From Chloroflexota bacterium (GTDB lineage Bacteria > Chloroflexota > Anaerolineae > Aggregatilineales > Phototrophicaceae): DNA of 64,000 nt. Both the position numbers and the translations under genes were made by a program. The notes beneath the pieces are model-generated. The model made no database searches and was not told the DNA's origin. It saw only the letters and a list, made by a program, of their open reading frames with translations. The DNA lies in the NCBI GenBank assembly GCA_013388745.1, contig JACAER010000013.1, positions 35,366-99,365 on the forward strand, given 5' to 3'. Numbering within the stretch: position 1 is the first letter of the stretch; each line of letters opens with the position of its first letter. Shown piece after piece: positions 1 through 64,000 of the stretch.

Positions 1-486
1 GTTCTCAAATTCCGCGCGTGTGCCAGAGCCGTTTTCGCGGCTCACAACCTCAATGGCCATCTCTGCCCCGCCGACTTCGCGCCAGTTGGTCAGCGTGCCG
101 TCGAAGATCTGGCGCACCTGTTCGCTGCTCAAAGCGCGCACCGGGTTATCCGGGTGGACAATGATCGCGATGCCGTCCTGCCCCACCGGGTAGCCCAACA
201 GCGGGCTGTCCACCGGCAGATGATTGGTCAGGAAATACGGCATTTCCAGCCGCATCACCCGCTCGATCATCGACTGGTAGTTGCCCGCCAGCGTCTCAAA
301 CGTGATATTCGGATGCGTCAGCGCGTAGCTGCTGGTCAGGTCTTGCAGCAGTGGAATGGCGGCCGTTGTGGTGTACAGCCGCAGCGTCGTCACCGGCAGC
401 GCCGGGGTGTTCGCCGGAATCACAGGGCTGCTGCAACTGACCAGCGTGAATGCCACGATTGCCAATGCGCGTTTGGCCTGCTGCAT
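1..486 (-). CDS. PstS-like phosphate/substrate-binding lipoprotein (partial, 3' end outside window)
   Basis: The gene runs off the left edge, so only the first 162 codons are visible; the ORF track omits it because it has no stop here. The start is an ATG preceded by GGGGA seven bases upstream, and the next upstream ATG in frame is closed by a stop. The N-terminus is a short lipoprotein signal with lipobox LVSC at about residues 15-18. The later part reads DGIAIIVHPDNPV, then EQVRQIFDGTLTNWREVGG and SRENGSGTR, the hallmark string of PstS-type periplasmic binding proteins, where the SGTR segment contacts the oxyanion. It lies 89 bp downstream of tgt on the same strand. The ligand is inferred to be phosphate or a similar oxyanion; PstC/PstA/PstB are not in the window. 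Confidence 0.8.
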   Translation of the reverse strand, partial: MQQAKRALAIVAFTLVSCSSPVIPANTPALPVTTLRLYTTTAAIPLLQDLTSSYALTHPNITFETLAGNYQSMIERVMRLEMPYFLTNHLPVDSPLLGYPVGQDGIAIIVHPDNPVRALSSEQVRQIFDGTLTNWREVGGAEMAIEVVSRENGSGTRAEFEN

Positions 487-575
487 CGTCTATCCCCGCA
501 TACAGGCCTGCTGCATTCCAATGTTCAATGGGGTTTTCAAAATGTCTCTTTCTCTTTTCCCGTTCGAGTTTTGCC

Positions 576-4323
<3,748 letters not shown>

Positions 4324-4527
4324 GCCCTCGCTTTGCCGCCTTGACCGCGCTCGACCCATTCGAGGGCGTGTGGCACGCGCCAATGCGCTTGAATGGCTGT
4401 GTCCACGACAATCCGGTCAACTGGGCAGATTTCAGCGGGGAAAATCCGGCAGCACACGCAGCGGGTTGAACGTCTGGCGCTTTCGTTAATGGCAGCGCAT
4501 GAAAATTCTGGTCAGGCTATCCGCCCC

Positions 4528-5199
4528 CTAGCCCAACAGGGCGCGCACCTGTTCCGCCAGCGTCGCATACGCTGTCCCGAACGAGAAACGCCGCACCAAC
4601 TGGCCTTCTTCGTCAATCAAAAATGTCGCTACTGTATGGGTGATGGTATATTCCAGCGCCGAATCGACCGCTGTCCGCACCACCGTCAGTCCAACCGCAT
4701 CTCCGATCGCCTGAACGTCGGCCTCCGGCCCGGTGAGCGCGATAAAACTGCTGTCGAAGCGCGCCATAAACGACGTCAGCACCTCCGGCGTGTCCCGGCT
4801 GCCATCCACGCTGATAAACACGAAGGCCACGCGGCTGGCCTCCGGCCCCAACGCCGCCTTCACCCGCGTGAAATCGTAGAGCGTCGTCGGGCAAAAATCC
4901 GGGCAGTGCGTAAAGCCGAAGAACAGCAGAACCACCTGCCCGCGCAAACTGCTGAAGGTAAACGGCTGCCCCTGCTGGTCGGTCAGCGTAAAATCCGCGA
5001 TCGCCAGCGGCGGATCGACTACCGTTCCTGCGTACTCATCTTCGCTGCCGCTTTCCACAATCACCGCCGCGTTGGGCTGGTTCGCCATACGCACCACATC
5101 CAGCGCCGCGTAGAGCGCAAACGCGATCAGGCCCGTCAGCAGCGTGCCCAACAGCAGCAAAGTCGCTGTGTTAGGCGCGTTCCCTTTTTGCTGCGCCAC
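4528..5199 (-). CDS. SCO1/SenC family copper chaperone, membrane-anchored thioredoxin-fold protein
   Basis: The 223-residue protein starts at a GTG with AGGAG nine bases upstream. Residues about 12-35 form one hydrophobic anchor, so the thioredoxin-like domain should sit outside the membrane. The copper ligands are visible: CPDFCP (CxxxC) at about residues 97-101 and a histidine in the ITHT segment near 185, both diagnostic of SCO proteins that deliver copper to the CuA site of cytochrome c oxidase. It stands alone, facing murF-alr and with a divergent small gene on its other side. No oxidase genes are in the window, so its partner is inferred from the family. Confidence 0.9.
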   Translation of the reverse strand: MAQQKGNAPNTATLLLLGTLLTGLIAFALYAALDVVRMANQPNAAVIVESGSEDEYAGTVVDPPLAIADFTLTDQQGQPFTFSSLRGQVVLLFFGFTHCPDFCPTTLYDFTRVKAALGPEASRVAFVFISVDGSRDTPEVLTSFMARFDSSFIALTGPEADVQAIGDAVGLTVVRTAVDSALEYTITHTVATFLIDEEGQLVRRFSFGTAYATLAEQVRALLG

Positions 5200-5350
5200 A
5201 ATCCCTGCTCCTCATACTTTGCCTGCTTCGCCCCCGAAGCTCGCCACTGACGGGGAGGCCGGGGAGCGCTTTCCGCACCCCATCATACCACACCTGGTTA
5301 AAAGCGGGCTGGTCATCCGTGAATTTTTCGTGACGAAAGTCACAAGTTCA

Positions 5351-5379
5351 TTGTCGTGTAGGCCGTGCCGTGTTATAGT
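5351..5379 (+). promoter_or_regulatory. promoter of the small hypothetical gene at 5416
   Basis: TTGTCG (5351-5356) and TATAGT (5374-5379) are spaced by exactly 17 bp. The -10 is extended by TG one base ahead (TGTTATAGT). A transcript would start near 5386 and give a leader of about 30 nt that contains the AAGGAG ribosome binding site at 5399-5404. Confidence 0.65.
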
Positions 5380-5415
5380 TGCCCTGCCTTTATAGCCGTA
5401 AGGAGCCACTTTATC

Positions 5416-5829
5416 ATGATGCGCACCTTCCAGACTCTCAACCAATTCAACTTCGACGCCGACAGCGGCATTCTTTACCTGTCCGCCAGCCAGCCTAACG
5501 ATCCGGCTTCGCTGATGGCTCTGAAGCAAGAAGGCAGTTACGTCAATATCTCGGTTATTCACGGCCCGATCGAAATTGCGCTGCGCCCGCGCTTGCAGGA
5601 ACTTCAGCGTGTGTTAGCGCGTCTTAAAGCCGTCGAAGGTATGCAGACCGCGCGCCAGGTCGGCACCGGGCAGGCGTTTCTCGCGCTGGGGCTGGGCACC
5701 GATGGACAGCTTTTGCTGCGCCCGACGATTGTCGCCGACGCGGCCGGCCACCTGATGTTCAACATCGCCCTGACCGACGCGGTGCGTGCCCGGTTGTTCG
5801 AATGGCTGGCCGTATCGTCAGAAGCCTGA
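5416..5829 (+). CDS. conserved-looking hypothetical protein, 137 aa
   Basis: I do not recognise the family. The start is one of two tandem ATGs (5416 or 5419) behind AAGGAG; the longer ORF in the track would extend into the promoter. The protein is soluble, with no signal peptide or membrane segment. It has an N-terminal beta-rich part (FDADSGILYLSASQ), a central amphipathic helix (LQELQRVLARLKAVEG) and another strand-rich part (LGTDGQLLLRPTIVADAAGHL). A well-formed promoter and ribosome binding site directly upstream support a real gene. It is followed by a receiver protein 170 bp away, but a shared transcript cannot be shown. Confidence 0.7.
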   Translation: MMRTFQTLNQFNFDADSGILYLSASQPNDPASLMALKQEGSYVNISVIHGPIEIALRPRLQELQRVLARLKAVEGMQTARQVGTGQAFLALGLGTDGQLLLRPTIVADAAGHLMFNIALTDAVRARLFEWLAVSSEA

Positions 5830-5999
5830 TGCAGACCGCCGTATGGTTTGCGCCAAGTTTGAAAATGATGGTAAACTGGATAACACCGTTGGGAAAACTT
5901 TACGATTATCTATCCGGTTTGCGTGTAAGCTTAAGATAGTCAAAAACTTAAAATCTCATTGTCATCTCAATGCAGCACCGCAATTTTGGAGGCGTGTGG

Positions 6000-6383
6000 A
6001 TGAAGAAACACATTCTGGTCGTGGACGATGAAATCGGCGCGCTTACGCTGATCGGCATTATGCTGGAGCGCGGCGGCTTCGGTGTCCTCAAGGCGAAAGA
6101 CGCGCAAGCCGCGCTCTCAGTGCTGGAGCAAAACACGCCCGACCTGATTATTCTGGATGTCATGATGCCCGGCATGGACGGCATTGAACTGTGTGAGCGC
6201 ATCCGCCGGCGCAGCGATACGCTGGAAACACCCGTGCTGATTCTCTCGGCGCGCGGGGATGCCGAAAGCGTGATGCGCGGCATGGAAGCCGGCGCCAACG
6301 ACTACCTGCCCAAACCGATCCTGCATCATGATCTGGTCGCCAAAGTCCGCATGATGCTCTCGCAAACCAGCGAAGCGCAGTGA
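6000..6383 (+). CDS. single-domain response regulator (receiver only)
   Basis: This 127-residue protein is one CheY-like receiver domain. The acidic pocket is D9-D10, the phospho-acceptor is D53 in LIILDVMMPGMDG, the switch Ser is S83 and the conserved lysine is K105 in the YLPKPI turn. The start chosen is the ATG at 6000, seven bases after a perfect GGAGG; the track's upstream ATG would place the ribosome site inside the gene. With no output domain it probably acts by protein contact or in a phosphorelay. No kinase is adjacent; the kinase at 23.7-28.0 kb lacks its own receiver but is too far away to pair with confidence. An intrinsic terminator follows directly. Confidence 0.92.
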   Translation: MKKHILVVDDEIGALTLIGIMLERGGFGVLKAKDAQAALSVLEQNTPDLIILDVMMPGMDGIELCERIRRRSDTLETPVLILSARGDAESVMRGMEAGANDYLPKPILHHDLVAKVRMMLSQTSEAQ

Positions 6384-6407
6384 CTTATCGAAACCTACTT
6401 TATTCAG

Positions 6408-6437
6408 CAAGGGGCACATCCACGCGCCCCTTGTTTT
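6408..6437 (+). terminator. intrinsic terminator after the receiver gene
   Basis: An eight-pair stem (CAAGGGGC / GCCCCTTG) encloses a 10-nt loop and ends in GTTTTG. It sits 25 bp after the receiver stop codon and 12 bp before the convergent transglycosylase stop. The T-run is short, so efficiency is uncertain. Confidence 0.6.
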
Positions 6438-6448
6438 GATTCCCGTCC

Positions 6449-8881
6449 CTACCCCCCGTACAGCGCCCTGTAAATAGTGTAGTGGCTGTAGATGCGCTGC
6501 ACATAGCCGCGCGTACTGTCGATGGTGATCGTCGTCATAAACAGATCGGGGTCGCCGCCCGAAAGCTCCAGCCAGGCAGCGGCGCGCCCCGGCCCGGCGT
6601 TGTAGCCCGCCAGCGCCGCCATCGCGTTGCCGCCGAAGCGCTCCAACTGCTCGTCCAGATAAAACGCGCCGAATTCCACCGCTGCATACGGGCGGAACAA
6701 ATCGCTGTGCTGGTAATTCGGCCAATTCAGTTCCGACGCGATGTATTCGCCCGTGCTGGGGATGACCTGCATCAGGCCGATTTCGCCCGCCGCCGCCGTG
6801 GCTGTCGCGTCAAACAGGCTTTCCTGGCGGATGAGCGCGAACATCAGCAGCGGGTCAATGCCGCGCCGCTGCGCCGCGTCCAGCACAATGTCACGGTAGT
6901 AGGTGGGGTAGCGCATGCGCGCGATATAGGTTGGCGCATTCAGTGTGCTGATATTGGCTGCGCGCAGCACATTGGCCGCCCCCGTGATCGACGGCGCATA
7001 GGCGCCAATCGCCCGGAAGATAATCGCCAGTTGGTAGCTCGCCAGCCCATCGTTCTGATACACTTCCAGCATGTCGTAAAATTCGGTTTCGGCCTCGTTA
7101 AAGTGCCCCATCGTCCACAATTCGCGTCCGCGCACCATACGCGCGTCGTTTTCCAGCGCCGCAGACAGCGGCCACAGCGCGCCTTCCTGCGTCACCGCAA
7201 AGGCGCTGCGCAGCCAGTTTTCCGCTTCGGTCAACTGCGCCAGTTCGTCGAATTCAAACACATAGGTGGCAGGCGGCTGAAACGGCTGCACGCCGCTGGT
7301 GATGTCTCTTGCGCGCGCGCCGAAATAACTGTCAGGCGCGGCCTGCGCCGCCAGATCAAACGCCCGCTGCGCGGTCGCGCCGTCGCCGCGCATCTGCGCC
7401 AGCCGCCCCACCCACAGATAGGCCGCCGCCTGATCTTCGCCGGTCGTGCTGGTCGCCAGCCGCGCGAACAGCGTTTCTGCCGCCAGCGTCTCGCCGGCGT
7501 TGACCGCTGCCGACGCCGCGATAAACAGGCCGCTGCGCGCCTGTTCGCTGCTGGGATAGGTGTCGGCCAGCCGTTCAAAAATCACGCGCCCCTGCGCCGG
7601 GTCGTCATTCGTGCTGTATAAATACCCTGCGCGCCATAAGGCCTCCGCCGCCGTCTCCGCCAGATAGCCGTAGTTGTCGGCGATAAACAAATACTGGCGG
7701 ATCGCGCCGGGGATGTCGTTGCTCAAAAAGCGCGTGCGTCCCTGTTCCAGCAGCGCCTCGCCGAACAACGGATCGTTGGGGTACTGACTGATGACTGTCT
7801 GGAAGGCCGTTAGGGCCGCCGCCGCGTTGCCGATCTCGCGGTAGGCGCGCCCCAGCAGCATATACATCTGCGCCGGGATAGCCGCCAACTGCATTTGTGT
7901 CCCATACGTCGAAAAAGCTTCGATCGCCAGCTCATAATCACCGTAGTAGTAGGCTGCCGTGCCGCGCGCGTAATTGTCCAGATCAACGCCGCTGTTGTCC
8001 AACACCTGCATTGCCAGATACGCCTGCTGCGTCTGTTGATAATCGTCGAAAACACGCCGCATTCGCGCCAGCCCGCCCTGCGTGTCGCCGCCCGCGATTT
8101 GCGCTTGCGCCGCAGCATACTCAATCGCCGCGCGATACGGTTCGTTGCGGGCGACGGCCAGGATCGCGTCATACTGTGCCACAGCCTGCCCGGCCTGCCC
8201 GCTGTTCAGATAGACTTGCGCCGTTTTTTCGCGCAGTTGCAGCAGCGGCACAAGCGTGCGACTGCCGGCGATAGCCTGCTCATAGCTCGCCAGCGCGTTG
8301 GCGGTCTCGCCCAGCGCCAGCAGCGCGTCGGCGATACCCTCGTGCGCGTAGCTGTCGATCAAGCCAGGACGCAGCGTTAAATAGGTGTTGTAGTCATTGA
8401 TGGCGTCGTTCCACATCGACAGGCCCATATAGGCATCGGCGCGCATATAGTAGGCCTGCGCCGCGCGCGGGTCCTGCGGGAACAGCGTAATCAGCGTTGT
8501 CAGCGCGTTGACCGCTTCGGTGAACAGGCCTTCGCGCAGCGCCGCCTGCGCCAATCCCAGCGCCGCCTGCGCCCGCAAATCCGCGGGCACACTGTCGCCC
8601 TGCGCTATGATGATCTGATAGGTATTGACCGCGCGCTCAAAATAGCCGTCGAGCAGCGCGCGATTCGCCAATTGCAGCGCGATGTCCGGCGGTGTGGTGG
8701 GCGTTGGGACAGGTGTCTCGGTCGGCGGCGGCGTGTTGGTCGCGGCAGCCACAATCACGGCGCTGCTGCCGTCAGAGGTGACAACCACATAAATCACTTC
8801 CGGCTGCTCCGGCGCGCAGGCCGCCAGCAGGAGCAGAAGCACAAGCATGAGTTTCTTCATAAGCATCAGGGGAAAATTCAT
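6449..8881 (-). CDS. lytic transglycosylase lipoprotein with a long TPR-like region
   Basis: The 810-residue product has a lipoprotein signal (LLLLLAACAPEQ), a Thr/Pro-rich linker, then about 550 residues of helical TPR-type repeats. The C-terminal SLT domain covers about 670-810. It contains the catalytic glutamate E687 in IRQESLFD, the GLMQVIPST segment and AGYNAGPG, the classic soluble-lytic-transglycosylase motifs that cleave the MurNAc-GlcNAc bond. The start at 8881 forms an ATGA overlap with the upstream zinc-ribbon gene and has no good Shine-Dalgarno, implying translational coupling; alternatives are 8866 and 8860. The general layout resembles E. coli Slt, in which a long helical region precedes the catalytic domain, here made as a lipoprotein. 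Confidence 0.92.
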   Translation of the reverse strand: MNFPLMLMKKLMLVLLLLLAACAPEQPEVIYVVVTSDGSSAVIVAAATNTPPPTETPVPTPTTPPDIALQLANRALLDGYFERAVNTYQIIIAQGDSVPADLRAQAALGLAQAALREGLFTEAVNALTTLITLFPQDPRAAQAYYMRADAYMGLSMWNDAINDYNTYLTLRPGLIDSYAHEGIADALLALGETANALASYEQAIAGSRTLVPLLQLREKTAQVYLNSGQAGQAVAQYDAILAVARNEPYRAAIEYAAAQAQIAGGDTQGGLARMRRVFDDYQQTQQAYLAMQVLDNSGVDLDNYARGTAAYYYGDYELAIEAFSTYGTQMQLAAIPAQMYMLLGRAYREIGNAAAALTAFQTVISQYPNDPLFGEALLEQGRTRFLSNDIPGAIRQYLFIADNYGYLAETAAEALWRAGYLYSTNDDPAQGRVIFERLADTYPSSEQARSGLFIAASAAVNAGETLAAETLFARLATSTTGEDQAAAYLWVGRLAQMRGDGATAQRAFDLAAQAAPDSYFGARARDITSGVQPFQPPATYVFEFDELAQLTEAENWLRSAFAVTQEGALWPLSAALENDARMVRGRELWTMGHFNEAETEFYDMLEVYQNDGLASYQLAIIFRAIGAYAPSITGAANVLRAANISTLNAPTYIARMRYPTYYRDIVLDAAQRRGIDPLLMFALIRQESLFDATATAAAGEIGLMQVIPSTGEYIASELNWPNYQHSDLFRPYAAVEFGAFYLDEQLERFGGNAMAALAGYNAGPGRAAAWLELSGGDPDLFMTTITIDSTRGYVQRIYSHYTIYRALYGG

Positions 8882-9348
8882 GGACGGTAGGGTTCCAGCG
8901 GCTTTTGGCACTCCCGGCACGTTTGCACGCTGGCGGCATACGTCAGGCTGCACGCCGGGCAATAGTGCCGCGCCGTGCCGATCGCGCTGTCGATGGCCTT
9001 GCGCGCGGTCTCCAGTTCCAGCCCGGCGGCGGTCAGATCGCGGATCATATACTCTACGGGTATGCCGTGTTCCAGCCGGGCCGCCAGCGTGTTCAACATC
9101 TCGGCGAGTGTGGTCGGCTTATTTTTCAGCTTCATATCCAGCACAGACGGCTCGAACATACCGCCGCACACCCCGCATTCCACGAATTCGCCTATGTCGC
9201 CCATCGGCAAAATCGGGATAAAGTAGATCGTGAAATAGCGTGTGCCCTGCTGGCGCAGATAGGGGCGCGTCGTCTGGCAGCGCGGACAGTAAAACTGGCC
9301 GCTGCCTAACGTTTTTTTCCTGACCTTTGTGCCGAAGAAGATAATCAT
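8878..9348 (-). CDS. double zinc-ribbon protein
   Basis: The 156-residue protein has four CxxC pairs: CPRC and CGVC in the N-terminal half and CPAC and CREC at the C-terminus, enough for two zinc ribbons. Between them lies an apparently helical segment. The hydrophobic stretch FTIYFIPILPMGD resembles zinc-ribbon membrane-associated proteins. The start at 9348 is preferred over the track's upstream ATG because GAGGG lies four bases before it. Its stop overlaps the start of the transglycosylase gene (ATGA), so the two are co-translated. The specific role is unknown. Confidence 0.75.
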   Translation of the reverse strand: MIIFFGTKVRKKTLGSGQFYCPRCQTTRPYLRQQGTRYFTIYFIPILPMGDIGEFVECGVCGGMFEPSVLDMKLKNKPTTLAEMLNTLAARLEHGIPVEYMIRDLTAAGLELETARKAIDSAIGTARHYCPACSLTYAASVQTCRECQKPLEPYRP

Positions 9349-9412
9349 CACGCCCTCGCTGGTGTTCATTATGAACGCTGCGTCGGGCGGAGTCAACCGT
9401 CCACAGCCGACG

Positions 9413-9880
9413 CTACCCCGACGGTGGTGTTAACTCCCCCGCCAGCCAGGGCATCCCATAGCCCACCGCCAGATGTCCGGCTTCGGCCAATGCGCGCCCC
9501 AGAGTGTCGGTATCGCGGTAGGTCCACCAGTGATCGGCGCTTGGCAGAATCGCCACGCCGAAATCCTGCACCACCAGCGCGCTCAAGGTGCGCCGCGCAT
9601 ACTGGGCGTGCTGGCTGGGCGCGCTGGCGTTGGGGCTGTCGCTGCGAATCAGCGTCACCCGAAAACGCGCGGGCTGTCGCGATGACCATTCAGTATCGCT
9701 GTACACCAGCGCTTGAAATTCGATAAACCCGTAGAGGCCGTCGGCCAGCGCCCTGACAAAGCGCACCTGTCCGGCCGCCCACTGCACCGGCCGTTCTTCC
9801 AGCATATAACCCGCCGCCGCGAAGGCCTGCCCCACGACGGTCAGAAGCACTAAGCGAAAAAATTCCTGCGGCGTTTGCAT
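9413..9880 (-). CDS. hypothetical protein, 155 aa
   Basis: I do not recognise a named family. The protein looks globular and soluble, with an N-terminal helix (TPQEFFRLVLLTVVGQAF), aromatic-rich strands and a tidy C-terminal motif, DHWWTYRDTDTLGRALAEAG. Its ATG abuts the TAG of the Uma2 gene with no gap, which indicates co-expression with it. Gene order on the minus strand is Uma2, this gene, zinc ribbon, transglycosylase, so it is probably the second gene of that operon. Confidence 0.7.
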   Translation of the reverse strand: MQTPQEFFRLVLLTVVGQAFAAAGYMLEERPVQWAAGQVRFVRALADGLYGFIEFQALVYSDTEWSSRQPARFRVTLIRSDSPNASAPSQHAQYARRTLSALVVQDFGVAILPSADHWWTYRDTDTLGRALAEAGHLAVGYGMPWLAGELTPPSG

Positions 9881-10441
9881 CTATTCCAGCGCATCCTGGA
9901 ATACCTCTTTGACGGCCAGCGTGAAGCCCGGCAGCACATCGCGTCCGCTGATCGTTTCATGTTCAAAGAGGATTTCCACGTCCACACCGGGCGCATAAAC
10001 TTCGACAAAACGCTTTTCGGGGAACACCAGAATGGCCAGCCGCACACCATTGGCAGTGTAGTATTTGGCCTTGTCGCGCATCTGGTTGTAGCCGTCGTCC
10101 GGCGATTTCACTTCCACGACCACATCCGGCAGATGCGGCACACTGCCCTGCTTGACCAGTGGGCGCTTCGCCATCGTGAAAGACACATCCGGCAACCTGG
10201 AATTATGCGCGTCTTCTGGCAGCCGGTGGCGCACCTCCACCCCGACACGACCGGCTTTTGTCTGCCGCGCGTAAAGCGTCAGTGCCGTCACGAAGTTAGA
10301 GACGATCAGTCCGTGTTCTTCCGTCGGCAATTTCTCACTGACCGCCCCGTGAATCAGCTCCAGCAGCCGATCTTTGTTCTGTGGCAATGCCAGGAACGCC
10401 TCGAAATCTTCCACCGTCAGCAAGCGCGGCTGCGCGACCAT
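9881..10441 (-). CDS. Uma2 family restriction-endonuclease-like protein
   Basis: The 186-residue protein matches the Uma2 family (PD-(D/E)XK-like fold): an N-terminal TVEDFEAFLALPQNKDRLLELIHG module, then RLPDVSF and the core VVEVKSPDDG with the E-x-K catalytic pair, and later KAKYYTANGVRLAI. The ATG at 10441 with GAGG five bases upstream is preferred over the GTG at 10447. Members are common and paralogous in cyanobacteria and Chloroflexota; their biological role is not established. It leads the operon with the 155-aa hypothetical. A decayed relative lies at 61261-61380. Confidence 0.88.
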   Translation of the reverse strand: MVAQPRLLTVEDFEAFLALPQNKDRLLELIHGAVSEKLPTEEHGLIVSNFVTALTLYARQTKAGRVGVEVRHRLPEDAHNSRLPDVSFTMAKRPLVKQGSVPHLPDVVVEVKSPDDGYNQMRDKAKYYTANGVRLAILVFPEKRFVEVYAPGVDVEILFEHETISGRDVLPGFTLAVKEVFQDALE

Positions 10442-10508
10442 AAACACCTCACCACTTCGTCCGACATCCTCATTATACGCGCGATACGCGCCGGGCGGCG
10501 GCGCGGCC

Positions 10509-11735
10509 TTATGTCAGCCCCCACACCAGGCGAAAGCCCTGAAACACGTCGCCGTAGTACGGGCTGAGCCGGTAGCGCGATGCGGTGCGCGCGAAGCTGT
10601 GCAGATTAAACCACGAGCCGCCGCGCACAATGCGCAGGTCTTCGCCTTCGGGGTCGTTGTCCTCCGGGAACACAAAATGGTCGTTCCACTTGGAAAGACA
10701 CCACTCCCACACATTGCCGCTCATGTCCCACACACCAAAGGCGCTCACACCGTCGCTGTAATGCGTTACGGGCGTCGTTTTGGCGATTCCGCTCTCGAAG
10801 GTGTTGCAGCGCTTCTTATCGTAATGCCCACCCCAGGGATACTCGCGTTCGTCGTCGCCCTGCGCCGCCCGCTGCCACTGCGCTTCTGTCGGCAGCAGCA
10901 GCGACTGTGTGCCCAACTTCGTGCTCAGCCAGCGCGCGAACGCTAATGCCTCGTACCAGTTCACGCCCACTACGGGATGGTTGTCGATATGCCATTTGGG
11001 ACTGTTCCAGCGGATTTCCGGGTTGCACTTATCACCCTTCCACGCCCAACCGGCATTCGTCCAGTAGGCGCGGTTGCTGTAGCCGTCGCTGTTGACAAAT
11101 TTCTCGTACTGCATGTACGTCACCGGATATTTGGAGATCCAGAACGCGCCCACTTCGCAGGTCACACCCTCGATTTTCACCTTGCCCGGCGGCACAAAAC
11201 ACCATTCCAGCAGCGGCAAATTATAGGTCGGCGGCGGCGGCGGGATATAGGCGCGCGGCAGGGTTTCCGTCGCCTTGCCCAACGCGCTGCGAATCGCGTT
11301 CGCCAGTTCAGTCACGTCGGTCTCAAAATGGCGATCGGTCAACTCGACAGCGTGCCGCCGCGCCAGTCGTTTCAGATCGTCCGGCAGTTCGTTGGCCGTC
11401 GGCATTGACGCGCGCCCCACCAGCACCGGAATCACGCGGATATTGCGTTGCAGCGCGCTGGCGATCTCCAGCCGCACATAGTCGTGAGGGTCTTCCAGCC
11501 GCTGGTTGCCGTGACTATCGGCTATCGTGAGCCACTGTCTGCCGATCACCGCCAGCAGCACCTCGCACTCGCCGATGGCGCTTTCGATGGCCTCGACAAA
11601 ATCTTCACCCGGCTCGATCGTGCGCAGATCGCGAAAAATCTCCTGCGGCGAAAAGTGCTGGCACAATAATTTATAGAGAAAATTGACATACCCGCCGCTG
11701 TCGTCCCGGCGGTAACAGATAAACACACGCGGCAT
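10509..11735 (-). CDS. TIR domain fused to a formylglycine-generating-enzyme-like (FGE/SUMF1) domain
   Basis: The 408-residue protein starts with a TIR domain (about 1-155). VFICYRRDD is box 1, and DYVRLE provides a glutamate (E90) at the position used by catalytic TIR NAD-hydrolases. A proline-rich hinge (PPPPP) follows at about 165-172. The rest, about 175-408, is an FGE/sulfatase-modifying-factor-type domain with ISKYPVTYMQYEKF, LPTEAQWQRAA, WDMSGNVWEWC and the terminal RIVRGGSW ... GFRLV signature. FGE-like domains appear in defence and signalling proteins, where they need not modify sulfatases. The ATG has GAGGG just upstream. Whether E90 is active cannot be judged from sequence. No partner defence gene is next to it. 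Confidence 0.9.
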   Translation of the reverse strand: MPRVFICYRRDDSGGYVNFLYKLLCQHFSPQEIFRDLRTIEPGEDFVEAIESAIGECEVLLAVIGRQWLTIADSHGNQRLEDPHDYVRLEIASALQRNIRVIPVLVGRASMPTANELPDDLKRLARRHAVELTDRHFETDVTELANAIRSALGKATETLPRAYIPPPPPTYNLPLLEWCFVPPGKVKIEGVTCEVGAFWISKYPVTYMQYEKFVNSDGYSNRAYWTNAGWAWKGDKCNPEIRWNSPKWHIDNHPVVGVNWYEALAFARWLSTKLGTQSLLLPTEAQWQRAAQGDDEREYPWGGHYDKKRCNTFESGIAKTTPVTHYSDGVSAFGVWDMSGNVWEWCLSKWNDHFVFPEDNDPEGEDLRIVRGGSWFNLHSFARTASRYRLSPYYGDVFQGFRLVWGLT

Positions 11736-11860
11736 AGGTCCCTCGATTCCACAGTGAATCGCATCGGATTATAGCGCTCTTACGCCGCTCAGACAGCTTT
11801 TTGTCTGTCCGATTTCAACTATGACGGTCTATCGAGGCTTTGGGATGAACGATCGTCCCC

Positions 11861-11888
11861 CTCGGTCTCCGCCAATTGGGAGACCGAG
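11861..11888. repeat. perfect 10-bp stem hairpin in the TIR-FGE upstream region
   Basis: CTCGGTCTCC and its exact complement GGAGACCGAG flank an 8-nt loop. It lies between the ankyrin gene stop (11974) and the TIR-FGE start (11735). Neither strand has a T-run after it, so it is not a typical intrinsic terminator; it may be an mRNA-end or leader structure. The rest of the 238-bp gap shows nothing else I can name. Confidence 0.5.
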
Positions 11889-11973
11889 AGTAAAGAGCAT
11901 CAGCGGTGCTTCGCAGGGGAGACAGCGCAATCCGCGCGTCTGCGTCTGCCTGAGGCAGCGGCAAGAGCAGGGA

Positions 11974-12555
11974 CTATTCGCTGCCGCCGTTGGCGCGCAG
12001 CAGGTCGGCAACATCGCTGTAGCCGCGTTCAACGGCCACGCGCAGCGGCGTTTTCTTCTCGAAGTTAGGCATGTTGATGTCGTCGGGATGGTGGCCGATG
12101 AGCCATTCGACCATAAAGCGCTGGTTGAAGGCCACCGCGCCGTGCAGCGCATGGCTGACGAGCGCTTTGTTTTCCACCCCGCCGGCGCCGGCCAGCAGGT
12201 TGCCGATGGCAATATCGCCGCTCATGGCGGCGTGGAACAGCGCGGAAATACCGTGCACGCCGGGGCGCGAAGCCAGATTGGGCGCCATATCGAGATACTC
12301 ATGCACCGTGTCGCTCATGCCCAGCATACAGGCGGCATAAAATGTGAGCGGGGCGCCCTGCGTCAGCAGGTATTCGACAATCGCGCGGTTACCCATATGC
12401 GCGCCGGCGTCCAGCGCCGTCTCCGGGTCGTTTTCGGCCCAGTAGTGCGCGGCATGGAGCAAATGGGGATGAGCGGTCAGCATCGTTTGGACTTTTTCGA
12501 GATCGCTGTGCCCGGCGATCACGAATTCGCGAATCGTTTCCGCTGAAAGGGTCAT
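11974..12555 (-). CDS. ankyrin-repeat protein
   Basis: The 193-residue protein is built of ankyrin-like repeats: GAHMGNRAIVEYLLTQGAP, GISALFHAAMSGDIAIGNLL, and a canonical last repeat KTPLRVAVERGYSDVADLLRANGG. It has no signal peptide or membrane segment, so it should act in the cytoplasm as a binding module. The ATG at 12555 is preferred to the track's 12633 because AAAGG sits eight bases upstream and the extra N-terminus has no repeat character. It precedes the TIR-FGE gene on the same strand, with a hairpin between; a functional link is not shown. Confidence 0.85.
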   Translation of the reverse strand: MTLSAETIREFVIAGHSDLEKVQTMLTAHPHLLHAAHYWAENDPETALDAGAHMGNRAIVEYLLTQGAPLTFYAACMLGMSDTVHEYLDMAPNLASRPGVHGISALFHAAMSGDIAIGNLLAGAGGVENKALVSHALHGAVAFNQRFMVEWLIGHHPDDINMPNFEKKTPLRVAVERGYSDVADLLRANGGSE

Positions 12556-12680
12556 TGTAAAAACCTTTCGTGAAAAAATAGGCCTACTATTTAAGTATAT
12601 TCCAATATTTGGGAAAACTTGAAACAAATTCACCCCAGCGTAAAACTGAGTCTAACAGACGCAAATGCGGTCTGCATGCC

Positions 12681-12902
12681 TCAAGCGATAGGCTGCGCGC
12701 GCGCCAGGCCGTAGACGATTACGATCACCAGAGTGCCCAGAATCACCCACGGGCCCAGGAAAAAACCAAGCGCCGCGCCCGCGATCATGATGACACCCAG
12801 AACTTTGGCATCCTGGCCGGTGATCACGCGGTTGCGGCTGATTTTCAGTTCACTGCGCGTCAGCGCCAGCACACCGAAGATGATGAACAGAATTTGCAGC
12901 AT
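12681..12902 (-). CDS. small two-helix membrane protein
   Basis: A 73-residue protein starting at an ATG behind GGGGC. Residues 1-14 and about 33-65 are hydrophobic (LQILFIIFGVLALTR and then GAALGFFLGPWVILGTLVIVIV), joined by a short polar loop with SELKISRNRVITG. This gives two or three membrane segments. I do not recognise the family. The track's longer version would add an unlikely polar N-terminus that reaches back over the end of the SSP411 gene. Confidence 0.6.
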   Translation of the reverse strand: MLQILFIIFGVLALTRSELKISRNRVITGQDAKVLGVIMIAGAALGFFLGPWVILGTLVIVIVYGLARAQPIA

Positions 12903-12960
12903 AGTGTCGCCCCTTGCATTGTGATACAGGAGTACGCAGTTTACGTCCCCGATTTTCACA

Positions 12961-14997
12961 TTATAAGAGGTTTTCGACTTCTGCGGGGCTGGTGACAGGC
13001 ATTTTGCACATGAAATGGCGGCAGACATAGACGGTGGGCACGCCGCCGCGCTGCGTGCGGTAGTTGAGCAGTGGAATCGTGGTTTCGCCTTCGACAGCCG
13101 TTTTTGTTAACGCAGCGATCAGGTTCGGGCGGAATGGCTTACGCACAACGTCTAAAAGTGCCTGCGTCTGCGCGTCGGCAGGGTCACCCACGACGGCGAC
13201 TTCGGCCAACCCCGCAACCAGCATATCGACCGCATTGAGCGCTTCGCCAAAAGCCTGCGGATATTGGCGCAGTGCTTCGGTCAGCAGACGCAGTGTACCG
13301 CGCGCCGCGTCCTCGTAGCGTGCGTCGCCCGTGTAGGCCGCCAGCCGCAAAAGCTGCTTGGCCATCAACGTATTGCCTGAAGGTGTGGCGTTGTCCTGCA
13401 CATTACGCGGGCGCACAATCAGTTGTTCGTGATTATCGGCGGTATCAAAAAAGCCGCCATCGGGCGCGGGAAAACGTTGCAAGACCAGATCGGCCAGTTG
13501 GCGCGCGGCGACAAACCAGCGCTCAGCGAACGTCGCCTGGTACAGTTCCAGCAGGCCGTCTATGGCGTTGGCATAGTCTTCGAGATAGCCGTTAAGTTTG
13601 CTGATGCCGTCTTTGTGCGTGCGGTAGAGCGTGCCATCGGGGCTGCGCAACGCGCGCAGCAAAAATTCGCCATTGCGCAGCGCGCCCTCCAGATAATCTT
13701 TGCGTTCCAGCACACGCGCGGCCTCTGCCAGACTCGCCAGCATCATACCGTTCCAGGCGGTCAGCAGCTTGTCATCCAGGCCAGGGGCGACCCGCTGGGC
13801 GCGCGCGGCATACAGTTTGTCGCGGATCGTGTTCAGCTTTTGGCTTAATTCAACTTCCGTTAGCCCTAAACGCTGCGCGATTACCGTGTCCTCGTTGGGC
13901 ACATAAAGGATGTTGTGTCCCTCGAAGTTGCCGCGGGCCGTCACGCCCCAATATTCGATAGCGATCTGCGCATCGTCGCCGAGCAGCGCTTGCAGTTGGT
14001 CTTTGCTCCAGACGAAAAATTTACCCTCTTCGCCTTCGCTGTCGGCGTCGGTAGTGCTGTAAAAGCCGCCTTCGGGCGCGGTCATTTCGCGCAGGACGTA
14101 ATCGTAAATTTCTTCGGCGATACGCTTGTAAAACGGGCGGCGCGTGATCTGCCAGGCGTGCAGATAGACGCGGCTGAGCTGCGCGTTATCGTACAGCATT
14201 TTTTCGAAGTGCGGCACCAGCCAGATGGCATCGACACTGTAGCGGTGGAAGCCGCCGCCAAGCTGGTCATAGATGCCGCCGCGCGCCATTTTGTCCAGCG
14301 TGTGCAGCGCGATATCGAGCGCTCTGGGGTTGCGCGTGCGGGCATAGCTGCGCAGCACAAATTCGAGGTTCATCGGCTGCGGGAACTTGGGCGCGCCGCC
14401 GAAGCCGCCGTGCATGGGGTCGAAATTCGCGGCGATTTTGGCGAACGCGGTGTCCAGCAGCTCGGCGTTGAGCGCGCTGATTTCGCCGCCGATGTTCAAA
14501 AAGTCGCGCCTGAGACTGTCGGTGAGCGCAGCGGCGGCTTTGTCCACTTCGTCGCGGCGGTGGCGATAGGCGTCGATCACGCCGGCGAGAATCTGCTTAA
14601 ACGAGGGCATCCCATAACGGGGTTCGCGCGGGTAATACGTGCCGCCGTAAAAGGGACGGCCATCGGGCAGCAGGAACACAGTCATCGGCCAACCGCCGTG
14701 CCCGCTCATGGCCTGCACCGCCTGCATATAGATGTCGTCCACATCGGGGCGCTCTTCGCGGTCAACCTTGATGTTGACATACCAGTCGTTCATCAGCGCG
14801 GCCGTGTCGTCATCTTCGAAGCTTTCATGCGCCATAACATGACACCAGTGACAGGCGCTGTAACCGACGCTGAGCAGCAGCGGTTTGTTTTCGGCGGCGG
14901 CTCTGGCGAAAGCCTCCGCGCCCCAGGGATACCAATCGACCGGATTAGCGGCGTGCTGGCGCAAATAGGGGCTGGTTTCGTGCTGAAGACGGTTCAT
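12961..14997 (-). CDS. SSP411/YyaL-type thioredoxin-domain protein
   Basis: The 678-residue protein begins [15 protein letters not shown], the nearly invariant start of this family, and carries SACHWCHVM at about residue 50, a CxxC-bearing thioredoxin-like motif. [25 protein letters not shown] and YGGTYYP follow, then an alpha/alpha-barrel like those of glycan epimerases ([22 protein letters not shown]). The family (DUF255, spermatogenesis-associated protein 20 in animals) is widespread but has no agreed activity. The ATG at 14997 is chosen because family homology starts there; the track ORF extends about 430 bp further with no homology. It is divergent from the glycosyltransferase gene. Confidence 0.93.
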
Positions 14998-15120
14998 GCG
15001 CTTGTTCCCATGAATTTTGATGACGAGTGTTGAATTTAATGTTGCCACAACGCGCGCGGAAAGGCAATCAGCGGCTTGCGCGGCGGCGGCATCTGCGCTA
15101 CCTTCGCGCTTGCAAGCTCT

Positions 15121-17001
15121 ATGGCGAAAGCGCGCGCGATGACGATCAGTATCAACCAACTCAAACAATGGTGGCGACATCTGGCTTATGTGCAGGCGCT
15201 TTTTGTGGGCGTGCTGCTGATGCTGGTGGTTTTTTTTCAGCGCACGGCGGGCAGTTTGCTGCTGGCGCTTGGGCTGCATGTGTTGGTGCTGATCGCTGCC
15301 GTGGGGATGGCGTGGATGCTGAATCCCGCGCGCCGGGCAGCGCTGCACGCGCGTTTCGCGCGGCGCCTGCCGCTGTTGGGGTGGGCGGCGGCAGCCCTGA
15401 CCCCCGTTTTGCTGGCGCTGACGCAAAGCAGCCTCACGGTGTTTTTTGCTGTTCTGGGTGTCTGGCTGTTCCTATTGACGGTTGATGCCGAACGCCGCTT
15501 TCAGCCGCGCCGTGTGCGGCTGCTGATCGGCGTAGGGGCAGCGCTGTTGATAGGCGCGCGCCTGTTCGCGCTGGAAAGCACGCCAGAGATACATCGTACC
15601 GACGAAGGCTGGGCGCTGGGTATGGTGGTGGATTATGCGCGCAGCGGACGCTATAACGATTTGCTGATGGACGTGCCGCTGCCATCCAATGCCTGGCTGG
15701 ACACGATACTGAGCCGGGCGATCGCGCTGCCGGGGTTGTTTCTGCGGCTGGTGGGCGAAGGCTACTGGCAGATGCGCGCCTTTAGCTTTGCGGTGAACAT
15801 GGTCACGCTGGCGATCACCGCATGGGTGGCGCGAGAGTGGTACGGTCGCGCAGTCGGTTGGCTCACAGCGGCGGTTTTGTTGGGCAGCGGCACGTATCTC
15901 ACCATGAACAATACGCGCATCGACTGTCTGTACACGTTCACGACACTGGCCGCGATTGCCTTGACAACGATGGGCTTTGGCCAGCGTAAGCTCTGGCTGC
16001 ACATGGTTTCCGGCGTTGTCGTTGGCGCAGGTGTTTTTGCCCATTTTCACGCGGTTTTGTTTGGTGTGGCTGTGGGCAGCGCGCTGTATCTGCTGCCGTA
16101 TCTGGCGGCGCTGCGCAGCGCCCAGGGCGGCCGGCGCTGGCTGCCTCAGGCCGAGATGTGGGCGTTTGGGTTGGGCGCGGCGGTGGCGGCGGTGGGCGCT
16201 GTGTTGGTGATTGTCGTGCCGGATCCAGAGGCCTTTCGCCGCGCGCTTAGTATTCGCGGCTATGTGCCAGAAACGCTGCTGCCACTGTGGACGGGCTATT
16301 TCACAGCGCAGTTTAACTGGTCACCGGTCGAAGCGCTGCTGGTGCTGACGGCACTGGTGGCGCTGGGTGTGCGCCGGCGCAGGGAGGATGTGCGCCTGCT
16401 GACACTGATTGGGCTGATCTATGTCGCGCTGTTGGCGATCGCGCCGCTGGGCTACGAACAATACATCCGTCCGCTGGCCCCGTTGCAGGCGATGGCAGTG
16501 GCGGCGCTGCTGCTGCGTGGTTTTCGGGCCTTCACGGCCAACGCCGATGCGCCGCTGTCGCTCAGCCATGCTGTCGGGGTAACACTGGTGGCGCTGGTGC
16601 TGATTGTTCATACGCTGTTTCCTGTCTGGGCACATTTGCAGCGCTATGGACAAATGCATATCCCGCCGCCGCCCGCTGTGGCGTGGCTGCGCGCCAACGT
16701 GCCGCCGCAAACGCGCCTGCTGCTGCCCACCGAATACTACCTGTGGATGACGGATTACCCGGAATTTCGGTCGCTGTATCTGGAAGCGCTGCAAAATCGC
16801 CAACTGCAATTGAATCTTGACCCCACAGTGATCTGGAACGCGGTGGAGGCGGAATACATCGTGTATGACCCGACACAGCGCGAAGACATGACGTGGGACA
16901 GTCTGTTCGCCAGCGATTATCTGCGCACAGGCGGTTATCGAGTCGTGGCCGAAATTCCTTATGCCGACACAACGATCCTGATTTATCAACGCGCGCCGTA
17001 G
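15121..17001 (+). CDS. GT-C type membrane glycosyltransferase (family 39/ArnT-like)
   Basis: The product has about 12 hydrophobic segments, then a shorter C-terminal periplasmic-type domain of about 90 residues. After the first membrane helices the loop HRTDEGW holds the acidic DE pair used by GT-C enzymes such as PMT and ArnT, which transfer sugars from lipid-linked donors outside the membrane. The start is unclear: ATGs at 15076, 15121 and 15139 are in frame and none has a strong Shine-Dalgarno; 15121 is given here. Acceptor and donor cannot be deduced. No glycan cluster surrounds it, and the next gene on the strand follows after a 101-bp gap. Confidence 0.82.
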
Positions 17002-17102
17002 TCGCAATCAACACCCCTGCGATATGACGTTCTGCACTGCCCCCGAAGGACTCGATGGGGCTACTATCAGAGAAGTGTCTGTATGCAACAGGGAACAGGG
17101 AC

Positions 17103-18608
17103 ATGGCGCAGAAATCGGTGATCATTATCGGCGCCGGCGTGGCCGGGCTGGCGGCGGGCTGCTATGCCCGCATGAATGGCTACCAGACGAAAATCTTTGA
17201 ACTGCATTCTTTGCCCGGCGGTTTATGCACCGCGTGGGAACGCAAAGACTATATTTTCGACGGCTGTATTCACTATTTGTTCGGCAGCGGCCAGGGCCAG
17301 CCTTTTTACCGCATGTGGGAAGAACTGGGCGCGGTGCAAAACCGCCCGATGATTAACCACAGCGAATATCAGCGCATCACTGATGGCCGGCAAACGCTGA
17401 TCGTTTATGCCGATCCTGACCGCTTGCAGGCGCATTTGCTGGAGCTTTCGCCCGCCGACGCGCCGCTGATCCGCGCGTTTTGCGACGGCGTGCGCCAGTT
17501 CACGCGCTTCGATATGGCGGCGATGTATCAGAAGCCGAAAGCGCTGATGGGCGCGCTCGATTGGCGCGATTTCGGCATGAAAATGCTGCCGTACATCATG
17601 CCCATGCTGCGCTGGGCCACACTGCCCGCCAAACATTTCGCCGGGCGTTTTCAGAGTCCCTTCCTGCGGCGCGCGCTGGCGCACATTTTCTCGTGGGAAG
17701 AAGCGCCCATGATGATGGGTATGGCGCTGCTGGCCTATATGCATACCGGCAACGCCGGCTTTCCGGCGGGCGGGTCGCTGGCTTTCGCGCGCGCTATCGA
17801 ACAGCGTTATCTCGATCTGGGCGGCGAGATTTACTACGACGCGCAGGTCGAAAAAATTCTGACGGAAGACGGGCGCGCCGTCGGCGTGCGCCTGTACAAC
17901 GACGACATTCACCGCGCCGATTATGTGATTTCTGCCGCCGACGCGCACAACACGATCTACAATATGCTCGACGGCAAATATCTCAATCGCAAGGTCGAGC
18001 GCATGTTCGACGGCCACCTGCCGACGCTATCGCAGGTGCAAATCTCGTTCGGCGTCCAGCGCGATTTTTCCGCCGAGCCACATTGGGTCGTGCATTTGCT
18101 GGATAAGCCGCTGTTAATGGCCGGGCGTGAATACCGCGAAATCGGCTTGCAGCATTACAGCTTCGACGCCAGTTTAGCGCCGGCGGGCAAGTCGTCGCTG
18201 GTGGTGCTGCTGCCCTCCGACTATGATTACTGGCAGCGCATTTATGGCCGCAAGCTGTATGACACCGAACAGCGACAAATCTCCGATACGCTGGTCGATC
18301 TGCTGGAAAAGTGGTATCCCGGCATCCGCGCGGACATCGAAGTGATGGACGAGGCCACGCCGCTGAGCTACGAGCGTTATACCGGCAACTGGTGGGGTTC
18401 GACCTGCGGCTGGCTGATGATGGGCGAAACCATGCCGCTGCTCATCAGCGGTGTCGATAAAACCCTGCCCGGCCTGCGCAATTTTTATCTGGCGGGGCAG
18501 TGGGTGGAGCCGGGTGGCACGGTAACCCTGGCGGCGGCTTCTGGGCGCAGCGTGGTGCAGTTAATGTGCCACGCGGACAGCAAAGCGTTCACGGCAACAG
18601 TGCCGTAA
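17103..18608 (+). CDS. CrtI/phytoene-desaturase-like FAD-dependent oxidoreductase
   Basis: The 501-residue protein opens with a Rossmann dinucleotide site, IIGAGVAGLAAGCYA, then LPGGLCTAWERKDYIFDGC, typical of the phytoene desaturase / carotenoid isomerase / retinol saturase group. The C-terminal FAD signature is FYLAGQWVEPGGTVTLAAASG. The start at 17103 follows AGGGA. Nothing else from carotenoid biosynthesis is nearby, so the substrate could be a carotenoid, a retinoid-like compound or another polyunsaturated lipid. It follows the membrane glycosyltransferase by 101 bp on the same strand. Confidence 0.87.
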   Translation: MAQKSVIIIGAGVAGLAAGCYARMNGYQTKIFELHSLPGGLCTAWERKDYIFDGCIHYLFGSGQGQPFYRMWEELGAVQNRPMINHSEYQRITDGRQTLIVYADPDRLQAHLLELSPADAPLIRAFCDGVRQFTRFDMAAMYQKPKALMGALDWRDFGMKMLPYIMPMLRWATLPAKHFAGRFQSPFLRRALAHIFSWEEAPMMMGMALLAYMHTGNAGFPAGGSLAFARAIEQRYLDLGGEIYYDAQVEKILTEDGRAVGVRLYNDDIHRADYVISAADAHNTIYNMLDGKYLNRKVERMFDGHLPTLSQVQISFGVQRDFSAEPHWVVHLLDKPLLMAGREYREIGLQHYSFDASLAPAGKSSLVVLLPSDYDYWQRIYGRKLYDTEQRQISDTLVDLLEKWYPGIRADIEVMDEATPLSYERYTGNWWGSTCGWLMMGETMPLLISGVDKTLPGLRNFYLAGQWVEPGGTVTLAAASGRSVVQLMCHADSKAFTATVP

Positions 18609-18668
18609 TTCAGGCGCTGCGCTGAATACAGAAATCAGTCTATAATTGGGATGTACAGTGCAGACTCT

Positions 18669-18761
18669 CTATGGAGAAACAAAATAGCGTTGACATGATT
18701 AAGGGCAGAATTTGAGCCTAAAAAACACAATCATTATTCCAATTCTGAATCGTTTCTCCAT
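18669..18761. repeat. AT-rich block bounded by 10-bp inverted repeats
   Basis: ATGGAGAAAC (18671-18680) and GTTTCTCCAT (18752-18761) are exact inverted repeats, and the outer bases (CTA/TAG) extend the match with one indel. The enclosed 71 bp is AT-rich and contains a second complementary pair (CAGAATT / AATTCTG). It lies just upstream of the frameshifted nucleotidyltransferase gene. It could be a MITE-like remnant or a leader structure; no target duplication is clear. Confidence 0.45.
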
Positions 18762-18786
18762 TAGAAAAGCGAAGGCTGCGGATAAG

Positions 18787-19078
18787 ATGATCTGGACTCT
18801 CGAAACCTTGCGCCGTCGGCGTGAGGATATCCTTGCGCTGGCCGCGCGCTGGCGCCTACGATGTACGGGTGTTTGGTAGTGTTGCGCGCAACACAGCGGC
18901 TCCTGAGAGCGACGTGGATTTGCTGGTGCGTTTTCGCGAAGGCACAACCCTCTGGGATGCTGTAGGCTTATGGCAGGAATTGCAGGAGCCGCTTGGCTGT
19001 GAAGTCAGCCTGGTAGGCGATGACGGCGCAGACACACGCTTTTTGCGTCGTATCAGACAAGAAGCGCTGGCGCTATGA
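18787..19078 (+). pseudogene. minimal nucleotidyltransferase (MntA-type antitoxin), frameshifted
   Basis: From the ATG at 18787 the frame reads MIWTLETLRRRREDILALAARW and then goes out of frame. The continuation, GAYDVRVFGSVARN with PESDVDLLVRF, lies one frame over and carries the intact G-S ... SDxD nucleotidyltransferase motif. Restoring two G residues in the TGGCGCC stretch would give ARWGAYDV and a single ORF of about 97 codons. The track's version starts at a GTG inside this region. MntA proteins adenylylate the HEPN toxin HepT to silence it. Its TGA overlaps the ATG of the HEPN gene (ATGA), as in intact pairs. A sequencing error or a genuine lesion could explain the shift. Confidence 0.75.
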
Positions 19079-19436
19079 AACGCGAACGTGACTCTATTTG
19101 CTGGATCTGCTGGAATATACGCGCAAAATTGCTGAATTCACGCGCGAGGGCCGCACCGCGTTTTTCGCTGATGAAAAGACACAGCTTGCGGTCATTCGTG
19201 CCTATGAGGTCATCGGTGAAATCGCCAAACGGCTGCCCGATGGGCTGCTTCAACAACAGCCCCACATTGAGTGGAAACAAATCAAAGGGTTTCGCGATTT
19301 TCTTGCCCACAATTATGAGACAATGATCTTAAACATTGTGTGGGATGCTGCGGAGAAACTCGGTGAACTGCAACGGGCAGGGCAAAGGATACTGGATACC
19401 CTACCACAGGACGACACAGAAGACACAGCAGAATAA
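19075..19436 (+). pseudogene. HEPN-domain RNase toxin (HepT type), frameshifted
   Basis: Starting at the ATG overlapping the upstream stop, the frame reads MKRERDSI and then leaves the family frame; the rest (LLDLLEYTRKIAEF onwards) is one frame away. Adding one T to the TTT run restores MKRERDSILLDLLEY. The remainder is intact, including the HEPN catalytic motif R-x4-H in FRDFLAHNYE at the C-terminal side and AYEVIGEIAKRLP. HepT toxins cut RNA and are held in check by MntA. A TTG at 19098 could start a shortened 112-residue protein that keeps the catalytic motif, so activity cannot be excluded. Confidence 0.75.
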
Positions 19437-19476
19437 GGCGTTAGAGTCACGGAGCAAAGACCGACAAGATACGATT

Positions 19477-19812
19477 TTATTCCCCTGCGTCTAGCTGGCG
19501 GCGCAGTTCGGCTTTGATCTCGTCGGGCAGCAGGTTCCAGCGCACGCCCAGCAGCGCGCTTTCCAGCCCCCACAGCGCGTTCAGGCTCACTTTATCGGGA
19601 TGCAGCGCTTTCATGCGCCGGTAAGCCTCCACCGAACTGGTTTTGATTTTGGTTTTGATTTTGGTTTTGAATAGATGCAGCGCTTTCATGCGCCGGTAAG
19701 CCTCCACCGAACCGAGTCGTTCGAGATCGGCACGGGTATGCACACCGATCTCGCGCAGCCATTGGCGTGTTTTAGGGCCGATATTTTTGAGGGTATCCAG
19801 GTCGTCAGCCAT
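19477..19812 (-). CDS. TfoX C-terminal-domain protein with an internal 25-residue duplication
   Basis: The 111-residue protein matches the stand-alone TfoX_C helix-hairpin-helix domain: LKNIGPKTRQWLREIGVHT, then SVEAYRRMKALH and VSLNALWGLESALLG. The segment SVEAYRRMKALH occurs twice, separated by a lysine/threonine-rich spacer (KTKIKTKIKTS). At the DNA level a 39-bp direct repeat (19599-19637 and 19674-19712) is spaced by 75 bp, exactly 25 codons, so the frame is kept. Without it the protein would have the usual length of about 86. The ATG overlaps the end of the hydrolase gene by eight bases, making it the last gene of a six-gene operon. Confidence 0.82.
   Translation of the reverse strand: MADDLDTLKNIGPKTRQWLREIGVHTRADLERLGSVEAYRRMKALHLFKTKIKTKIKTSSVEAYRRMKALHPDKVSLNALWGLESALLGVRWNLLPDEIKAELRRQLDAGE
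19599..19712. repeat. 39-bp direct repeat around a 12-bp microsatellite inside the TfoX-C gene
   Basis: Two identical 39-bp copies begin at 19599 and 19674. The 36 bp between them is almost three units of GGTTTTGATTTT. The period of 75 bp preserves the reading frame. Confidence 0.9.
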
Positions 19813-20680
19813 GCCTGTCCAGCCAATCGAACAGAATGCGGTCATATTCTGCGGCGCGTTCCAGCATCGGCACATGCCCGGCGCCGGCCAGTATATGCAG
19901 TTCGCTGCCGGCCACCTGCTGCGCGATCATCTGCGACTGCGTGGGCGGCACGATCGCGTCTTTGTCGCCGGCGATCAGCAGCAGCGGCGCGCGAATCTGC
20001 GCAACCTGCTGGCTGATGTCGATGTGCGGCATGCGCCGGAAATACATCGCCATCGTATCCAGATCAAGCCGTCTGTAGTTGTCGATGCCGCTGCGCGTGA
20101 GCGCCAGGAATGCCGGATGTGTGCGCATCGCCTGTCCGTCGGCGGCGTATATGCCCAACGACGCGACCCACACGCTCAGACTCCTGCCGATCAACCAGTA
20201 AGCGGACTTAAACCAGCCGTTCCCGACCACAGGCAGCGCCGCGATTTTTTGGTTCAGCCCCAGCATACCGCCCCATTTGCCCTGCGCGAAGCCGGAAATG
20301 CTCGCCACGCCCTTGACGATGCCCGGCGCGTGTTCCGCCAGATGCAGCGCCGCGAAGCCGCCTGTCGAATGCCCGATGAGCAGCAAAGGCTGCCCGGCGC
20401 ACAGCCTGTAGAGCGCCTCAGAGAGCACGCGCGCGATCATTTCTGCCGTCAGGTCTTCCTCGCGGAAACGCGGCGGCATGGTCGCCGGATAGTGTCCCGG
20501 CAGGCTCAGGGCATACCAGCGGCGCGACTGCCTGAAGGCTTGCGGCAGCAGCGGCTCCCAGAAATCCACCGAGCTGGTGATGCCGTGCAAAAAGACGATG
20601 GGCGTGCCCGGCTGATCTTCGTTAAAGGCGCGCGCGACCAGCTTATGCTCTTCAATCCACATCTCGATCGTTTTTGCCAT
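19805..20680 (-). CDS. alpha/beta-hydrolase
   Basis: This 291-residue enzyme has the classical fold markers: the oxyanion HG in FLHGITSS at about residue 32, the nucleophile elbow GHSTGG with Ser near 103, an acid in AGDKDAIVP and the histidine in GAGHVPMLE near the end. A lid-like insert lies between. There is no signal peptide, so it acts in the cytoplasm. The ATG at 20680 is preceded by GGAGGGG; the track's start 117 bp upstream lacks this. Substrate is unknown. It sits 16 bp after the methyltransferase gene and overlaps the TfoX-C gene by 8 bp. Confidence 0.9.
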   Translation of the reverse strand: MAKTIEMWIEEHKLVARAFNEDQPGTPIVFLHGITSSVDFWEPLLPQAFRQSRRWYALSLPGHYPATMPPRFREEDLTAEMIARVLSEALYRLCAGQPLLLIGHSTGGFAALHLAEHAPGIVKGVASISGFAQGKWGGMLGLNQKIAALPVVGNGWFKSAYWLIGRSLSVWVASLGIYAADGQAMRTHPAFLALTRSGIDNYRRLDLDTMAMYFRRMPHIDISQQVAQIRAPLLLIAGDKDAIVPPTQSQMIAQQVAGSELHILAGAGHVPMLERAAEYDRILFDWLDRHG

Positions 20681-20696
20681 GTCCCCTCCAGCAAAA

Positions 20697-21437
20697 TCAA
20701 ATCGTCGCCACAAAAACGCCCCAGCCCAGATAAGGTCGCTCGTACTGCTGATAGGCGCGGCGTTCGCGCTCATCCCAGTCGCGCAGCGCTGCGGCATCGG
20801 CGTCTGCGGCGCGGGTTTCCAGCCAGTGGGCGACAGCCTGCGCGCGTTCGTTTACGTAGGCATCCCAGCCTTCGGGCGTCGCCAGCAGTATGTCCTTGAT
20901 TTCTGCGCCCGCGCTTTTCAGGCGTGCCTGTGTGCCTTCCAGCGTGGTGAATGTGTCCGGCTGTATCTCCAGCGCCGTGTAGGCTTCGGCGGGTGGCGTT
21001 TCCAGCCAGTAGGGTTCGCCGATGAGCAGCGTGCCGCCGGCCTTGTTGAGCGCCACACGCATCAACGCCAGCGTGCCCAACAACCCGCCGCCGATCCAGG
21101 TCGCGCCCAGACAGCTTACAATATCGAACTGGTGATGCTCGGCGGGATACTCCGCGGCGGCGGCTTCGACCCACGACACTTTATCCCACACAGCCAGATC
21201 GAAGCCGCGCGCGCGCGCCGCCGCAATAAACACCGGGCTGATATCTACCCCCACACCAATCACGCCGTAATGCAGGGCCCACTGGCACAACATTTCGCCC
21301 TTGCCACACGCCAGATCAAGCAGGCGCGTGCTGCTGCTGGCGTGGCACAGTTCGCCCAGACGCAAAAGCTGCGCTTCGGTGATCGGGTTCAGGATACGGT
21401 GGTTGGTTTCTGCGATTTCGTGGAATCTGAGTGACAT
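20697..21437 (-). CDS. class I SAM-dependent methyltransferase
   Basis: The 246-residue protein has motif I LLDLACGKGEMLCQWA, followed by VDISPVFIAAARARG (the acidic end of strand 2), FDIVSCLGATWIGGGLLGTL (motif post-II) and GGTLLIGEPYW. This architecture resembles small-molecule methyltransferases of the UbiE/Tam group. The start codon is the track's ATG, with GGAA about eight bases upstream. It is three bases from the SHOCT gene stop, well inside the operon. Acceptor unknown. Confidence 0.9.
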   Translation of the reverse strand: MSLRFHEIAETNHRILNPITEAQLLRLGELCHASSSTRLLDLACGKGEMLCQWALHYGVIGVGVDISPVFIAAARARGFDLAVWDKVSWVEAAAAEYPAEHHQFDIVSCLGATWIGGGLLGTLALMRVALNKAGGTLLIGEPYWLETPPAEAYTALEIQPDTFTTLEGTQARLKSAGAEIKDILLATPEGWDAYVNERAQAVAHWLETRAADADAAALRDWDERERRAYQQYERPYLGWGVFVATI

Positions 21438-21440
21438 AGA

Positions 21441-21926
21441 TTATTCCGACAATCTATCGAGAAGCTGCTGCCGGCGCGCCTCGTATTCGCCCTGATTGAT
21501 CAGGCCAGAGCGATAGGCTTCTTCGAGCTGCTGCAACTTTTCTTTGAGCGTGCCGGCAGCGCTGGGCTGTGCGCCGCCCGTCGTTATCACCGGCAGCGTG
21601 ATGTCGTTATCTGGCGGCGTGGGCACAACCCCGCGCGCCGTGAACAACGTGCCTATAAACACCAGCAGCGGCAGCATGATGGCCGCGGCAGCGACAACGG
21701 CCAGCGCTCCCGAAACATCGCTGCGTTGGCCGTCGTTCACACAGTCGAAGGTCACATTGACTTCCCCGGCGCGGCGGCTGAATGCGCTGCGCTCGATGCG
21801 CCCACCTTCGCCGCACACCAGCGGCGCCAGCATATTCGCGGCGTCCTCGCTGAGAACGATGATGAGCGTAAAGGCGATGCCCGCCACCAACAGCACAAGC
21901 GACAAAAGCAGCAAAAACTTACGCAT
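21441..21926 (-). CDS. membrane protein with C-terminal SHOCT domain
   Basis: The 161-residue protein has an N-terminal membrane helix (about 3-24), a short outside loop with a Cys pair (LVCGEGGRIE ... FDCVND), a second helix (about 75-97), a linker and a C-terminal SHOCT-type motif, LKEKLQQLEEAYRSGLINQGEYEARRQQLL. SHOCT is a short helical oligomerisation-like module. The ATG at 21926 overlaps the NUDIX gene end by eight bases. Function unknown. Confidence 0.8.
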   Translation of the reverse strand: MRKFLLLLSLVLLVAGIAFTLIIVLSEDAANMLAPLVCGEGGRIERSAFSRRAGEVNVTFDCVNDGQRSDVSGALAVVAAAAIMLPLLVFIGTLFTARGVVPTPPDNDITLPVITTGGAQPSAAGTLKEKLQQLEEAYRSGLINQGEYEARRQQLLDRLSE

Positions 21927-22530
21927 TCCCGGATTCTCCCTGTTGTATGCGCCGCCAAAACTCAAAGGCCGCCGCGGCGCGCTGGCGGTGGTCAAAGTGC
22001 CAATCGGCCACCTGCGTATAATCGTGATAAGCCAGTTGCGGCGTCTCGTGCGAGGGGCGCAGCGCCCCGCCCACCGGCACACAATGATAGATCAGCCCGT
22101 AACCCGCATGCGGCCCGCCGCCGCTGTGCGGGAAAAACGCCATGACCTGAATCAGTTGGCCCACGCGCACTTCCAGCCCGGTTTCCTCGCGCACTTCGCG
22201 GGCGATGTTTTCCTCCGGCGTCAGCCCGACTTCTGCCCAGCCGCAAGGCAAACACCATGTACTGTCGTCGCTGCGTTTGCACAGCAAAATGCGCCCCTGC
22301 GCGTCAAAAATCGCCGCATCTACCCCCACTTTGGGCGTGATATAGCCCAACTCCTGCCGGAAGCGGGCGATCACCTGCGCTTCGGTCAGCCCGGTCAGCG
22401 CGCTGTATTCCAGCGCCGCCAGATGCAGCAGGTGTTGATAACGTTCTTGGTCATAGGGATTTTGCGCGTAATGCAGCCCGGTGCTGGCGATAGCGCGGAT
22501 TTGATCCAGCAGCAGCAGAATATCCGTCAC
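21919..22530 (-). CDS. NUDIX hydrolase with N-terminal helical domain
   Basis: The 203-residue enzyme contains a full Nudix box, GWAEVGLTPEENIAREVREETGLEV, quoted here as G-x5-E-x7-REVREE. It is preceded by the N-terminal helical module seen in a subset of the family (LLDQIRAIASTGLHYAQNPYDQERY). Such members usually hydrolyse ADP-ribose-like or other nucleoside diphosphates. The GTG at 22530 shares one base with the TAG of the SDR gene; the track's longer ORF runs through that gene. Thus it is translationally coupled to the SDR. Confidence 0.9.
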   Translation of the reverse strand: MTDILLLLDQIRAIASTGLHYAQNPYDQERYQHLLHLAALEYSALTGLTEAQVIARFRQELGYITPKVGVDAAIFDAQGRILLCKRSDDSTWCLPCGWAEVGLTPEENIAREVREETGLEVRVGQLIQVMAFFPHSGGGPHAGYGLIYHCVPVGGALRPSHETPQLAYHDYTQVADWHFDHRQRAAAAFEFWRRIQQGESGNA

Positions 22531-23282
22531 TACAGCATCACCTTTCCGCCGTCTACATTGATCGCCTGCCCGGTCAGATAGCGCGAGGCGTCCGAACACA
22601 AAAACAACACCAGCCCGACGACATCATCCGGCTGTCCCAACCGCCCCTGCGGAATATCAGCCAGCCATTTCGCCATTTGTTCGGGGTTCTGGCGCAGATT
22701 TTGCGTCATCTCGGTTTCGATCACACCGGGACACACGGCGTTGACGCGGATGCCATAGGCCGCGAACTCGCGCGCGCACTCGCGCGTGAAGCCGATCAGG
22801 CCGGCCTTGCTGGCGACATAGCTGGAACGGTTACGCAGCGGGATATTGTGCCCGGCGATGGAGGCGATATTGACGATCACGCCTTCGCCGCGTTCACGCA
22901 TGATGCGCCCTGCCGCGCGACTGGTGTAAAACGCGGCGCTCAGGTTGACATCCAGTGTCATACGCCACTGTTCGTCGGTCATTTCCAGAATTGAAGCGTG
23001 CGGTTCAATGCCCGCGTTGTTGATGAGAATATCGAGGCGTTCAAAGTCGTCCATGATCCTGTCGATCATGGTTTCCACCGCCGCCGCATCGCTGACATCC
23101 GCGCTGTACGATTTGGCTGCGCCCGGCAGCAGGCTGGCGGTCAGCCCTGCCGTTTTGGGGTCAATATCGTTGACCGCCACGCGCGCGCCGCAGTCCGCTA
23201 AGCCCTGCGCGATAGCCTTGCCGATTCCCCGCCCCGCGCCTGTCACCAGCGCGACTTTGCCGTTCAATTTCACCGAAAACAT
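22530..23282 (-). CDS. SDR-family oxidoreductase (FabG-like)
   Basis: The 250-residue protein has the NAD(P) site TGAGRGIGKAIA at about 14-25, the NNAG motif near 90, catalytic Ser in NIASIAG, and Y-x3-K in SSYVASKAG near 155. It ends in ASRYLTGQAINVDGG, as in 3-oxoacyl-ACP reductases. An acidic D at the end of strand 2 (AVNDID) favours NAD over NADP, so a role in fatty acid synthesis is not assured. It is the first gene of the operon running to 19477; AAGGGAA lies upstream of the ATG. Confidence 0.9.
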   Translation of the reverse strand: MFSVKLNGKVALVTGAGRGIGKAIAQGLADCGARVAVNDIDPKTAGLTASLLPGAAKSYSADVSDAAAVETMIDRIMDDFERLDILINNAGIEPHASILEMTDEQWRMTLDVNLSAAFYTSRAAGRIMRERGEGVIVNIASIAGHNIPLRNRSSYVASKAGLIGFTRECAREFAAYGIRVNAVCPGVIETEMTQNLRQNPEQMAKWLADIPQGRLGQPDDVVGLVLFLCSDASRYLTGQAINVDGGKVML

Positions 23283-23384
23283 GCGCTGTTTTCCCTTACT
23301 GTCGCCCCACCTGGCGAAAGTTTACCACAGGCATAAGGCATAGGGGCAGCAATTTCAAAAAATCGCCCAAAACTCGTTGTAACC

Positions 23385-23414
23385 TTCTGCCCCCTTTTTT
23401 ATCAAAAGGGCAGA
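23385..23414 (+). promoter_or_regulatory. imperfect hairpin in the leader of the DUF2892 gene
   Basis: TCTGCCC and GGGCAGA pair around an inner TTTT/AAAA step with a two-base bulge. It lies about 35 bp upstream of the ATG. It could be a leader structure or the end of an upstream transcript; no recognised riboswitch core is present. Confidence 0.3.
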
Positions 23415-23447
23415 CGGATAAATAACACGCTATAAGGAGCAAAGATC

Positions 23448-23648
23448 ATGTTCAAGAATAACGTCGGTAATGTGGATCGCGTCGTGCGCATCGTGTTGGG
23501 GCTGGCGATCATCGCCGCGGGCTTCTACTTCCAGAGCTGGCTCGGCCTGCTGGCCATCATCCCGCTGGGCACCGCGCTGCTGGGTACCTGCCCGCTGTAC
23601 TCGCTGTTCGGCATCAGCACCTGCCCGGTCAAGCAGCCCCAGGCCTAG
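23448..23648 (+). CDS. DUF2892 (YgaP-like) inner-membrane protein
   Basis: The 66-residue protein opens MFKNNVGNVDRVVRIVLG, the family signature, then has two membrane helices (about 14-27 and 31-45) and ends GTCPLYSLFGISTCPV with two cysteines. This matches DUF2892, also found as the membrane part of rhodanese YgaP. The ribosome site AGGAG is well placed. It has its own terminator and stands alone between two minus-strand transcription units. Confidence 0.9.
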   Translation: MFKNNVGNVDRVVRIVLGLAIIAAGFYFQSWLGLLAIIPLGTALLGTCPLYSLFGISTCPVKQPQA

Positions 23649-23681
23649 TTTCCGCCGCTCTCCTCTCCTGACAACAAAAAT

Positions 23682-23702
23682 GCCCCTTCGCGGGGCTTTT
23701 TT
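23682..23702 (+). terminator. intrinsic terminator of the DUF2892 gene, probably bidirectional
   Basis: GCCCC-ttcgc-GGGGC followed by a run of six T and further T-rich sequence. A run of five A precedes the stem, so it can also end the convergent kinase transcript whose stop is at 23731. Confidence 0.85.
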
Positions 23703-23730
23703 GTTTTTAGGGTACGCTGGCGGCGTGGGT

Positions 23731-26700
23731 TTAATCCGAGGCCGGCTCGGTTTGCGTTTGCGGCGCCAGCGGCACGATAAAATGGAAGGTCGTGCCGATA
23801 TCCAACACGCTCGTCACCCAGATTTCGCCGTGATGCAGTTGGATGATGTTCTGCGTAATCATCATGCCCAAGCCTGTGCCGGGCTGGTCTTTGGCGCGCT
23901 GGTCTTCGCTGCGGAAGTAGCGTTCGCGGAAAATCTTGCGCAGGTCGTCATCACTCATGCCGATGCCGGTATCGGCAATCGTGCAATAGAGGTACGGCCC
24001 GTGGTACTTCACTTTTTGCTTGCGCGTCTTGTTGCGCTCTTGCAAAATCTCGTCGTCGCCCTGGATCACTCTGGCGTTCAGGGTGATGGTGCTTTCCGGC
24101 GGGCTGTACTTGTGCGCGTTGCTCACCAGATTCGTCACCACTTGAATCAGGCGCGTCTGATCGCCGAGAATCATCGGCAGGTCTTCGGACACTTCCACGA
24201 TCACTTCCTGCATCTTATCCTCAAGCTGCTTGTGGAAAGGCCGCAGCGTTTCGACCACGACGTTGCGATAGCTGATCGGGGCGAGTTCGACCTTAAGCTG
24301 CTTGGCTTCGACCTTCGCGGCGTCACGCAGGTCATTGATGATGGTTTCCATGCGCTGCGCGTTGCTGCGAATCACGCTGAGGAAACTCTTTTGCTGGTCG
24401 GTGACCGCGCCGGACATGCCGCTCATCAGCACGTCGGCATAACCGCGCACCGAGGCCAGGGGGTTCTTCAGTTCGTGCGCCGCGAAGCCCATAAACTCCG
24501 ACTTCGATTCCAGCGTGCGGTTCAGTTCCGATGTCAGGCGCGCGTTTTCCATCGCCACGCTGGCATGTTCCGCCAAACGCTGCGCGAATTGCAGATCGAG
24601 CAGGCTGAGCCGCTGGTCTTTGCGGTCACTTTCCAGAATCAGCATGGCGGTGATTTCGTGGCCAGACATCATCGGCACGGTGATCTGGCTGCGGCTGCCG
24701 ACCAGACTGGGCGTGTAATCCGGGTCAATAGCGGTATCGGAGGCGAGGTCGGCCTGGCGTGTGCGCATGACGCGGCTGACAATGCCTTTTTCCAGCGGCC
24801 AGATTTTGCCGTCTGCCCCTTCGGGATAATCGCTTTCGCGGTAGCCGTACATCGCCAGCACTTGCAGCACCGCCGGCTCACCGACCACCTGCCCGATGAC
24901 GCCGGCTGCCGCGCCGGTCTGCGCGATGGCCCAGCGCAGCGCGATTTCTGCTACCTTGCGCAGGTCGAGCGTGCGGTTCAACTCCACGTCGATACGTTCC
25001 AGCGCTTCCAACTCGGCGATACGCTTGCCCAACTGGATGTCCGTCACTTCGAACAAGCGCGCGTTTTCGATCGCCACCGCCGCTTGCCCGGCGAAAGTCG
25101 AAAGCAGCGCCGTGTCCTCATCGGTGTAGGCGCCGCCGTCCTTGCGGTTCAGCACTTCCAGCACGCCGATCACCTGGTTCTTGGCAATCAGCGGCACCGC
25201 CAGAATCGACGAGGTGCGGAAAGTTTTGGAAAGATCGCCCACGAAACGGTTGTCCGTGCGCGTATCGTTGACGATAGCCGGCTTGCCTTTTTTCGCCACT
25301 TCGCCGACCAGGCCGCGCCCGGCGGGCACGCGCGAACCGAGCAGTTCCTTGCCGGAGCCGCCGATCACGACCTTAAATTCCAGGTCGCCGCTGCCATCGT
25401 CGGCGACGAGGAACAGCGAGCCTGCTTCGGCGTTCAGGATGTCTACCGCGCTCGACGTGATGATCTCCAGCAGCTTTTCGACGTTCAGTTCCGACGACAC
25501 TAGACGGTTGCTGATGTCGTTAAGCACAGCCAATTGGCGCGCGCGGATTTCGGTTTCGGCGAACAGGCGCGCTTTGTCGATCGAAGTGGCCGCCAGCGTG
25601 CCGATGTCGCCGAAAATGCGAAGTTGGTCTTCGCTGAATTCTTTGCCGGCTTCGGTCGTGCCCATCGCCAGCACGCCCAGCGTGCGCGGCCCGGCAATCA
25701 GCGGCACGCCCATCCACGCTTTCACTTCGGGATTCATGAGCGTGATGGGCGTATCGCGCCGCGCCATCTCCTGCCCATAATCTTCGACACGCAGCGCCTT
25801 GCCGCTGCGGATCACTTCGCTGTACAAGCCGCGTGTCATCGGCCAGCGTTTGTTCTCTTTGTCACGGTAGCGTTCATCGTCTTCCACGAAAAACGCGAAG
25901 TACAATTGGTCGGCCACCTGATCGCGCAGCACGATGTAAAAACACTGCGCGGCGATCAGTTTGCTCGTCTGGTTGCTGATGAGTTCCAGCAGCGCATCGA
26001 ATTCGATCGTGAAGTTTACCGCCTGGCTGACCTGACTCAGCACGTCCAGTTCGCGCACACGCCGCCGCAGCGAACCGATCACCTGCGTGCGTTCCACAGC
26101 GACCGCCATTTGCCCGGTCATGGCGCTGAAGAATTGCAGTTCTTCGAAGGCATAGGGCTGCCGATCGCCGCGCGGCGCGCCGATCGTGACAAAGCCGTGA
26201 AGCTGTTCCTGCCCGGCCAGCGCCGCCAGCATGGACACCTTCAGCAGTTGCAGGCGCGGGCGTTCACTGCGCAGCGCTTCCGGCCAGGGACGCCCATCCG
26301 AGAGCAGCAGCGCCTCGCCGCTGCGGTACAAATACTGCATCGAGGCGCTGTCGGCGGCGAAACGCAAATCTGTGCCCGACTGTTCGCCATAGGCGCTGAA
26401 TTCTTTGCCGCCCTCGTCTGGCAGGAAAATGAAGATACTGCCCGGCGAAAGCGCGGTGTTGACGGTCGTTTGGAATTCCTGCGTAATCGCGCGCAGATCT
26501 ACCATCTGCGTCAGCTTTTTGCTGAAGTCGCCGAGCTGCTGCTGGAAGCCGCGATGCTTGCGGAAATAAATCTCGTCAATGCGATTCTGGAGGAACTGGC
26601 GCACGGGCAAAAAGCCGATAGACACCAGCCCGATGGTGACCGCCACCAGCAGCGGGTCTGCCGCCTGCACGACGCGCGCGGTCAGCAGGCTGGCGCCCAG

Positions 26701-28011
26701 CACCAGCAGGAAGTAGCCCACCACCAGCGCGGTGAACATGATGCCATAAGTGATACCCTTGCTGATGATCTGGTCGCTGTCGATCTTGCGGTATTGCAGC
26801 ACGGCATAAGCCAGGCTCAACACGGGGATGACGGCGAAAATCAGCGCGGTTTCGCTGCTGAAGGGCAGCATGAAGCGGGTTTCCGGCAGCAGCGCCTGGA
26901 TAACGCGCGTGAGTACCCACACGGTGGCGGGGGCAACCATCAGCACGAAGCCGATGAAGATAATATTGCTCTGGTCGCGTATCACGTTCGTCGGAGCCAT
27001 GCGCCGCTGGCGATACGCGCTGTGTGTGAGCAGCGCCATGCCCAGCAGCAGGCAGACAAAAGCGCCCTGCCACGAGAGCGTCGAATTAAAGGGGCTGCCC
27101 GGCACGAGGTACAGATAGACAATGAACGCTGCCAGCACCACACCGATCACCAGCGGCAAAAAAACTATACGCGGCTGGCGATATAAGAGCACCATTTGCA
27201 TCGGGAAGACCATGCCTATGGTTGCCAGGCCGCTGCCCGCCAGCACGGTGCAAATCAGCCAGAACACGCCCATCTGATGTGTGAAGCCCATATCGGTGGC
27301 GCCGGCCACCGTCACCGCCAGCAGCATGAAGGTGCTGGTCGCCAGCAGCGCCACCGGACGCTGATAGCGCAGCCGCAGCACCAGCAGCCCGGTCACGACA
27401 ATAATGATGGCCGCGACATAGGGCACAAGAAAATAGGCCAGAAAATCGCTGTTGGAGAAACGCCCCAGCCGGTAGCGCACGGTGCAGTCGAGCGTGGCGG
27501 GCTCCGCGCCGGGCGCGCACGTCTCCAGTGGATCGGCGCTGCTGTCGGCAGCGCGGGTAAAGACCACCTGGATGCTGTCGCCCAACCGGCGGCCATCCAT
27601 AAAATAGTCAAGCTGCCGGCGCGCGGCAGTGTAATCGCTGGGATTGGCTGACCAGTCGGCGACGGCGCAGTCGTCTTCGGTGCAGACGGCGCTGGTAACG
27701 CATTCTCTGCCAGGCGGACAGTAGCGCACGGCCAGCACATGATCGCCGCGCTCCAGGCCCGCGTCTAAACCCGGCCAGCTTTCGACGCCCGATGGCACCC
27801 CGCCCGCCACCACCTGCGTATGCGTCAGTGTCGCGCCGAAAAAGGGACTGATGCTCCAGTTCAGCGCCAGAAACAAGTATTCGGCCAGCATCAGCACACT
27901 GAAGGCGCAGATCGCCAGTGTCAGGCTAAAGCTAAGGCGATAGGCCATACTCGCTGCGGGTTTTGCCGCCGTGTCGCCGGCGGTCTGGTCAACTGTTGCT
28001 GCTGTTGCCAT
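23731..28011 (-). CDS. large membrane histidine kinase with four GAF domains
   Basis: The product is about 1,426 residues. The N-terminal part has one membrane helix, a PDZ-like extracytoplasmic loop with several Cys (about 60-190), and a block of roughly seven further helices up to about 475. Four GAF-type sensor domains follow (about 515-640, 665-830, 850-1005, 1020-1165). The kinase core is HisKA with the phospho-histidine H1179 in AAHELKNPLAS, then HATPase_c with an N box NLVSNAHKY, DTGIGM and GTGLGM. No receiver is attached. The start is the ATG at 28011; the track begins at a TTG. No response regulator is adjacent. The ligand is unknown, but multi-GAF kinases often sense small molecules, redox or light. 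Confidence 0.93.
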   Translation of the reverse strand: MATAATVDQTAGDTAAKPAASMAYRLSFSLTLAICAFSVLMLAEYLFLALNWSISPFFGATLTHTQVVAGGVPSGVESWPGLDAGLERGDHVLAVRYCPPGRECVTSAVCTEDDCAVADWSANPSDYTAARRQLDYFMDGRRLGDSIQVVFTRAADSSADPLETCAPGAEPATLDCTVRYRLGRFSNSDFLAYFLVPYVAAIIIVVTGLLVLRLRYQRPVALLATSTFMLLAVTVAGATDMGFTHQMGVFWLICTVLAGSGLATIGMVFPMQMVLLYRQPRIVFLPLVIGVVLAAFIVYLYLVPGSPFNSTLSWQGAFVCLLLGMALLTHSAYRQRRMAPTNVIRDQSNIIFIGFVLMVAPATVWVLTRVIQALLPETRFMLPFSSETALIFAVIPVLSLAYAVLQYRKIDSDQIISKGITYGIMFTALVVGYFLLVLGASLLTARVVQAADPLLVAVTIGLVSIGFLPVRQFLQNRIDEIYFRKHRGFQQQLGDFSKKLTQMVDLRAITQEFQTTVNTALSPGSIFIFLPDEGGKEFSAYGEQSGTDLRFAADSASMQYLYRSGEALLLSDGRPWPEALRSERPRLQLLKVSMLAALAGQEQLHGFVTIGAPRGDRQPYAFEELQFFSAMTGQMAVAVERTQVIGSLRRRVRELDVLSQVSQAVNFTIEFDALLELISNQTSKLIAAQCFYIVLRDQVADQLYFAFFVEDDERYRDKENKRWPMTRGLYSEVIRSGKALRVEDYGQEMARRDTPITLMNPEVKAWMGVPLIAGPRTLGVLAMGTTEAGKEFSEDQLRIFGDIGTLAATSIDKARLFAETEIRARQLAVLNDISNRLVSSELNVEKLLEIITSSAVDILNAEAGSLFLVADDGSGDLEFKVVIGGSGKELLGSRVPAGRGLVGEVAKKGKPAIVNDTRTDNRFVGDLSKTFRTSSILAVPLIAKNQVIGVLEVLNRKDGGAYTDEDTALLSTFAGQAAVAIENARLFEVTDIQLGKRIAELEALERIDVELNRTLDLRKVAEIALRWAIAQTGAAAGVIGQVVGEPAVLQVLAMYGYRESDYPEGADGKIWPLEKGIVSRVMRTRQADLASDTAIDPDYTPSLVGSRSQITVPMMSGHEITAMLILESDRKDQRLSLLDLQFAQRLAEHASVAMENARLTSELNRTLESKSEFMGFAAHELKNPLASVRGYADVLMSGMSGAVTDQQKSFLSVIRSNAQRMETIINDLRDAAKVEAKQLKVELAPISYRNVVVETLRPFHKQLEDKMQEVIVEVSEDLPMILGDQTRLIQVVTNLVSNAHKYSPPESTITLNARVIQGDDEILQERNKTRKQKVKYHGPYLYCTIADTGIGMSDDDLRKIFRERYFRSEDQRAKDQPGTGLGMMITQNIIQLHHGEIWVTSVLDIGTTFHFIVPLAPQTQTEPASD

Positions 28012-28178
28012 AGCACAACCCAAACATTTTTACTGTTAAACTTTGTATTGTATCATATCGTTAGAATCCGGGCTATTTAGTGGAACGTTCAGTTTGTTAG
28101 GATTTAGTTTATTTGCGTTGGGTGACATATAGCATAGGCAGCGTAGGCCAGATGACCCGCTCGGCCTGGTGTGCCATC

Positions 28179-28187
28179 TGTTATAAT
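28179..28187 (+). promoter_or_regulatory. extended -10 promoter of the mutase subunit/meaB operon
   Basis: TGTTATAAT is a perfect -10 hexamer with the TGn extension, 38 bp upstream of the mutase-subunit ATG. No -35 match is seen at 16-18 bp. Confidence 0.65.
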
Positions 28188-28225
28188 TTCTGTGTGCCTT
28201 TCTCCGCTAGTTCTGAGGGATTGTT

Positions 28226-28639
28226 ATGCCTGCTATTCGCGTATTGATCGCCAAACCGGGACTCGACGGCCATGATCGCGGCGCCAAAGTGATTGCCCGC
28301 GCGCTGCGGGACGCCGGGATGGAAGTGATTTACACCGGGCTGCGCCAGACACCGGAAATGATCGCCGAAGCGGCGCTGCAAGAAGATGTCGATGTGGTCG
28401 GCCTGAGCATTCTCAGCGGCGCACATATGGCGCTCGTGCCGCGCATCCGCGAAATGCTGGACGCCAACGACCTGAAGGATGTCCCGCTGATTATCGGCGG
28501 CATTATCCCGGACGACGACAAAAGCGCGCTGACCGCGATGGGCGTGCAGGGCATTTTTGGCCCTGGCACCAGCACCGAAACCATCGTGGCGCGCATTCAG
28601 GAATTGGTAGGCGCAAAGGGCGAAGCCAGTCTCTTATGA
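28226..28639 (+). CDS. methylmalonyl-CoA mutase, B12-binding (C-terminal) subunit
   Basis: The 137-residue protein is only the cobalamin-binding domain: DGHDRG (the D-x-H-x2-G motif whose His ligates cobalt) at about 14-19, SILSGAH near 62, and GGIIPDDD near 91. In many bacteria this domain is a separate chain that joins a large catalytic subunit to interconvert methylmalonyl-CoA and succinyl-CoA. The large subunit is not in the window. GAGGG precedes the ATG. Its last codons overlap the MeaB start (ATGA). An isobutyryl-CoA-mutase-type small subunit is the alternative. Confidence 0.9.
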
Positions 28640-29664
28640 ATGAGCTTATCACCGGCGTCATCAAGGGCGAGCGCCGTGCCATCGCCCGCGCGCTGACGGT
28701 GGTCGAAAACGAGCGCGACGGAGCAGAAATGCTGCTGGCGGCGCTCTTTCCGCACACAGGGCGCGCGCAGATTATCGGCATCACCGGCGCGCCCGGCACG
28801 GGCAAAAGCACGCTGGTGAGCGCGCTGGCGAAGGCCTACCGCGCGCAGCAGCAAACCGTGGCCATCATCGCCGTAGACCCCACGAGTCCCTTTTCTGGCG
28901 GCGCGATCATGGGCGATCGCATTCGGATGCGCGATCTTGCGGGCGATCCCGGCGTGTTTATCCGCAGCATGGCGACGCGCGGCAATCTGGGCGGGCTGGC
29001 GCGCGCCAGCCGTGATGCCATCCGCGTGCTGGACGCCGCCGGCTTTGAGCTGATACTGGTGGAAACGGTCGGGGCAGGACAAAGCGAAGTCGATATTGCG
29101 CGCACGGCGCAAACCACGCTGGTGGTGGAAGCGCCCGGTCTGGGCGACGATGTGCAGGCCATCAAAGCCGGCATTCTGGAGATCGCCGATATTCTGGTTG
29201 TCAACAAGGCCGATAAACCCGGCGCCGACAGCACTGTCAGCAGCCTGAAAGCTATGCTCGAACTCGGCCATCCCGCTGCGCGCGAGCAGATGGTGGCGCA
29301 TCATGGCCGGATTCTGCACGTGCAGAATCCCGCGGCCGCTGTTGAAGCGCGCTTCTGGCTGCCGCCCGTCCTGCGCACGGTGGCCAGCGAAGGCGGCGGC
29401 ATCCCCGAACTCATGCAGGCCATCGCACAGCATCGCGCGCATCTGGCGTTGGATGGCGCGCTGCAAAGCTTAGAAAAACAGCAGATCGAAATCGAACTGC
29501 ATGATCGACTGCGGGCAGCGCTTATCGCCCGTTTGCTGGCGATCATTCCCCAGGAGATGCTGGCCGACATGATCGCGCGCATCCAGGCGCGCACGCTCGA
29601 CCCGCACGCGGCGGTACAGCAGCTTTTGGCCGCACAGGTTTCGCAATACCCTGACTTGCGCTAA
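28636..29664 (+). CDS. meaB: MeaB/ArgK-type GTPase, mutase chaperone
   Basis: The 342-residue protein is a G3E-family P-loop GTPase: [10 protein letters not shown] at about 53-62, [11 protein letters not shown] and DRIRM motifs, [11 protein letters not shown] (Walker B region) and NKAD for guanine specificity. MeaB guards the B12-dependent mutase against inactivation and helps load adenosylcobalamin. The 4-bp ATGA overlap with the mutase B12 subunit makes the pairing firm. The C-terminal helical arm used for dimerisation is present. Confidence 0.93.
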
Positions 29665-29670
29665 AATATC

Positions 29671-29702
29671 ATTAAGGGCAGGTTATCTCCCCTGTCCTTA
29701 AT
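29671..29702. repeat. 12-bp stem hairpin between meaB and the PRPP synthetase gene
   Basis: ATTAAGGGCAGG pairs with CCTGTCCTTAAT (one G-T pair) around an 8-nt loop. It starts six bases after the meaB stop. There is no T-run after it, so it may be an RNA-stabilising or processing hairpin rather than an intrinsic terminator. Confidence 0.55.
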
Positions 29703-29734
29703 GTCCGTTAAATTCGAGGACACATCTGTAGGCC

Positions 29735-30748
29735 ATGGTTATCCCCGGCACCACCCATCTTCAGACTCAGGAAATGCTTCAGGCGCAAAACGACCAGAAC
29801 CCGCGCTTTTCTGGTCTGCGTTTATTTTGCGGCTCTGCTTCACAAGCGCTTGGCCATGAAATCGCTTCGTATCTTAAGATCAGACCGGGCAACTATACAC
29901 GCACGGTATTTAGTAACGAAAATATCTTCATCCGCCTGAACGAGAGTGTGCGTGGCAAAGACGTATACCTCGTGCAAACCATGGCTTCGCCGATCCATGA
30001 CAATTTCATGGAAATGCTGATTATGATTGATGCGCTCAAACGCGATTCGGCCAAGCGCATCAACGTCATATTCCCTTATATGGCCTACGCTCGCTCCGAT
30101 AAAAAGGATCAGCCGCGCGTGCCCATCACCGCGCGGCTGATCGCCAACCTGATCGAAACTGCCGGCGCCAACCGCTATATCACTGTTGATCTGCACGCCG
30201 GCCAGATTCAGGGCTTCTTCAACATTCCCGGCGACGCGCTGACGGCTTTTTACCTGCTCTGCGATCATATCAAGGAGAAGAATATCGAAAATCTGGCGGT
30301 GGCCGCCGCCGATCTGGGCTTCGCCAAGCAGGGGCGCAACTGGGCCGAACGGCTGAAAGCGCCGCTGGTGATCGTCGAAAAACGCCGCCGTGACAACACC
30401 GGCGCGTCTGAGGCGCTGACGATTATAGGCGATGTCGAGGGCAAAAATGTGCTGCTGGTGGATGACGAAGTGCTGACGGGCGGCAGTGTCGTCAATGCTG
30501 TCAATGCGCTGCGACGCGCCGGCGCGCGCGACATTTACGTGGCTTTTTCGCACGCTTTGCTTTCGGGCAGCGCGGTCGAAAAGCTGGCCTCGCTCCATCT
30601 CAAGGAGATCATCGTCAGCAATACGCTGCCTGTGCCGCAGGAAAAAATCCTGCCGAATATGAAAGTCTTGAGTGTCGCGCCGCTGCTGGCGGAAGTCATC
30701 ACCCGTGCCCACGAAGGCCGCAGCGTCGGCGAATTGTTCAACGAGTAG
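29735..30748 (+). CDS. prs: ribose-phosphate pyrophosphokinase
   Basis: The 337-residue enzyme makes PRPP from ribose-5-phosphate and ATP. LFCGSASQALGHEIASYL and YARSDKKDQPRVPITARLIAN match the family, VDLHAGQIQGFF is the PRPP-synthetase signature, and VLLVDDEVLTGGS is the PRPP loop. Relative to the E. coli enzyme the ARQDR stretch reads ARSDKKDQP, a common bacterial variant. It is slightly longer at the N-terminus than usual. The gene follows meaB by 70 bp with a hairpin between. Confidence 0.9.
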   Translation: MVIPGTTHLQTQEMLQAQNDQNPRFSGLRLFCGSASQALGHEIASYLKIRPGNYTRTVFSNENIFIRLNESVRGKDVYLVQTMASPIHDNFMEMLIMIDALKRDSAKRINVIFPYMAYARSDKKDQPRVPITARLIANLIETAGANRYITVDLHAGQIQGFFNIPGDALTAFYLLCDHIKEKNIENLAVAAADLGFAKQGRNWAERLKAPLVIVEKRRRDNTGASEALTIIGDVEGKNVLLVDDEVLTGGSVVNAVNALRRAGARDIYVAFSHALLSGSAVEKLASLHLKEIIVSNTLPVPQEKILPNMKVLSVAPLLAEVITRAHEGRSVGELFNE

Positions 30749-30792
30749 GCCAGCGCACAGCGGCGCGCGTTTGCGTTAACCTCACCCCCCGC

Positions 30793-30850
30793 CCCCCTCT
30801 CCAGGTGTGGCACTTGCGTGTCAGGCGATACGCGCCACCTGGAGAGGGGG
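30793..30850. repeat. long GC-rich inverted repeat, intergenic
   Basis: CCCCCTCTCCAGGTG and CACCTGGAGAGGGGG are perfect 15-bp arms with a 28-bp loop. Related sequence recurs at about 51460-51491 (GCCACaTGGAGAGGGaGccGGGGGTGAGG type). This is typical of dispersed intergenic palindromes. The rest of the 179-bp gap holds nothing else I can name. Confidence 0.7.
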
Positions 30851-30927
30851 AGTTTGTCGCCGTGTGGAAGCGCCCCGTGGCGCGGCTTTCGGCGCCAATT
30901 GCGGCGCAGTAAGCGAGAGTAGGCGCG

Positions 30928-31449
30928 ATGGAAGCGATTGAACAAGCGCTCAGCGGCGGCGATCGCCGTTCGCTGGGGCGCACAGAAGAAGTGATCGCCT
31001 GGGTGCTGGCCGATTCGGGGCGTCTGCCGGAATTGTTCGCGTGCCTGTTCAGCGCCGATGAAATTGTGCGGATGCGGGCGGGCGACGCGCTGGAAAAAGT
31101 TTGCCGCCAGCACCCGGATTGGCTGCTGCCCTATCGTCAGCGCCTTTTGACTGCTGTGGCGGCCATCCAACAGCCTTCGGTGCAGTGGCATCTGGCGCAG
31201 ATGTTGGGCGAAATCCCGCTGAGCGACCAGGAAAAAACACAAGCTGGGGCGCTTTTGAAGCACAATCTGGCGCGCGCTCAGGATTGGATTGTCATTAACT
31301 TAACGCTGGAGACGCTGGCGCAGTTCGCGCGCGAAGATACCACGCTGCGGGCGGATTTTCGCGCGCTGTTGGAGCAGCAGCAGAACAGCCGTCACAAATC
31401 GGTGCGCTCACGGGTCAAAAAGCTGCTGCAAGAATTTGCTCAGGACTGA
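30928..31449 (+). CDS. HEAT-like helical repeat protein
   Basis: The 173-residue protein is almost all helix, with HEAT/armadillo-like units such as EIVRMRAGDALEKVCRQHPDW, QPSVQWHLAQMLGEIPL and a basic C-terminal helix (RHKSVRSRVKKLLQEF). No enzyme motif or membrane segment is seen. Similar small HEAT proteins are common in this phylum and serve as binding scaffolds. The ATG is preceded by GAGAG. It faces the 98-residue gene convergently. Confidence 0.75.
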   Translation: MEAIEQALSGGDRRSLGRTEEVIAWVLADSGRLPELFACLFSADEIVRMRAGDALEKVCRQHPDWLLPYRQRLLTAVAAIQQPSVQWHLAQMLGEIPLSDQEKTQAGALLKHNLARAQDWIVINLTLETLAQFAREDTTLRADFRALLEQQQNSRHKSVRSRVKKLLQEFAQD

Positions 31450-31454
31450 GACTT

Positions 31455-31751
31455 TTACCACAGCGGCGGCAGCGCGTTGATGGCCGCCCAGCCGGCATCT
31501 TTTTCTATGGTTTTCGTCTGAATATCCACAAAATACTGATCGAGCACGGCGGCGCGTTCCTGCGCCAGCGGCGGCGTGCAGTAGCAGTTTTCCTCCCACA
31601 GCGCGAAGCCTTCGGGGTCAAGACGCGCGTTTTCGAGGCACGTTTGCAGTTCGCCGCCGAAGGGACGCATAGCGCGGATGCCGCCGCCGTCCAGCAGCGC
31701 TTTTAGTTCCTTCAGCCGCAGCGGTTTCGCTTTCACCAGATAGTAGGCCAT
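31455..31751 (-). CDS. conserved-looking small protein, 98 aa
   Basis: I do not recognise a named family. It starts MAYYLVKAKPLRLKELKALLDGG and has an RPFGGELQTCLENARL and WEENCYCTPPLAQER segment with two nearby cysteines. It is soluble with mixed helix and strand. AAAAGGA right before the ATG is a strong ribosome site, and the compact spacing before prolyl-tRNA synthetase (same strand, 55 bp apart) also supports a real gene. Confidence 0.75.
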   Translation of the reverse strand: MAYYLVKAKPLRLKELKALLDGGGIRAMRPFGGELQTCLENARLDPEGFALWEENCYCTPPLAQERAAVLDQYFVDIQTKTIEKDAGWAAINALPPLW

Positions 31752-31806
31752 GTCCTTTTCTCCCGTTTATTCCCACGATAAACCCTGCCGCGAGAGGAGA
31801 GTCAAG

Positions 31807-33585
31807 TTAATCGGCAAGGGTGACCGTTTTCACGCCCGCCATGATTTCATCGTACAGCGTTTGCAGCGCGGCGCGCAGCCGTTCCACCACCTCGTCCAGC
31901 GGCAGCAGCGCAATGTCTTTGCGGGTGCGTACCTTGAGTTCCACGCCGCCTTTTTCCAGGGAGCGCGCGCTGATCGTCAGGCGCAGCGGCAGGCCGATCA
32001 GATCGGCGTCGTTGAACTTCACGCCGGGACGCTCGTCGCGATCATCGTACAGCACTTCGATATGGGCGGCGCGCAGCGTTTCATACAGGCGCGTCGCTTC
32101 GGCCTCTACCCGTTCATCCTTGCCCGCCAGCGAGGCCAGATACACCTGATATGGCGCGACAGTGACCGGCCAGCACAGCCCATAATCGTCGTGGTACTGT
32201 TCGGCGACACACGCCAGCACGCGCGTGACGCCGATGCCATACGATCCCATGACGACCGGCTTGCTTTTGCCGTCTTGATCGAGATACGTCGCGCCGAGTG
32301 TTTCGCTATAACGTGTGCCCAGCTTAAAGATGTTGCCGACTTCTACACCGCGCACTGCCCGCAGCGCCACGCCACATTCCGGGCAGGCGTCGCCCGCGCG
32401 CGCCGTCGTGATATCGGCGACAACCTGTGCCTGATAGTCGCGGGGATAATTGGTGTTCAGGAGGTGATAGCCTTCGTCGTTGGCGCCCGCGACGAGATTC
32501 GCCGACTGCGCCACCGCTTCGTCGATCACGACCAGTAAATCATCGCCGGCCTGCGTGCCGATGGGCGAACCATAGCCCGCGACAGCCCCAACAGCGCGAA
32601 TCTCTTCTGCGCGCGCGGGGCGCAGTTCCAGCGCATGAACGGCGCTGGCGATTTTGGTCTCGTTGGCGTCCATATCGCCGCGCACGATCGCCAGAACAAA
32701 GCGTTCGCCCGTTTTCTGCTCGACCAAAAATTTGCCCACGAGAAACACGGCTTTAGCGGTTTTGGCTTTGGGAATATTCAAAAACTGTGCCAGCGCTTCA
32801 ATTGTCGTGGTGTTGGGCGTGGCGACCTTTTGCAGCGGCAGGGGCGCTTCGGGTGCGTTTTCCGGCTTGCGCGCGCGGGCGATCTGGCGGTTGGCCGCGT
32901 AGCCGCACTGGTCGCACAGCATTAATGTATCTTCGCCGATGTCTGTCAAATACATAAATTCATGCGCCAGCGAACCGCCCATCATGCCCGTGTCGGATTT
33001 CACGGCGACAGTGGATAAGCCAGTACGCGCGAAAATCCTGAAGTAGGCCGCATAGTGCGCGCGGTACTGCGCGTCGAGTCCGGCTTCGTCGGCGTCCAGG
33101 CTATAGCTGTCCTTCATGGTGAATTCGCGCCCGCGAATCAGCCCAGCGCGCGGGCGGGGATCGTCGCGCCATTTGGTCTGGATGTGATAGAGCAGCGCGG
33201 GCAGTTGGCGGTAGGAACGAATCTCTTTGCGCACCAGATCGGCCACGACTTCTTCATGCGTCATCGCCAGCGCCATTTCACGCCCGTTTTTGTCTAAAAA
33301 GCGCCCCATCTCGCTGCCGATTGCGTACCAGCGTCCGCTTTCCTGCCATAAATCGCCCGGATGCACCACCGGCATCAGCACTTCTTGCCCGCCGATGGCT
33401 TCCATTTCCTCGCGAAGAATGGCGCTGATTTTGTGCAGCGCGCGCTGTGCCAGCGGCAGATAACTGAAGATGCCGGCCGCCAGCGGCCGGATGAAGCCTG
33501 CGCGCAGCAGCAGTTGATGGCTGACGACTTCGGCGTCGGCGGGGGCTTCGCGCAGCGTTTGGCTGAAAAGGCGCGACATGCGCAT
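31807..33585 (-). CDS. proS: prolyl-tRNA synthetase (bacterial type with editing insertion)
   Basis: The 592-residue class II synthetase has motif 2-like GLIRGREFTMKDSYSL, motif 3 SYGIGVTRVLA and the anticodon-binding domain at the end. Between motifs 2 and 3 lies the YbaK-type editing domain (about 230-390), which removes misacylated alanine; this marks the bacterial ProS class. The ATG at 33585 has GGGAAG eight bases upstream. An extended -10 (TGCTATAAT) lies 49 bp upstream. Confidence 0.96.
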   Translation of the reverse strand: MRMSRLFSQTLREAPADAEVVSHQLLLRAGFIRPLAAGIFSYLPLAQRALHKISAILREEMEAIGGQEVLMPVVHPGDLWQESGRWYAIGSEMGRFLDKNGREMALAMTHEEVVADLVRKEIRSYRQLPALLYHIQTKWRDDPRPRAGLIRGREFTMKDSYSLDADEAGLDAQYRAHYAAYFRIFARTGLSTVAVKSDTGMMGGSLAHEFMYLTDIGEDTLMLCDQCGYAANRQIARARKPENAPEAPLPLQKVATPNTTTIEALAQFLNIPKAKTAKAVFLVGKFLVEQKTGERFVLAIVRGDMDANETKIASAVHALELRPARAEEIRAVGAVAGYGSPIGTQAGDDLLVVIDEAVAQSANLVAGANDEGYHLLNTNYPRDYQAQVVADITTARAGDACPECGVALRAVRGVEVGNIFKLGTRYSETLGATYLDQDGKSKPVVMGSYGIGVTRVLACVAEQYHDDYGLCWPVTVAPYQVYLASLAGKDERVEAEATRLYETLRAAHIEVLYDDRDERPGVKFNDADLIGLPLRLTISARSLEKGGVELKVRTRKDIALLPLDEVVERLRAALQTLYDEIMAGVKTVTLAD

Positions 33586-33633
33586 GGTGTTCTTCCCTGT
33601 GTGTCTGAACTTTTATGAACCTTTGTGGACTGT

Positions 33634-33642
33634 ATTATAGCA
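33634..33642 (-). promoter_or_regulatory. extended -10 promoter of proS
   Basis: On the minus strand TGCTATAAT is a perfect -10 with TGn extension, 48 bp before the proS ATG. Confidence 0.6.
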
Positions 33643-33730
33643 CGTCTGCGCGGAAAAACAACCATAAGCCGGTCTTTTCTGATATGCTTGTAGAAAGCGG
33701 CCTGTGGATTTTTCGATGATCGAGGTATTG

Positions 33731-35320
33731 ATGGCTGAACGGACGCCTCATCAGGCATCTTCTGTTTCGCCCATGCTGCGGCTGGCCGAAGTCGTGGCGT
33801 CGCTATCGCTGGCAACGGATGTCGGCACCGGCCAACCGCTGGAACGCGCGCTGCGCACCTGTCTGCTCGCCTTTCGTCTGGGGCAGGCGCTCGGCCTCAG
33901 CGACAACCAACTGCATACTGTCTATTATGTGGCGCTGCTGCGCTTCGTAGGCTGCACCGCTGATGCTGTGCATATGGCCGATATTTTCGGCGACGAATTG
34001 GCGGCACAAGCGCAGGTGGCGACGGTAGAACTGCTGCCCCTGCCGATGATTATGGCGATGCTGCGTTACGCCGGCGAAGGTTATCCGCTTCCTCAACGAC
34101 TGCGTAAGCTCAGCTACGGGCTGTCGAGCGGCATCGAACGCACGCGCGAAGCCGAAGTCGCCCACTGCGAAGTCTCGCAAAATATCGCGCAGCGGCTGGG
34201 GCTGGGCGAAGCTGTGCGGGACGCATTGGGCGAAATTTTCGAGCGCTGGGATGGACGCGGCGTGCCTGGCAGGGCGCGCGGCGAGGCCTTAAGCACCGCG
34301 ATCCGCTTGGTGCATATTGCGCAGGACGCTGTGATCTTCTACCGTGTGGGCGGCGTTGATGGCGCCCAGAATGCAGCGCGCAAACGCGCGGGCGGCTTTT
34401 ATGACCCACAGATGGCGGCACTGTTCGTGCGCCATGCGACGACGCTTTTGGCTGAACTCGATCAGGTGTCGATCTGGGAAACGGTGCTGGAACTGGAGCC
34501 GTCGCCGCGCCTGTTCCTCTCGGAGTCGCAGCTCGATGTGGCGGTGCGCGCCATTGCCGATTTTAGCGATTTGCGCTCACCCTATGCGCGCACGCATTCC
34601 AGCGCGGTGGCCGAACTCAGTTTTGCCGCCGCCCGCCGCTGCGGACTCTGCGGGGCGGATGCGCTCCTAGTGCAGCGCGCGGGATACCTGCACGATCTTG
34701 GCCGCACAACTGTGCCGCTCACCATCTGGGACAAACCGGGCAAGCTGACCCCCAGCGAATGGGAGCGTGTGCGCCTATATCCTTACTACACCGAACGCTT
34801 GCTGGCGCGTTCGCCAGCTCTGGCATCCATCGGCGCGCTGGCCGCGCTGCATCGCGAACGTCTCGACGGTTCCGGCTATCATCGCGGGCTGCCGGGTGCG
34901 CTGCTCTCGCCGCTGGTCTGTCTGCTGGCGGCAGCAGATGTCTACCAATCTAAAATCGAGCCGCGTGCCTATCGCGCCGCCTACACTCCCGAAGCGGCGA
35001 GAGATGAACTGCGCACACAGGTACGTCTGGGCAAGCTCGACCAGCAAGCGGTCGAAGCCGTGCTAAGCTGTGTCGGAGAGGTCCGCAGGGCTGACCGTCG
35101 TGTCTGGCCGGCCAATCTCAGCGAACGCGAAGTTGAAGTCCTGCGTCTGATCGCCCGCGGCCTGTCTACCCGCCAGATCGCACAGACGCTTACCATTTCG
35201 CCCAAGACCGCCGATCATCACATCCAGCATATTTACAACAAAATCGGTGTTTCGACACGCGCCGCTGCGACGCTGTTTGCCATGCAGCACAATTTGCTGC
35301 GCGAGGGGTTCTCAGAATAG
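33731..35320 (+). CDS. HD/HD-GYP double-domain regulator with LuxR-type DNA-binding domain
   Basis: The 529-residue protein has two HD-GYP-like halves. The first (about 10-230) keeps WDGRGVPGR but lacks the HD pair and looks inactive. The second (about 285-430) has YLHDLGRT with the HD metal pair and HRERLDGSGYHRG, close to the HHExxDGxGYP motif of c-di-GMP phosphodiesterases. The C-terminus (about 460-525) is a LuxR/GerE helix-turn-helix, LSEREVEVLRLIARGLSTRQIA. A fusion of nucleotide hydrolysis or binding with DNA binding suggests a one-component switch. The ATG at 33731 is chosen for GAGG just upstream; ATG 33716 and the track's GTG 33704 are alternatives. Confidence 0.9.
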   Translation: MAERTPHQASSVSPMLRLAEVVASLSLATDVGTGQPLERALRTCLLAFRLGQALGLSDNQLHTVYYVALLRFVGCTADAVHMADIFGDELAAQAQVATVELLPLPMIMAMLRYAGEGYPLPQRLRKLSYGLSSGIERTREAEVAHCEVSQNIAQRLGLGEAVRDALGEIFERWDGRGVPGRARGEALSTAIRLVHIAQDAVIFYRVGGVDGAQNAARKRAGGFYDPQMAALFVRHATTLLAELDQVSIWETVLELEPSPRLFLSESQLDVAVRAIADFSDLRSPYARTHSSAVAELSFAAARRCGLCGADALLVQRAGYLHDLGRTTVPLTIWDKPGKLTPSEWERVRLYPYYTERLLARSPALASIGALAALHRERLDGSGYHRGLPGALLSPLVCLLAAADVYQSKIEPRAYRAAYTPEAARDELRTQVRLGKLDQQAVEAVLSCVGEVRRADRRVWPANLSEREVEVLRLIARGLSTRQIAQTLTISPKTADHHIQHIYNKIGVSTRAAATLFAMQHNLLREGFSE

Positions 35321-35399
35321 GGAATTCACCCGATGTGGCGCTTGCGCCTTGCTTCTACACTGATCCACAGTGCATTCACTAATCATCAGGAGCAGGGTA

Positions 35400-35822
35400 A
35401 TGTCTCAGCTAAACAAAGAAATCGTGCGCCGCGTATATGTAGATGTGCAGGATACGGGCAATCTGGCCGCGATCGACGAACTGTTCGCGCCCGATGTGCT
35501 TGTGCATGATCCGTTTATGGGCGATGTGCAGGGAGTGGCGGCGTACCGCCAGTTGACCATGCTGTTTCAAAACGCTTTTCCGGGCCACAAGACGACTTTG
35601 CACACCTTTGTCGCCGAGGGCGATTTCGTCGCCATCTATCATATCCACCACGCGACACACACTGGCGAATTCATGGGGCTGCCGCCAACGGGCAAAACTG
35701 TGCATGTGCCGGGATTGGAGCTGTACCGTCTGCGCGACGGCAAAATCGTCGAATTCTGGCGGCACGACGACGACGCCGGTCTGATGCGCCAGCTTGGGAT
35801 GCTGCCGCAGGCCGCGCAGTAG
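35400..35822 (+). CDS. SnoaL-like / ester cyclase family protein
   Basis: The 140-residue protein has the NTF2-like fold of the SnoaL group: NKEIVRRVYVDVQDTGNLAAIDELFAPDVLVHDP, a central AFPGHKTTLHTFVAEGD, and GKIVEFWRHDDDAGLMRQLG at the end, the most conserved part of the family. The start is the ATG after AGGAGCAGGG. It stands alone between the HD-GYP-LuxR gene and the convergent glgP. Substrate unknown. Confidence 0.88.
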   Translation: MSQLNKEIVRRVYVDVQDTGNLAAIDELFAPDVLVHDPFMGDVQGVAAYRQLTMLFQNAFPGHKTTLHTFVAEGDFVAIYHIHHATHTGEFMGLPPTGKTVHVPGLELYRLRDGKIVEFWRHDDDAGLMRQLGMLPQAAQ

Positions 35823-35836
35823 CCACGCCGGATTTT

Positions 35837-35868
35837 CCCCTTCCTCGCCTGTGTGAGCGAGGAAGGGG
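35837..35868. repeat. perfect 12-bp stem hairpin at the glgP 3' side
   Basis: CCCCTTCCTCGC and GCGAGGAAGGGG flank an 8-nt loop between the convergent SnoaL and glgP genes. A similar GAGGAAGGGG palindrome lies at about 49925-49958, at the 3' side of glgC. No T-run is present. Confidence 0.6.
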
Positions 35869-35888
35869 TTGCGCTGGCACTACTCCGC

Positions 35889-38462
35889 TTATGCCCAGGT
35901 AATCAAGCCAGGAACAAAGGACGTCGGCAGCAGGTCATGCTTCGGCAGCACGCGCACCGACAGGCCGCGTTCGCCGCTGGTGTTGTAGCGCACCTTCGCC
36001 TTGAAAGTGTACTCGCCGTTTTCGGTTTTGCTGTTCTGCGGTTTCATCTCGATGGCTGTGCCGCCCGTGCTGATTTCGCCGCGCGTGTTCAGCTTGCCAT
36101 AGTACAACTGCACCTGCACATCGCTGGGCGTCAGCGGCCCCAGATGCACCACCGCCGTCACTTCGATTTCTGCGCCGACATGCGCCTGTGTCGCCGAAGG
36201 CTCGACCTTACGCACGCGCACACCGCTCCACGCTTTTTCTACTCCGCTGCGCCAGTTATAGAACTTCAGCCCTTTTTCCAGCGTCGGCAGCGTCATCTCT
36301 GCTGTGCGTTGATACGACGGCATATAGTACATATCAGTATATTCCTGCACCATGCGCCGCGTGTTGAAGTACGGCCCCAAAATACGCATCGAGGCCTTCA
36401 TTTTGGCGATCCATTCACGCGGCAGCCCGTCGCGGCTGCGATTGTAAAACATGGGGATGATGTCCTGTTCCAGCAGGTTATACAGCGCCTCGCTTTCGAT
36501 ATAATCCTGCTGTTCGGAATCGCTGTCCGCATATTCTTCGCCGTTGCCGATCGCCCAGCCGACGGCCGGCGTGAAGCCCTCCGCCCACCAGCCGTCGAGG
36601 ATGCTGCAATTCAGCCCGCCGTTATAGATCACCTTCATGCCGCTGGTGCCGCTGGCCTCTTTCGGGCGCTGCGGCGTATTCAGCCACACATCGACGCCCT
36701 GCACCAGCGAACGTGCGATGCGCATATCATAATTTTCCAGGAACACCAGCGAATTGCGCAGATCGGGGTCACGGGCGATATTGACGATGCGCCGGATAAA
36801 TTCCTTGCCGGCCTGATCGTGCGGGTGCGCCTTGCCGGCGAAAATGATCTGCACCGGGCGTTGCGGGTCATGCAAAATACTCTTAAGCCGGTCGAGATCG
36901 CGCATCAGCAGCGTGGCGCGCTTATAGGTGGCGAAGCGCCGCGCAAAACCGATCGTCAGCGCGTCGGGGTTCAGCACTTCTTCGGCTTCTTCGATCTCGT
37001 GTTTGGGCGCGCCGCGCCGTTCTAACTGCGTGCGCAGCCGTTCGCGGGCGAAGGCCACCAGCCGTTCGCGCCGCCGTTCGTGCGTGCGCCACAGCTCCGC
37101 GTCGGGGATCTGATACACGCCGTCCCACACATCCTGGCGCGTTTCTTCTGTGCGCCACGCCGGATCCAGGTAGCGATCGAGCAGTTGGCTCATCTCCGGG
37201 CTGACCCACGTCAGCGCGTGGACGCCGTTGGTCACGGCCTGAATCGGCACTTCCTGTTCGGGCACGTTGGGGAAGATCCACTGCCACATACGCCGCGACA
37301 CCATGCCATGAAGCTGTGCCACGCCGTTGGCGCCCGAAGACACACGCAGCGCCAGCACCGCCATCGAGAACAACTGGTAATCGCCCATGTTCTCGCGCCC
37401 CAGATTCAAAAATTCATCGCGCGAAATGCCGAGCGCGCGGTAATAGCCCGTAAAATGTTCGTCGATCAGGTCGAAGCCGAAGCGTTCCAGGCCGGCGGGC
37501 ACCGGCGTATGCGTGGTGAAAATATTGCTGGCTGCGACAATCTCTTTGGCCTGATAAAAGTTCAACCCCTGTTCGACCATCAGCAGCCGGATGCGTTCCA
37601 GCGCCAGAAACGCCGAATGCCCCTCGTTCATATGGGTGATCGACGGACGCAGTCCGAGCGCCTCCAGCGCGCGCACCCCGCCGATGCCCATCAGCACTTC
37701 CTGGCGAATGCGCGTGCGCCGATCGCCGCCGTAGAGCCGGTCGGTCAGGTTGCGGTCTTCTTCCAGCCGGTTATCCGGGATGTTGCTGTCCAGCAGATAG
37801 AGCGCCACACGCCCGACCTGCACTTTCCAGATTTGCGCGTACAGGTCGCGTCCCGGCATCGGCACGCTGATTTTGATCGGGTCGCCATCGGCGGCGCGCT
37901 GCAACGTCACCGGCATATTGCCGTAATCGTTGATTGGGTAGTTTTCCTGCTGGTAGCCGTCGGCGTTCAAATACTGTTGGAAGTAGCCTTCCTGATACAG
38001 CAACCCGACCCCCACCAGCGGCAGTCCCAGATCGCTGGCGCTTTTCAGGTGATCGCCGCTCAGCACGCCCAGACCGCCCGAATAATTTTGCAGACATTCG
38101 GTAATGCCGAATTCCATGGAAAAATAGGCAATCGTCGGCGGATTTTGCAGATGCCCATAATGCTGCTTGAACCAGGTATTGGTCGTACTCATGTAGTTAT
38201 CGAGGCTTTGCAGCACGCGGTTGTAATGCACCAGAAACGCCGGGTCATCACAGACCGCGTTCAGCCGTTCCTGGCTGACCAGCCCCAGCATCCAGACCGG
38301 GTTACGCCCGGTGGCGACCCACAAATCCGGGTCCAGCCGCCGGAACAAGAGTACAGTCTCGTGATCCCATGCCCAGCGTAGGTTGTAGGCCAGATCGTGC
38401 AAACGCGACAACTGCTGCGGCAAATTGGGTATCACGTTGACAGTTGTGACAGGTCGAACCAT
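35889..38462 (-). CDS. glgP: alpha-glucan phosphorylase (DUF3417 type)
   Basis: The 857-residue enzyme releases glucose-1-phosphate from glycogen or other alpha-1,4-glucans. The N-terminal DUF3417 module starts LPQQLSRLHDLAYNLRWAW, the marker of the compact bacterial/archaeal phosphorylases. NPDALTIGFARRFATYKRA and the PLP-binding GTSGMKVIYNGGLN (K610) follow. The C-terminal 110 residues form an extra beta domain. AGGAG lies eight bases before the ATG. It is divergent from a small CBM48 protein. Together with glgC, glgA and the branching enzyme across the island it forms a glycogen synthesis/degradation set. Confidence 0.95.
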   Translation of the reverse strand: MVRPVTTVNVIPNLPQQLSRLHDLAYNLRWAWDHETVLLFRRLDPDLWVATGRNPVWMLGLVSQERLNAVCDDPAFLVHYNRVLQSLDNYMSTTNTWFKQHYGHLQNPPTIAYFSMEFGITECLQNYSGGLGVLSGDHLKSASDLGLPLVGVGLLYQEGYFQQYLNADGYQQENYPINDYGNMPVTLQRAADGDPIKISVPMPGRDLYAQIWKVQVGRVALYLLDSNIPDNRLEEDRNLTDRLYGGDRRTRIRQEVLMGIGGVRALEALGLRPSITHMNEGHSAFLALERIRLLMVEQGLNFYQAKEIVAASNIFTTHTPVPAGLERFGFDLIDEHFTGYYRALGISRDEFLNLGRENMGDYQLFSMAVLALRVSSGANGVAQLHGMVSRRMWQWIFPNVPEQEVPIQAVTNGVHALTWVSPEMSQLLDRYLDPAWRTEETRQDVWDGVYQIPDAELWRTHERRRERLVAFARERLRTQLERRGAPKHEIEEAEEVLNPDALTIGFARRFATYKRATLLMRDLDRLKSILHDPQRPVQIIFAGKAHPHDQAGKEFIRRIVNIARDPDLRNSLVFLENYDMRIARSLVQGVDVWLNTPQRPKEASGTSGMKVIYNGGLNCSILDGWWAEGFTPAVGWAIGNGEEYADSDSEQQDYIESEALYNLLEQDIIPMFYNRSRDGLPREWIAKMKASMRILGPYFNTRRMVQEYTDMYYMPSYQRTAEMTLPTLEKGLKFYNWRSGVEKAWSGVRVRKVEPSATQAHVGAEIEVTAVVHLGPLTPSDVQVQLYYGKLNTRGEISTGGTAIEMKPQNSKTENGEYTFKAKVRYNTSGERGLSVRVLPKHDLLPTSFVPGLITWA

Positions 38463-38634
38463 GTGGATAACTCCTGTTGGTTGTGTTCAGTGTTGGATGT
38501 GGGCACTGAGTTTTTGCCCACGCCGTTAGCATAGCGTGTTTCAGCCAATAGGTAAACACCGCTCTGACATGATAGATGTGATGAAAATCCTGTGACAGAT
38601 CGCATGAAGACAATGGGTGTAATGATTTTGTCTA

Positions 38635-38664
38635 TGTTACAATGGGGGCAGTGATTTCCATCAC
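38635..38664 (+). promoter_or_regulatory. extended -10 promoter with an overlapping palindrome, CBM48 gene
   Basis: TGTTACAAT (38635-38643) is an extended -10 for the CBM48 gene. GTGATTTCCATCAC (38651-38664), a perfect 5-bp-arm palindrome, covers the expected transcription start and is well placed to be an operator; it could also be a small 5' hairpin. It resembles no specific regulator site I can name. Confidence 0.45.
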
Positions 38665-38685
38665 AAACCAAATCACGGAGGAACA

Positions 38686-38994
38686 ATGCTGGAAAAGAAA
38701 TTCCCGAAGGGCAAGCCCTATTGCAAAGTGACGTTTTACTCGCCCGCATCCATCAAGGCCGAAACCGTTCATCTTGTCGGCGATTTCAACAAATGGGAAG
38801 AAACCGCCACGCCTATGAAAAAAGGCAAGGACGGACGCTTTTCGGTCACCTTGCAGCTTGACCGCGACAAAGAGTACCAATTCCGCTATTTGATTAACGG
38901 CACCGAATGGCACAACGATTGGGAAGCCGACAAGTATGTCCCCAATCCCTTCAGCGGCGATAATTCAGTGCTTATCACCAAAGAGCCGCAGTAG
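38686..38994 (+). CDS. stand-alone CBM48 / isoamylase N-terminal-domain protein
   Basis: The 102-residue protein is one carbohydrate-binding module of the CBM48/AMPK-beta kind: VHLVGDFNKWEETATPMKKGKDG, then YQFRYLINGTEWHNDWEADKYVPNPFSGDNSV. These aromatic and asparagine positions bind alpha-glucans. No catalytic domain is attached. A strong GGAGG precedes the ATG. Its position, divergent from glgP and before the island, suggests it binds glycogen or tunes a glycogen enzyme; similar small proteins are common next to glg genes. Confidence 0.9.
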   Translation: MLEKKFPKGKPYCKVTFYSPASIKAETVHLVGDFNKWEETATPMKKGKDGRFSVTLQLDRDKEYQFRYLINGTEWHNDWEADKYVPNPFSGDNSVLITKEPQ

Positions 38995-39010
38995 CACCAG
39001 CCCACTGATG

Positions 39011-39044
39011 ATCGGGGATGAAGCGGTCATCCCCGATTTTCTTT
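39011..39044 (+). terminator. intrinsic terminator of the CBM48 gene
   Basis: A perfect 11-bp stem (ATCGGGGATGA / TCATCCCCGAT) with a 5-nt loop followed by TTTCTTT, 17 bp after the stop codon. Confidence 0.88.
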
Positions 39045-39173
39045 CGTGCAGGAGGTTGCAACGCCCACGCCTGTTTTTGCGTCTTATAGACCAGAAGCTA
39101 TCGCTTGACTGCCTTTGTTCCTACAAGGCACACTGGTTCTGGATAGACAACCCTACAAGCTGTGCCTCTGCGT

Positions 39174-39389
39174 TTACACTTTCAGTTTGTCGGCCCACTC
39201 ATCAATCTGTTTGTTGGCCTCTTCTTTGGCAATGCCATATCGCTCCTGGACTTTGCCTGCCAGGATTTCACGATTGCCGTTGACCTCCATGAGTTCGTCA
39301 TCGGTCAGCTTGCCCCACTGCTTCTTAACCTGGCCGCTGAACTGCTTCCACTGTCCGCTAATCTTGTCCCAGTTGCTTCCGGTTTCCAT
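39174..39389 (-). CDS. CsbD-family stress protein
   Basis: The 71-residue protein reads NWDKISGQWKQFSGQVKKQWGKLTDDEL and GNREILAGKVQERYGIAKEEA, the standard CsbD signature. CsbD proteins accumulate under general stress but have no established biochemical role. The ATG at 39389 is selected; the track adds 18 residues without homology. First gene of the low-GC stress island. Confidence 0.93.
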   Translation of the reverse strand: METGSNWDKISGQWKQFSGQVKKQWGKLTDDELMEVNGNREILAGKVQERYGIAKEEANKQIDEWADKLKV

Positions 39390-39439
39390 TATCCTTTTCC
39401 TTGCCATTCGATCAACTAAATCTTGCATTGCAGATAAAG

Positions 39440-39798
39440 TCACCCGCTAGATTGCCAAGCTTTTGAATGACCGGTATCTACCATTGTAATAAAGCCCCCA
39501 AGCGTGCCTTCCGTGAGAATTCGTTTATAGTTCCCGGCGCGTTGGCACCGTACTGGCGGATGTTCGGCAACTTCATCGGCCACACCGGCAATTTCGTTGA
39601 GCTGCCCCTCAAATGCCGCATGGGGGGCATAAAATTCATTCCGGTCACATTCCAATGGTAATTGCGCAGCCTGGTATACAGCACTGACTCGTCCGCCAAC
39701 AGGACTTTGCGAATCTTGACCACGCCGCGCTGCTGTTTTTCGGCAATCTCTTGATTGGCTTCAATCTTGAGCGTTTTTACACCATTCGCTTTTGTCAT
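39440..39798 (-). pseudogene. Dps-like ferritin, frameshifted and truncated
   Basis: The N-terminus is Dps-like: LLADESVLYTRLRNYHWNVTG. The frame then breaks: MNF is followed in the next frame by YAPHAAFEGQLNEIAGVADEVAEH, and the original frame resumes at IRQYGANAPGTINEF before drifting again. One missing T in TTTT and a missing AT in the CATCC stretch would repair the first two breaks. The C-terminal third of a normal 150-170-residue Dps is absent. Intact Dps stores iron and shields DNA. Several lesions in one gene point to real decay. Confidence 0.8.
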
Positions 39799-39837
39799 TA
39801 CGACTTTCCGAATAATTGCGCTTAGATCAATCCTGAT

Positions 39838-40263
39838 TTAGCGGGGCCGACTCATCACCAACCAGATTAACCGCCCCACCAGCCACGCTGCGATGGCCCA
39901 CACCAGCATGGCAATCAGTGTGGTAATTTCTAGTACGGACGCCCCCCCTGGTGTCGGGTTTTGCAGCAGACTGGCGAATAACGCCACGAAAGGTGCCGAC
40001 AGTCCATAAATGAAACTGGCAAAACCGTTATCTGCATTCACACCGAGCAGATGCAAAATCACTCGAACCGCCAGCAGCAGTTCCAATGCGCCAAACAGGA
40101 AGTAAACGATATTGACAAGGCGCGCCACAAAGGAATTCTGATTGGCCGCCGCGATACCCCGTTTCTTTTCGCCCAGATTTACAGCTTGATGGTGTTCAAC
40201 ATTCCGGTCGACTTTTTCTTCGTGCCGGCCCAATTCCTGATTACGCAATTCGTTTCCAGTCAT
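39838..40263 (-). CDS. YggT-like membrane protein
   Basis: The 141-residue protein has a charged N-terminal part (about 1-55, with RHEEKVDRNVEHHQ) and two membrane segments (about 58-78 and 110-138) with a loop ASFIYGLSAPFVALF, as in YggT-family proteins. The start at 40263 is placed behind AGGAGG (10-base spacing); the ATG at 40314 is possible but would make the Shine-Dalgarno part of the coding sequence (HPRGGKK). Function is unknown; relatives are linked with osmotic stress and division. It belongs to the island's envelope set. Confidence 0.75.
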   Translation of the reverse strand: MTGNELRNQELGRHEEKVDRNVEHHQAVNLGEKKRGIAAANQNSFVARLVNIVYFLFGALELLLAVRVILHLLGVNADNGFASFIYGLSAPFVALFASLLQNPTPGGASVLEITTLIAMLVWAIAAWLVGRLIWLVMSRPR

Positions 40264-40396
40264 TTCTTTTTTGCCTCCTCTTGGATGAGGATAGGTTGCT
40301 TCAATGGTTGTCATAGAACGGGATAAAGTGGTAGACAAGTGGGTTAATGGGTAAGACTAACCCACTTGTCCGGTTTACATCACCGGTCCCAGATGC

Positions 40397-41032
40397 CTAC
40401 TGGGCTAAAGATTCGCGAGTCAGTCGGGTCGTGGCCGGAAGCGGATCTGAGTAACCTTGTGGTAGGCTAAACAGGGCAGCAGCAACAGTTGCGCTAATCC
40501 AACCATGATAGCCGTTGTATCCGTCAATAGAGTCGTTGAGTTCCATCAACGCGATCCAAGCGACACTCAGCGCCGTATCCATGTCGGCAACTACCGTTCG
40601 GAATTCGTAGGTGGCCAGTTCTGGTACGGCATTCTCGCCATCTAGGAGCGAATGGACATTATCGCTGAACGTTACAATGCCCGAAAAGCGACTGGCAATT
40701 GTGGCGCTGGCACGGTTAAACGTCGTCAACGCGCCCGCCAGCCTGGTATATGACCGATTAGCAGACAGATCAACCTCAAGGCCCTCGATGAACGTTATGA
40801 CACTTGAAAGCGAAGGCTGGATTGCTGGAAAGGCTAATTCGTAAGCTATTTGGGCAGCCTCTACCCGTGCCTGACGAGCCATCAATTCGTTGCGGTCACC
40901 TGGAATTGAGATCACCAGCAGCACCAGAAACACGAGCACGGCCGCTGCGATGAGTTTGTTCCGAAGACTCAGGCGATTCAGAAAACCTCTTTTTGCAGTT
41001 TCCTGACCAGTTAGTTTGGCGGATGTAGTCAT
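40397..41032 (-). CDS. LemA-like membrane-anchored protein
   Basis: The 211-residue protein has one membrane helix (about 26-43) followed by a long helical domain. The pattern ARQARVEAAQIAYELAFPAIQPSLSS and the late YNGYHGWISATVAAALFSLPQGYSDPLP recall LemA proteins, which share a YN...FP...F arrangement, but identity is low and I rate the assignment as tentative. The ATG follows GGAG with seven bases spacing. It is flanked by other island genes on the same strand. Confidence 0.6.
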   Translation of the reverse strand: MTTSAKLTGQETAKRGFLNRLSLRNKLIAAAVLVFLVLLVISIPGDRNELMARQARVEAAQIAYELAFPAIQPSLSSVITFIEGLEVDLSANRSYTRLAGALTTFNRASATIASRFSGIVTFSDNVHSLLDGENAVPELATYEFRTVVADMDTALSVAWIALMELNDSIDGYNGYHGWISATVAAALFSLPQGYSDPLPATTRLTRESLAQ

Positions 41033-41180
41033 GATTTGCTCCTTTGAACTAAACCACTTTCTTTGAGGACATTGGACATCGGCTTCTCTCAAAGTCGTTA
41101 TCGGAGTGTCCTCAAGCTTCGGGGGTAACTACTGAAGGTTATTTTGGCCATTGGCCTTGCATGTGCTGGGTGTTTGTTAC

Positions 41181-41450
41181 TCACCCAGGGCTTTGGCCCT
41201 CTGCCTGAGCTTCGAGTTGATCTAGCCGTGTGTAGTAGTCATGGATCTCTTTCAGATGCGCCCAAGCGATCTTTCCCGTCAAGATGGGATCATCATTGGT
41301 GATGTTGGTCTCCGGGTCATGCGCGCCATGTTCGAGTTCGACCTCAAGCCCGCGCCGAAACTGCTCCAGATCGATTATCGTCCAGTCGATCCCAAGCTGT
41401 GTTCCGACCGAGCGTGCTTCCTCACAGGAGATTTGTTGTTTGCTGCTCAT
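41181..41450 (-). CDS. DUF5661 family protein
   Basis: The 89-residue soluble protein contains LGIDWTIIDLEQFRRGLEVELEHG and HDPETNITNDDPILTGKIAWAHL, the signature of DUF5661 proteins, which are found in diverse bacteria and phages. GAGG precedes the ATG. The function is unknown. Confidence 0.85.
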   Translation of the reverse strand: MSSKQQISCEEARSVGTQLGIDWTIIDLEQFRRGLEVELEHGAHDPETNITNDDPILTGKIAWAHLKEIHDYYTRLDQLEAQAEGQSPG

Positions 41451-41564
41451 GAGTCCTCACATTTCTTCAGCGCGGTCCAATCGCGTTGGACATCACCTTT
41501 CTGTTGATCCATAGCAGCCATTGCGTTACCTTCCTTTGCCTAGCAGCGGTCTAATGTGACACAC

Positions 41565-42620
41565 TCAAACCCAGCCGTGCCGCTGAAAAACCACGCGCAT
41601 TACCATAATAGAGCCAATCATGAGCAGTGTAATTAGAATAGAAATAACCAGGCCGTTAATCGGTAGAATCACAGTTTCACCGACGGTGAAGAAATTCGAG
41701 TCAAACAAGCCCACAAAAAACGTGAAGGGCAGAAACACTAACGAAATAATCGTGAGGCGGTTGACCGCCTCCCCCATCTTGCGGGAGTGTTGATTGGCGA
41801 TAATTTCCAACACATTGTTGGTGAGGTCGCGCTGTGCGTCGATCACATCATAAATGCCAAGCAAGCGCTCATAAAGATGGCGGAACAAATCCCGAATATC
41901 GCTATTGCTGGAGACCCGTTGTTCGCCTATGAGATTCGAGAGCACTTCCCGCTGCGGGGCGATCATCTGCCGCAGCCCAATCAGGTGCTGTTTGATGCGA
42001 TAGACCGACTTTTGCGCGTGTTTATCGTCATTGTCATTCAGCAGTTTTGCTTCCAGTTCGTTGAGCTGATTACTGATGCGATCCAGCAGGGGATAGTAGG
42101 TATCAATCATATGTTGTCCGGTAAGGTAGAGAAAATAAGCAGCCCCGCGCTCCCAGGAATTGGGATTTTGAGCCACACGATCATAGGCTTCTTCGAGCGC
42201 GGTAGTGTCGGCTTTGCGCACAGTAATATAATAATGTTCGCCGATAATGCAGTGGATTTCTTTACTCACCAGGGTGTTGCTTTGCGTATGGGGCTGGAAT
42301 AGTGAAAGAAAAAGATAGCCAGGGTACACCAGCAGTGTCGGACGGCGATCTTCCCGCAGCAAATCAGCGACAACGGTGGGGGCCAGTTGCAGTAAACGCT
42401 CAAGCCAGATAATTTCTTGCGCTTCAGGGGTAACGATGTCAATCCACAGCGTCCTGCCTTCGGCAAAACAGGTTTCCAGGTTTTCCTGGGTAAGGTTACG
42501 ACGCAGGGTGAGTGGAACGGCTGAAACATTTTCCGCTGCCCCATCGACTGAGGACACAGCGTTGGCTTCAAGCACCGCCTGATGTTCAGGGTTAGGGACA
42601 ACCACAATCGAACGTATCAT
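41565..42620 (-). CDS. CorA-family divalent-cation transporter lacking a GMN motif
   Basis: The 351-residue protein has the long N-terminal cytoplasmic domain of CorA (YPGYLFLSLFQPH, HCIIGEHYYITVR) and two C-terminal membrane helices (about 290-312 and 322-345). The loop between them should carry GMN, the Mg2+ selectivity motif; here it reads VGLFDSNFF. That change suggests another cation or altered transport. The length and coiled-coil stalk (QLNELEAKLLNDNDD) are otherwise normal. Island gene. Confidence 0.87.
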   Translation of the reverse strand: MIRSIVVVPNPEHQAVLEANAVSSVDGAAENVSAVPLTLRRNLTQENLETCFAEGRTLWIDIVTPEAQEIIWLERLLQLAPTVVADLLREDRRPTLLVYPGYLFLSLFQPHTQSNTLVSKEIHCIIGEHYYITVRKADTTALEEAYDRVAQNPNSWERGAAYFLYLTGQHMIDTYYPLLDRISNQLNELEAKLLNDNDDKHAQKSVYRIKQHLIGLRQMIAPQREVLSNLIGEQRVSSNSDIRDLFRHLYERLLGIYDVIDAQRDLTNNVLEIIANQHSRKMGEAVNRLTIISLVFLPFTFFVGLFDSNFFTVGETVILPINGLVISILITLLMIGSIMVMRVVFQRHGWV

Positions 42621-42677
42621 GTTTCACCATTCCACTCCAGACAAAAATGCGCCACGACGAGAACCTGCGGCGCTGTG

Positions 42678-42962
42678 CTAGGCGTGTTTCATCCGCTCAT
42701 CAACGCTTTTACGCAGATCGTTAAATTGTTCTTCAAGCCGCTTCATAAACGGTTCAATCGATTCGCGGCCCGTATTCAGACCATCGCCGAGACTCTCTGC
42801 AAGCTCGCGGCGGGCTTTTTTGCCAGAAACCGGGGAAAAGAGCACGGCTAATGCGGCTCCGATTCCCAGGCCAAACGTCAGAAAAACCAACATTAGTACG
42901 GCTCTGCCGCGCAGCGCCTGCATTTCGGCGTCGTGACTATAGTAGATACGATCACTGTTCAT
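42678..42962 (-). CDS. YtxH-like small membrane protein
   Basis: The 94-residue protein has one membrane helix (about 17-37) ending LFSPVSGKKARRELAESLGDGL, the typical YtxH continuation (tail with GKKxRxxL), then an amphipathic helix. The family is induced by general stress in Firmicutes. The ATG at 42962 follows GAGG. Adjacent to CorA-like and GlsB-like genes. Confidence 0.82.
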   Translation of the reverse strand: MNSDRIYYSHDAEMQALRGRAVLMLVFLTFGLGIGAALAVLFSPVSGKKARRELAESLGDGLNTGRESIEPFMKRLEEQFNDLRKSVDERMKHA

Positions 42963-43059
42963 TCGCTGTATCCTCATTGCATTAATCAGCAGGTTATGTG
43001 AAGGGGCACGGGCAATAAATCGCCGGTACCCCTATATGATAGAAGCGCGCTGCACGGAC

Positions 43060-43335
43060 TTATCGAGAAAACATCCGGCGTCCACTCAACAGACGCAACA
43101 GGGCCAACAGCACTACCGCCCCGACGAAAGCCACAATGACGCTCCAGATATTGAAGCCCGTCACGCCGGCTGCTCCAAACTGATTGAAGAGAAAACCACC
43201 GATAAAGGCGCCGACGATACCCACAACGATGTCCATAAGCAGCCCTTGCTGGCCGTTCGTTTTCATCACTATGCTTGCCAGCCAGCCAGCAACTGCTCCG
43301 ACGATTAACCACGCGAGCCATCCCATTTGATCCAT
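43060..43335 (-). CDS. GlsB/YeaQ/YmgE family membrane protein
   Basis: The 91-residue protein has three hydrophobic segments with glycine-rich motifs: AWLIVGAVAGWLASIVMK, DIVVGIVGAFIGGFLF, and VIVAFVGAVVLLALLRLL. This matches the transglycosylase-associated (GlsB) family of stress-induced inner-membrane proteins. A perfect GGAGG is eight bases before the ATG. Confidence 0.92.
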   Translation of the reverse strand: MDQMGWLAWLIVGAVAGWLASIVMKTNGQQGLLMDIVVGIVGAFIGGFLFNQFGAAGVTGFNIWSVIVAFVGAVVLLALLRLLSGRRMFSR

Positions 43336-43474
43336 GATTCTTGCCTCCAATAGCTTTGTAGATTACTTCTACATTCAGTATAGAATGTGCAGCCGGTCAA
43401 AACATCCTTCTTCGAGTGGGTTATTTTGTCATCCCAGAGAATGATCTTTTGCCCATCTGACAATTGGCAGTCAG

Positions 43475-43684
43475 TCAGGTAGCGGTATCCTCGTTTTCAA
43501 CCCAGGATTCTTTTTCAACGACCAGGAGAACGGGTTCGGTTGTGCGCTCATGAGGAATAGGAGCAGCAAGGATTACCGTATCGGTTGTAGGAACAGTGAC
43601 CATTACCGGAAGTGATTTGGCTGTGTCCTCGCTGTCAATCTGAGGTTCTTCCTCAACCATCGGAATTGCATAGGGCAAGGACAA
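43475..43684 (-). CDS. possible small acidic protein (TTG start)
   Basis: The 69-codon ORF is not recognised. It contains two similar acidic units, EEEPQIDSEDTA near the start and EKESWVENEDTA at the end, which suggests selection on the protein. The start is a TTG with no clear ribosome site, and the ATG further in (MVEEEPQ) may be real. Chance ORF is the alternative. Confidence 0.3.
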   Translation of the reverse strand: MSLPYAIPMVEEEPQIDSEDTAKSLPVMVTVPTTDTVILAAPIPHERTTEPVLLVVEKESWVENEDTAT

Positions 43685-43746
43685 AGAGAAGTATGTCGGG
43701 AGAGGACAAAAAGAATTTTAGCTGTGTGATCGGCTGGAGGGTTGAT

Positions 43747-44406
43747 CTAGGGGATATAAAAAGTGCCTAAAGTGAGGTTGTGTTCTAATACCATTATGAT
43801 CGCTTCGGTACGACTTTCGACACCCAACTTGGCAAGAATGTTGCTGACATGGTTTTTGGCGGTGGGAAGGCTGATCACCAGCAGGTCGGCAATCTCCTTA
43901 TTCTCCAACCCTTTAACCATTAAACTCAGCACTTCTCGTTCGCGCGGGGTCAGATTCTCAAATTTTGGTTGAGGTTCCTGGATGGATCGGACGAGGACAT
44001 CGGTGACTTCCTGCGCATAGGTAGGAGAACCCTTTTTAGCGGCGCGGATGGCCTTAGCGAGATCGTCCGCCGAAATCTTCTTAAATAAGTATCCAGTTAC
44101 CCCTGCTGCGAGAGCGTCCTTAATCAGTCTCTCTTCACCGAAACTGGTGAGTGCAATCACCTTTATGTCTGGGAAGTCGTGGTGGATGAGGCGTGTAGCC
44201 GTGATACCATCCATGATGGGCATCATCAAATCCATCAATACAACATCGGGTCGTTTTTCGGCGCACAGGGCTAAGGCTTCTTTTCCATTAGCCGCTTCAC
44301 CCACCAGTTCGAGATCACTGTAACTCATCAGGAATACGGCTAAACCCCTACGCAGCATAGCGTGGTCATCGACGATCACGATCCGTATCCGATTTTGTGA
44401 CACCAT
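43747..44406 (-). CDS. NarL/FixJ-type response regulator
   Basis: The 219-residue regulator has a receiver domain (about 5-125) with DD near 13-14, phospho-acceptor Asp in VVLMDLMMPIMDG near 59 and K in LFKKISADDL, then a LuxR-type helix-turn-helix (about 150-210, LTPREREVLSLMVKGLENKEIA). The adjoining kinase, on the same strand 44 bp upstream, makes a clear two-component pair. Target genes are probably in the island, but no site is recognised. Confidence 0.94.
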   Translation of the reverse strand: MVSQNRIRIVIVDDHAMLRRGLAVFLMSYSDLELVGEAANGKEALALCAEKRPDVVLMDLMMPIMDGITATRLIHHDFPDIKVIALTSFGEERLIKDALAAGVTGYLFKKISADDLAKAIRAAKKGSPTYAQEVTDVLVRSIQEPQPKFENLTPREREVLSLMVKGLENKEIADLLVISLPTAKNHVSNILAKLGVESRTEAIIMVLEHNLTLGTFYIP

Positions 44407-44450
44407 TTATTCACCTTGACTACCGAACTTTGTGAAAACATTCCCTGCAA

Positions 44451-45995
44451 TTATTGTACTGAGTTCTCATCTGCGGGAGCAACCCAACTGACTTTGATCA
44501 GTGTCCCCTCCCCTTTATAGCTGGTGATTTCCAGCGCTCCACCAATACTCTGGACGCGGTCTTTCATAATCCTGAGTCCCAGGTGATCGGGGCCAATTTC
44601 AGTCGGGTCGAAGCCAGTTCCATCGTCCTGAATAGTGAGTTCAACTCGTCCCGAATGGCTGCTAAAATGGATTTCAATATGGCTGGCTAAAGCGTGGTGG
44701 GCAGTATTGTTGAGCGCTTCCTGGGCCACACGGTAGAAAACAAAATGCACTTCTGACGGAACAGGCTCCAGATCTTCTATTTGTACCGAAATCTTCAGGC
44801 CAGCGCGGTTAGCGATGATTCCGGCGAGCTGGCGGATCAGGTCGCCTAATTTCTCATCAGTGAGGGCCGAAGGCCGGAGTTCCAGCAGCAGGGCGCGCAT
44901 CTCTTCCAGAGCGTTTTGAGCTAATTGATGGACAGTAGCCAGAGTGCGTCGTCCCTCCTCCACATCAAATTCCCATATCGCGGGCAGCCGTTCGGTTATC
45001 AGGCTCACCGACCAGAGCGTCTGAGAGATGGTATCATGCAGTTCATTCGCCAGACGGCTCCGCTCTGCCGTTACCGCCGCCTGTTTAGCGCGGCCAAGCA
45101 GGCGGGCATTTTGAATGGCAATGGCGGCCTGATCGGCAAAACTTTGCAGCCGTTCCGCATGTGCCTGGGTGAAATAGCCCGGAGTAGCACTATCCAGCGA
45201 TAAAAAGCCTAGAATGGTGCCGTTGGCGCGGATAGGAGCGGTGACATTCGAGTTGACCCAATCTAAGCCTGGAAAGCCAATCCACATCGGCGAAGTGGTT
45301 GTATCGGCAATCGCCAGCGGTTTTCCAATTTCAATCAATTGCTGTAAGGCCACCAGTTTCGCAAGGGGAATGCGCTGGCTTAACCACGCTTTTTCCAGTC
45401 CCTTTTCGATGTACCCTCTCTGACGTACTACCCGTACCAGATCAGACTCTACAAACAGGACATTCGCTCCATCATAGGGGGTAACCCGTTTAATGGTATC
45501 AAGGATATGATCCAGGATTTTATCCAGGTCAAGGGTACTGCTCATAGTCGCCAGCGTATCGCGCAGGGCCTCGGTTAAGGCGCGTTCTCCCTGCTCAAGC
45601 GCCTGGGTTCGTTTTTGCGCCTCAATTTGTTCCTGCAGGCGTTGGTTCAGCCTGGACTGATAGGCAATGTGTTCTTGAAGGTGCGCCTCCAAGTGGTTAT
45701 AGGCTTTTCGCAGCTTTCGCGCGGCAGTTTCGCGCTCGGTGATCTGGCTTTTCAAGGCAACCGTCGCTCGGGTCAAGGCGGCTGTTTGCTCCTGAACCTG
45801 TCTTTCCAATTCGGCATAGGTTTCGGATATATCGTGTTCTGATAACGTAGGGCCAGTGCCCTGCTGGATTAAATCCACTATCTCGCTAAGTACGGTTGTG
45901 GTCGCGTTGAGTGCTGCCGCATCGGTTGGTTGATTCTGCTGAAGTGCGTTAATCCAGCTTTGAATCGCCTCTATTTTTTCATTCAGGTCACTCAT
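44451..45995 (-). CDS. GAF-domain histidine kinase (HisKA_3/NarX-like)
   Basis: The 514-residue protein has a long coiled coil (about 60-150, ELERQVQEQTAALTRA), a GAF sensor (about 165-305) and a HisKA_3 dimer domain with phospho-histidine in SRLANELHDTISQTLW, followed by HATPase (DDGTGFD, HLGLRIMKDR). No membrane helix, so it senses an internal signal. The ATG at 45995 is used; the track's GTG at 46013 lies 18 bases upstream. It precedes the NarL-type regulator. Confidence 0.92.
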   Translation of the reverse strand: MSDLNEKIEAIQSWINALQQNQPTDAAALNATTTVLSEIVDLIQQGTGPTLSEHDISETYAELERQVQEQTAALTRATVALKSQITERETAARKLRKAYNHLEAHLQEHIAYQSRLNQRLQEQIEAQKRTQALEQGERALTEALRDTLATMSSTLDLDKILDHILDTIKRVTPYDGANVLFVESDLVRVVRQRGYIEKGLEKAWLSQRIPLAKLVALQQLIEIGKPLAIADTTTSPMWIGFPGLDWVNSNVTAPIRANGTILGFLSLDSATPGYFTQAHAERLQSFADQAAIAIQNARLLGRAKQAAVTAERSRLANELHDTISQTLWSVSLITERLPAIWEFDVEEGRRTLATVHQLAQNALEEMRALLLELRPSALTDEKLGDLIRQLAGIIANRAGLKISVQIEDLEPVPSEVHFVFYRVAQEALNNTAHHALASHIEIHFSSHSGRVELTIQDDGTGFDPTEIGPDHLGLRIMKDRVQSIGGALEITSYKGEGTLIKVSWVAPADENSVQ

Positions 45996-46116
45996 TTCAC
46001 TATCCGCCTTCACCTATGCTGAGATGGTTCTGATAGTGACGGAAAATTGTCTCTTCAGCAAAAAGATCATTCCAAAGGACTAATGGAAGTACGATTTCAA
46101 AATGAGATGATCTTCC

Positions 46117-46144
46117 GTAGGGGCGCACGGCTGTGCGCTCCTAC
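46117..46144. repeat. GTAGGGGCGCAC-type palindrome
   Basis: GTAGGGGCGCAC and GTGCGCTCCTAC form a 12-bp stem with one G-T pair and a 4-nt loop. This GTAGGGGCGCAC...TAC palindrome is a widespread dispersed repeat in Chloroflexota and cyanobacteria. Confidence 0.7.
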
Positions 46145-46178
46145 GGGAACATTCGACATCTAAGTACAACCACAGAAA

Positions 46179-46292
46179 TCATGACGGAAGCGCCCCGATA
46201 ATCGACAAGACCTGTTGGAGCATTTTGTTGTAACGGTCGAAGAAGCGTTGAGCCGCACGGAGCAGGGCTTTAACATTCTCAAATAGCACACT
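46179..46292 (-). pseudogene. IS630-type transposase, C-terminal remnant
   Basis: The last 37 codons of a transposase-like frame are intact: SVLFENVKALLRAAQRFFD and RYNKMLQQVLSIIGALPS, ending in TGA. The FFxxYN ... LSIIG tail is characteristic of IS630-group transposases. The upstream part has been lost. Confidence 0.5.
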
Positions 46293-46387
46293 TTACTTAT
46301 AGGACACATCCATTCGTGCGTCTCATTTCATGTCTCATGATATATTTCTCGGAGGGCTTAAAATGTGATGAGATATGGGGAAATCCT

Positions 46388-46441
46388 ATGGCGATCATTG
46401 GCTACGCGCGCGTCAGTTCGGTGCGGCAAGGGATAATGTGA
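46388..46441 (+). pseudogene. serine recombinase/resolvase, N-terminal remnant
   Basis: The first 14 codons read MAIIGYARVSSVRQ, the start of Tn3-type resolvases/serine recombinases with the nucleophile serine in YARVSS. The frame then stops (GIM and TGA). GGGGA precedes the ATG. The rest of the gene is missing. Confidence 0.6.
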
Positions 46442-46462
46442 GTTGCATTATACGGCCCGTCA

Positions 46463-46750
46463 TCAAGGGCACTGAAACGCATAATTGTCCCACCCACCCA
46501 CCGCGATAGCGCTGCGGCGATACCCACGCTGCTCCTCGTCCCACCGTTCATACCGCTCACGACCTGGAAAATCGGTCGCCTCTTGTTCCAACATCTCTTG
46601 AACCACCCGCTGCGCCGCCAGCCGAATGAACTGACTTATCGGTGCTTGCTGGCTGCCGCCGCCCACGACATCTCGTAACTCTTGCCGTACCCGTTCACTG
46701 GGTGCTATTTCTGGCATACGGACATCACCGGCGTGTTTGACGCTGAACAC
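46463..46750 (-). pseudogene. IS256-type transposase, N-terminal remnant
   Basis: Residues MPEIAPSERVRQELRD and FIRLAAQRVVQEMLEQEATDFPGRERYER match the start of IS256-family transposases (which continue with RGYRNGY). Here the match ends at RGYRR and the remaining 16 residues are unrelated, so the catalytic DDE domain is lost. Confidence 0.7.
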
Positions 46751-46760
46751 CTTGAATAAA

Positions 46761-46800
46761 AACAGCCTCTACCGGCGAATAAACGTCGGTAGAGGCTGTT
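46761..46800 (-). terminator. 14-bp stem hairpin, intrinsic-terminator-like on the minus strand
   Basis: AACAGCCTCTACCG and CGGTAGAGGCTGTT are exact 14-bp arms. On the minus strand the stem is followed by TTTTTATT, a good terminator tail. Its inner stem (GCCTCTACC / GGTAGAGG) is identical to the terminator stem at 47718. Confidence 0.7.
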
Positions 46801-46951
46801 AGTGCTTTATATGACGGTTTGGTCAAATTAGCCGGGGCCGAGCCTCATCGCTCTCTTCAATTATCTGTGTTATCCTGCTCTTGCTGGCGCTTGACAAGAG
46901 CCATTTACTGAAGTCAAGTAAAGAGAAAAGATGCAGGAGGCACTTGCCTGT

Positions 46952-47560
46952 ATGACTCGAATTATCCTGACCCGACATGGACAAACGGATTGGAATCGCT
47001 ATGAACGCTTCCGAGGGCGTGCTGATATTCCTCTCAACGAGACCGGAATTGTACAGGCGGAAGCAGTGCAGCGGCGCATCAAGTCAGGCGGGCAACTGGC
47101 GGCGATTTATACCAGTCCCATGAGCCGATCCGTCAAAACCGCCGAGATCATTGCAGCGGCATTTGATCTGGTTGTGCAGCCTGTGGATGCGCTAAATGAT
47201 ATTCATTACGGTGAATGGCAGGGTTTGACGGCGGATGAAGTGCGAAGACACTGGTCTGATGCGTTGGATACCTGGTATCGCGCACCGCATCTGGCGCGAA
47301 TTCCCGGCGGTGAAACGCTGCATAACGTGCTCGCACGCACAGCCAATGCCCTTTGTGACATCACCCAGAAACATCCCTCCGAAGATGTCGTGATCGTAGG
47401 ACATGACTGCGTGAATCGCATCCTGCTGCTCTTTATGCTGGGTTTGCCGCTTTCGCGTTACTGGCATCTTGTACAGGGGAACTGCGCGATCAATATTATT
47501 CATTTCGAGAACAATGATTTTACAGTGGTTTTGATGAACGAAACCTCGCATCTCCCATAG
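46952..47560 (+). CDS. histidine phosphatase (phosphoglycerate-mutase-like)
   Basis: The 202-residue enzyme has the catalytic RHG in LTRHGQTDWNRYERFRGRADIPLNETG, SRSVKTAEIIA and the second histidine in VIVGHDCVNRILL. It resembles CobC/PhoE-type small-molecule phosphatases; the substrate is not fixed by sequence. AGGAGG lies 11 bases before the ATG at 46952; the track's ATG at 46931 would bury it. It is flanked by the transposase graveyard and the fluoride locus. Confidence 0.9.
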   Translation: MTRIILTRHGQTDWNRYERFRGRADIPLNETGIVQAEAVQRRIKSGGQLAAIYTSPMSRSVKTAEIIAAAFDLVVQPVDALNDIHYGEWQGLTADEVRRHWSDALDTWYRAPHLARIPGGETLHNVLARTANALCDITQKHPSEDVVIVGHDCVNRILLLFMLGLPLSRYWHLVQGNCAINIIHFENNDFTVVLMNETSHLP

Positions 47561-47606
47561 GGTGACAAGAGAATATTTCTTCAATTGTTTACCGTATGGT
47601 TGGTGC

Positions 47607-47635
47607 TTGACATTTACGACTGGGGGCAGGATAAT
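47607..47635 (+). promoter_or_regulatory. consensus sigma-70 promoter of the fluoride operon
   Basis: TTGACA (47607-47612) and GATAAT (47630-47635) are spaced by exactly 17 bp. A transcript would begin near 47642, about 18 nt before the aptamer. This is the strongest canonical promoter in the window. Confidence 0.85.
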
Positions 47636-47659
47636 TGCCCGCTGAGAAGTAAATTCATT

Positions 47660-47725
47660 AAGCGATGAAGCTCGCTTGAGCCATCTGTTGGCCGAAGCGT
47701 CCAAAGTGGACTGATAGCCTCTACC
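47660..47725 (+). promoter_or_regulatory. fluoride riboswitch (crcB motif)
   Basis: The element shows the parts of the fluoride aptamer: P1 hairpin AAGCGA/TCGCTT with loop ATGAAGC, P2 hairpin GTCCA-aag-TGGAC, then CTGATAGCCTCTACC. That last string matches the conserved CUGAUGGCCUCUAC tail of the Thermotoga fluoride riboswitch. The loop GAAGCT can pair with AGCCTC (pseudoknot, one mismatch). A 21-nt joining region has an extra small hairpin (GCCA/TGGC). The tail overlaps the 5' arm of the following terminator, so aptamer folding should block termination when fluoride is bound. Located 162 bp before crcB. Confidence 0.82.
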
Positions 47726-47746
47726 CGATGTGGTAGAGGTTTTTTT
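47718..47746 (+). terminator. intrinsic terminator, expression platform of the fluoride riboswitch
   Basis: CCTCTACC-cgatgt-GGTAGAGG followed by seven T. The 5' arm is shared with the riboswitch pseudoknot strand. Without fluoride this would stop transcription after about 105 nt. Confidence 0.9.
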
Positions 47747-47886
47747 GTCTGGAAGCGGATCAGATGATTGAGCTTATAAAAGGAACGCTGACAGCTAAAG
47801 ATGGGTTTGAACTTGTTCATCGCCAATTTGCGCTAGAGTTAACATCAAAATCATGACTTCAAATCAGCAAACGGCAGCATAAATCT

Positions 47887-48282
47887 ATGTTCTTGACGAG
47901 GCGACAGGTGGAGACTTTTCTCATCATCGGGCTAGGTGGGTTTATCGGCGCGAATTTGCGGTATATCGTTTCGGGCTGGGCAACCGAGCGTTTTGGGAAT
48001 GCCTTCCCGTGGGGAACCCTGCTTATCAATTTTAGCGGCTCGTGTCTGCTGGCGGTCTTTGTTGGATGGGCTACCAATCATCCTCTCTTCGACCCGCGTG
48101 TACGGCTACTGATTGCCGTTGGTTTTTTCGGGGCATATACCACTTTTTCGACCTATGCGACGGAGAGTCTTGCGCTTTTGCAGGCGGGTGATTGGATTGG
48201 CGCTGTGGGCAACGTTTTGGGAACGAATCTGATCTGTATTCTTGGAGCACTTTTAGGGCTGGCAGTTGGCGGTCGATTGTAA
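47887..48282 (+). CDS. crcB: fluoride exporter FluC (CrcB)
   Basis: The 131-residue protein has four membrane helices and the CrcB motifs: GGFIGANLRYIVSGW at the start, GTLLINFSGSCLLAVF (with the conserved Asn) and GFFGAYTTFSTYATES (the Phe-box and TTFSTF-type region). Fluc channels form dual-topology dimers that expel F-. It is downstream of the fluoride riboswitch and 23 bp before the DUF190 gene. Confidence 0.95.
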   Translation: MFLTRRQVETFLIIGLGGFIGANLRYIVSGWATERFGNAFPWGTLLINFSGSCLLAVFVGWATNHPLFDPRVRLLIAVGFFGAYTTFSTYATESLALLQAGDWIGAVGNVLGTNLICILGALLGLAVGGRL

Positions 48283-48305
48283 AATAAGGATAAAGGAGAA
48301 ATGCG

Positions 48306-49577
48306 GTGTCAGCGCCTATTTATGCTAAAAGACTCATGATTTACCTGGGAGAGAACGATACCTGGCGGGGACGTTCCCTCTACATGAGTATTCTCGAATC
48401 GCTTCGCAAAGCTGGAATTGCTGGAGGAACGGTGACGCGCGCCATTGCCGGTTTTGGAGCGCACAGCCGCATCCGAACGCACACCATTGAAGTGTTGTCC
48501 GTCGATTTACCCATTGTGATTTCGATTATCGACATTCCAGAAAACATTGAGCGGGCACTGGCGCTCATTTCGCCGATGGTGCGTGAAGGGTTAATTACGG
48601 TAGAAGATGTCGAAATCATCAAATATACCCATCGTTATCTGCACCCATTGCCTGCTGATCAGCCAGTGGCTGCGATCATGACCCGTGAGATAACGACAGT
48701 GACACGGGAAACACCCGCCCGTCAGGTTGTCGAACTGCTGTTAGGCAAATTGTTTAAGGCAGTGCCCGTCGTTGACGAGCAAAACCGTGTAATTGGGATT
48801 ATCACCGATGGCGATTTGCTGCGAAATGCTGGAATGCCTGTTCGTTTAGCCATTGGTGAAAGACTTGAAGCAGACGACCTGCGCCAATTTCTGGCTTCGG
48901 TGCGTCAGGAAAAAACGGCTCAAGAAATTATGACCAGCCCTGTCGTGACCGCGCGGGAAGATGAAGCGCTCGGTCATGTTGTGCAACAACTGCTGAATAA
49001 GGGCTTGAAGCGAATGCCGGTGGTTGACACAGATGGCAAGCTGGTTGGGATGGTCAGCCGCCTGGATATTTTACGGGCAACGGCTGGTCATGGCGGTGGA
49101 CAGCAGGAGCAGGCTCCTGCGCTACATCCAGGACAGACGATTGGTGAATTGATGACTTCTGAAGTGCCTATCGTACACGTCAATGACGACCTTACCGATG
49201 TGCTTCAACACTTACTTCAGGCAGATACTAAGCGGGTTATTGTCCTTGATGAGCAAGAACGCCCCATAGGAATCATCACCGATGGCGATCTGGTGGCGCG
49301 GGTTAGTCCAGTGATACGGCGTAATGTGCTTCAGGCGTTAGCCGCCAAAATGATGGGAACAGATGTGAAACGAGGCGAAGTGACGGCGGGTGAGATGATG
49401 TCTGAGCATGTGCTGACATCTCCCCCAACGACCAGTCTTGTTGAAGCCATCAACCTTATGCTGCACGAAGGGCGCAAGCGTCTCATCGTCGTGGATGAAC
49501 AGGGGCGTCCGCTGGGTATTGTGGATCGGCAAACGCTGATGGCAGCCAGCCTGGGCGGATTAAAAAATAACTTATAG
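48306..49577 (+). CDS. DUF190 protein fused to four CBS domains
   Basis: The 423-residue product begins with a PII-like DUF190 domain (about 1-108: KRLMIYLGENDTWRGRSLYMSIL and LRKAGIAGGTVTRAIAGFG). Four CBS domains follow as two Bateman pairs (start motifs IMTREITTV, IMTSPVVTA, LMTSEVPIV, MMSEHVLTS; each ending in IGIITDGDLL or LGIVDRQTL type sequence). CBS pairs usually bind adenosine nucleotides. DUF190 genes often accompany crcB, so a fluoride-linked regulatory role is likely. The start is GTG behind GGAG; transcription is shared with crcB. Confidence 0.92.
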   Translation: MSAPIYAKRLMIYLGENDTWRGRSLYMSILESLRKAGIAGGTVTRAIAGFGAHSRIRTHTIEVLSVDLPIVISIIDIPENIERALALISPMVREGLITVEDVEIIKYTHRYLHPLPADQPVAAIMTREITTVTRETPARQVVELLLGKLFKAVPVVDEQNRVIGIITDGDLLRNAGMPVRLAIGERLEADDLRQFLASVRQEKTAQEIMTSPVVTAREDEALGHVVQQLLNKGLKRMPVVDTDGKLVGMVSRLDILRATAGHGGGQQEQAPALHPGQTIGELMTSEVPIVHVNDDLTDVLQHLLQADTKRVIVLDEQERPIGIITDGDLVARVSPVIRRNVLQALAAKMMGTDVKRGEVTAGEMMSEHVLTSPPTTSLVEAINLMLHEGRKRLIVVDEQGRPLGIVDRQTLMAASLGGLKNNL

Positions 49578-49606
49578 TTCGGCAAATCGGTATACGATAA
49601 CACACA

Positions 49607-49789
49607 TTGACTGTTGACGAGGCGCTTCGTAAGCTGGATTCCAGTGTGGAATACGGCTTAACCTCTGGGGAAGCAGAAAAACGTCTTCAGCAGTACAGAG
49701 TCGAGGCATTAACCAAAAGTATGCCCCTGGTCTTTGGCATCGTCTTCTCGCTCAGTTCAATAATTTCGTCATCTATCTGTGTGACCTGA
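49607..49789 (+). pseudogene. P-type cation ATPase, N-terminal remnant
   Basis: MTVDEALRKLDSSVEYGLTS and GEAEKRLQQY match the cation-ATPase N-domain. After about 32 codons the family sequence moves to another frame (LLAQFNNFVIYL, typical of the first membrane region), and then all similarity ends. The P domain and all transport residues are missing. The start is a TTG shortly after the DUF190 gene. Confidence 0.75.
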
Positions 49790-49924
49790 AACGCAATTTA
49801 GTCGATACCTACGACAATGGTGAGCTGCGTGAATTCACAAACTGGACGTGGTGGCAATCCGTTAGGCAAACAGGCAGGGGTTAAAGGAATCAGTTCAACA
49901 CGCATGCGCCAATCAGCATGATGC

Positions 49925-49958
49925 CCCCCTTCCCCAGCGATTGCTGCCGAGGAAGGGG
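49925..49958. repeat. GC-rich palindrome at the glgC 3' side
   Basis: CCCCTTCC and GGAAGGGG arms close to the glgC stop resemble the hairpin at 35837-35868 beside glgP. Coordinates are approximate by a few bases. Confidence 0.45.
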
Positions 49959-49971
49959 TGAGCGGACGCAG

Positions 49972-51231
49972 CTACTTCTTCTCATACCCCAAATGCGTGC
50001 CAGACGGGATGATCTTGTTCTCGAAGCTGGCGAAATGGCTGTCCTGCAAGTCTACGCCCAGAATGCAGCTATGGCCCACGGTGAAGCCCTGCGGCACGCG
50101 CGTCCCCTTGCCAATGCACGTAATCCCCAGTTCGCCCATCTGCTGGATGCTGCCTACGTTGGCGTCTTCGCCGATAAAGGCGATCTTGTCGATAATGCAG
50201 CGCTCGACATTGGCCCCGGCTGCGATATAAGCATCGTTCAGAATGATCGACTCGCGGATCACCGCGTTTGGCCCGACATATACGCCCGGCGAGAGCACCG
50301 AACGCTCGACCACCGCACCCTCACAGATCACCGAGCCGTTCGTCACTAAGCTGTTCTTGATGACCGCGCCTGCCTGAATACTCACCGGCGCGCGTTCCTC
50401 GCTCAAGGTGTGAATAACCCATGTGCGGTCATTCAGATTGAGTGAAGGCGGCGACGCCAGCAAATCCATATGCGCTTCCCAGTAGGCGTCGATCGTCCCC
50501 ACGTCAATCCAATAGCCGCCATAGGCATAAGCGAACACTTTCATGTTATCGCGCACCATACGCGGAATCAGGTCTTTGCCGAAATCGTGGCTGCTATCGC
50601 GCTTCTTTTGATCGTCCTTCAGCAGCATTTCCAACACATGATAATTGAAAACATAGATGCCCATGCTCGCCAGATTGCCGGGCGGGTTCTTCGGCTTTTC
50701 GATGAAATCCTTGACGCTGTAGTCCTCATTCACATCCAGAATCCCGTAGCGGCTGGCCTCGTCCATCGGCACACGGATCACGCAGATCGTGCAGTCCGCG
50801 CCCTTTTCCCGGTGGAAGTCGATCAGTTCGTCATACGCCATCTGATAAATATGATCGCCAGAGAGAATGAGCACATATTCCGGGTTGCCGCGCCGCACAA
50901 AATTGACATTCTGCGCCACCGCGTCCGCCGTGCCCGCGTACCAGTCGGTATCGAAGCGCCCCTTATACGGCTGCAAAATCTGCACCCCGCCGGTGAACGA
51001 GCGGTCTAAGTCCCAGGGACGCCCCTTGCCGATATGGTCAATCAGGCTGTGTGGGCGGTACTGCGTCAAAATCAGCACATCGAAAATATTAGAATTGACG
51101 CAGTTGCTCAGCGTAAAATCGATAATGCGATACTTGCCCGCGAAGGGCACAGCGGGTTTGGCACGTTTGGTGGTGAGTGTCGCCAAGCGTGTGCCTTCGC
51201 CGCCTGCCAGAATCACTGCTTTGGTTTTCAC
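49972..51231 (-). CDS. glgC: glucose-1-phosphate adenylyltransferase
   Basis: The 419-residue enzyme makes ADP-glucose for glycogen. [23 protein letters not shown] is the nucleotide loop; [15 protein letters not shown] and [12 protein letters not shown] are typical; the C-terminal left-handed beta helix has [19 protein letters not shown] repeats. The start is a GTG with AGGAG nine bases upstream. It faces the island on its 3' side and is followed upstream by glgA and the branching enzyme on the same strand. Confidence 0.95.
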
Positions 51232-51459
51232 GACCTTATCTCCTAAGAAAAATCGAATTTTTGCGCGTCATCCACAACGAGTCTAAAGCAAAAAGGCAAA
51301 AGCGAACACTTTTCCTCTTTAAGCTTCGACTCACACCAGCGCCAGCATTGATAACTTACCCGCACAAGCGGCTGGATGCACCCAGGGACAAGCCTGCACT
51401 CATCGGCAAACGCCTCGCTTCGGGACTCTTCGTGTGGGGAAGGTGTCCGGGAGGGCAAA

Positions 51460-51491
51460 CGCGCCACATGGAGAGGGAGCCGGGGGTGAGG
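51460..51491. repeat. degenerate copy of the GC-rich intergenic palindrome family
   Basis: The segment around GCCACATGGAGAGGGAGC and GGGGGTGAGG is similar to one arm of the inverted repeat at 30793-30850. It is in the 273-bp gap between glgA and glgC, where nothing else is evident. Confidence 0.5.
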
Positions 51492-51504
51492 TATCAGCGC
51501 GCCG

Positions 51505-52962
51505 CTATCGGTGCTTATCCAGTGCGCCGCGATACAGCGCCATGTAGCGTTCCGCGCCCTTATCCCAACTGAAGTCGATCTCCATCCCGCGCTTTTGCAT
51601 ACGCCGCCAGGCCTCTTTTTTGCGGTAGAACGTATCAATCGCCCAGCGCAGCACACCCAGCACCGCCGAGGATTCCTGCCAGCTAAAGACAAAACCCGTG
51701 CCGCTGTCCGCCGCGCCGTTATCATAATTTTCTACTGTATCGGCCAGCCCGCCCGTCTCGCGCACCACCGGCAGCGACCCGTAGCGCAGCGCGAACATCT
51801 GGCTGCTGCCGCACGGCTCGTAATGGCTCGGCATCAGGAACAGATCACTCCCGGCGTAGATCAACTGTGCTGTGCGCGCGTTAAATTCCATCAGCGCGCG
51901 CGCTTTCCAGCCGAAATCCTGCGCCAGCCGCCACGTCGCATATTCCAGATCGCTTTCGCCCGTGCCCAGAATCACCAACTGCGCATCCGTATCGATCATC
52001 AACTGGCGCAGCGCCGGCAGCGCCAAATCCAACCCCTTCTGCTGCACGAGGCGCGTCACCATGCCGATCAGCGGGATGTCGTCGCGCAGCGGCAGCCCCA
52101 CGCTGGCCTGCAAATGCGCTTTGTTGGCCGGGCGCTTTTCGACAAAATTTTCGCTGTTGAAGTTTTGGGCGATGCGCTTATCGGTCGCCGGATTCCATTC
52201 CGACATGTCGATGCCGTTCAGAATGCCTTCCAGATCATCGACACGGCGGCGGATCAGGCCTTCCAGCCCATAGGCCATATACGGATATTGAATTTCAATG
52301 GCGTGGCGCGGGCTAACCGTCGTCAGTTTGTCGGCGTAAGCGATACCGATCGCCAGCAGGTTATCGGTCAAATTCTGATACACCAGATCGGGGTGATGCC
52401 GGCCCGGCACACCCGCTTCCCACAGCCAGCCGCCGCCATATGGCCCCTGATAACCCATATTGTGAATCGTCAGCAGCGTGCCCACCTTCGCCCATTCGGG
52501 ACGCGCGCGGCTGTCGGCCACCAGAAACGGCACCAGCGCCGTATGCCAGTCGTTGACATGCAGCACATCAGGAAACCAGCCGGCGCGCTGGCGCAGTTAC
52601 CACGCCACCGCCGGGATCACCTGATTGAAAAAGATGAAGCGCGGCATATCCCAATTCCATTCGGTATACACCGTGTTTTCATCGCCAAAAAACGGCCAGC
52701 TTTTGACAAAATAAAAAGTCGTGTCGTTGTGCTCGGCGGTGAACACATGCACCTCCGCCGTGCCGTTGCGCTTCGAAAATGGAAATGAAAACATATAATG
52801 AATGCCGTAGCGCTCGTGATTGATCTGCCCATACAGCGGCATAATCACGCGCGCATCCAGCCCCAAGCGCTTCAGCGCTTTGGGCAGCGACCCGATCACA
52901 TCCCCCACACCGCCGACTTTGGCGAAGGGCGCCCCTTCGGCGGCGGCCAGCAAAACATTCAT
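51505..52962 (-). pseudogene. glgA: glycogen synthase GlgA interrupted by an in-frame stop
   Basis: Both halves are in one frame. The N-terminal 121 codons ([22 protein letters not shown], with the ADP-glucose-binding K-x-GG) end in PAVAW, then TAA at 52597-52599, then LRQRAGWFPDVLHVNDWHTALVPF and the full C-terminal GT-B domain (HYEPCGSSQMFALRYG). A single C-to-T change (CAA to TAA) would explain it. The C-terminal ORF alone lacks the ADP-glucose loop, so it should be inactive unless the stop is read through or is a sequence error. GGGGGA precedes the ATG. Neighbours glgC and the branching enzyme are intact. Confidence 0.88.
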
Positions 52963-52980
52963 ATCGTCCCCCGATGATAA

Positions 52981-54885
52981 TTACCCCGCCGCGAACCAGC
53001 GGTAGTCGATGTCCGCGAACAGCTTGTCGACCTGGTAATACTCTTCCGCCAGTCCCACATTCGGCGTCCGGCTTTCCAGGCTGCTCGCCAGCGCGTTGAA
53101 GCGTTCCAGGTGCGCGTTGAAGCGCTGAATGGCATATTCGCGCGCCTGCCCGGTGGTCACCAAAAACGGCCAATCCGACGCTTGCAGCAGCAGCACTTCG
53201 CGCGCCGCCTGCGCCAGCACCGCCGCTTCCTGCGGCGAGGGCTGCGCGATACTCGTCGCCAGCCTTTCCATACGCGCTTCGCTTTCGTAGATCGGCGCCC
53301 ACATCCACTGCGTTTCGCCGTTGTGCCACACGAAATGCGTGCCCCCCGCGCCCCACGAGCCTTCCGGCAGGTTAATCACCTCCGTCGGCGCGTGCTGCTC
53401 GATGTAGGTCGAAGCTGTCGTCAATTCCACATCCGGGTTTTCTGCCAGATGGCGCAGCACCTTGCCCAGCCATGTCACCCCTTCGAACCACCAGTGCCCG
53501 AACAACTCCGTATCATAATTCGAGGCGATCAAGCCGAATTTGCCGCCGCTGTGCTGGTGATAATCGCGCAGCAGATCGCCCACCAGATGCGCATAATGTT
53601 CTGCGTGCTGGTCGATTTTGTATTCCGCCCAATCGGGATGATAGTAATCTTTATAGCCCAATTCGACTTTCGCGCCGGTTACGCGCCAGTATTGCAGCCC
53701 GCTGGTGCCGGCTTTTTTGTGGAACTCGCGGTAATCAAAATCGCCCGGATAGCCCCAATCCGCGCTCCATACCTGCTGTCCGGTGCGGTTGTTACGCCCG
53801 ATCACTGCGACGCCCGAATGCCGCCCCGTATCTGTGCCGCCAATCGTATCGCTCACATAATAGGCCTGATAGGTTGTCGCCGGGCGTTCTGGCAGCGTTT
53901 GCCCCGCCGGGATCACGTAGCGCCGTTTGATTTCGCCATACGGCCCGAACACATCGCCCGCCGCGATCCCCACCGGATGCCCGCCTGTGATGGCGTGCGT
54001 CTCGCTGAAAAACACTTTCAGCCCGCTGCGCGCCAGCCATGTTTCGAGACCCGGACGCTGGCGGCCATCATCGCTGGCGTAGGCCGGGCGGTAGGCGCAT
54101 TCTGGCAGCCATATCCCCGTCGGCTTGCGCCCGAACAGCCGCTCATGCGTGCGCACGCCCATCTTGATCTGGGCGTTCACTGTGCTGTCGCGGCTCAGCA
54201 GCGGCAGATACCCGTGTGTCGCCGCGCTCGTCGTGATTTCGATGTAACCTTCGTCTTGTAAGCGCCGGAACGCGCCGATAATATCGCGGTGGAAACGCTG
54301 CGTGAACGCTTTTTTAGTATCTTCGAAGCGGCCTTTGTACCACTCCGCCAGATAGCGCAGATGCGAATCAGCAGTGTTGAGCACCGGCTCGCTGACAGAA
54401 ACGTGTTTGGCGGCTTTTTCGACGGCGCTTTCGATGCTGGTCGGGGGCGGGACGGGGGCCACATCCGCGGCGGCAGCGGCTTCCGGTGTTTTTTCGCCCC
54501 GCGCCGCTTCGATTTCGGCGGCGCCGGCCTGCGGCAGCGGTTTAGGCACGCCGAATTCGGCCAGCGTCCCGCGCAAATCCACCGGGCGCCCGGCGAAATA
54601 ATCCATATCGCGGCGAGCGACAGCAATTTTTTCGTCTAAATAGCGCTCGAAATTCGCCAGCACATCCGGGTCAGCCAACTGCTCGCCAAGCGTCGGCGTG
54701 ATGCCCAGCGTCAGCCGGAAACGCACACCCGCTTCTTTCAGATCATACAGGGTTTGCAGCAGCGGGATATAGGTTTCGCTGGCGGCTTCGTGAATCCATT
54801 CTTCCCCATGCGGCCAGCGCCCCGCCAAGCGCACATATGGCAGATGGCTGTGCAGCATAAAGGTAAAAGCCCCTAAAGCGCCCAC
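52981..54885 (-). CDS. GH57-family 1,4-alpha-glucan branching enzyme
   Basis: The 634-residue enzyme has FMLHSHLPYVRLAGRWPHGE at the N-terminus, the catalytic nucleophile E262 in WLPECAYRP and the acid/base D458 in SNYDTELFGHWW, then a C-terminal helical DUF1957 domain. GH57 branching enzymes make alpha-1,6 bonds in glycogen and replace GlgB in this and some archaeal groups. A 60-residue Ala/Pro-rich insert (about 125-180) is unusual. A perfect GGAGGAGG precedes the GTG at 54885, so this start is preferred to the track's 54906. It abuts glgA (18 bp). Confidence 0.92.
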   Translation of the reverse strand: MGALGAFTFMLHSHLPYVRLAGRWPHGEEWIHEAASETYIPLLQTLYDLKEAGVRFRLTLGITPTLGEQLADPDVLANFERYLDEKIAVARRDMDYFAGRPVDLRGTLAEFGVPKPLPQAGAAEIEAARGEKTPEAAAAADVAPVPPPTSIESAVEKAAKHVSVSEPVLNTADSHLRYLAEWYKGRFEDTKKAFTQRFHRDIIGAFRRLQDEGYIEITTSAATHGYLPLLSRDSTVNAQIKMGVRTHERLFGRKPTGIWLPECAYRPAYASDDGRQRPGLETWLARSGLKVFFSETHAITGGHPVGIAAGDVFGPYGEIKRRYVIPAGQTLPERPATTYQAYYVSDTIGGTDTGRHSGVAVIGRNNRTGQQVWSADWGYPGDFDYREFHKKAGTSGLQYWRVTGAKVELGYKDYYHPDWAEYKIDQHAEHYAHLVGDLLRDYHQHSGGKFGLIASNYDTELFGHWWFEGVTWLGKVLRHLAENPDVELTTASTYIEQHAPTEVINLPEGSWGAGGTHFVWHNGETQWMWAPIYESEARMERLATSIAQPSPQEAAVLAQAAREVLLLQASDWPFLVTTGQAREYAIQRFNAHLERFNALASSLESRTPNVGLAEEYYQVDKLFADIDYRWFAAG

Positions 54886-54960
54886 TGGTCGCCTCCTCCG
54901 ACTCACTTGGTCTTATGGGGCTGCATTTTAACCTTTTGCGGCCTCGCCGTCCAATGCGGC

Positions 54961-56229
54961 TCAACTGGCCTGCGGCAGCACGAGCGTAAACACGCTGCCC
55001 TGCCCCTGTTGGCTTTGCGCGCTCAGGTAGCCGTGATGCGCCTCCGCCACCGTCCGCGCGATAAACAAGCCCTGTCCCAGACCGCGCTGATCGATCAGCC
55101 GTCCATTGGCTGTGCGCGGCTCACCGCGATAAAAACGCTCGAAAATATGCGGCAGGTCTTTCTCGGAAATTCCCACGCCGGTGTCCAACACCTGCACCGC
55201 CACGCGCGCGCGCCCCTCGGCATCGCGGTCGCTCAAGCCCGCCGCGACCGTCACATGCCCGCCGGCTTCGGTGTAGCGCACGCTGTTTTGCACCAGATGC
55301 CCCAGCGCCCAGCGCAGGCGTTGATCGTCGCCGACGACTTTCAGCGCATTGGTATCGCGCGCCATCACCGTGATATCCAGTTTGGCACGTTTGACCTCCG
55401 GCGTCATGCCGTTCACCACGCTCCACAGCAGGTCTTCCAGACTCAGCGTATCCTGCCGGATGTTAAAGCTGCCCGCGCCCATTTCGGAAAGGTCGAGCAG
55501 TTCCACCACCATGCGGTTGAGGATATCCACATTGCGCGTCAGCAGTTCCAGATATTTGCGCGGCGGTGTTGCGCCCTCCGGCTGGCTGGCGATCAGTTCG
55601 CTGGCGCTTTTAATCACCTGCATCGGCGTGTTGAACTCGTGCGAAATGCCCAACACGAATTGATTTTTCAGCCGCTCGGCCAGCGCGTCGCGTGTCACAT
55701 CGCGGATCACAATCATCGTGCCCAGACGCCGTCCGTCGTCGCCCGCCACCGCTGCCAATTGTGCGCCCAGAATGCGATTATTGACCTGAATGCGCGTTGG
55801 CTCGCCCAGCGGCGACAGCTCCGTGTCGCTGTACGACACATCGCGATAGGCGTCGAACAGCGTGCCCAGTTCGCTTTCCCAAAAAGCCTTGTGGCTGCCA
55901 GTGCCCAGCAGCGCTTTGGCCGCTTTGTTAATCAGCACGATGCGCCCATCGTTGTCCTGCATGATGATACCTTCTTCGATCGTCCCCAGAATGCCCGCCA
56001 GCCGTTCCAGTTCGATCTCGCGTTCGCGCAGCGTGCGTTTGAGCGCCTGATTGCGTTCGGTCATGCGCTGGAACTGCTCGTGATGCAGGGCTTCGCGCTG
56101 TGAACGATGATGCAGCCCGCGGTACAGCCGGCTGAAAAGCTGCTCCGTCGCGCTGCCCAAGCGGTTGACACGCCCCAATATCCCGTTCAATTCGCGCGTG
56201 TCTGGAGGGGGAGTTGGATTCATGCTCAT
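54961..56229 (-). CDS. PAS-domain histidine kinase, soluble
   Basis: The 422-residue kinase has a coiled coil (about 35-80), a PAS domain (about 80-190, GIIMQDNDGRIVLINKAAKALLG), a HisKA domain with phospho-histidine in LGISHEFNTPMQ and HATPase_c (NSVRYTE, DTGVGIS, GLGQGLFIA). No membrane helix. Its ATG shares one base with the stop of the receiver gene (TGATG), so both are co-translated. Output: phosphorylates the receiver next to it or its homolog across the gap. Confidence 0.93.
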   Translation of the reverse strand: MSMNPTPPPDTRELNGILGRVNRLGSATEQLFSRLYRGLHHRSQREALHHEQFQRMTERNQALKRTLREREIELERLAGILGTIEEGIIMQDNDGRIVLINKAAKALLGTGSHKAFWESELGTLFDAYRDVSYSDTELSPLGEPTRIQVNNRILGAQLAAVAGDDGRRLGTMIVIRDVTRDALAERLKNQFVLGISHEFNTPMQVIKSASELIASQPEGATPPRKYLELLTRNVDILNRMVVELLDLSEMGAGSFNIRQDTLSLEDLLWSVVNGMTPEVKRAKLDITVMARDTNALKVVGDDQRLRWALGHLVQNSVRYTEAGGHVTVAAGLSDRDAEGRARVAVQVLDTGVGISEKDLPHIFERFYRGEPRTANGRLIDQRGLGQGLFIARTVAEAHHGYLSAQSQQGQGSVFTLVLPQAS

Positions 56230-56639
56230 CAGTGGCCTCCCGATTTCTCGCGGATAATGTCGTGCAAAATGCCGTGCAGCTTCTCGAAATCTGGCAGCGG
56301 CTTGCTGATGATCTGATCCACGCCATCGCTGCGCATCATGGCCGCGCGTTCATCGTCGGTCAGGGTAAAGGCCGTCATCAGCACTACCGGGATATGCGCC
56401 AACGCCTGCACGCGGCGAATACGGTTGGCGACTTCGTTGCCTTTTTTGCCCGGCATACGGATGTCCATCAAAGCGAATTCCGGCAGCGGCCCGCTGTACG
56501 TCCCCGCTTCAACCGTGTCCAAAAAATCCCAGGCCTTCTGTCCGCTTTCGAAGGCCAGCGGCGTGTGTCCCCATGCGCGGCACATCATGCTGACCAGATT
56601 GCGAATATCTGCTTCATCTTCCGCGATCAACCAGTTCAA
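56229..56639 (-). CDS. receiver-domain response regulator (TTG start)
   Basis: The 136-residue single receiver has NWLIAEDEADIRNLV (acidic pair) and the phospho-acceptor Asp in LPEFALMDIRMPGKKG, with K in IISKPLPDF. A GGGAGG lies seven bases before TTG at 56639, which is where receiver homology begins; the track's ATG adds a basic, non-homologous extension. It is upstream of and co-translated with the PAS kinase. No output domain. Confidence 0.9.
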   Translation of the reverse strand: MNWLIAEDEADIRNLVSMMCRAWGHTPLAFESGQKAWDFLDTVEAGTYSGPLPEFALMDIRMPGKKGNEVANRIRRVQALAHIPVVLMTAFTLTDDERAAMMRSDGVDQIISKPLPDFEKLHGILHDIIREKSGGH

Positions 56640-56847
56640 CCTGTGGCCTCCCTTTTGCCTGTGTCGGCGGCGGCACGCGCCGCGCGCATGAATTTTTAGC
56701 CAAGACAGCGGCGTTTTGCCGAACCTCATGTTTAAGTATAGCGAAATTGGCTTAAACTGCGGAATAAGATATTGCGTTTGCCTAAATACAATTAGAAAAT
56801 TATCATTATACTGTTGTCAAATGGTTGGTGCATCAGGAGAGTGGCCC

Positions 56848-57303
56848 TTGTCAACATGGATGGTGGTCGAGGACGAACCGGACATCTACGAAGTCCTGCT
56901 GGCAATGTTCGAGATGTGGGGCATTGAAGGCGTGGCCTTTGTCGATGGGGAGGAAGCAGTCGCCTGGATCGAAGACGTAGATCGGGGCCGCTTTAAGGGT
57001 GAACTGCCCGAACTGGCGCTGCTCGATATTCGCCTCCCCGGCGAAATCAAAGGGCAAATGGTCGGGGAACGGCTGCGCAAAAGCCCGATTCTGGGACACA
57101 TCGCCGTCGTCATGAGCACGGCCTACAAGCTGTCGCCCGACGAAGAACGCCAGATCATCGCCCAGGCCGGCGCCGATAAGCTGGTCTACAAGCCGCTGCC
57201 CAAGTTCAACGAATTGCAGCTTATGTTGGAAGAAGTGATTGCCCAGCGCCGCGCCAAAACCAGGCCCGCGCCGGTCGATGGCAGCAGCCCCAGCGCTAAC
57301 TAG
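56848..57303 (+). CDS. receiver-domain response regulator (TTG start)
   Basis: This 151-residue receiver is a close relative of the divergent one: STWMVVEDEPDIYEVLLAMFEMWG, LPELALLDIRLPGEIKG with the phospho-Asp, and K in LVYKPLPKF. The TTG at 56848 has AGGAG eight bases upstream, again at the exact start of homology. The C-terminal tail (about 20 residues, Pro/Ser-rich) overlaps nothing. It is followed 13 bp on by the NERD-like membrane gene. Confidence 0.88.
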   Translation: MSTWMVVEDEPDIYEVLLAMFEMWGIEGVAFVDGEEAVAWIEDVDRGRFKGELPELALLDIRLPGEIKGQMVGERLRKSPILGHIAVVMSTAYKLSPDEERQIIAQAGADKLVYKPLPKFNELQLMLEEVIAQRRAKTRPAPVDGSSPSAN

Positions 57304-57316
57304 AAAGGACGCCGTT

Positions 57317-58060
57317 ATGCGTAGTCTTGCGCCGACTCGTTCGCTGGCGCGCCGTTCGACTCGCCTCTTTCAGATCGCGATTGTCGTGGTGCTGGGGGGC
57401 GTGTTCTTGTGCGTCGTGGCCCTGCTCTTATATGTCATTCCTTTTGTCGTCGCCAGCAATCCCGGCTTCGGTTTTTACAACGCGCTGCGCACCATCCTTC
57501 TGGTCGTGGGCATCCTGGTTGCGCTGGCAGGCGGCGGCATGGCGCTGCGCGCCGTTACCTGGAAACTCGATAACAACCTGGCTATCCGCGTGGGCGAACA
57601 GCTTGCCCCGCGCCTGGATGACCGCTATACCTTCATCCGCAATGTCAGCAAATTAGGGTTGGGCTATATCGACGCCGTGCTCATCGGCCCGCCTGGCGTG
57701 CTGGTGTTCCGCATCCTCGATATCGAAGGCAATCTGCTGAACGAAGGCTCCAACTGGGTCAAAAAGAACCGGCGCGGCGAATACATGCCCATGATGTTCA
57801 ACCCCAGCAGCGAAGTGCTGGCCGATATGAAAGGTCTGGGGGAATATCTGGCGCGGCGCGGGCACACCAATCTGCCGCTTTATGGCATCGTGGTCTTTAC
57901 CAAAGAACCGCCGCTGGTGGTGCTGCGCGCCAGCAATCCCACCGTGCCTTCTAGCCAGCTTACGGGCATCGTCGATACGCTTGCCAGCGACTACTTCGCG
58001 ATGGAACGCTTCGACAGCGGCGCGGCGCAAAAGCTGGTCAAACTGCTCACCGACGGCTAA
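57317..58060 (+). CDS. membrane-anchored NERD-like domain protein
   Basis: The 247-residue protein has two membrane helices (about 17-45 and 58-80) followed by a cytoplasmic domain with YIDAVLIGPPGVLVFRILDIEG, similar to the NERD (nuclease-related) domain, in which a following lysine is common (WVKKNRRGEYMP). The full active set is not visible, so activity is uncertain. AAAGGAC precedes the ATG. It is the second gene after a receiver and convergent with the SH3b protein. Confidence 0.72.
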   Translation: MRSLAPTRSLARRSTRLFQIAIVVVLGGVFLCVVALLLYVIPFVVASNPGFGFYNALRTILLVVGILVALAGGGMALRAVTWKLDNNLAIRVGEQLAPRLDDRYTFIRNVSKLGLGYIDAVLIGPPGVLVFRILDIEGNLLNEGSNWVKKNRRGEYMPMMFNPSSEVLADMKGLGEYLARRGHTNLPLYGIVVFTKEPPLVVLRASNPTVPSSQLTGIVDTLASDYFAMERFDSGAAQKLVKLLTDG

Positions 58061-58074
58061 AATTCTGCTCCCCT

Positions 58075-58112
58075 CCCTGAAATCGGGGAGGGACCGGGGG
58101 TGGGGTCACCCC
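58075..58112. repeat. GC-rich palindromic region between convergent genes
   Basis: CCCTCCC/GGGAGGG and GGGGGTG/CACCCCC arms occur in tandem. They resemble the intergenic palindrome family at 30.8 and 51.5 kb. No T-run. Confidence 0.45.
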
Positions 58113-58116
58113 CGCC

Positions 58117-59454
58117 TCACCCCGCGCGCCCCTCCCAGCGGAAGCGCCACGCGCAGCCCGGCGCATAAGTGAACGTCACCGTGAGTTCGCCCGTATACGT
58201 CGCCGCCGCCAGCGTCAGCCGCAGCGTATACGTCGCATCGCCCAGCGCCGCCGCGCCGATATAATCCACGCCCTCCGCCGTCATGATAAAGCGCAGATCG
58301 TTCCAGGCCACCTGTTGCAGCGTGCGCGTGTCATCAAAACGCAGCGTCAGCGGGAAGGCCGCCGATTCGGATGCCCCGCCGCAGGTGTCGCTCAGCAGCG
58401 CAGCGAAGTTCAGCCACAATTCCCCCTCTATAGCGGGCGCTGTGGGCGTTTCTCCCTCCTCCAGCGCGGCGATTTGCGCTTCAGTCAGCGTGGGCGGCAC
58501 AGTGACCGCCTCCGGCAGCAGACTCAACGGCGCATGGACTAAAATGTCCTGATCGTAAGGCTCCAGGGGCAGAAGCGCGCCCGCCGCGAGGCCCTCGGCG
58601 TTCAGCGGCACCCGCGCCTGTGTGCCCGCCGCCACAAACTGATAGGCGCCCTCGGCCTCTGCCAGCACTGAACCGCTCAGCAGCGTCAGCCGCAGTTCAT
58701 CGTCGGCTTGCAGCAGCAGCGTCGAATCCAGGCGCAGATTGACGGCGTTGACCGACAGCAGTGCCCGCCCAGAAAAAGCCGGCGTCTGCATCAGCAGCCC
58801 GCCGCATTCGCCGCTGCGCAGCGCCAGCGCCTGCATCGGCCCGTACTGCGGCACATTCGGATCGACCACGTTCAACGTCGCCACATCGCCTTCGACGTTC
58901 ACCAGCGTCGCCAGCACCCACCCGCTGGCCGCCGGCGCGTCGATCAGCAGCCAACTGCTGTCACTCAGCCGTCCGATGGCTGTCGCCGCCTGCGCGAGGC
59001 GCAGCGAACCGCGAATCTCGGCGTTTTCACGCGGCAGCGCGCGGATATTGGCCCCCGTGCGCGCGGTAATCGGCAGCGTCACGGGGGCGTCCGCCGCCCC
59101 CAGATTCGTCAGCGTAATGTCGCCATAGCCGATCAGCGTCACGTTCTCCTGCGGCGCGGCGTCGGCGAAATTGGCCTGCACGCGCAGCACAGCGATTCCC
59201 CCGTTGATCGTCAGCGCGCGCAGCGTATGCAAATCCGTCGTATCGCCCGCCTGCGCGAAGACCGCTTCCACGCCCGCTGTCGTTTCCGCGCTGATGTCGC
59301 CCGCGCCGTAGCACGCCATATTGCGCGACGTATCAGCGCACGCCGCACGCACCGCTTCAATAGCGAATACCGGGCAGTCCGCGCTCTGCGCCAGCACGCG
59401 CGCCGCCAAGAACACTACCGCCAGCGCGATCAACCCACTTTTCACAGCATTCAT
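58117..59454 (-). CDS. secreted protein with SH3b domain
   Basis: The 445-residue product has a signal peptide (about 1-22, ending ARVLAQS), a Cys-rich N-terminal part (CPVF ... CAD ... MACYG), then an SH3b-like domain (about 130-195: ARTGANIRALPRENAEIRGSLRLAQ ... SSWLLIDAPAASGWV). The rest is beta-rich with further Cys (ECGGLL, DTCGGAS, GCAWRFRW). The ATG at 59454 is used since the signal peptide begins there. It is divergent from the TIR membrane protein, which also has an SH3b domain. Function unknown. Confidence 0.75.
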   Translation of the reverse strand: MNAVKSGLIALAVVFLAARVLAQSADCPVFAIEAVRAACADTSRNMACYGAGDISAETTAGVEAVFAQAGDTTDLHTLRALTINGGIAVLRVQANFADAAPQENVTLIGYGDITLTNLGAADAPVTLPITARTGANIRALPRENAEIRGSLRLAQAATAIGRLSDSSWLLIDAPAASGWVLATLVNVEGDVATLNVVDPNVPQYGPMQALALRSGECGGLLMQTPAFSGRALLSVNAVNLRLDSTLLLQADDELRLTLLSGSVLAEAEGAYQFVAAGTQARVPLNAEGLAAGALLPLEPYDQDILVHAPLSLLPEAVTVPPTLTEAQIAALEEGETPTAPAIEGELWLNFAALLSDTCGGASESAAFPLTLRFDDTRTLQQVAWNDLRFIMTAEGVDYIGAAALGDATYTLRLTLAAATYTGELTVTFTYAPGCAWRFRWEGRAG

Positions 59455-59510
59455 AGGCTGACCCGAAGAATCCCTCTTTGGCCGTAGACCAATTTTACGG
59501 TATTTCGGCC

Positions 59511-59516
59511 TATAAT
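59511..59516 (+). promoter_or_regulatory. possible -10 of the TIR membrane-protein gene
   Basis: TATAAT occurs 36 bp before the ATG, in the divergent intergenic region. No -35 match at the right distance. Weak evidence. Confidence 0.35.
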
Positions 59517-59551
59517 AATAATTGGATTTTCCCCACACAGGCAGGCAGATT

Positions 59552-60760
59552 ATGGCCGACGTGTTCATCAGCTACCGGCGCAAAGAAAGCTCGCAGCTTG
59601 CCGACAATCTCGTCACCAAACTCAAGCAGCGGCGCATCAGCGTCTTCCTGGACACGCGCAACACCGACGGCGGCGGGCCGTTTCCGCCGCGCCTCTTGGC
59701 GGCTATCGAGCGTTCGCGCGTATTTGTCTGTCTGCTGGGCGCGACCACGCTGGAATCGGATTGGGTGCAAAAAGAGATCGAGCACGCGCACAAGCACAAA
59801 AAAGTGCTGATTCCGGTGTTTCAAGAAAGCTACCAGCGCCCGGCAGAGGCGCTGCCGGCGGTGGCGGCGCTGCTGCAAAACGACGGTGTGCATTTTATGG
59901 ATGTCAAAAACATCTATATCGACGACGCGATTGACGCGCTGGTCAAACTGATTCGTCCCTATCAACGCCCGCTGCGCCTTTACGCCGGTTTGCTGACACT
60001 GGCGCTGCTGGCGGCGGTGGTTATCGGCTTTTTCGTCTTGCGTCCCTTGTTCGGAGGCACGGATGCTGCCGTCACACCTACTGTCAGCCCCACGCCGACA
60101 TCCTCACCCAGCGCGACCGCCAGCCCGACGCCAGAAGTGAGTCCTACGGCGACGGTGGCGCCCTGCGCGCTGTGGGAGAATGGCGCGCAGGGCTATGTTA
60201 TTGGCGATGAGGCGACGCTGCGCCCGCAGCCCAGCAGCGAATCGACCTACATGGGTCTCGACGCGAACCTGCCATACGGCGCGCGCGTAGAAATTATCGG
60301 CGCAGTCTTTTTTGACGGCCAGCAGTGCTGGTGGTATGTCGTGCCCATCGGCACTGAACTCAGCGTTGCTATTGGCTGGATTGAGGAAGAACTGCTGAGC
60401 GACACCCTACCGGCCACGCCGACACCCGTGCGCAGTCCCGGCTTCACCGCTGATCCCGGCCAAGGTGGGCCCGATGCGCCCACCGACCTTTGCGGCGATC
60501 TCAACTGCGATCCGGGCGAGGAACAGACCTGCCCGCGTGACTGCCCCCTACCGCCGACGGCCTACGTACCGCCGGCACCTGTCTGCGGGAATTTGATCTG
60601 CGAGGCGGGCGAACCCAATAGCTGCCCGCGCGACTGTAGGATTGTGCCGACGCAAGAAGGCGCGCCGAGCGCCGCCGTCTGCGGCAATCTCAACTGTGAG
60701 GCCGGTGAAACGACAAGCTGCCCGCGCGACTGCCCGATCGCGCCGACAGGCAGTCCGTAA
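59552..60760 (+). CDS. TIR - membrane helix - SH3b - cysteine-repeat protein
   Basis: The 402-residue protein has a TIR domain (about 1-130): VFISYRRKE is box 1 and DWVQKE places a glutamate (E75) four residues after W71, as in NAD-cleaving TIRs. One membrane helix follows (about 144-166), then a Thr/Pro/Ser linker (about 167-205), an SH3b-like domain (about 207-285) and three Cys repeats (CGDLNCDPGEE ... CPRDC, CGNLICEAGE ..., CGNLNCEAGE ..., at about 313, 344, 376). TIR inside and Cys repeats outside is inferred from the helix. The architecture suggests a surface sensor. No TIR partner gene is adjacent. Confidence 0.92.
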   Translation: MADVFISYRRKESSQLADNLVTKLKQRRISVFLDTRNTDGGGPFPPRLLAAIERSRVFVCLLGATTLESDWVQKEIEHAHKHKKVLIPVFQESYQRPAEALPAVAALLQNDGVHFMDVKNIYIDDAIDALVKLIRPYQRPLRLYAGLLTLALLAAVVIGFFVLRPLFGGTDAAVTPTVSPTPTSSPSATASPTPEVSPTATVAPCALWENGAQGYVIGDEATLRPQPSSESTYMGLDANLPYGARVEIIGAVFFDGQQCWWYVVPIGTELSVAIGWIEEELLSDTLPATPTPVRSPGFTADPGQGGPDAPTDLCGDLNCDPGEEQTCPRDCPLPPTAYVPPAPVCGNLICEAGEPNSCPRDCRIVPTQEGAPSAAVCGNLNCEAGETTSCPRDCPIAPTGSP

Positions 60761-60763
60761 GCT

Positions 60764-61162
60764 TTAGGGGTTATGCTCGCACAGCCCGACCGTCACGCCG
60801 CCCGTCATGTGACTGGGCACATTCACAACTTTCAATTTGGGAAACGAAAGCACCAGCGGCGCCGGGGGCAAAATGCCCTGAGTCACGGCAGCGGGAATCG
60901 TCGTCGCTTCCAGATCATCCACCTCGATCATCAGCGTCACGGCGGACGCGCGCGGCATCGCGTTCAGTTCGATAATGCGTTCGCCAATGCCCAGCACCGC
61001 TTTGGTCACGTTGGCATCGGAAGGCGGGGTCATGCCGGTGAAGGGGTCGCTTGCCGGCGCAACAGCGCGCACCGGCAACTTCAAAAAATCACGCCAGAAG
61101 CGCAGCGCCTGCTGCATGTTATCAACGTCAATCGAGATCGTGTGGATACGCACGCCAGCCAT
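60764..61162 (-). CDS. VOC-family (glyoxalase-like) protein
   Basis: The 132-residue protein has the VOC fold: VRIHTISIDVDNMQQALRFWRDFLKLP, IIELNAMPRASAVTLMIEVDD and VNVPSHMTGGVTVGLCEHNP. Substrate not determinable. GGGGGC precedes the ATG. Convergent with the TIR membrane protein (three bases between stops). Confidence 0.85.
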   Translation of the reverse strand: MAGVRIHTISIDVDNMQQALRFWRDFLKLPVRAVAPASDPFTGMTPPSDANVTKAVLGIGERIIELNAMPRASAVTLMIEVDDLEATTIPAAVTQGILPPAPLVLSFPKLKVVNVPSHMTGGVTVGLCEHNP

Positions 61163-61260
61163 CGTTCGCCCCCTTGTTGCGCGTTAATGTTGATTCCCAT
61201 TATACGCCCAACCTCAGGAATTCGAGCGATGTTCGCCCGGCATAGAATTTTGCCCATGCG

Positions 61261-61380
61261 CTAGAGAGCAAAAATATCCTTGAGCCGCTCCGCGTTTTCC
61301 GGCGCGTTGGCGAAGTTCAGAAATTCTGGGGTGCTGATGCCCTGTTTTTGCGCCACCATCGTGCCCATCCTCGTCGTCAT
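61261..61380 (-). pseudogene. Uma2-family protein, N-terminal remnant
   Basis: The 39 codons MTTRMGTMVAQKQGISTPEF and NFANAPENAERLKDIF match the N-terminal segment of Uma2 proteins, including the (S/T)xxEFxxFxxxPENxxRL pattern seen in the intact gene at 9881. The frame ends in TAG and the nuclease core is gone. A MITE-like element begins 16 bp upstream. Confidence 0.55.
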
Positions 61381-61395
61381 ATCATTGAATGCCTT

Positions 61396-61485
61396 AGGAC
61401 TTACGCAGTTGAAGAGTGATCTGTGCTTGAACAAGGGGTTTAAGTTTAAACCCCTCGTTTTATGAACCCAACTGCGCAACTTTTA
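61396..61485. mobile_element. MITE-like element, about 90 bp
   Basis: The left end AGGACTTACGCAGTTG and the right end (read on the other strand) AAAGTTGCGCAGTTG are imperfect terminal inverted repeats. Between them is a perfect 10-bp-arm palindrome (AGGGGTTTAA / TTAAACCCCT). AGGACTTACGCA is a familiar end of small non-autonomous elements in cyanobacteria and Chloroflexota. No target-site duplication is evident. Confidence 0.6.
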
Positions 61486-61491
61486 TCCATG

Positions 61492-61902
61492 TTACCCTGA
61501 TTTCGGCAGTTGATACAATTCCAGCAGCACGCCGCCTGTGCTCTTGGGATGCACAAAAGCGTAGAGCGTGCCGTCCGGGCGCGTTTTAGCGCTGTCGTTA
61601 ATCAGTTCGATTCCCTTGCTTTTGAGTTCTTCGAGTTTTGCCGCCACATCGGGCACTTCCAGACAGATGTGATGCAGCCCGGCGCCTTTTTTCGCCAGAT
61701 ATTTGGCGACGCCGCTGTCTGGTGTGATCGGCGCGATCAATTCGATTTCGCCCTGATGCCCTTCCATCGGCAAAAAGGCGATTTCCACCGCCTCGCCGTC
61801 GTTGCGTTCGGTGTGTTGCAGCGGCAACCCCAGCGCGTCACGCCAGAACGTCAGCGCCGCGTTTACGTCTTCGACCACGATCGCGATATGGTTGATTTTC
61901 AT
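61492..61902 (-). CDS. mce: methylmalonyl-CoA epimerase
   Basis: The 136-residue VOC protein starts MKINHIAIVVEDVNAALTFWRD, with the metal ligand His in NHIAI, and has GLHHICLEVPDV and a C-terminal Glu in VLLELYQL, as in methylmalonyl-CoA epimerase. It interconverts the (S) and (R) forms of methylmalonyl-CoA for the mutase whose B12 subunit is at 28.2 kb. The ATG at 61902 has GAGG six bases upstream. Divergent from the acyl-CoA dehydrogenase gene. Confidence 0.9.
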   Translation of the reverse strand: MKINHIAIVVEDVNAALTFWRDALGLPLQHTERNDGEAVEIAFLPMEGHQGEIELIAPITPDSGVAKYLAKKGAGLHHICLEVPDVAAKLEELKSKGIELINDSAKTRPDGTLYAFVHPKSTGGVLLELYQLPKSG

Positions 61903-62081
61903 GGGTATCCTCAATATAACCTGTTCGATTTCCAGTCAAAGTCTATAGGCAATTGCATTGTCCCCGAAAGTGAAGAAAAGCATAGGCGCGAACTGTCTTT
62001 TTATACAAAAACCTGTCGCCGCGCGAAGCGGACACGTTATAATCTAATCCAAAGTAGATAACTGATGAGAGGAATACGGTT

Positions 62082-63275
62082 ATGGTGGCTATGGAACACA
62101 CCGGCGCAGCGCTCGTCCCCACGCTGACGCCGGAGCATCTGGAATTGCAAAAAGCCGTGCGCAGCTTCGCCCAAAAAGAGATCGCCGCGATTGCTACGGC
62201 CTTTGACGAAAGCGGCGAATTTCCGCTGGAAACGATCCGCAAAATGGGCGCGATGGGCTTGATGGGCATCGAAGTGCCGGAACAATACGGCGGCGCGGGC
62301 ATGGACACGCTGGCCTATGTGCTGACAATGATCGAAGTGGCGCGCGCCGACGCCAGCCACAGCACGATCGTCAGCGTCAACAATTCGCTCTACGGCCACG
62401 CGCTGATGAAGTTCGGCACGGAAGAACAAAAACAAAAATATCTGCGGCCTGTCGCCAGCGGCCAAAAAATCGGCGCTTACAGCCTCACCGAACCGATGTC
62501 TGGCAGCGACGCCGGCACGATGGCGAGCCGCGCGGTGCTCAACGAGGCCGGCACACACTACATCATCAATGGCCGCAAAAGCTGGGTCACCAGCGGCCCA
62601 GTGGCCGATTTTGTCATCCTTTTTACGATGACCGAGCCGGAGAAAAAACAAAAAGGCATCAGTGCCTTCATTGTGGAAGCCGGAACTCCGGGCTTTATTC
62701 GCGGCAAAAAAGAACCGAAACTCGGCATCCGTGCCAGCGCCACCAGCGAAATCGTCTATGATAACTATGCCTGCCCGGTAGAAAACATGCTGGGCAAACC
62801 GGGCGACGGCTTCCGAATCGCTATGACCGTGCTGGACGCCGGGCGCATCGGCATCGCGGCACAGGCGCTCGGTATCGCCGAAGCGGCTTACGAAGCGTCG
62901 GTAGAATATGCCAAAACACGCCAGGCGTTTGGCGCGCCGATCGGCCAATTTCAGATGATTCAGCAAAAAATCGCCGATATGAAAACGCGCATCGAAGCCA
63001 GCCGCCTGCTGATTTACAACGCGGTGCTGGCGAAGGAACGCAGCAACCACGACGGCAGTCGCTATACGCTGGAAGCCAGCATGGCGAAGCTGTTCGCCAG
63101 CGAAACCGCCATGTTCGTCACCGACGAGGCGGTGCAGATTCACGCCGGCATGGGCTACAGCAAAGAACTGCCTGTCGAACGTTATTATCGCGACGCGCGC
63201 ATCACGCGCATTTACGAAGGCACGAGCGAAGTGCAGCGCATGGTCATCGCCCGCAACGAACTCGGCCTGCGCTAA
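62082..63275 (+). CDS. acyl-CoA dehydrogenase
   Basis: The 397-residue flavoprotein has the family signatures GAYSLTEPMSGSDAGTM (FAD/substrate loop), WVTSG, and the catalytic glutamate in RIYEGTSEVQ near the C-terminus, with DEAVQIHAGMGYSKE just before. It resembles short-chain (butyryl-CoA) dehydrogenases. GAGG lies nine bases before the ATG. It is followed after 34 bp by the alcohol-dehydrogenase gene, with epimerase divergent, suggesting a short-chain or propionyl-CoA degradation cluster. Confidence 0.95.
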   Translation: MVAMEHTGAALVPTLTPEHLELQKAVRSFAQKEIAAIATAFDESGEFPLETIRKMGAMGLMGIEVPEQYGGAGMDTLAYVLTMIEVARADASHSTIVSVNNSLYGHALMKFGTEEQKQKYLRPVASGQKIGAYSLTEPMSGSDAGTMASRAVLNEAGTHYIINGRKSWVTSGPVADFVILFTMTEPEKKQKGISAFIVEAGTPGFIRGKKEPKLGIRASATSEIVYDNYACPVENMLGKPGDGFRIAMTVLDAGRIGIAAQALGIAEAAYEASVEYAKTRQAFGAPIGQFQMIQQKIADMKTRIEASRLLIYNAVLAKERSNHDGSRYTLEASMAKLFASETAMFVTDEAVQIHAGMGYSKELPVERYYRDARITRIYEGTSEVQRMVIARNELGLR

Positions 63276-63309
63276 ACGCTATCCGCTCATTGCTAAAGGC
63301 TGTTTTCAC

Positions 63310-64000
63310 ATGAGAGCATCGGTTTTTTACGAACATGGCCCGCGCCGCGTTATACAAGTGGCGCAGGATTTGCCGGTCCCCGAAGCGGGCGCAGGACAGG
63401 TACGCATCAACATTAAAGCCGCCGCGCTCAACCGCCTCGATCTGTGGGTGCGCGAGGGTTGGCCGGGACTCAAGCTCGCGATGCCGCACATCACCACCGC
63501 TGACGGCGCGGGCGTGGTGGATGCGGTCGGCGCGGGGGTCACACGCTTGGCGCCGGGCGATCGCGTGGGCATCAACCCGACGATTGTCGATGCAGACTGC
63601 ATCCTGGAATCCGGGCGCGAAGAAGACTGCAAGGACATTCATATTCTGGGCGAAAGCGTGCCCGGCGTCGCGGCGGAATACGTCGTTCTGCCCGCGCGCA
63701 ACCTGATCAAACTGCCCGATCATATTTCTTACGCGCAGGCGGCGGCGGCGGGGCTGGTGTTCGTCACCTCATGGTATTCGCTGATGGAGCGCGGCGGCTT
63801 GCAGGCGGGCGAGTCGGTGTTGATCGTGGGCGCGGGCGGCGGCGTCAACAGCGCCAGTATCCAGATCGCCCGGTTGGCAGGCGCGAAAGTCTATGTTGTC
63901 GGCAGCAACGCCGAAAAATGCCGCCGCGCCGAAGAACTGGGCGCCGATGTCACCATTAACCGCGAAAAAGATGAGGACTGGGCCAAAGCGCTCTACAAGC
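63310..64000 (+). CDS. zinc-type alcohol dehydrogenase / quinone oxidoreductase (partial, 5' end)
   Basis: The first 230 codons are visible; the gene runs off the right edge. It is an MDR-family protein: LNRLDLWVREGWPG, GAGVVDAVGAGVTRLAPGDRVGINP and the Rossmann VLIVGAGGGVNSASIQIARLAGAKVYVV near the edge. The structural-zinc region is reduced (GREEDCKDIH), so it may lack a full zinc site. It follows the acyl-CoA dehydrogenase. Substrate unknown. Confidence 0.88.
   Translation, partial: MRASVFYEHGPRRVIQVAQDLPVPEAGAGQVRINIKAAALNRLDLWVREGWPGLKLAMPHITTADGAGVVDAVGAGVTRLAPGDRVGINPTIVDADCILESGREEDCKDIHILGESVPGVAAEYVVLPARNLIKLPDHISYAQAAAAGLVFVTSWYSLMERGGLQAGESVLIVGAGGGVNSASIQIARLAGAKVYVVGSNAEKCRRAEELGADVTINREKDEDWAKALYK

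Follow-up and report, generated by a model that had tools for sequence, protein, structure and literature searches.

The window examined here, a stretch of 64,000 nucleotides from a Chloroflexota bacterium, contains a crcB/fluC fluoride channel gene followed by a gene which joins a DUF190 domain to four CBS domains, and it raises the question of what this second protein could do beside such a channel. A preliminary description, made from the sequence, had regarded the locus as a fluoride-resistance operon and had hinted at a response tied also to adenosine nucleotides. The operon is borne out by the Rfam match, by a pseudoknot and a terminator which exclude each other, by the homology of FluC and by the gene order in relatives, and the positions given for its elements proved correct. 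Riboswitch, FluC, DUF190 and CBS modules are each already known. Our reading, to which we assign a probability of about one half, is that the operon serves fluoride-induced export and that the DUF190-CBS protein tunes FluC according to adenylate status. Promoter, aptamer, terminator overlap, FluC, domain fusion, gene order and CBS motif residues, on which this reading draws, are all sequence-based (Table 1).

Table 1. Features of the operon, numbered from the first letter of the window.
Feature	Position	Strand	Basis or remark
Sigma-70-type promoter, TTGACA-17-GATAAT	47607..47635	+	consensus match only, 11/12
Fluoride riboswitch aptamer (RF01734)	47652..47730	+	30.6 bits, E 1.1e-6 in 451 nt
First hairpin of the aptamer, AGCG-AUGAAGCU-CGCU	47661..47676	+	loop bears pseudoknot strand 47667-47672
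Extra hairpin of the joining region, GCCA-UCUGU-UGGC	47680..47692	+	15-nt insertion relative to RF01734
Second hairpin of the aptamer, GUCC-AAAGU-GGAC	47699..47711	+	
3' pseudoknot strand, AGCCUC	47716..47721	+	A.C mismatch with loop; inside conserved tail CUGAUAGCCUCUAC
Intrinsic terminator	47716..47746	+	10-bp stem 47716-47741, then T run
crcB/fluC fluoride channel, 131 aa	47887..48282	+	PF02537, TIGR00494, alignment to Ec2 Fluc 5a43
TTFSTY motif of crcB	48139-48156		Tyr codon 48154-48156 at the Ec2 Phe83 position
DUF190 (PII-like) with four CBS domains, 423 aa	48306..49577	+	PF02641, PF00571, AlphaFold2 model, Foldseek

Just past the operon a 60-aa frame (49607-49789) matches cation-transporting P-type ATPases in their N-terminus only (PF00690) and is a truncated gene remnant. 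On the minus strand a 95-aa frame (46463-46750), for which there was no Pfam match, resembles by eye the start of a mutator-type transposase.

The promoter, described beforehand as a consensus one, is the best of three candidates in the region at a threshold of 9 of 12 matches, a level at which shuffled sequence averages 2.6 sites. The aptamer claimed behind it was recovered with the covariance model of the fluoride riboswitch (crcB motif, RF01734) in a local scan of 451 nt; its score of 30.6 bits (E 1.1e-6) stays below the Rfam gathering score of 34, which is why a default Rfam scan of the whole window reported no RF01734 match. Matches to sroD and isrB at the same position have E above 2 and are due to chance. 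In common with the known riboswitch the leader has two hairpins, a pseudoknot from loop to tail, the conserved CUGAU-CUAC tail and a terminator which overlaps the pseudoknot strand, and it stands before a fluoride gene. It is unlike RF01734 in the extra hairpin between the two hairpins, in one mismatch of the pseudoknot and in its score under the threshold. The pseudoknot joins GAAGCU of the loop to AGCCUC of the tail by five of six possible pairs and one A.C mismatch. The terminator stem begins exactly at this AGCCUC strand and its 5' arm holds the strand entirely, as the preliminary description had it, so aptamer and terminator are mutually exclusive. The fold of the leader has a z of -4.05, and none of 200 shuffles was equally stable.

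The extra hairpin, which had also been noticed before between P1 and P2, lies within the 15-nt insertion 3' of the first hairpin in the RF01734 alignment, and the low score of the window aptamer is plausibly due to it. We gathered by pattern 64 distinct aptamers from the fetched loci of Chloroflexota and some Bacillota, 48 of which have a terminator-like hairpin overlapping the tail. Between the first hairpin and the tail, 40 of them have 15-21 nt and the other 24 have 25-57 nt; most of these 24 could form an extra hairpin, and the aptamer of locus L077 two. Among relatives that have an aptamer, L016 is the closest; its extra stem occupies the same position as that of the window copy and is longer, and no Rfam match was obtained for this aptamer even at E 0.5. 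Further insertion-bearing aptamers of the same crcB/DUF190-CBS operon type likewise score under the gathering score (30.6 in L030, 28.3 in L034, 33.7 in L040 and 30.0 in L044), and long joining regions are thus a recurrent feature that pushes several switches under the Rfam threshold. Folding energy alone provides no statistical proof of the hairpin: single inserts often fail to reach significance when compared with shuffles (p 0.16 for the window insert), and the mean z is about -1 with long joining regions versus -1.4 with short ones. What speaks for it is therefore its recurrence, together with the longer stem of L016, and the hairpin is an insertion recurring in many aptamers of Chloroflexota and no singularity. 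Negatives and the class tally of the RF01734 genome search are lower bounds, since its loose first pass missed the window's own copy. Five RF01734 matches are present in genome G060. In the genome of the window another match (contig C23, L011 4934-5012, minus strand, 24.3 bits, E 0.0043), proposed as a second riboswitch, lies opposite the end of serS in antisense orientation, where no fluoride gene was seen, and we treated it as chance.

The single mismatch of the pseudoknot, also correctly foreseen, is peculiar to the window copy: all six pairs are present in the other 63 aptamers, in a set whose pattern required at least five of six pairs, so that poorer copies would escape it. This mismatch may weaken the window switch and counts against our main reading. 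It could even mean that the switch is decaying in this genome, the pseudoknot being crippled and the terminator winning, so that the operon would be mostly off or insensitive to fluoride; the intact terminator stem would agree with this, and in other fluoride riboswitches switching is altered or lost when the pseudoknot is changed (PMC11077080). We consider such decay unlikely. Close relatives of the motif pair GAGGCU with AGCCUC or GAAGCU with AGCUUC, thus having G-C or A-U at the pair in question, which places the window copy one change between two paired, working states. Most other conserved positions of the aptamer are retained, an A.C pair is able to form a protonated wobble, both genes are intact, and the mismatch could also be a base error of the assembly.

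The channel gene was rightly named crcB, with matches to PF02537 (6.4e-26, 91.1 bits versus a cut-off of 32.9) and to TIGR00494 (104.7 bits versus 80.45), although its start codon is uncertain, with a start a few codons later in several relatives. In the alignment to Ec2 Fluc the equivalents of the pore residues N41 and F80 are retained, unlike F83, whose position is taken by Tyr90, a difference absent from the preliminary description. F83Y is inactive in Ec2 Fluc, which counts against the export reading, and the same paper states that other coordination schemes occur in nature (PMC5636608). Among the 99 FluCs of our set the pore pair is Phe-Tyr in 18 (the window and 17 others) and Tyr-Phe in 6. 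The Phe-Tyr pair occurs in 13 of 31 FluCs from loci of fusion relatives versus 5 of 68 others, counts which ignore relatedness and whose second group includes a few loci with fusions. Tyrosine at the Phe83 position, abolishing transport in Ec2, is here a natural variant within the FluC family and no ground for exclusion. A second crcB-like stretch of the same genome (L012 2698-2934 region, G000:C9:92718-93023) has two in-frame TGA codons and looks like a remnant.

The architecture claimed for the second gene, a DUF190 domain joined to two Bateman pairs, was recovered as a DUF190 match (PF02641, 2.1e-33, 114.9 bits versus a curated cut-off of 23.4) and four CBS stretches (PF00571, 4.9e-54). The similarity of this part to P-II (PF00543) is weak, its 24.5 bits falling just below the 25-bit cut-off, and we name it PII-like only. 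In common with the DUF190/UPF0166 proteins, of which PH1503 (PDB 2dcl) and TM0021 (1o51) have solved structures, it possesses the full-length domain with its conserved loop and strands and, as at most DUF190 loci examined, has crcB as a neighbor; it is unlike them in the four CBS domains appended, a fusion seen only in the Chloroflexota sample. In the AlphaFold2 model (mean pLDDT 80.7, pTM 0.63) loop 49-57 is of low confidence yet conserved in sequence in fused DUF190, less strictly in stand-alone DUF190, which would fit the expectation for a partner-binding T-loop.

In an alignment of 32 fusions the ribose-binding Thr/Ser and Asp are maintained in CBS1 and CBS2 (T/S167 in 31, D170 in 32, S251 in 30 and D254 in 29), and D326 of CBS3 is conserved in at least 90%. 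In CBS4 an Arg is invariant and the ribose Asp is missing; the missing Asp counts against tuning by adenylates. Foldseek placed MJ1225, AMP-bound SSO3205, AMPK-gamma and ribosome-bound CBS proteins of archaea highest; these matches are confined to the CBS part, and a match to AMPK-gamma would be expected of any protein with four CBS domains. With AMPK-gamma and the archaeal adenylate sensors MJ1225/SSO3205 the protein shares the arrangement of four CBS domains as two Bateman pairs, the ribose motif of CBS1 and CBS2 and the Asp of CBS3, and it differs from them in the fusion to a PII-like domain, the lack of a kinase partner and the loss of the Asp in CBS4. The conserved residues, together with the predicted fold, lend weight to the putative tie to adenosine nucleotides hinted at beforehand.

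The full-length fusion was found in four other genomes at 65-69% identity, with crcB directly upstream in all (loci L013-L016 have crcB, then DUF190-CBS), and across many families among 298 searched genomes of the class. At the class level crcB is directly upstream of the fusion in 28 of the 30 loci taken, the window copy being one of the 30. A Pfam search found DUF190 in 76 of 251 genomes of the phylum, many of the frames being 410-490 aa long, and DUF190 of any form comes just after crcB in 28 of 30 loci taken from this sample, which overlaps the class-level set by a few genomes. The exceptional Chloroflexota genomes G033, G066 and G437 have crcB elsewhere, about 10-12 kb off in the first two. 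In Bacillota DUF190 is present in 52 of 250 genomes and crcB is upstream of it in 27 of 30 loci. The frames listed there are mostly 75-190 aa, and none among those listed for the 250 genomes is of fusion length; the 319-aa frames at L131 and L134 are long open frames, the former, on reading, with DUF190 at its end and no CBS. The adjacency to crcB in both phyla indicates that DUF190 is a general partner of FluC, and, within the samples examined, the fusion to CBS domains is an elaboration of this companion peculiar to Chloroflexota. Many relatives have the gene pair and no detectable riboswitch, which again counts against our main reading. At loci L032 (597-866) and L060 (1615-1884) a strong fluoride riboswitch is separated from crcB-DUF190-CBS by a further DUF190, which stands alone and is about 32% identical. 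The gene before crcB in L015 (2716-3576), judged by reading, looks like a formate/nitrite-type transporter.

The same gene order bears on two other explanations of the DUF190-CBS protein. It could be merely co-expressed with FluC and, with no contact to it, act on translation or on a fluoride-sensitive metabolic target such as pyrophosphatase, enolase or another ATP-dependent process. Metabolic genes do occur in fluoride riboswitch regulons (PMC11139923), and ribosome-binding CBS proteins (9znf, 9e7f) are among the best structural matches of the CBS part; the tight adjoining of DUF190 to crcB, both fused and stand-alone and in two phyla, makes this rather doubtful. Alternatively, DUF190 could serve FluC structurally or in its assembly, for example in dual-topology insertion, or could itself sense fluoride, with CBS domains which only stabilize or oligomerize it, in accordance with the CBS-free stand-alone DUF190 after crcB in Bacillota and part of Chloroflexota. 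We find this the least probable of the explanations, as the control genomes of E. coli and B. subtilis have crcB and no DUF190 match, so DUF190 is not generally needed, and conservation of the ribose-motif residues would be unexpected in a mere scaffold.

We therefore return to fluoride-induced export with tuning of FluC. When fluoride is absent, the conserved tail of the leader would pair into the terminator and transcription would end near 47746. With fluoride present in the form of a Mg-F complex, the AGCCUC strand would be held in the pseudoknotted aptamer, the terminator would be blocked and both genes would be transcribed, so that fluoride could leave through FluC down its electrochemical gradient. 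The DUF190-CBS protein, made alongside, probably adjusts FluC, or its assembly, at the post-translational level: the DUF190 part would contact its target via the conserved flexible loop GFGAHSRIxTAS, and the AMPK-gamma-like module would read AMP, ADP and ATP. PII proteins regulate transporters, as in GlnK-AmtB and SbtB-SbtA. Here, too, a small PII-like protein with a flexible conserved loop is encoded beside a membrane transporter; unlike in these pairs, the putative partner is a dual-topology fluoride channel and the ligand is presumably read by the appended CBS domains. FluC is a passive channel, so a depolarized cell could take fluoride in, and the protein might for example close the channel upon collapse of energy and membrane potential, when fluoride would enter. 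A PII-like protein with an adenylate sensor, co-made with FluC, would suit such a role in preventing influx. It counts against this that a PII-like trimer and a dual-topology dimer have no obvious geometric fit. The link between FluC and the DUF190-CBS protein is genomic; the fluoride response of the window copy, nucleotide binding, contact with FluC, gating and the direction of the effect are inferred.

A 2024 review states that natural protein-level regulators of Fluc have yet to be identified and that such a regulator could prevent influx (PMC11139923); in the largely open-access literature we found no functional study of DUF190/COG1993 with fluoride or FluC. It is tempting, if more tentative than our main reading, to suppose that DUF190 proteins are these missing regulators and that the Chloroflexota form is fused to an AMPK-gamma-like adenylate sensor which gates efflux by energy state on top of the riboswitch. 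The DUF190-CBS gene, conserved but unstudied, is a good candidate for a FluC-regulating protein. The joining-region hairpin shows why the Rfam cut-off misses a share of the fluoride riboswitches of Chloroflexota, and the presence of a PII-like and AMPK-gamma-like protein beside fluC makes the question of FluC regulation testable with two genes.

Follow-up and report, generated by a model that had tools for sequence, protein, structure and literature searches.

A predicted surface receptor with a SARM1-like TIR domain, one membrane helix and an outer SH3b-like and cysteine-repeat tail in a Chloroflexota bacterium

Does the TIR protein encoded at this locus sense a ligand outside the cell and answer it with NAD cleavage inside? 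A preliminary description, made from the DNA sequence of the window (the whole stretch of 64,000 nucleotides that was analysed), had suggested a surface receptor of this kind. Its coordinates for the gene were correct: the open reading frame runs on the + strand from an ATG at 59552 to a stop codon ending at 60760 and encodes 402 aa, and the start is backed by relatives that begin with 'M..VFISYRR'. From its N-terminus, the protein consists of a TIR domain, one membrane helix, a Thr/Pro/Ser linker, an SH3-like barrel and three repeats with four cysteines each (Table 1). A structure model was built from 35 aligned rows, in which the linker and the cysteine parts remained unresolved. The window also contains a second TIR gene (10509-11735, - strand), whose product of 408 aa combines a TIR with an FGE-sulfatase domain and has no membrane helix. 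The G+C content of positions 38001-50000 is about 0.50-0.52 compared to about 0.60 around them, perhaps marking an island.

Table 1 Features of the TIR gene and its neighbours, in positions of the window.
Feature	Position	Strand	Basis
Complete gene, TIR-TM-SH3b-Cys3 protein (402 aa)	59552..60760	+	ORF; full-length relative L199
TIR domain, aa 1-137, SARM1-like; Y8 R9 R10 D34 F44 W71 E75 as in SARM1	59552..59962	+	Pfam, alignment, model, fold search
Predicted catalytic glutamate codon, E75 (WxxxE)	59774..59776	+	Alignment
Membrane helix, aa 141-163; K/R on N side to C side 4:1 in 20 residues	59972..60040	+	Model, charge count
Outer linker, Thr/Pro/Ser-rich, aa 164-204	60041..60163	+	Low-confidence, unstructured in model
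SH3b-like outer domain, aa 205-286 (strands aa 213-278)	60164..60409	+	Models, fold matches, relatives
Cys repeat 1, CGDLNCDPGEEQTCPRDC	60491..60544	+	Repeat pattern
Cys repeat 2, CGNLICEAGEPNSCPRDC	60584..60637	+	Repeat pattern
Cys repeat 3, CGNLNCEAGETTSCPRDC	60680..60733	+	Repeat pattern
Divergent neighbour, secreted, member of a large paralogue family; unlikely to be a dedicated partner	58117..59454	-	Family count, synteny
Glyoxalase-like gene, convergent, ends 4 bases from TIR gene	60764..61162	-	Profile match, L199 comparison

The N-terminal domain matched Pfam TIR_2 at 2.3e-18 with 67.3 bits, against a curated cut-off of 28, and adopted a complete TIR fold in the predicted model, with pLDDT values mostly above 90. 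The nearest solved folds were the TIR domains of SARM1 and TIR-1 (E 2e-9), with AbTir ranking lower, and the model superimposed on the SARM1 TIR with a TM-score of 0.80. SARM1 and TIR-1 were also the closest solved relatives by sequence. The structure prediction proposed in the preliminary description as a check thus returned a full TIR fold with SARM1 as best match.

For the pocket residues, we rely on the numbering and roles of SARM1 residues that we take to be established. The WxxxE motif noted before corresponds to W71-E75 and aligns with 'DWVHKE' of SARM1. Residues Y8, R9, R10, D34, F44, W71 and E75 are placed opposite SARM1 Y568, R569, R570, D594, F603, W638 and E642, so that the SARM1-type pocket set of WxxxE glutamate, YRR, Asp and Phe is present in the alignment. 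E75 is invariant in 35/35 aligned rows, as are F5, S7, Y8, R10, S13, A17, D34, A79 and P88. The aromatic W662 of the SARM1 composite site is not kept; R96 occupies the aligned position, and therefore part of a SARM1-type composite site differs. Because the catalytic residues are conserved as in SARM1, NAD cleavage by this TIR is predicted to be likely, though the W662 position is changed.

The same replacement would also suit a protein that cleaves no NAD at all. Once bound to its ligand, such a membrane TIR scaffold would recruit other TIR or signalling proteins, in the manner of animal Toll-like receptors and MyD88, and the TIRs of those receptors are primarily thought to be scaffolds (PMC13142454). 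Potential partners are at hand, since the genome holds 25 TIR_2 matches. However, the catalytic glutamate, YRR, D34, F44 and W71 are kept as in SARM1 and the solved structures closest to it belong to active NAD hydrolases, and we regard a pure scaffold role as unlikely.

A single strong hydrophobic stretch covers aa 145-163, with a mean hydropathy of 2.69 over 19 residues, and coincides with a helix at aa 141-163 in the structure model, in agreement with the one membrane helix described before. The protein has no signal peptide, and the helix comes after the TIR. Counting 20 flanking residues, four K/R lie on the N side and one on the C side; in L199, a relative from another genus, the numbers are 7 and 1. 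One cysteine precedes the helix and 14 follow it. The charge distribution, and the fact that each of the outer modules also occurs on secreted or exported proteins, suggest that the TIR lies inside and the SH3b/Cys tail outside, as had been proposed; the predicted orientation is supported but not proven. Alternatively, the helix might pack on the TIR or form a soluble oligomer, insertion being backed by prediction. Against this stand the hydropathy, the charge bias and the comparable helix of many TIR-TM relatives with differing outer parts, and we consider a non-inserted helix highly improbable.

Following the linker, the model contains an all-beta SH3-like barrel (aa 213-278) with pLDDT blocks mostly of 79-91, and a barrel was obtained again when the outer part was modelled alone. 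Its best fold matches were SH3b-bearing NlpC/P60 peptidases and an endolysin, at a weak E of about 0.05. The 402-aa protein itself gave no match to a Pfam SH3b model; SH3_3 does match the relatives in L208 (1.3e-7) and L203 (7e-6), and weakly that in L199. The SH3b named in the preliminary description thus holds as an SH3b-like domain by virtue of its fold and its relatives, and not by a Pfam score of its own.

Three cysteine repeats of the form CGNxxCExGExxxCPRDC had been described as well. All three are present; repeats 2 and 3 fit exactly, whereas repeat 1 deviates and reads CGDLNCDPGEEQTCPRDC. We searched 61 genomes with a degenerate DNA pattern of the repeat and used the reversed pattern as control. 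Three forward matches lie in the TIR gene and others elsewhere, across 12 genomes including that of the window, while the reversed pattern gave 0 matches in the 61 genomes, which argues that the repeat is not a product of chance. Pfam and NCBIfam contain no named family for it. In relatives, the repeat sits on secreted, lipoprotein-like or TM proteins, such as Ser/Thr kinase-TM-linker-Cys repeat proteins (L152, L153) and signal-peptide proteins with SH3b and Cys repeat (L154, L155).

The whole plan of TIR, TM, linker, SH3b and three Cys repeats recurs once, in L199 from another genus of the family, at 34% identity over the full length. As the full architecture is found in a second genus, a chance fusion does not account for it. 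The plan is kept between the two proteins while their outer sequences have diverged far. From the 61 genomes, the C-terminal parts had appeared to be unique to the window protein, an idea that was dropped once L199 was found. In the TIR tree, a joint clade of the two TIR domains was neither supported nor rejected (p-AU 0.316).

Relatives of the TIR domain were collected by a genome scan with a 6-row TIR alignment as query. Matches to the TIR clade at E <=1e-15 occurred in 33/154 genomes of the order. Among 298 sampled genomes of the class, the best matches outside the order reached ~2e-17, compared to 1e-44 to 1e-71 for members inside, and by these sequence comparisons the clade is restricted to the order. 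The closest named relatives are nearly all from Chloroflexota MAGs, mainly Anaerolineae, with Aggregatilineales among them. Clade TIRs precede TM-FGE, soluble FGE, TM-CARDB, kinase-TM-SH3b and TM-SH3b parts, mostly a membrane helix with outer domains; TIR-TM-SH3b proteins are encoded in L208 and L203. The survey of this architecture that had been suggested earlier therefore found the same plan in L199 and recurring TIR-TM-outer-domain proteins in the order. Given how many TIR-TM proteins with outer sensor-like domains the order contains, the earlier view of a membrane TIR as unusual was too strong. TIR-Ser/Thr kinase-TM-SH3b proteins of about 1,050-1,180 aa were observed in L080, L085, L087, L089, L098 and others, several of them with two SH3b domains and a common C-terminal domain. 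The TIR gene is patchy within genus and order, and the assembly of the other species of the genus, about 75% complete, holds no close relative of it.

Several TIR-TM-SH3b genes stand directly before a gene for a secreted protein, which indicates that the receptor plan recurs. In L208, L203 and L206, the TIR-TM-SH3b gene is followed downstream by a gene of one secreted-protein family; the other two copies share 39% and 32% identity with the L208 copy, and two of the copies match PPC weakly. Used as query, the secreted PPC-like protein matched in 11/61 genomes; the window's genome (88.9% complete) gave no match. To avoid selection by TIR, adjacency was counted in nine inspected loci found via the secreted protein itself, outside of which stand the remaining matches, mostly weak or at contig edges. 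An intact TIR-TM-SH3b gene is located directly upstream in 3/9 loci (L275, L279 and L281, the SH3b of L279 being assigned by resemblance). In L278, a TIR-TM gene lies two genes upstream, and in L282 the locus is cut by the contig end. No TIR was present beside the secreted-protein gene in L277, L280 and L283, 3/9 of the inspected loci. In L276 (1624-3035), TIR and TM-SH3b are found in two overlapping frames, reflecting a split gene, an assembly error or a frameshift. Since a genome of this size holds about 25 TIR domains, a TIR would be expected next to a given locus by chance in well under 1% of cases.

The pairs of TIR-TM-SH3b and secreted-protein genes come from several genera. Their TIR subfamilies are very different between loci, while the TM-outer part stays alike, a pattern that fits a receptor with exchangeable output. 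Overall, a secreted, weakly PPC-like gene was seen directly after a TIR-TM-SH3b gene in L275, L279, L281, L284, L285 and L206. The window protein has the TIR, the one TM helix and the outer SH3b-like domain of this receptor group of the order, as found in L275, L281, L284 and L285. These four have a secreted PPC-like neighbour, and some of them a further outer domain; the window protein carries Cys repeats instead.

The preliminary description had also pointed to the divergent gene as encoding a secreted SH3b protein that could be a partner. The gene is there; its likely start, however, is at 59454 (with a signal peptide, MNAVKSGLIALAVVFLAARVLAQS) and not at 59568, and its SH3_3 match is below threshold (E 0.1). 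A dedicated ligand or co-receptor would fit starts about 97 bases apart, the outer location of both products, and family members elsewhere with LysM or the same Cys repeat. On the other hand, the family has 28 matches in the window genome and is present in 59/61 genomes. Its members are uncharacterised and have no Pfam model, some of them carrying LysM, SH3b or Cys repeats. A short contig from the other species of the genus (L215) encodes an orthologue of the divergent gene (47% identity) with two paralogues, a 198-aa ORF and a methylmalonyl-CoA epimerase-like gene with 77% identity to window 61495-61914. Order and strand are the same as in the window except that no TIR occurs at this syntenic locus. 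Both the TIR gene and the convergent glyoxalase-like gene of the window are thus missing from this position in the sister species, and the divergent gene is independent of the TIR; the L199 region has no neighbour like it. A partnership of the two proteins is accordingly very unlikely. Positions 61264-61482 (- strand) appear to be a remnant of the 198-aa ORF that is intact in the sister species. In L199, a glyoxalase-like gene (2215-2643, + strand), weakly alike to that of the window, abuts the TIR gene convergently as well.

Among the adjacent genes scanned, on a contig that ends about 3.2 kb to the right, there is no known TIR-signal effector, Thoeris effector or other recognised defence gene. 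A search for a STALD effector in the window genome gave no match, as did its control everywhere. Assignment to a known defence family was rejected, as the PADLOC and NCBIfam matches were partial TIR matches only.

Our preferred reading, to which we assign a probability of about 0.55, is that of a surface sensor in which an outer ligand clusters the TIR domains and turns on NAD cleavage. The N-terminal TIR of the single-pass protein would face the cytoplasm, and the C-terminal SH3b/Cys tail would lie outside, in or at the cell wall. The outer part may bind or lose a ligand, be it wall material, a product of damaged wall or a secreted protein. A wall ligand is possible because the genome encodes peptidoglycan synthesis (mraY, 2e-82). 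The ligand event would gather several copies, and the clustered TIRs may jointly form an active site in which NAD+ is cleaved at E75. The output would be local NAD loss or an ADP-ribose-type signal, probably resulting in a defence or stress response. For the window protein, we infer ligand, clustering, NAD cleavage, output and purpose alike. A membrane tether can restrain a TIR, as loss of the N-terminal membrane helix frees TIR toxicity in an amoeba protein of bacterial origin (PMC13142454).

The same mechanism could instead serve stress or development rather than phage defence, reading wall integrity or cell contact and adjusting NAD metabolism or growth. This would agree with an outer domain of a wall-associated type, with outer modules common to kinase receptors and with the lack of a recognised defence gene among the adjacent genes. 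Patchy presence in genus and order, however, is seen more often among accessory defence genes than among genes of core development, and we judge this purpose possible but doubtful. Together with the scaffold role, it is the main rival to the surface sensor with clustered, NAD-cleaving TIRs.

Several known systems share parts of this plan. The animal proteins SARM1 and TIR-1 have TIR sequence and fold, the catalytic Glu and its surrounding residues in common with the window protein; SARM1, however, is under the control of ARM and SAM domains and responds to NMN/NAD within the cell, whereas the window protein has a membrane helix, an outer SH3b/Cys tail and a changed W662 position. Animal Toll-like receptors share the single-pass plan of an outer sensor and a cytoplasmic TIR, a likeness of plan only. 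The window protein is no Toll-like receptor, as it lacks outer LRRs and a C-terminal TIR; its orientation is reversed, with an N-terminal TIR that is of the enzyme type. Thoeris ThsB/ThcB proteins contain a bacterial TIR like that of the window, with partial matches to the ThsB_TIR and ThcB4 models, but 64.3 bits are far below the ThcB4 equivalog cut-off of 220. PknB-type Ser/Thr kinase receptors of the order (L080, L152) have, as here, a cytoplasmic signalling domain, one TM, a T/P-rich linker and an outer SH3b or Cys repeat, except that a kinase replaces or accompanies the TIR.

TIR NADases, SH3b domains and TIR fusions are already known. Bacterial TIR groups typically mix proteins of different architectures (PMC7075850), and conflict systems of multicellular bacteria, Chloroflexi among them, commonly have TIRs as effector domains (PMC8195603, PMC7159879). 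A description of a bacterial TIR-TM-SH3b receptor was not found in the open-access literature, a body of text that leaves most subscription papers outside. The window protein represents one form of a set of predicted surface TIR receptors that recurs in the order and has apparently not been described before. We tentatively propose, at somewhat less than even odds, that the order holds a family of such receptors with an interchangeable TIR, one helix, an outer SH3b that may be joined by Cys repeats, and often a co-encoded secreted protein. These would convert an external or wall signal into NAD-based signalling and would be functional counterparts of Toll-like receptors in which the TIR is an enzyme and the topology is reversed. 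To our knowledge, those bacterial TIR defence systems that have been characterised detect phage within the cell. If the proposal is true, signalling across the membrane would mean that bacteria possess receptors of an immune type for the outside or the wall, as is otherwise known from animal Toll-like receptors. The modular set, with one outer plan, different TIRs and co-encoded secreted proteins, provides defined constructs for testing ligand, clustering and NAD output.
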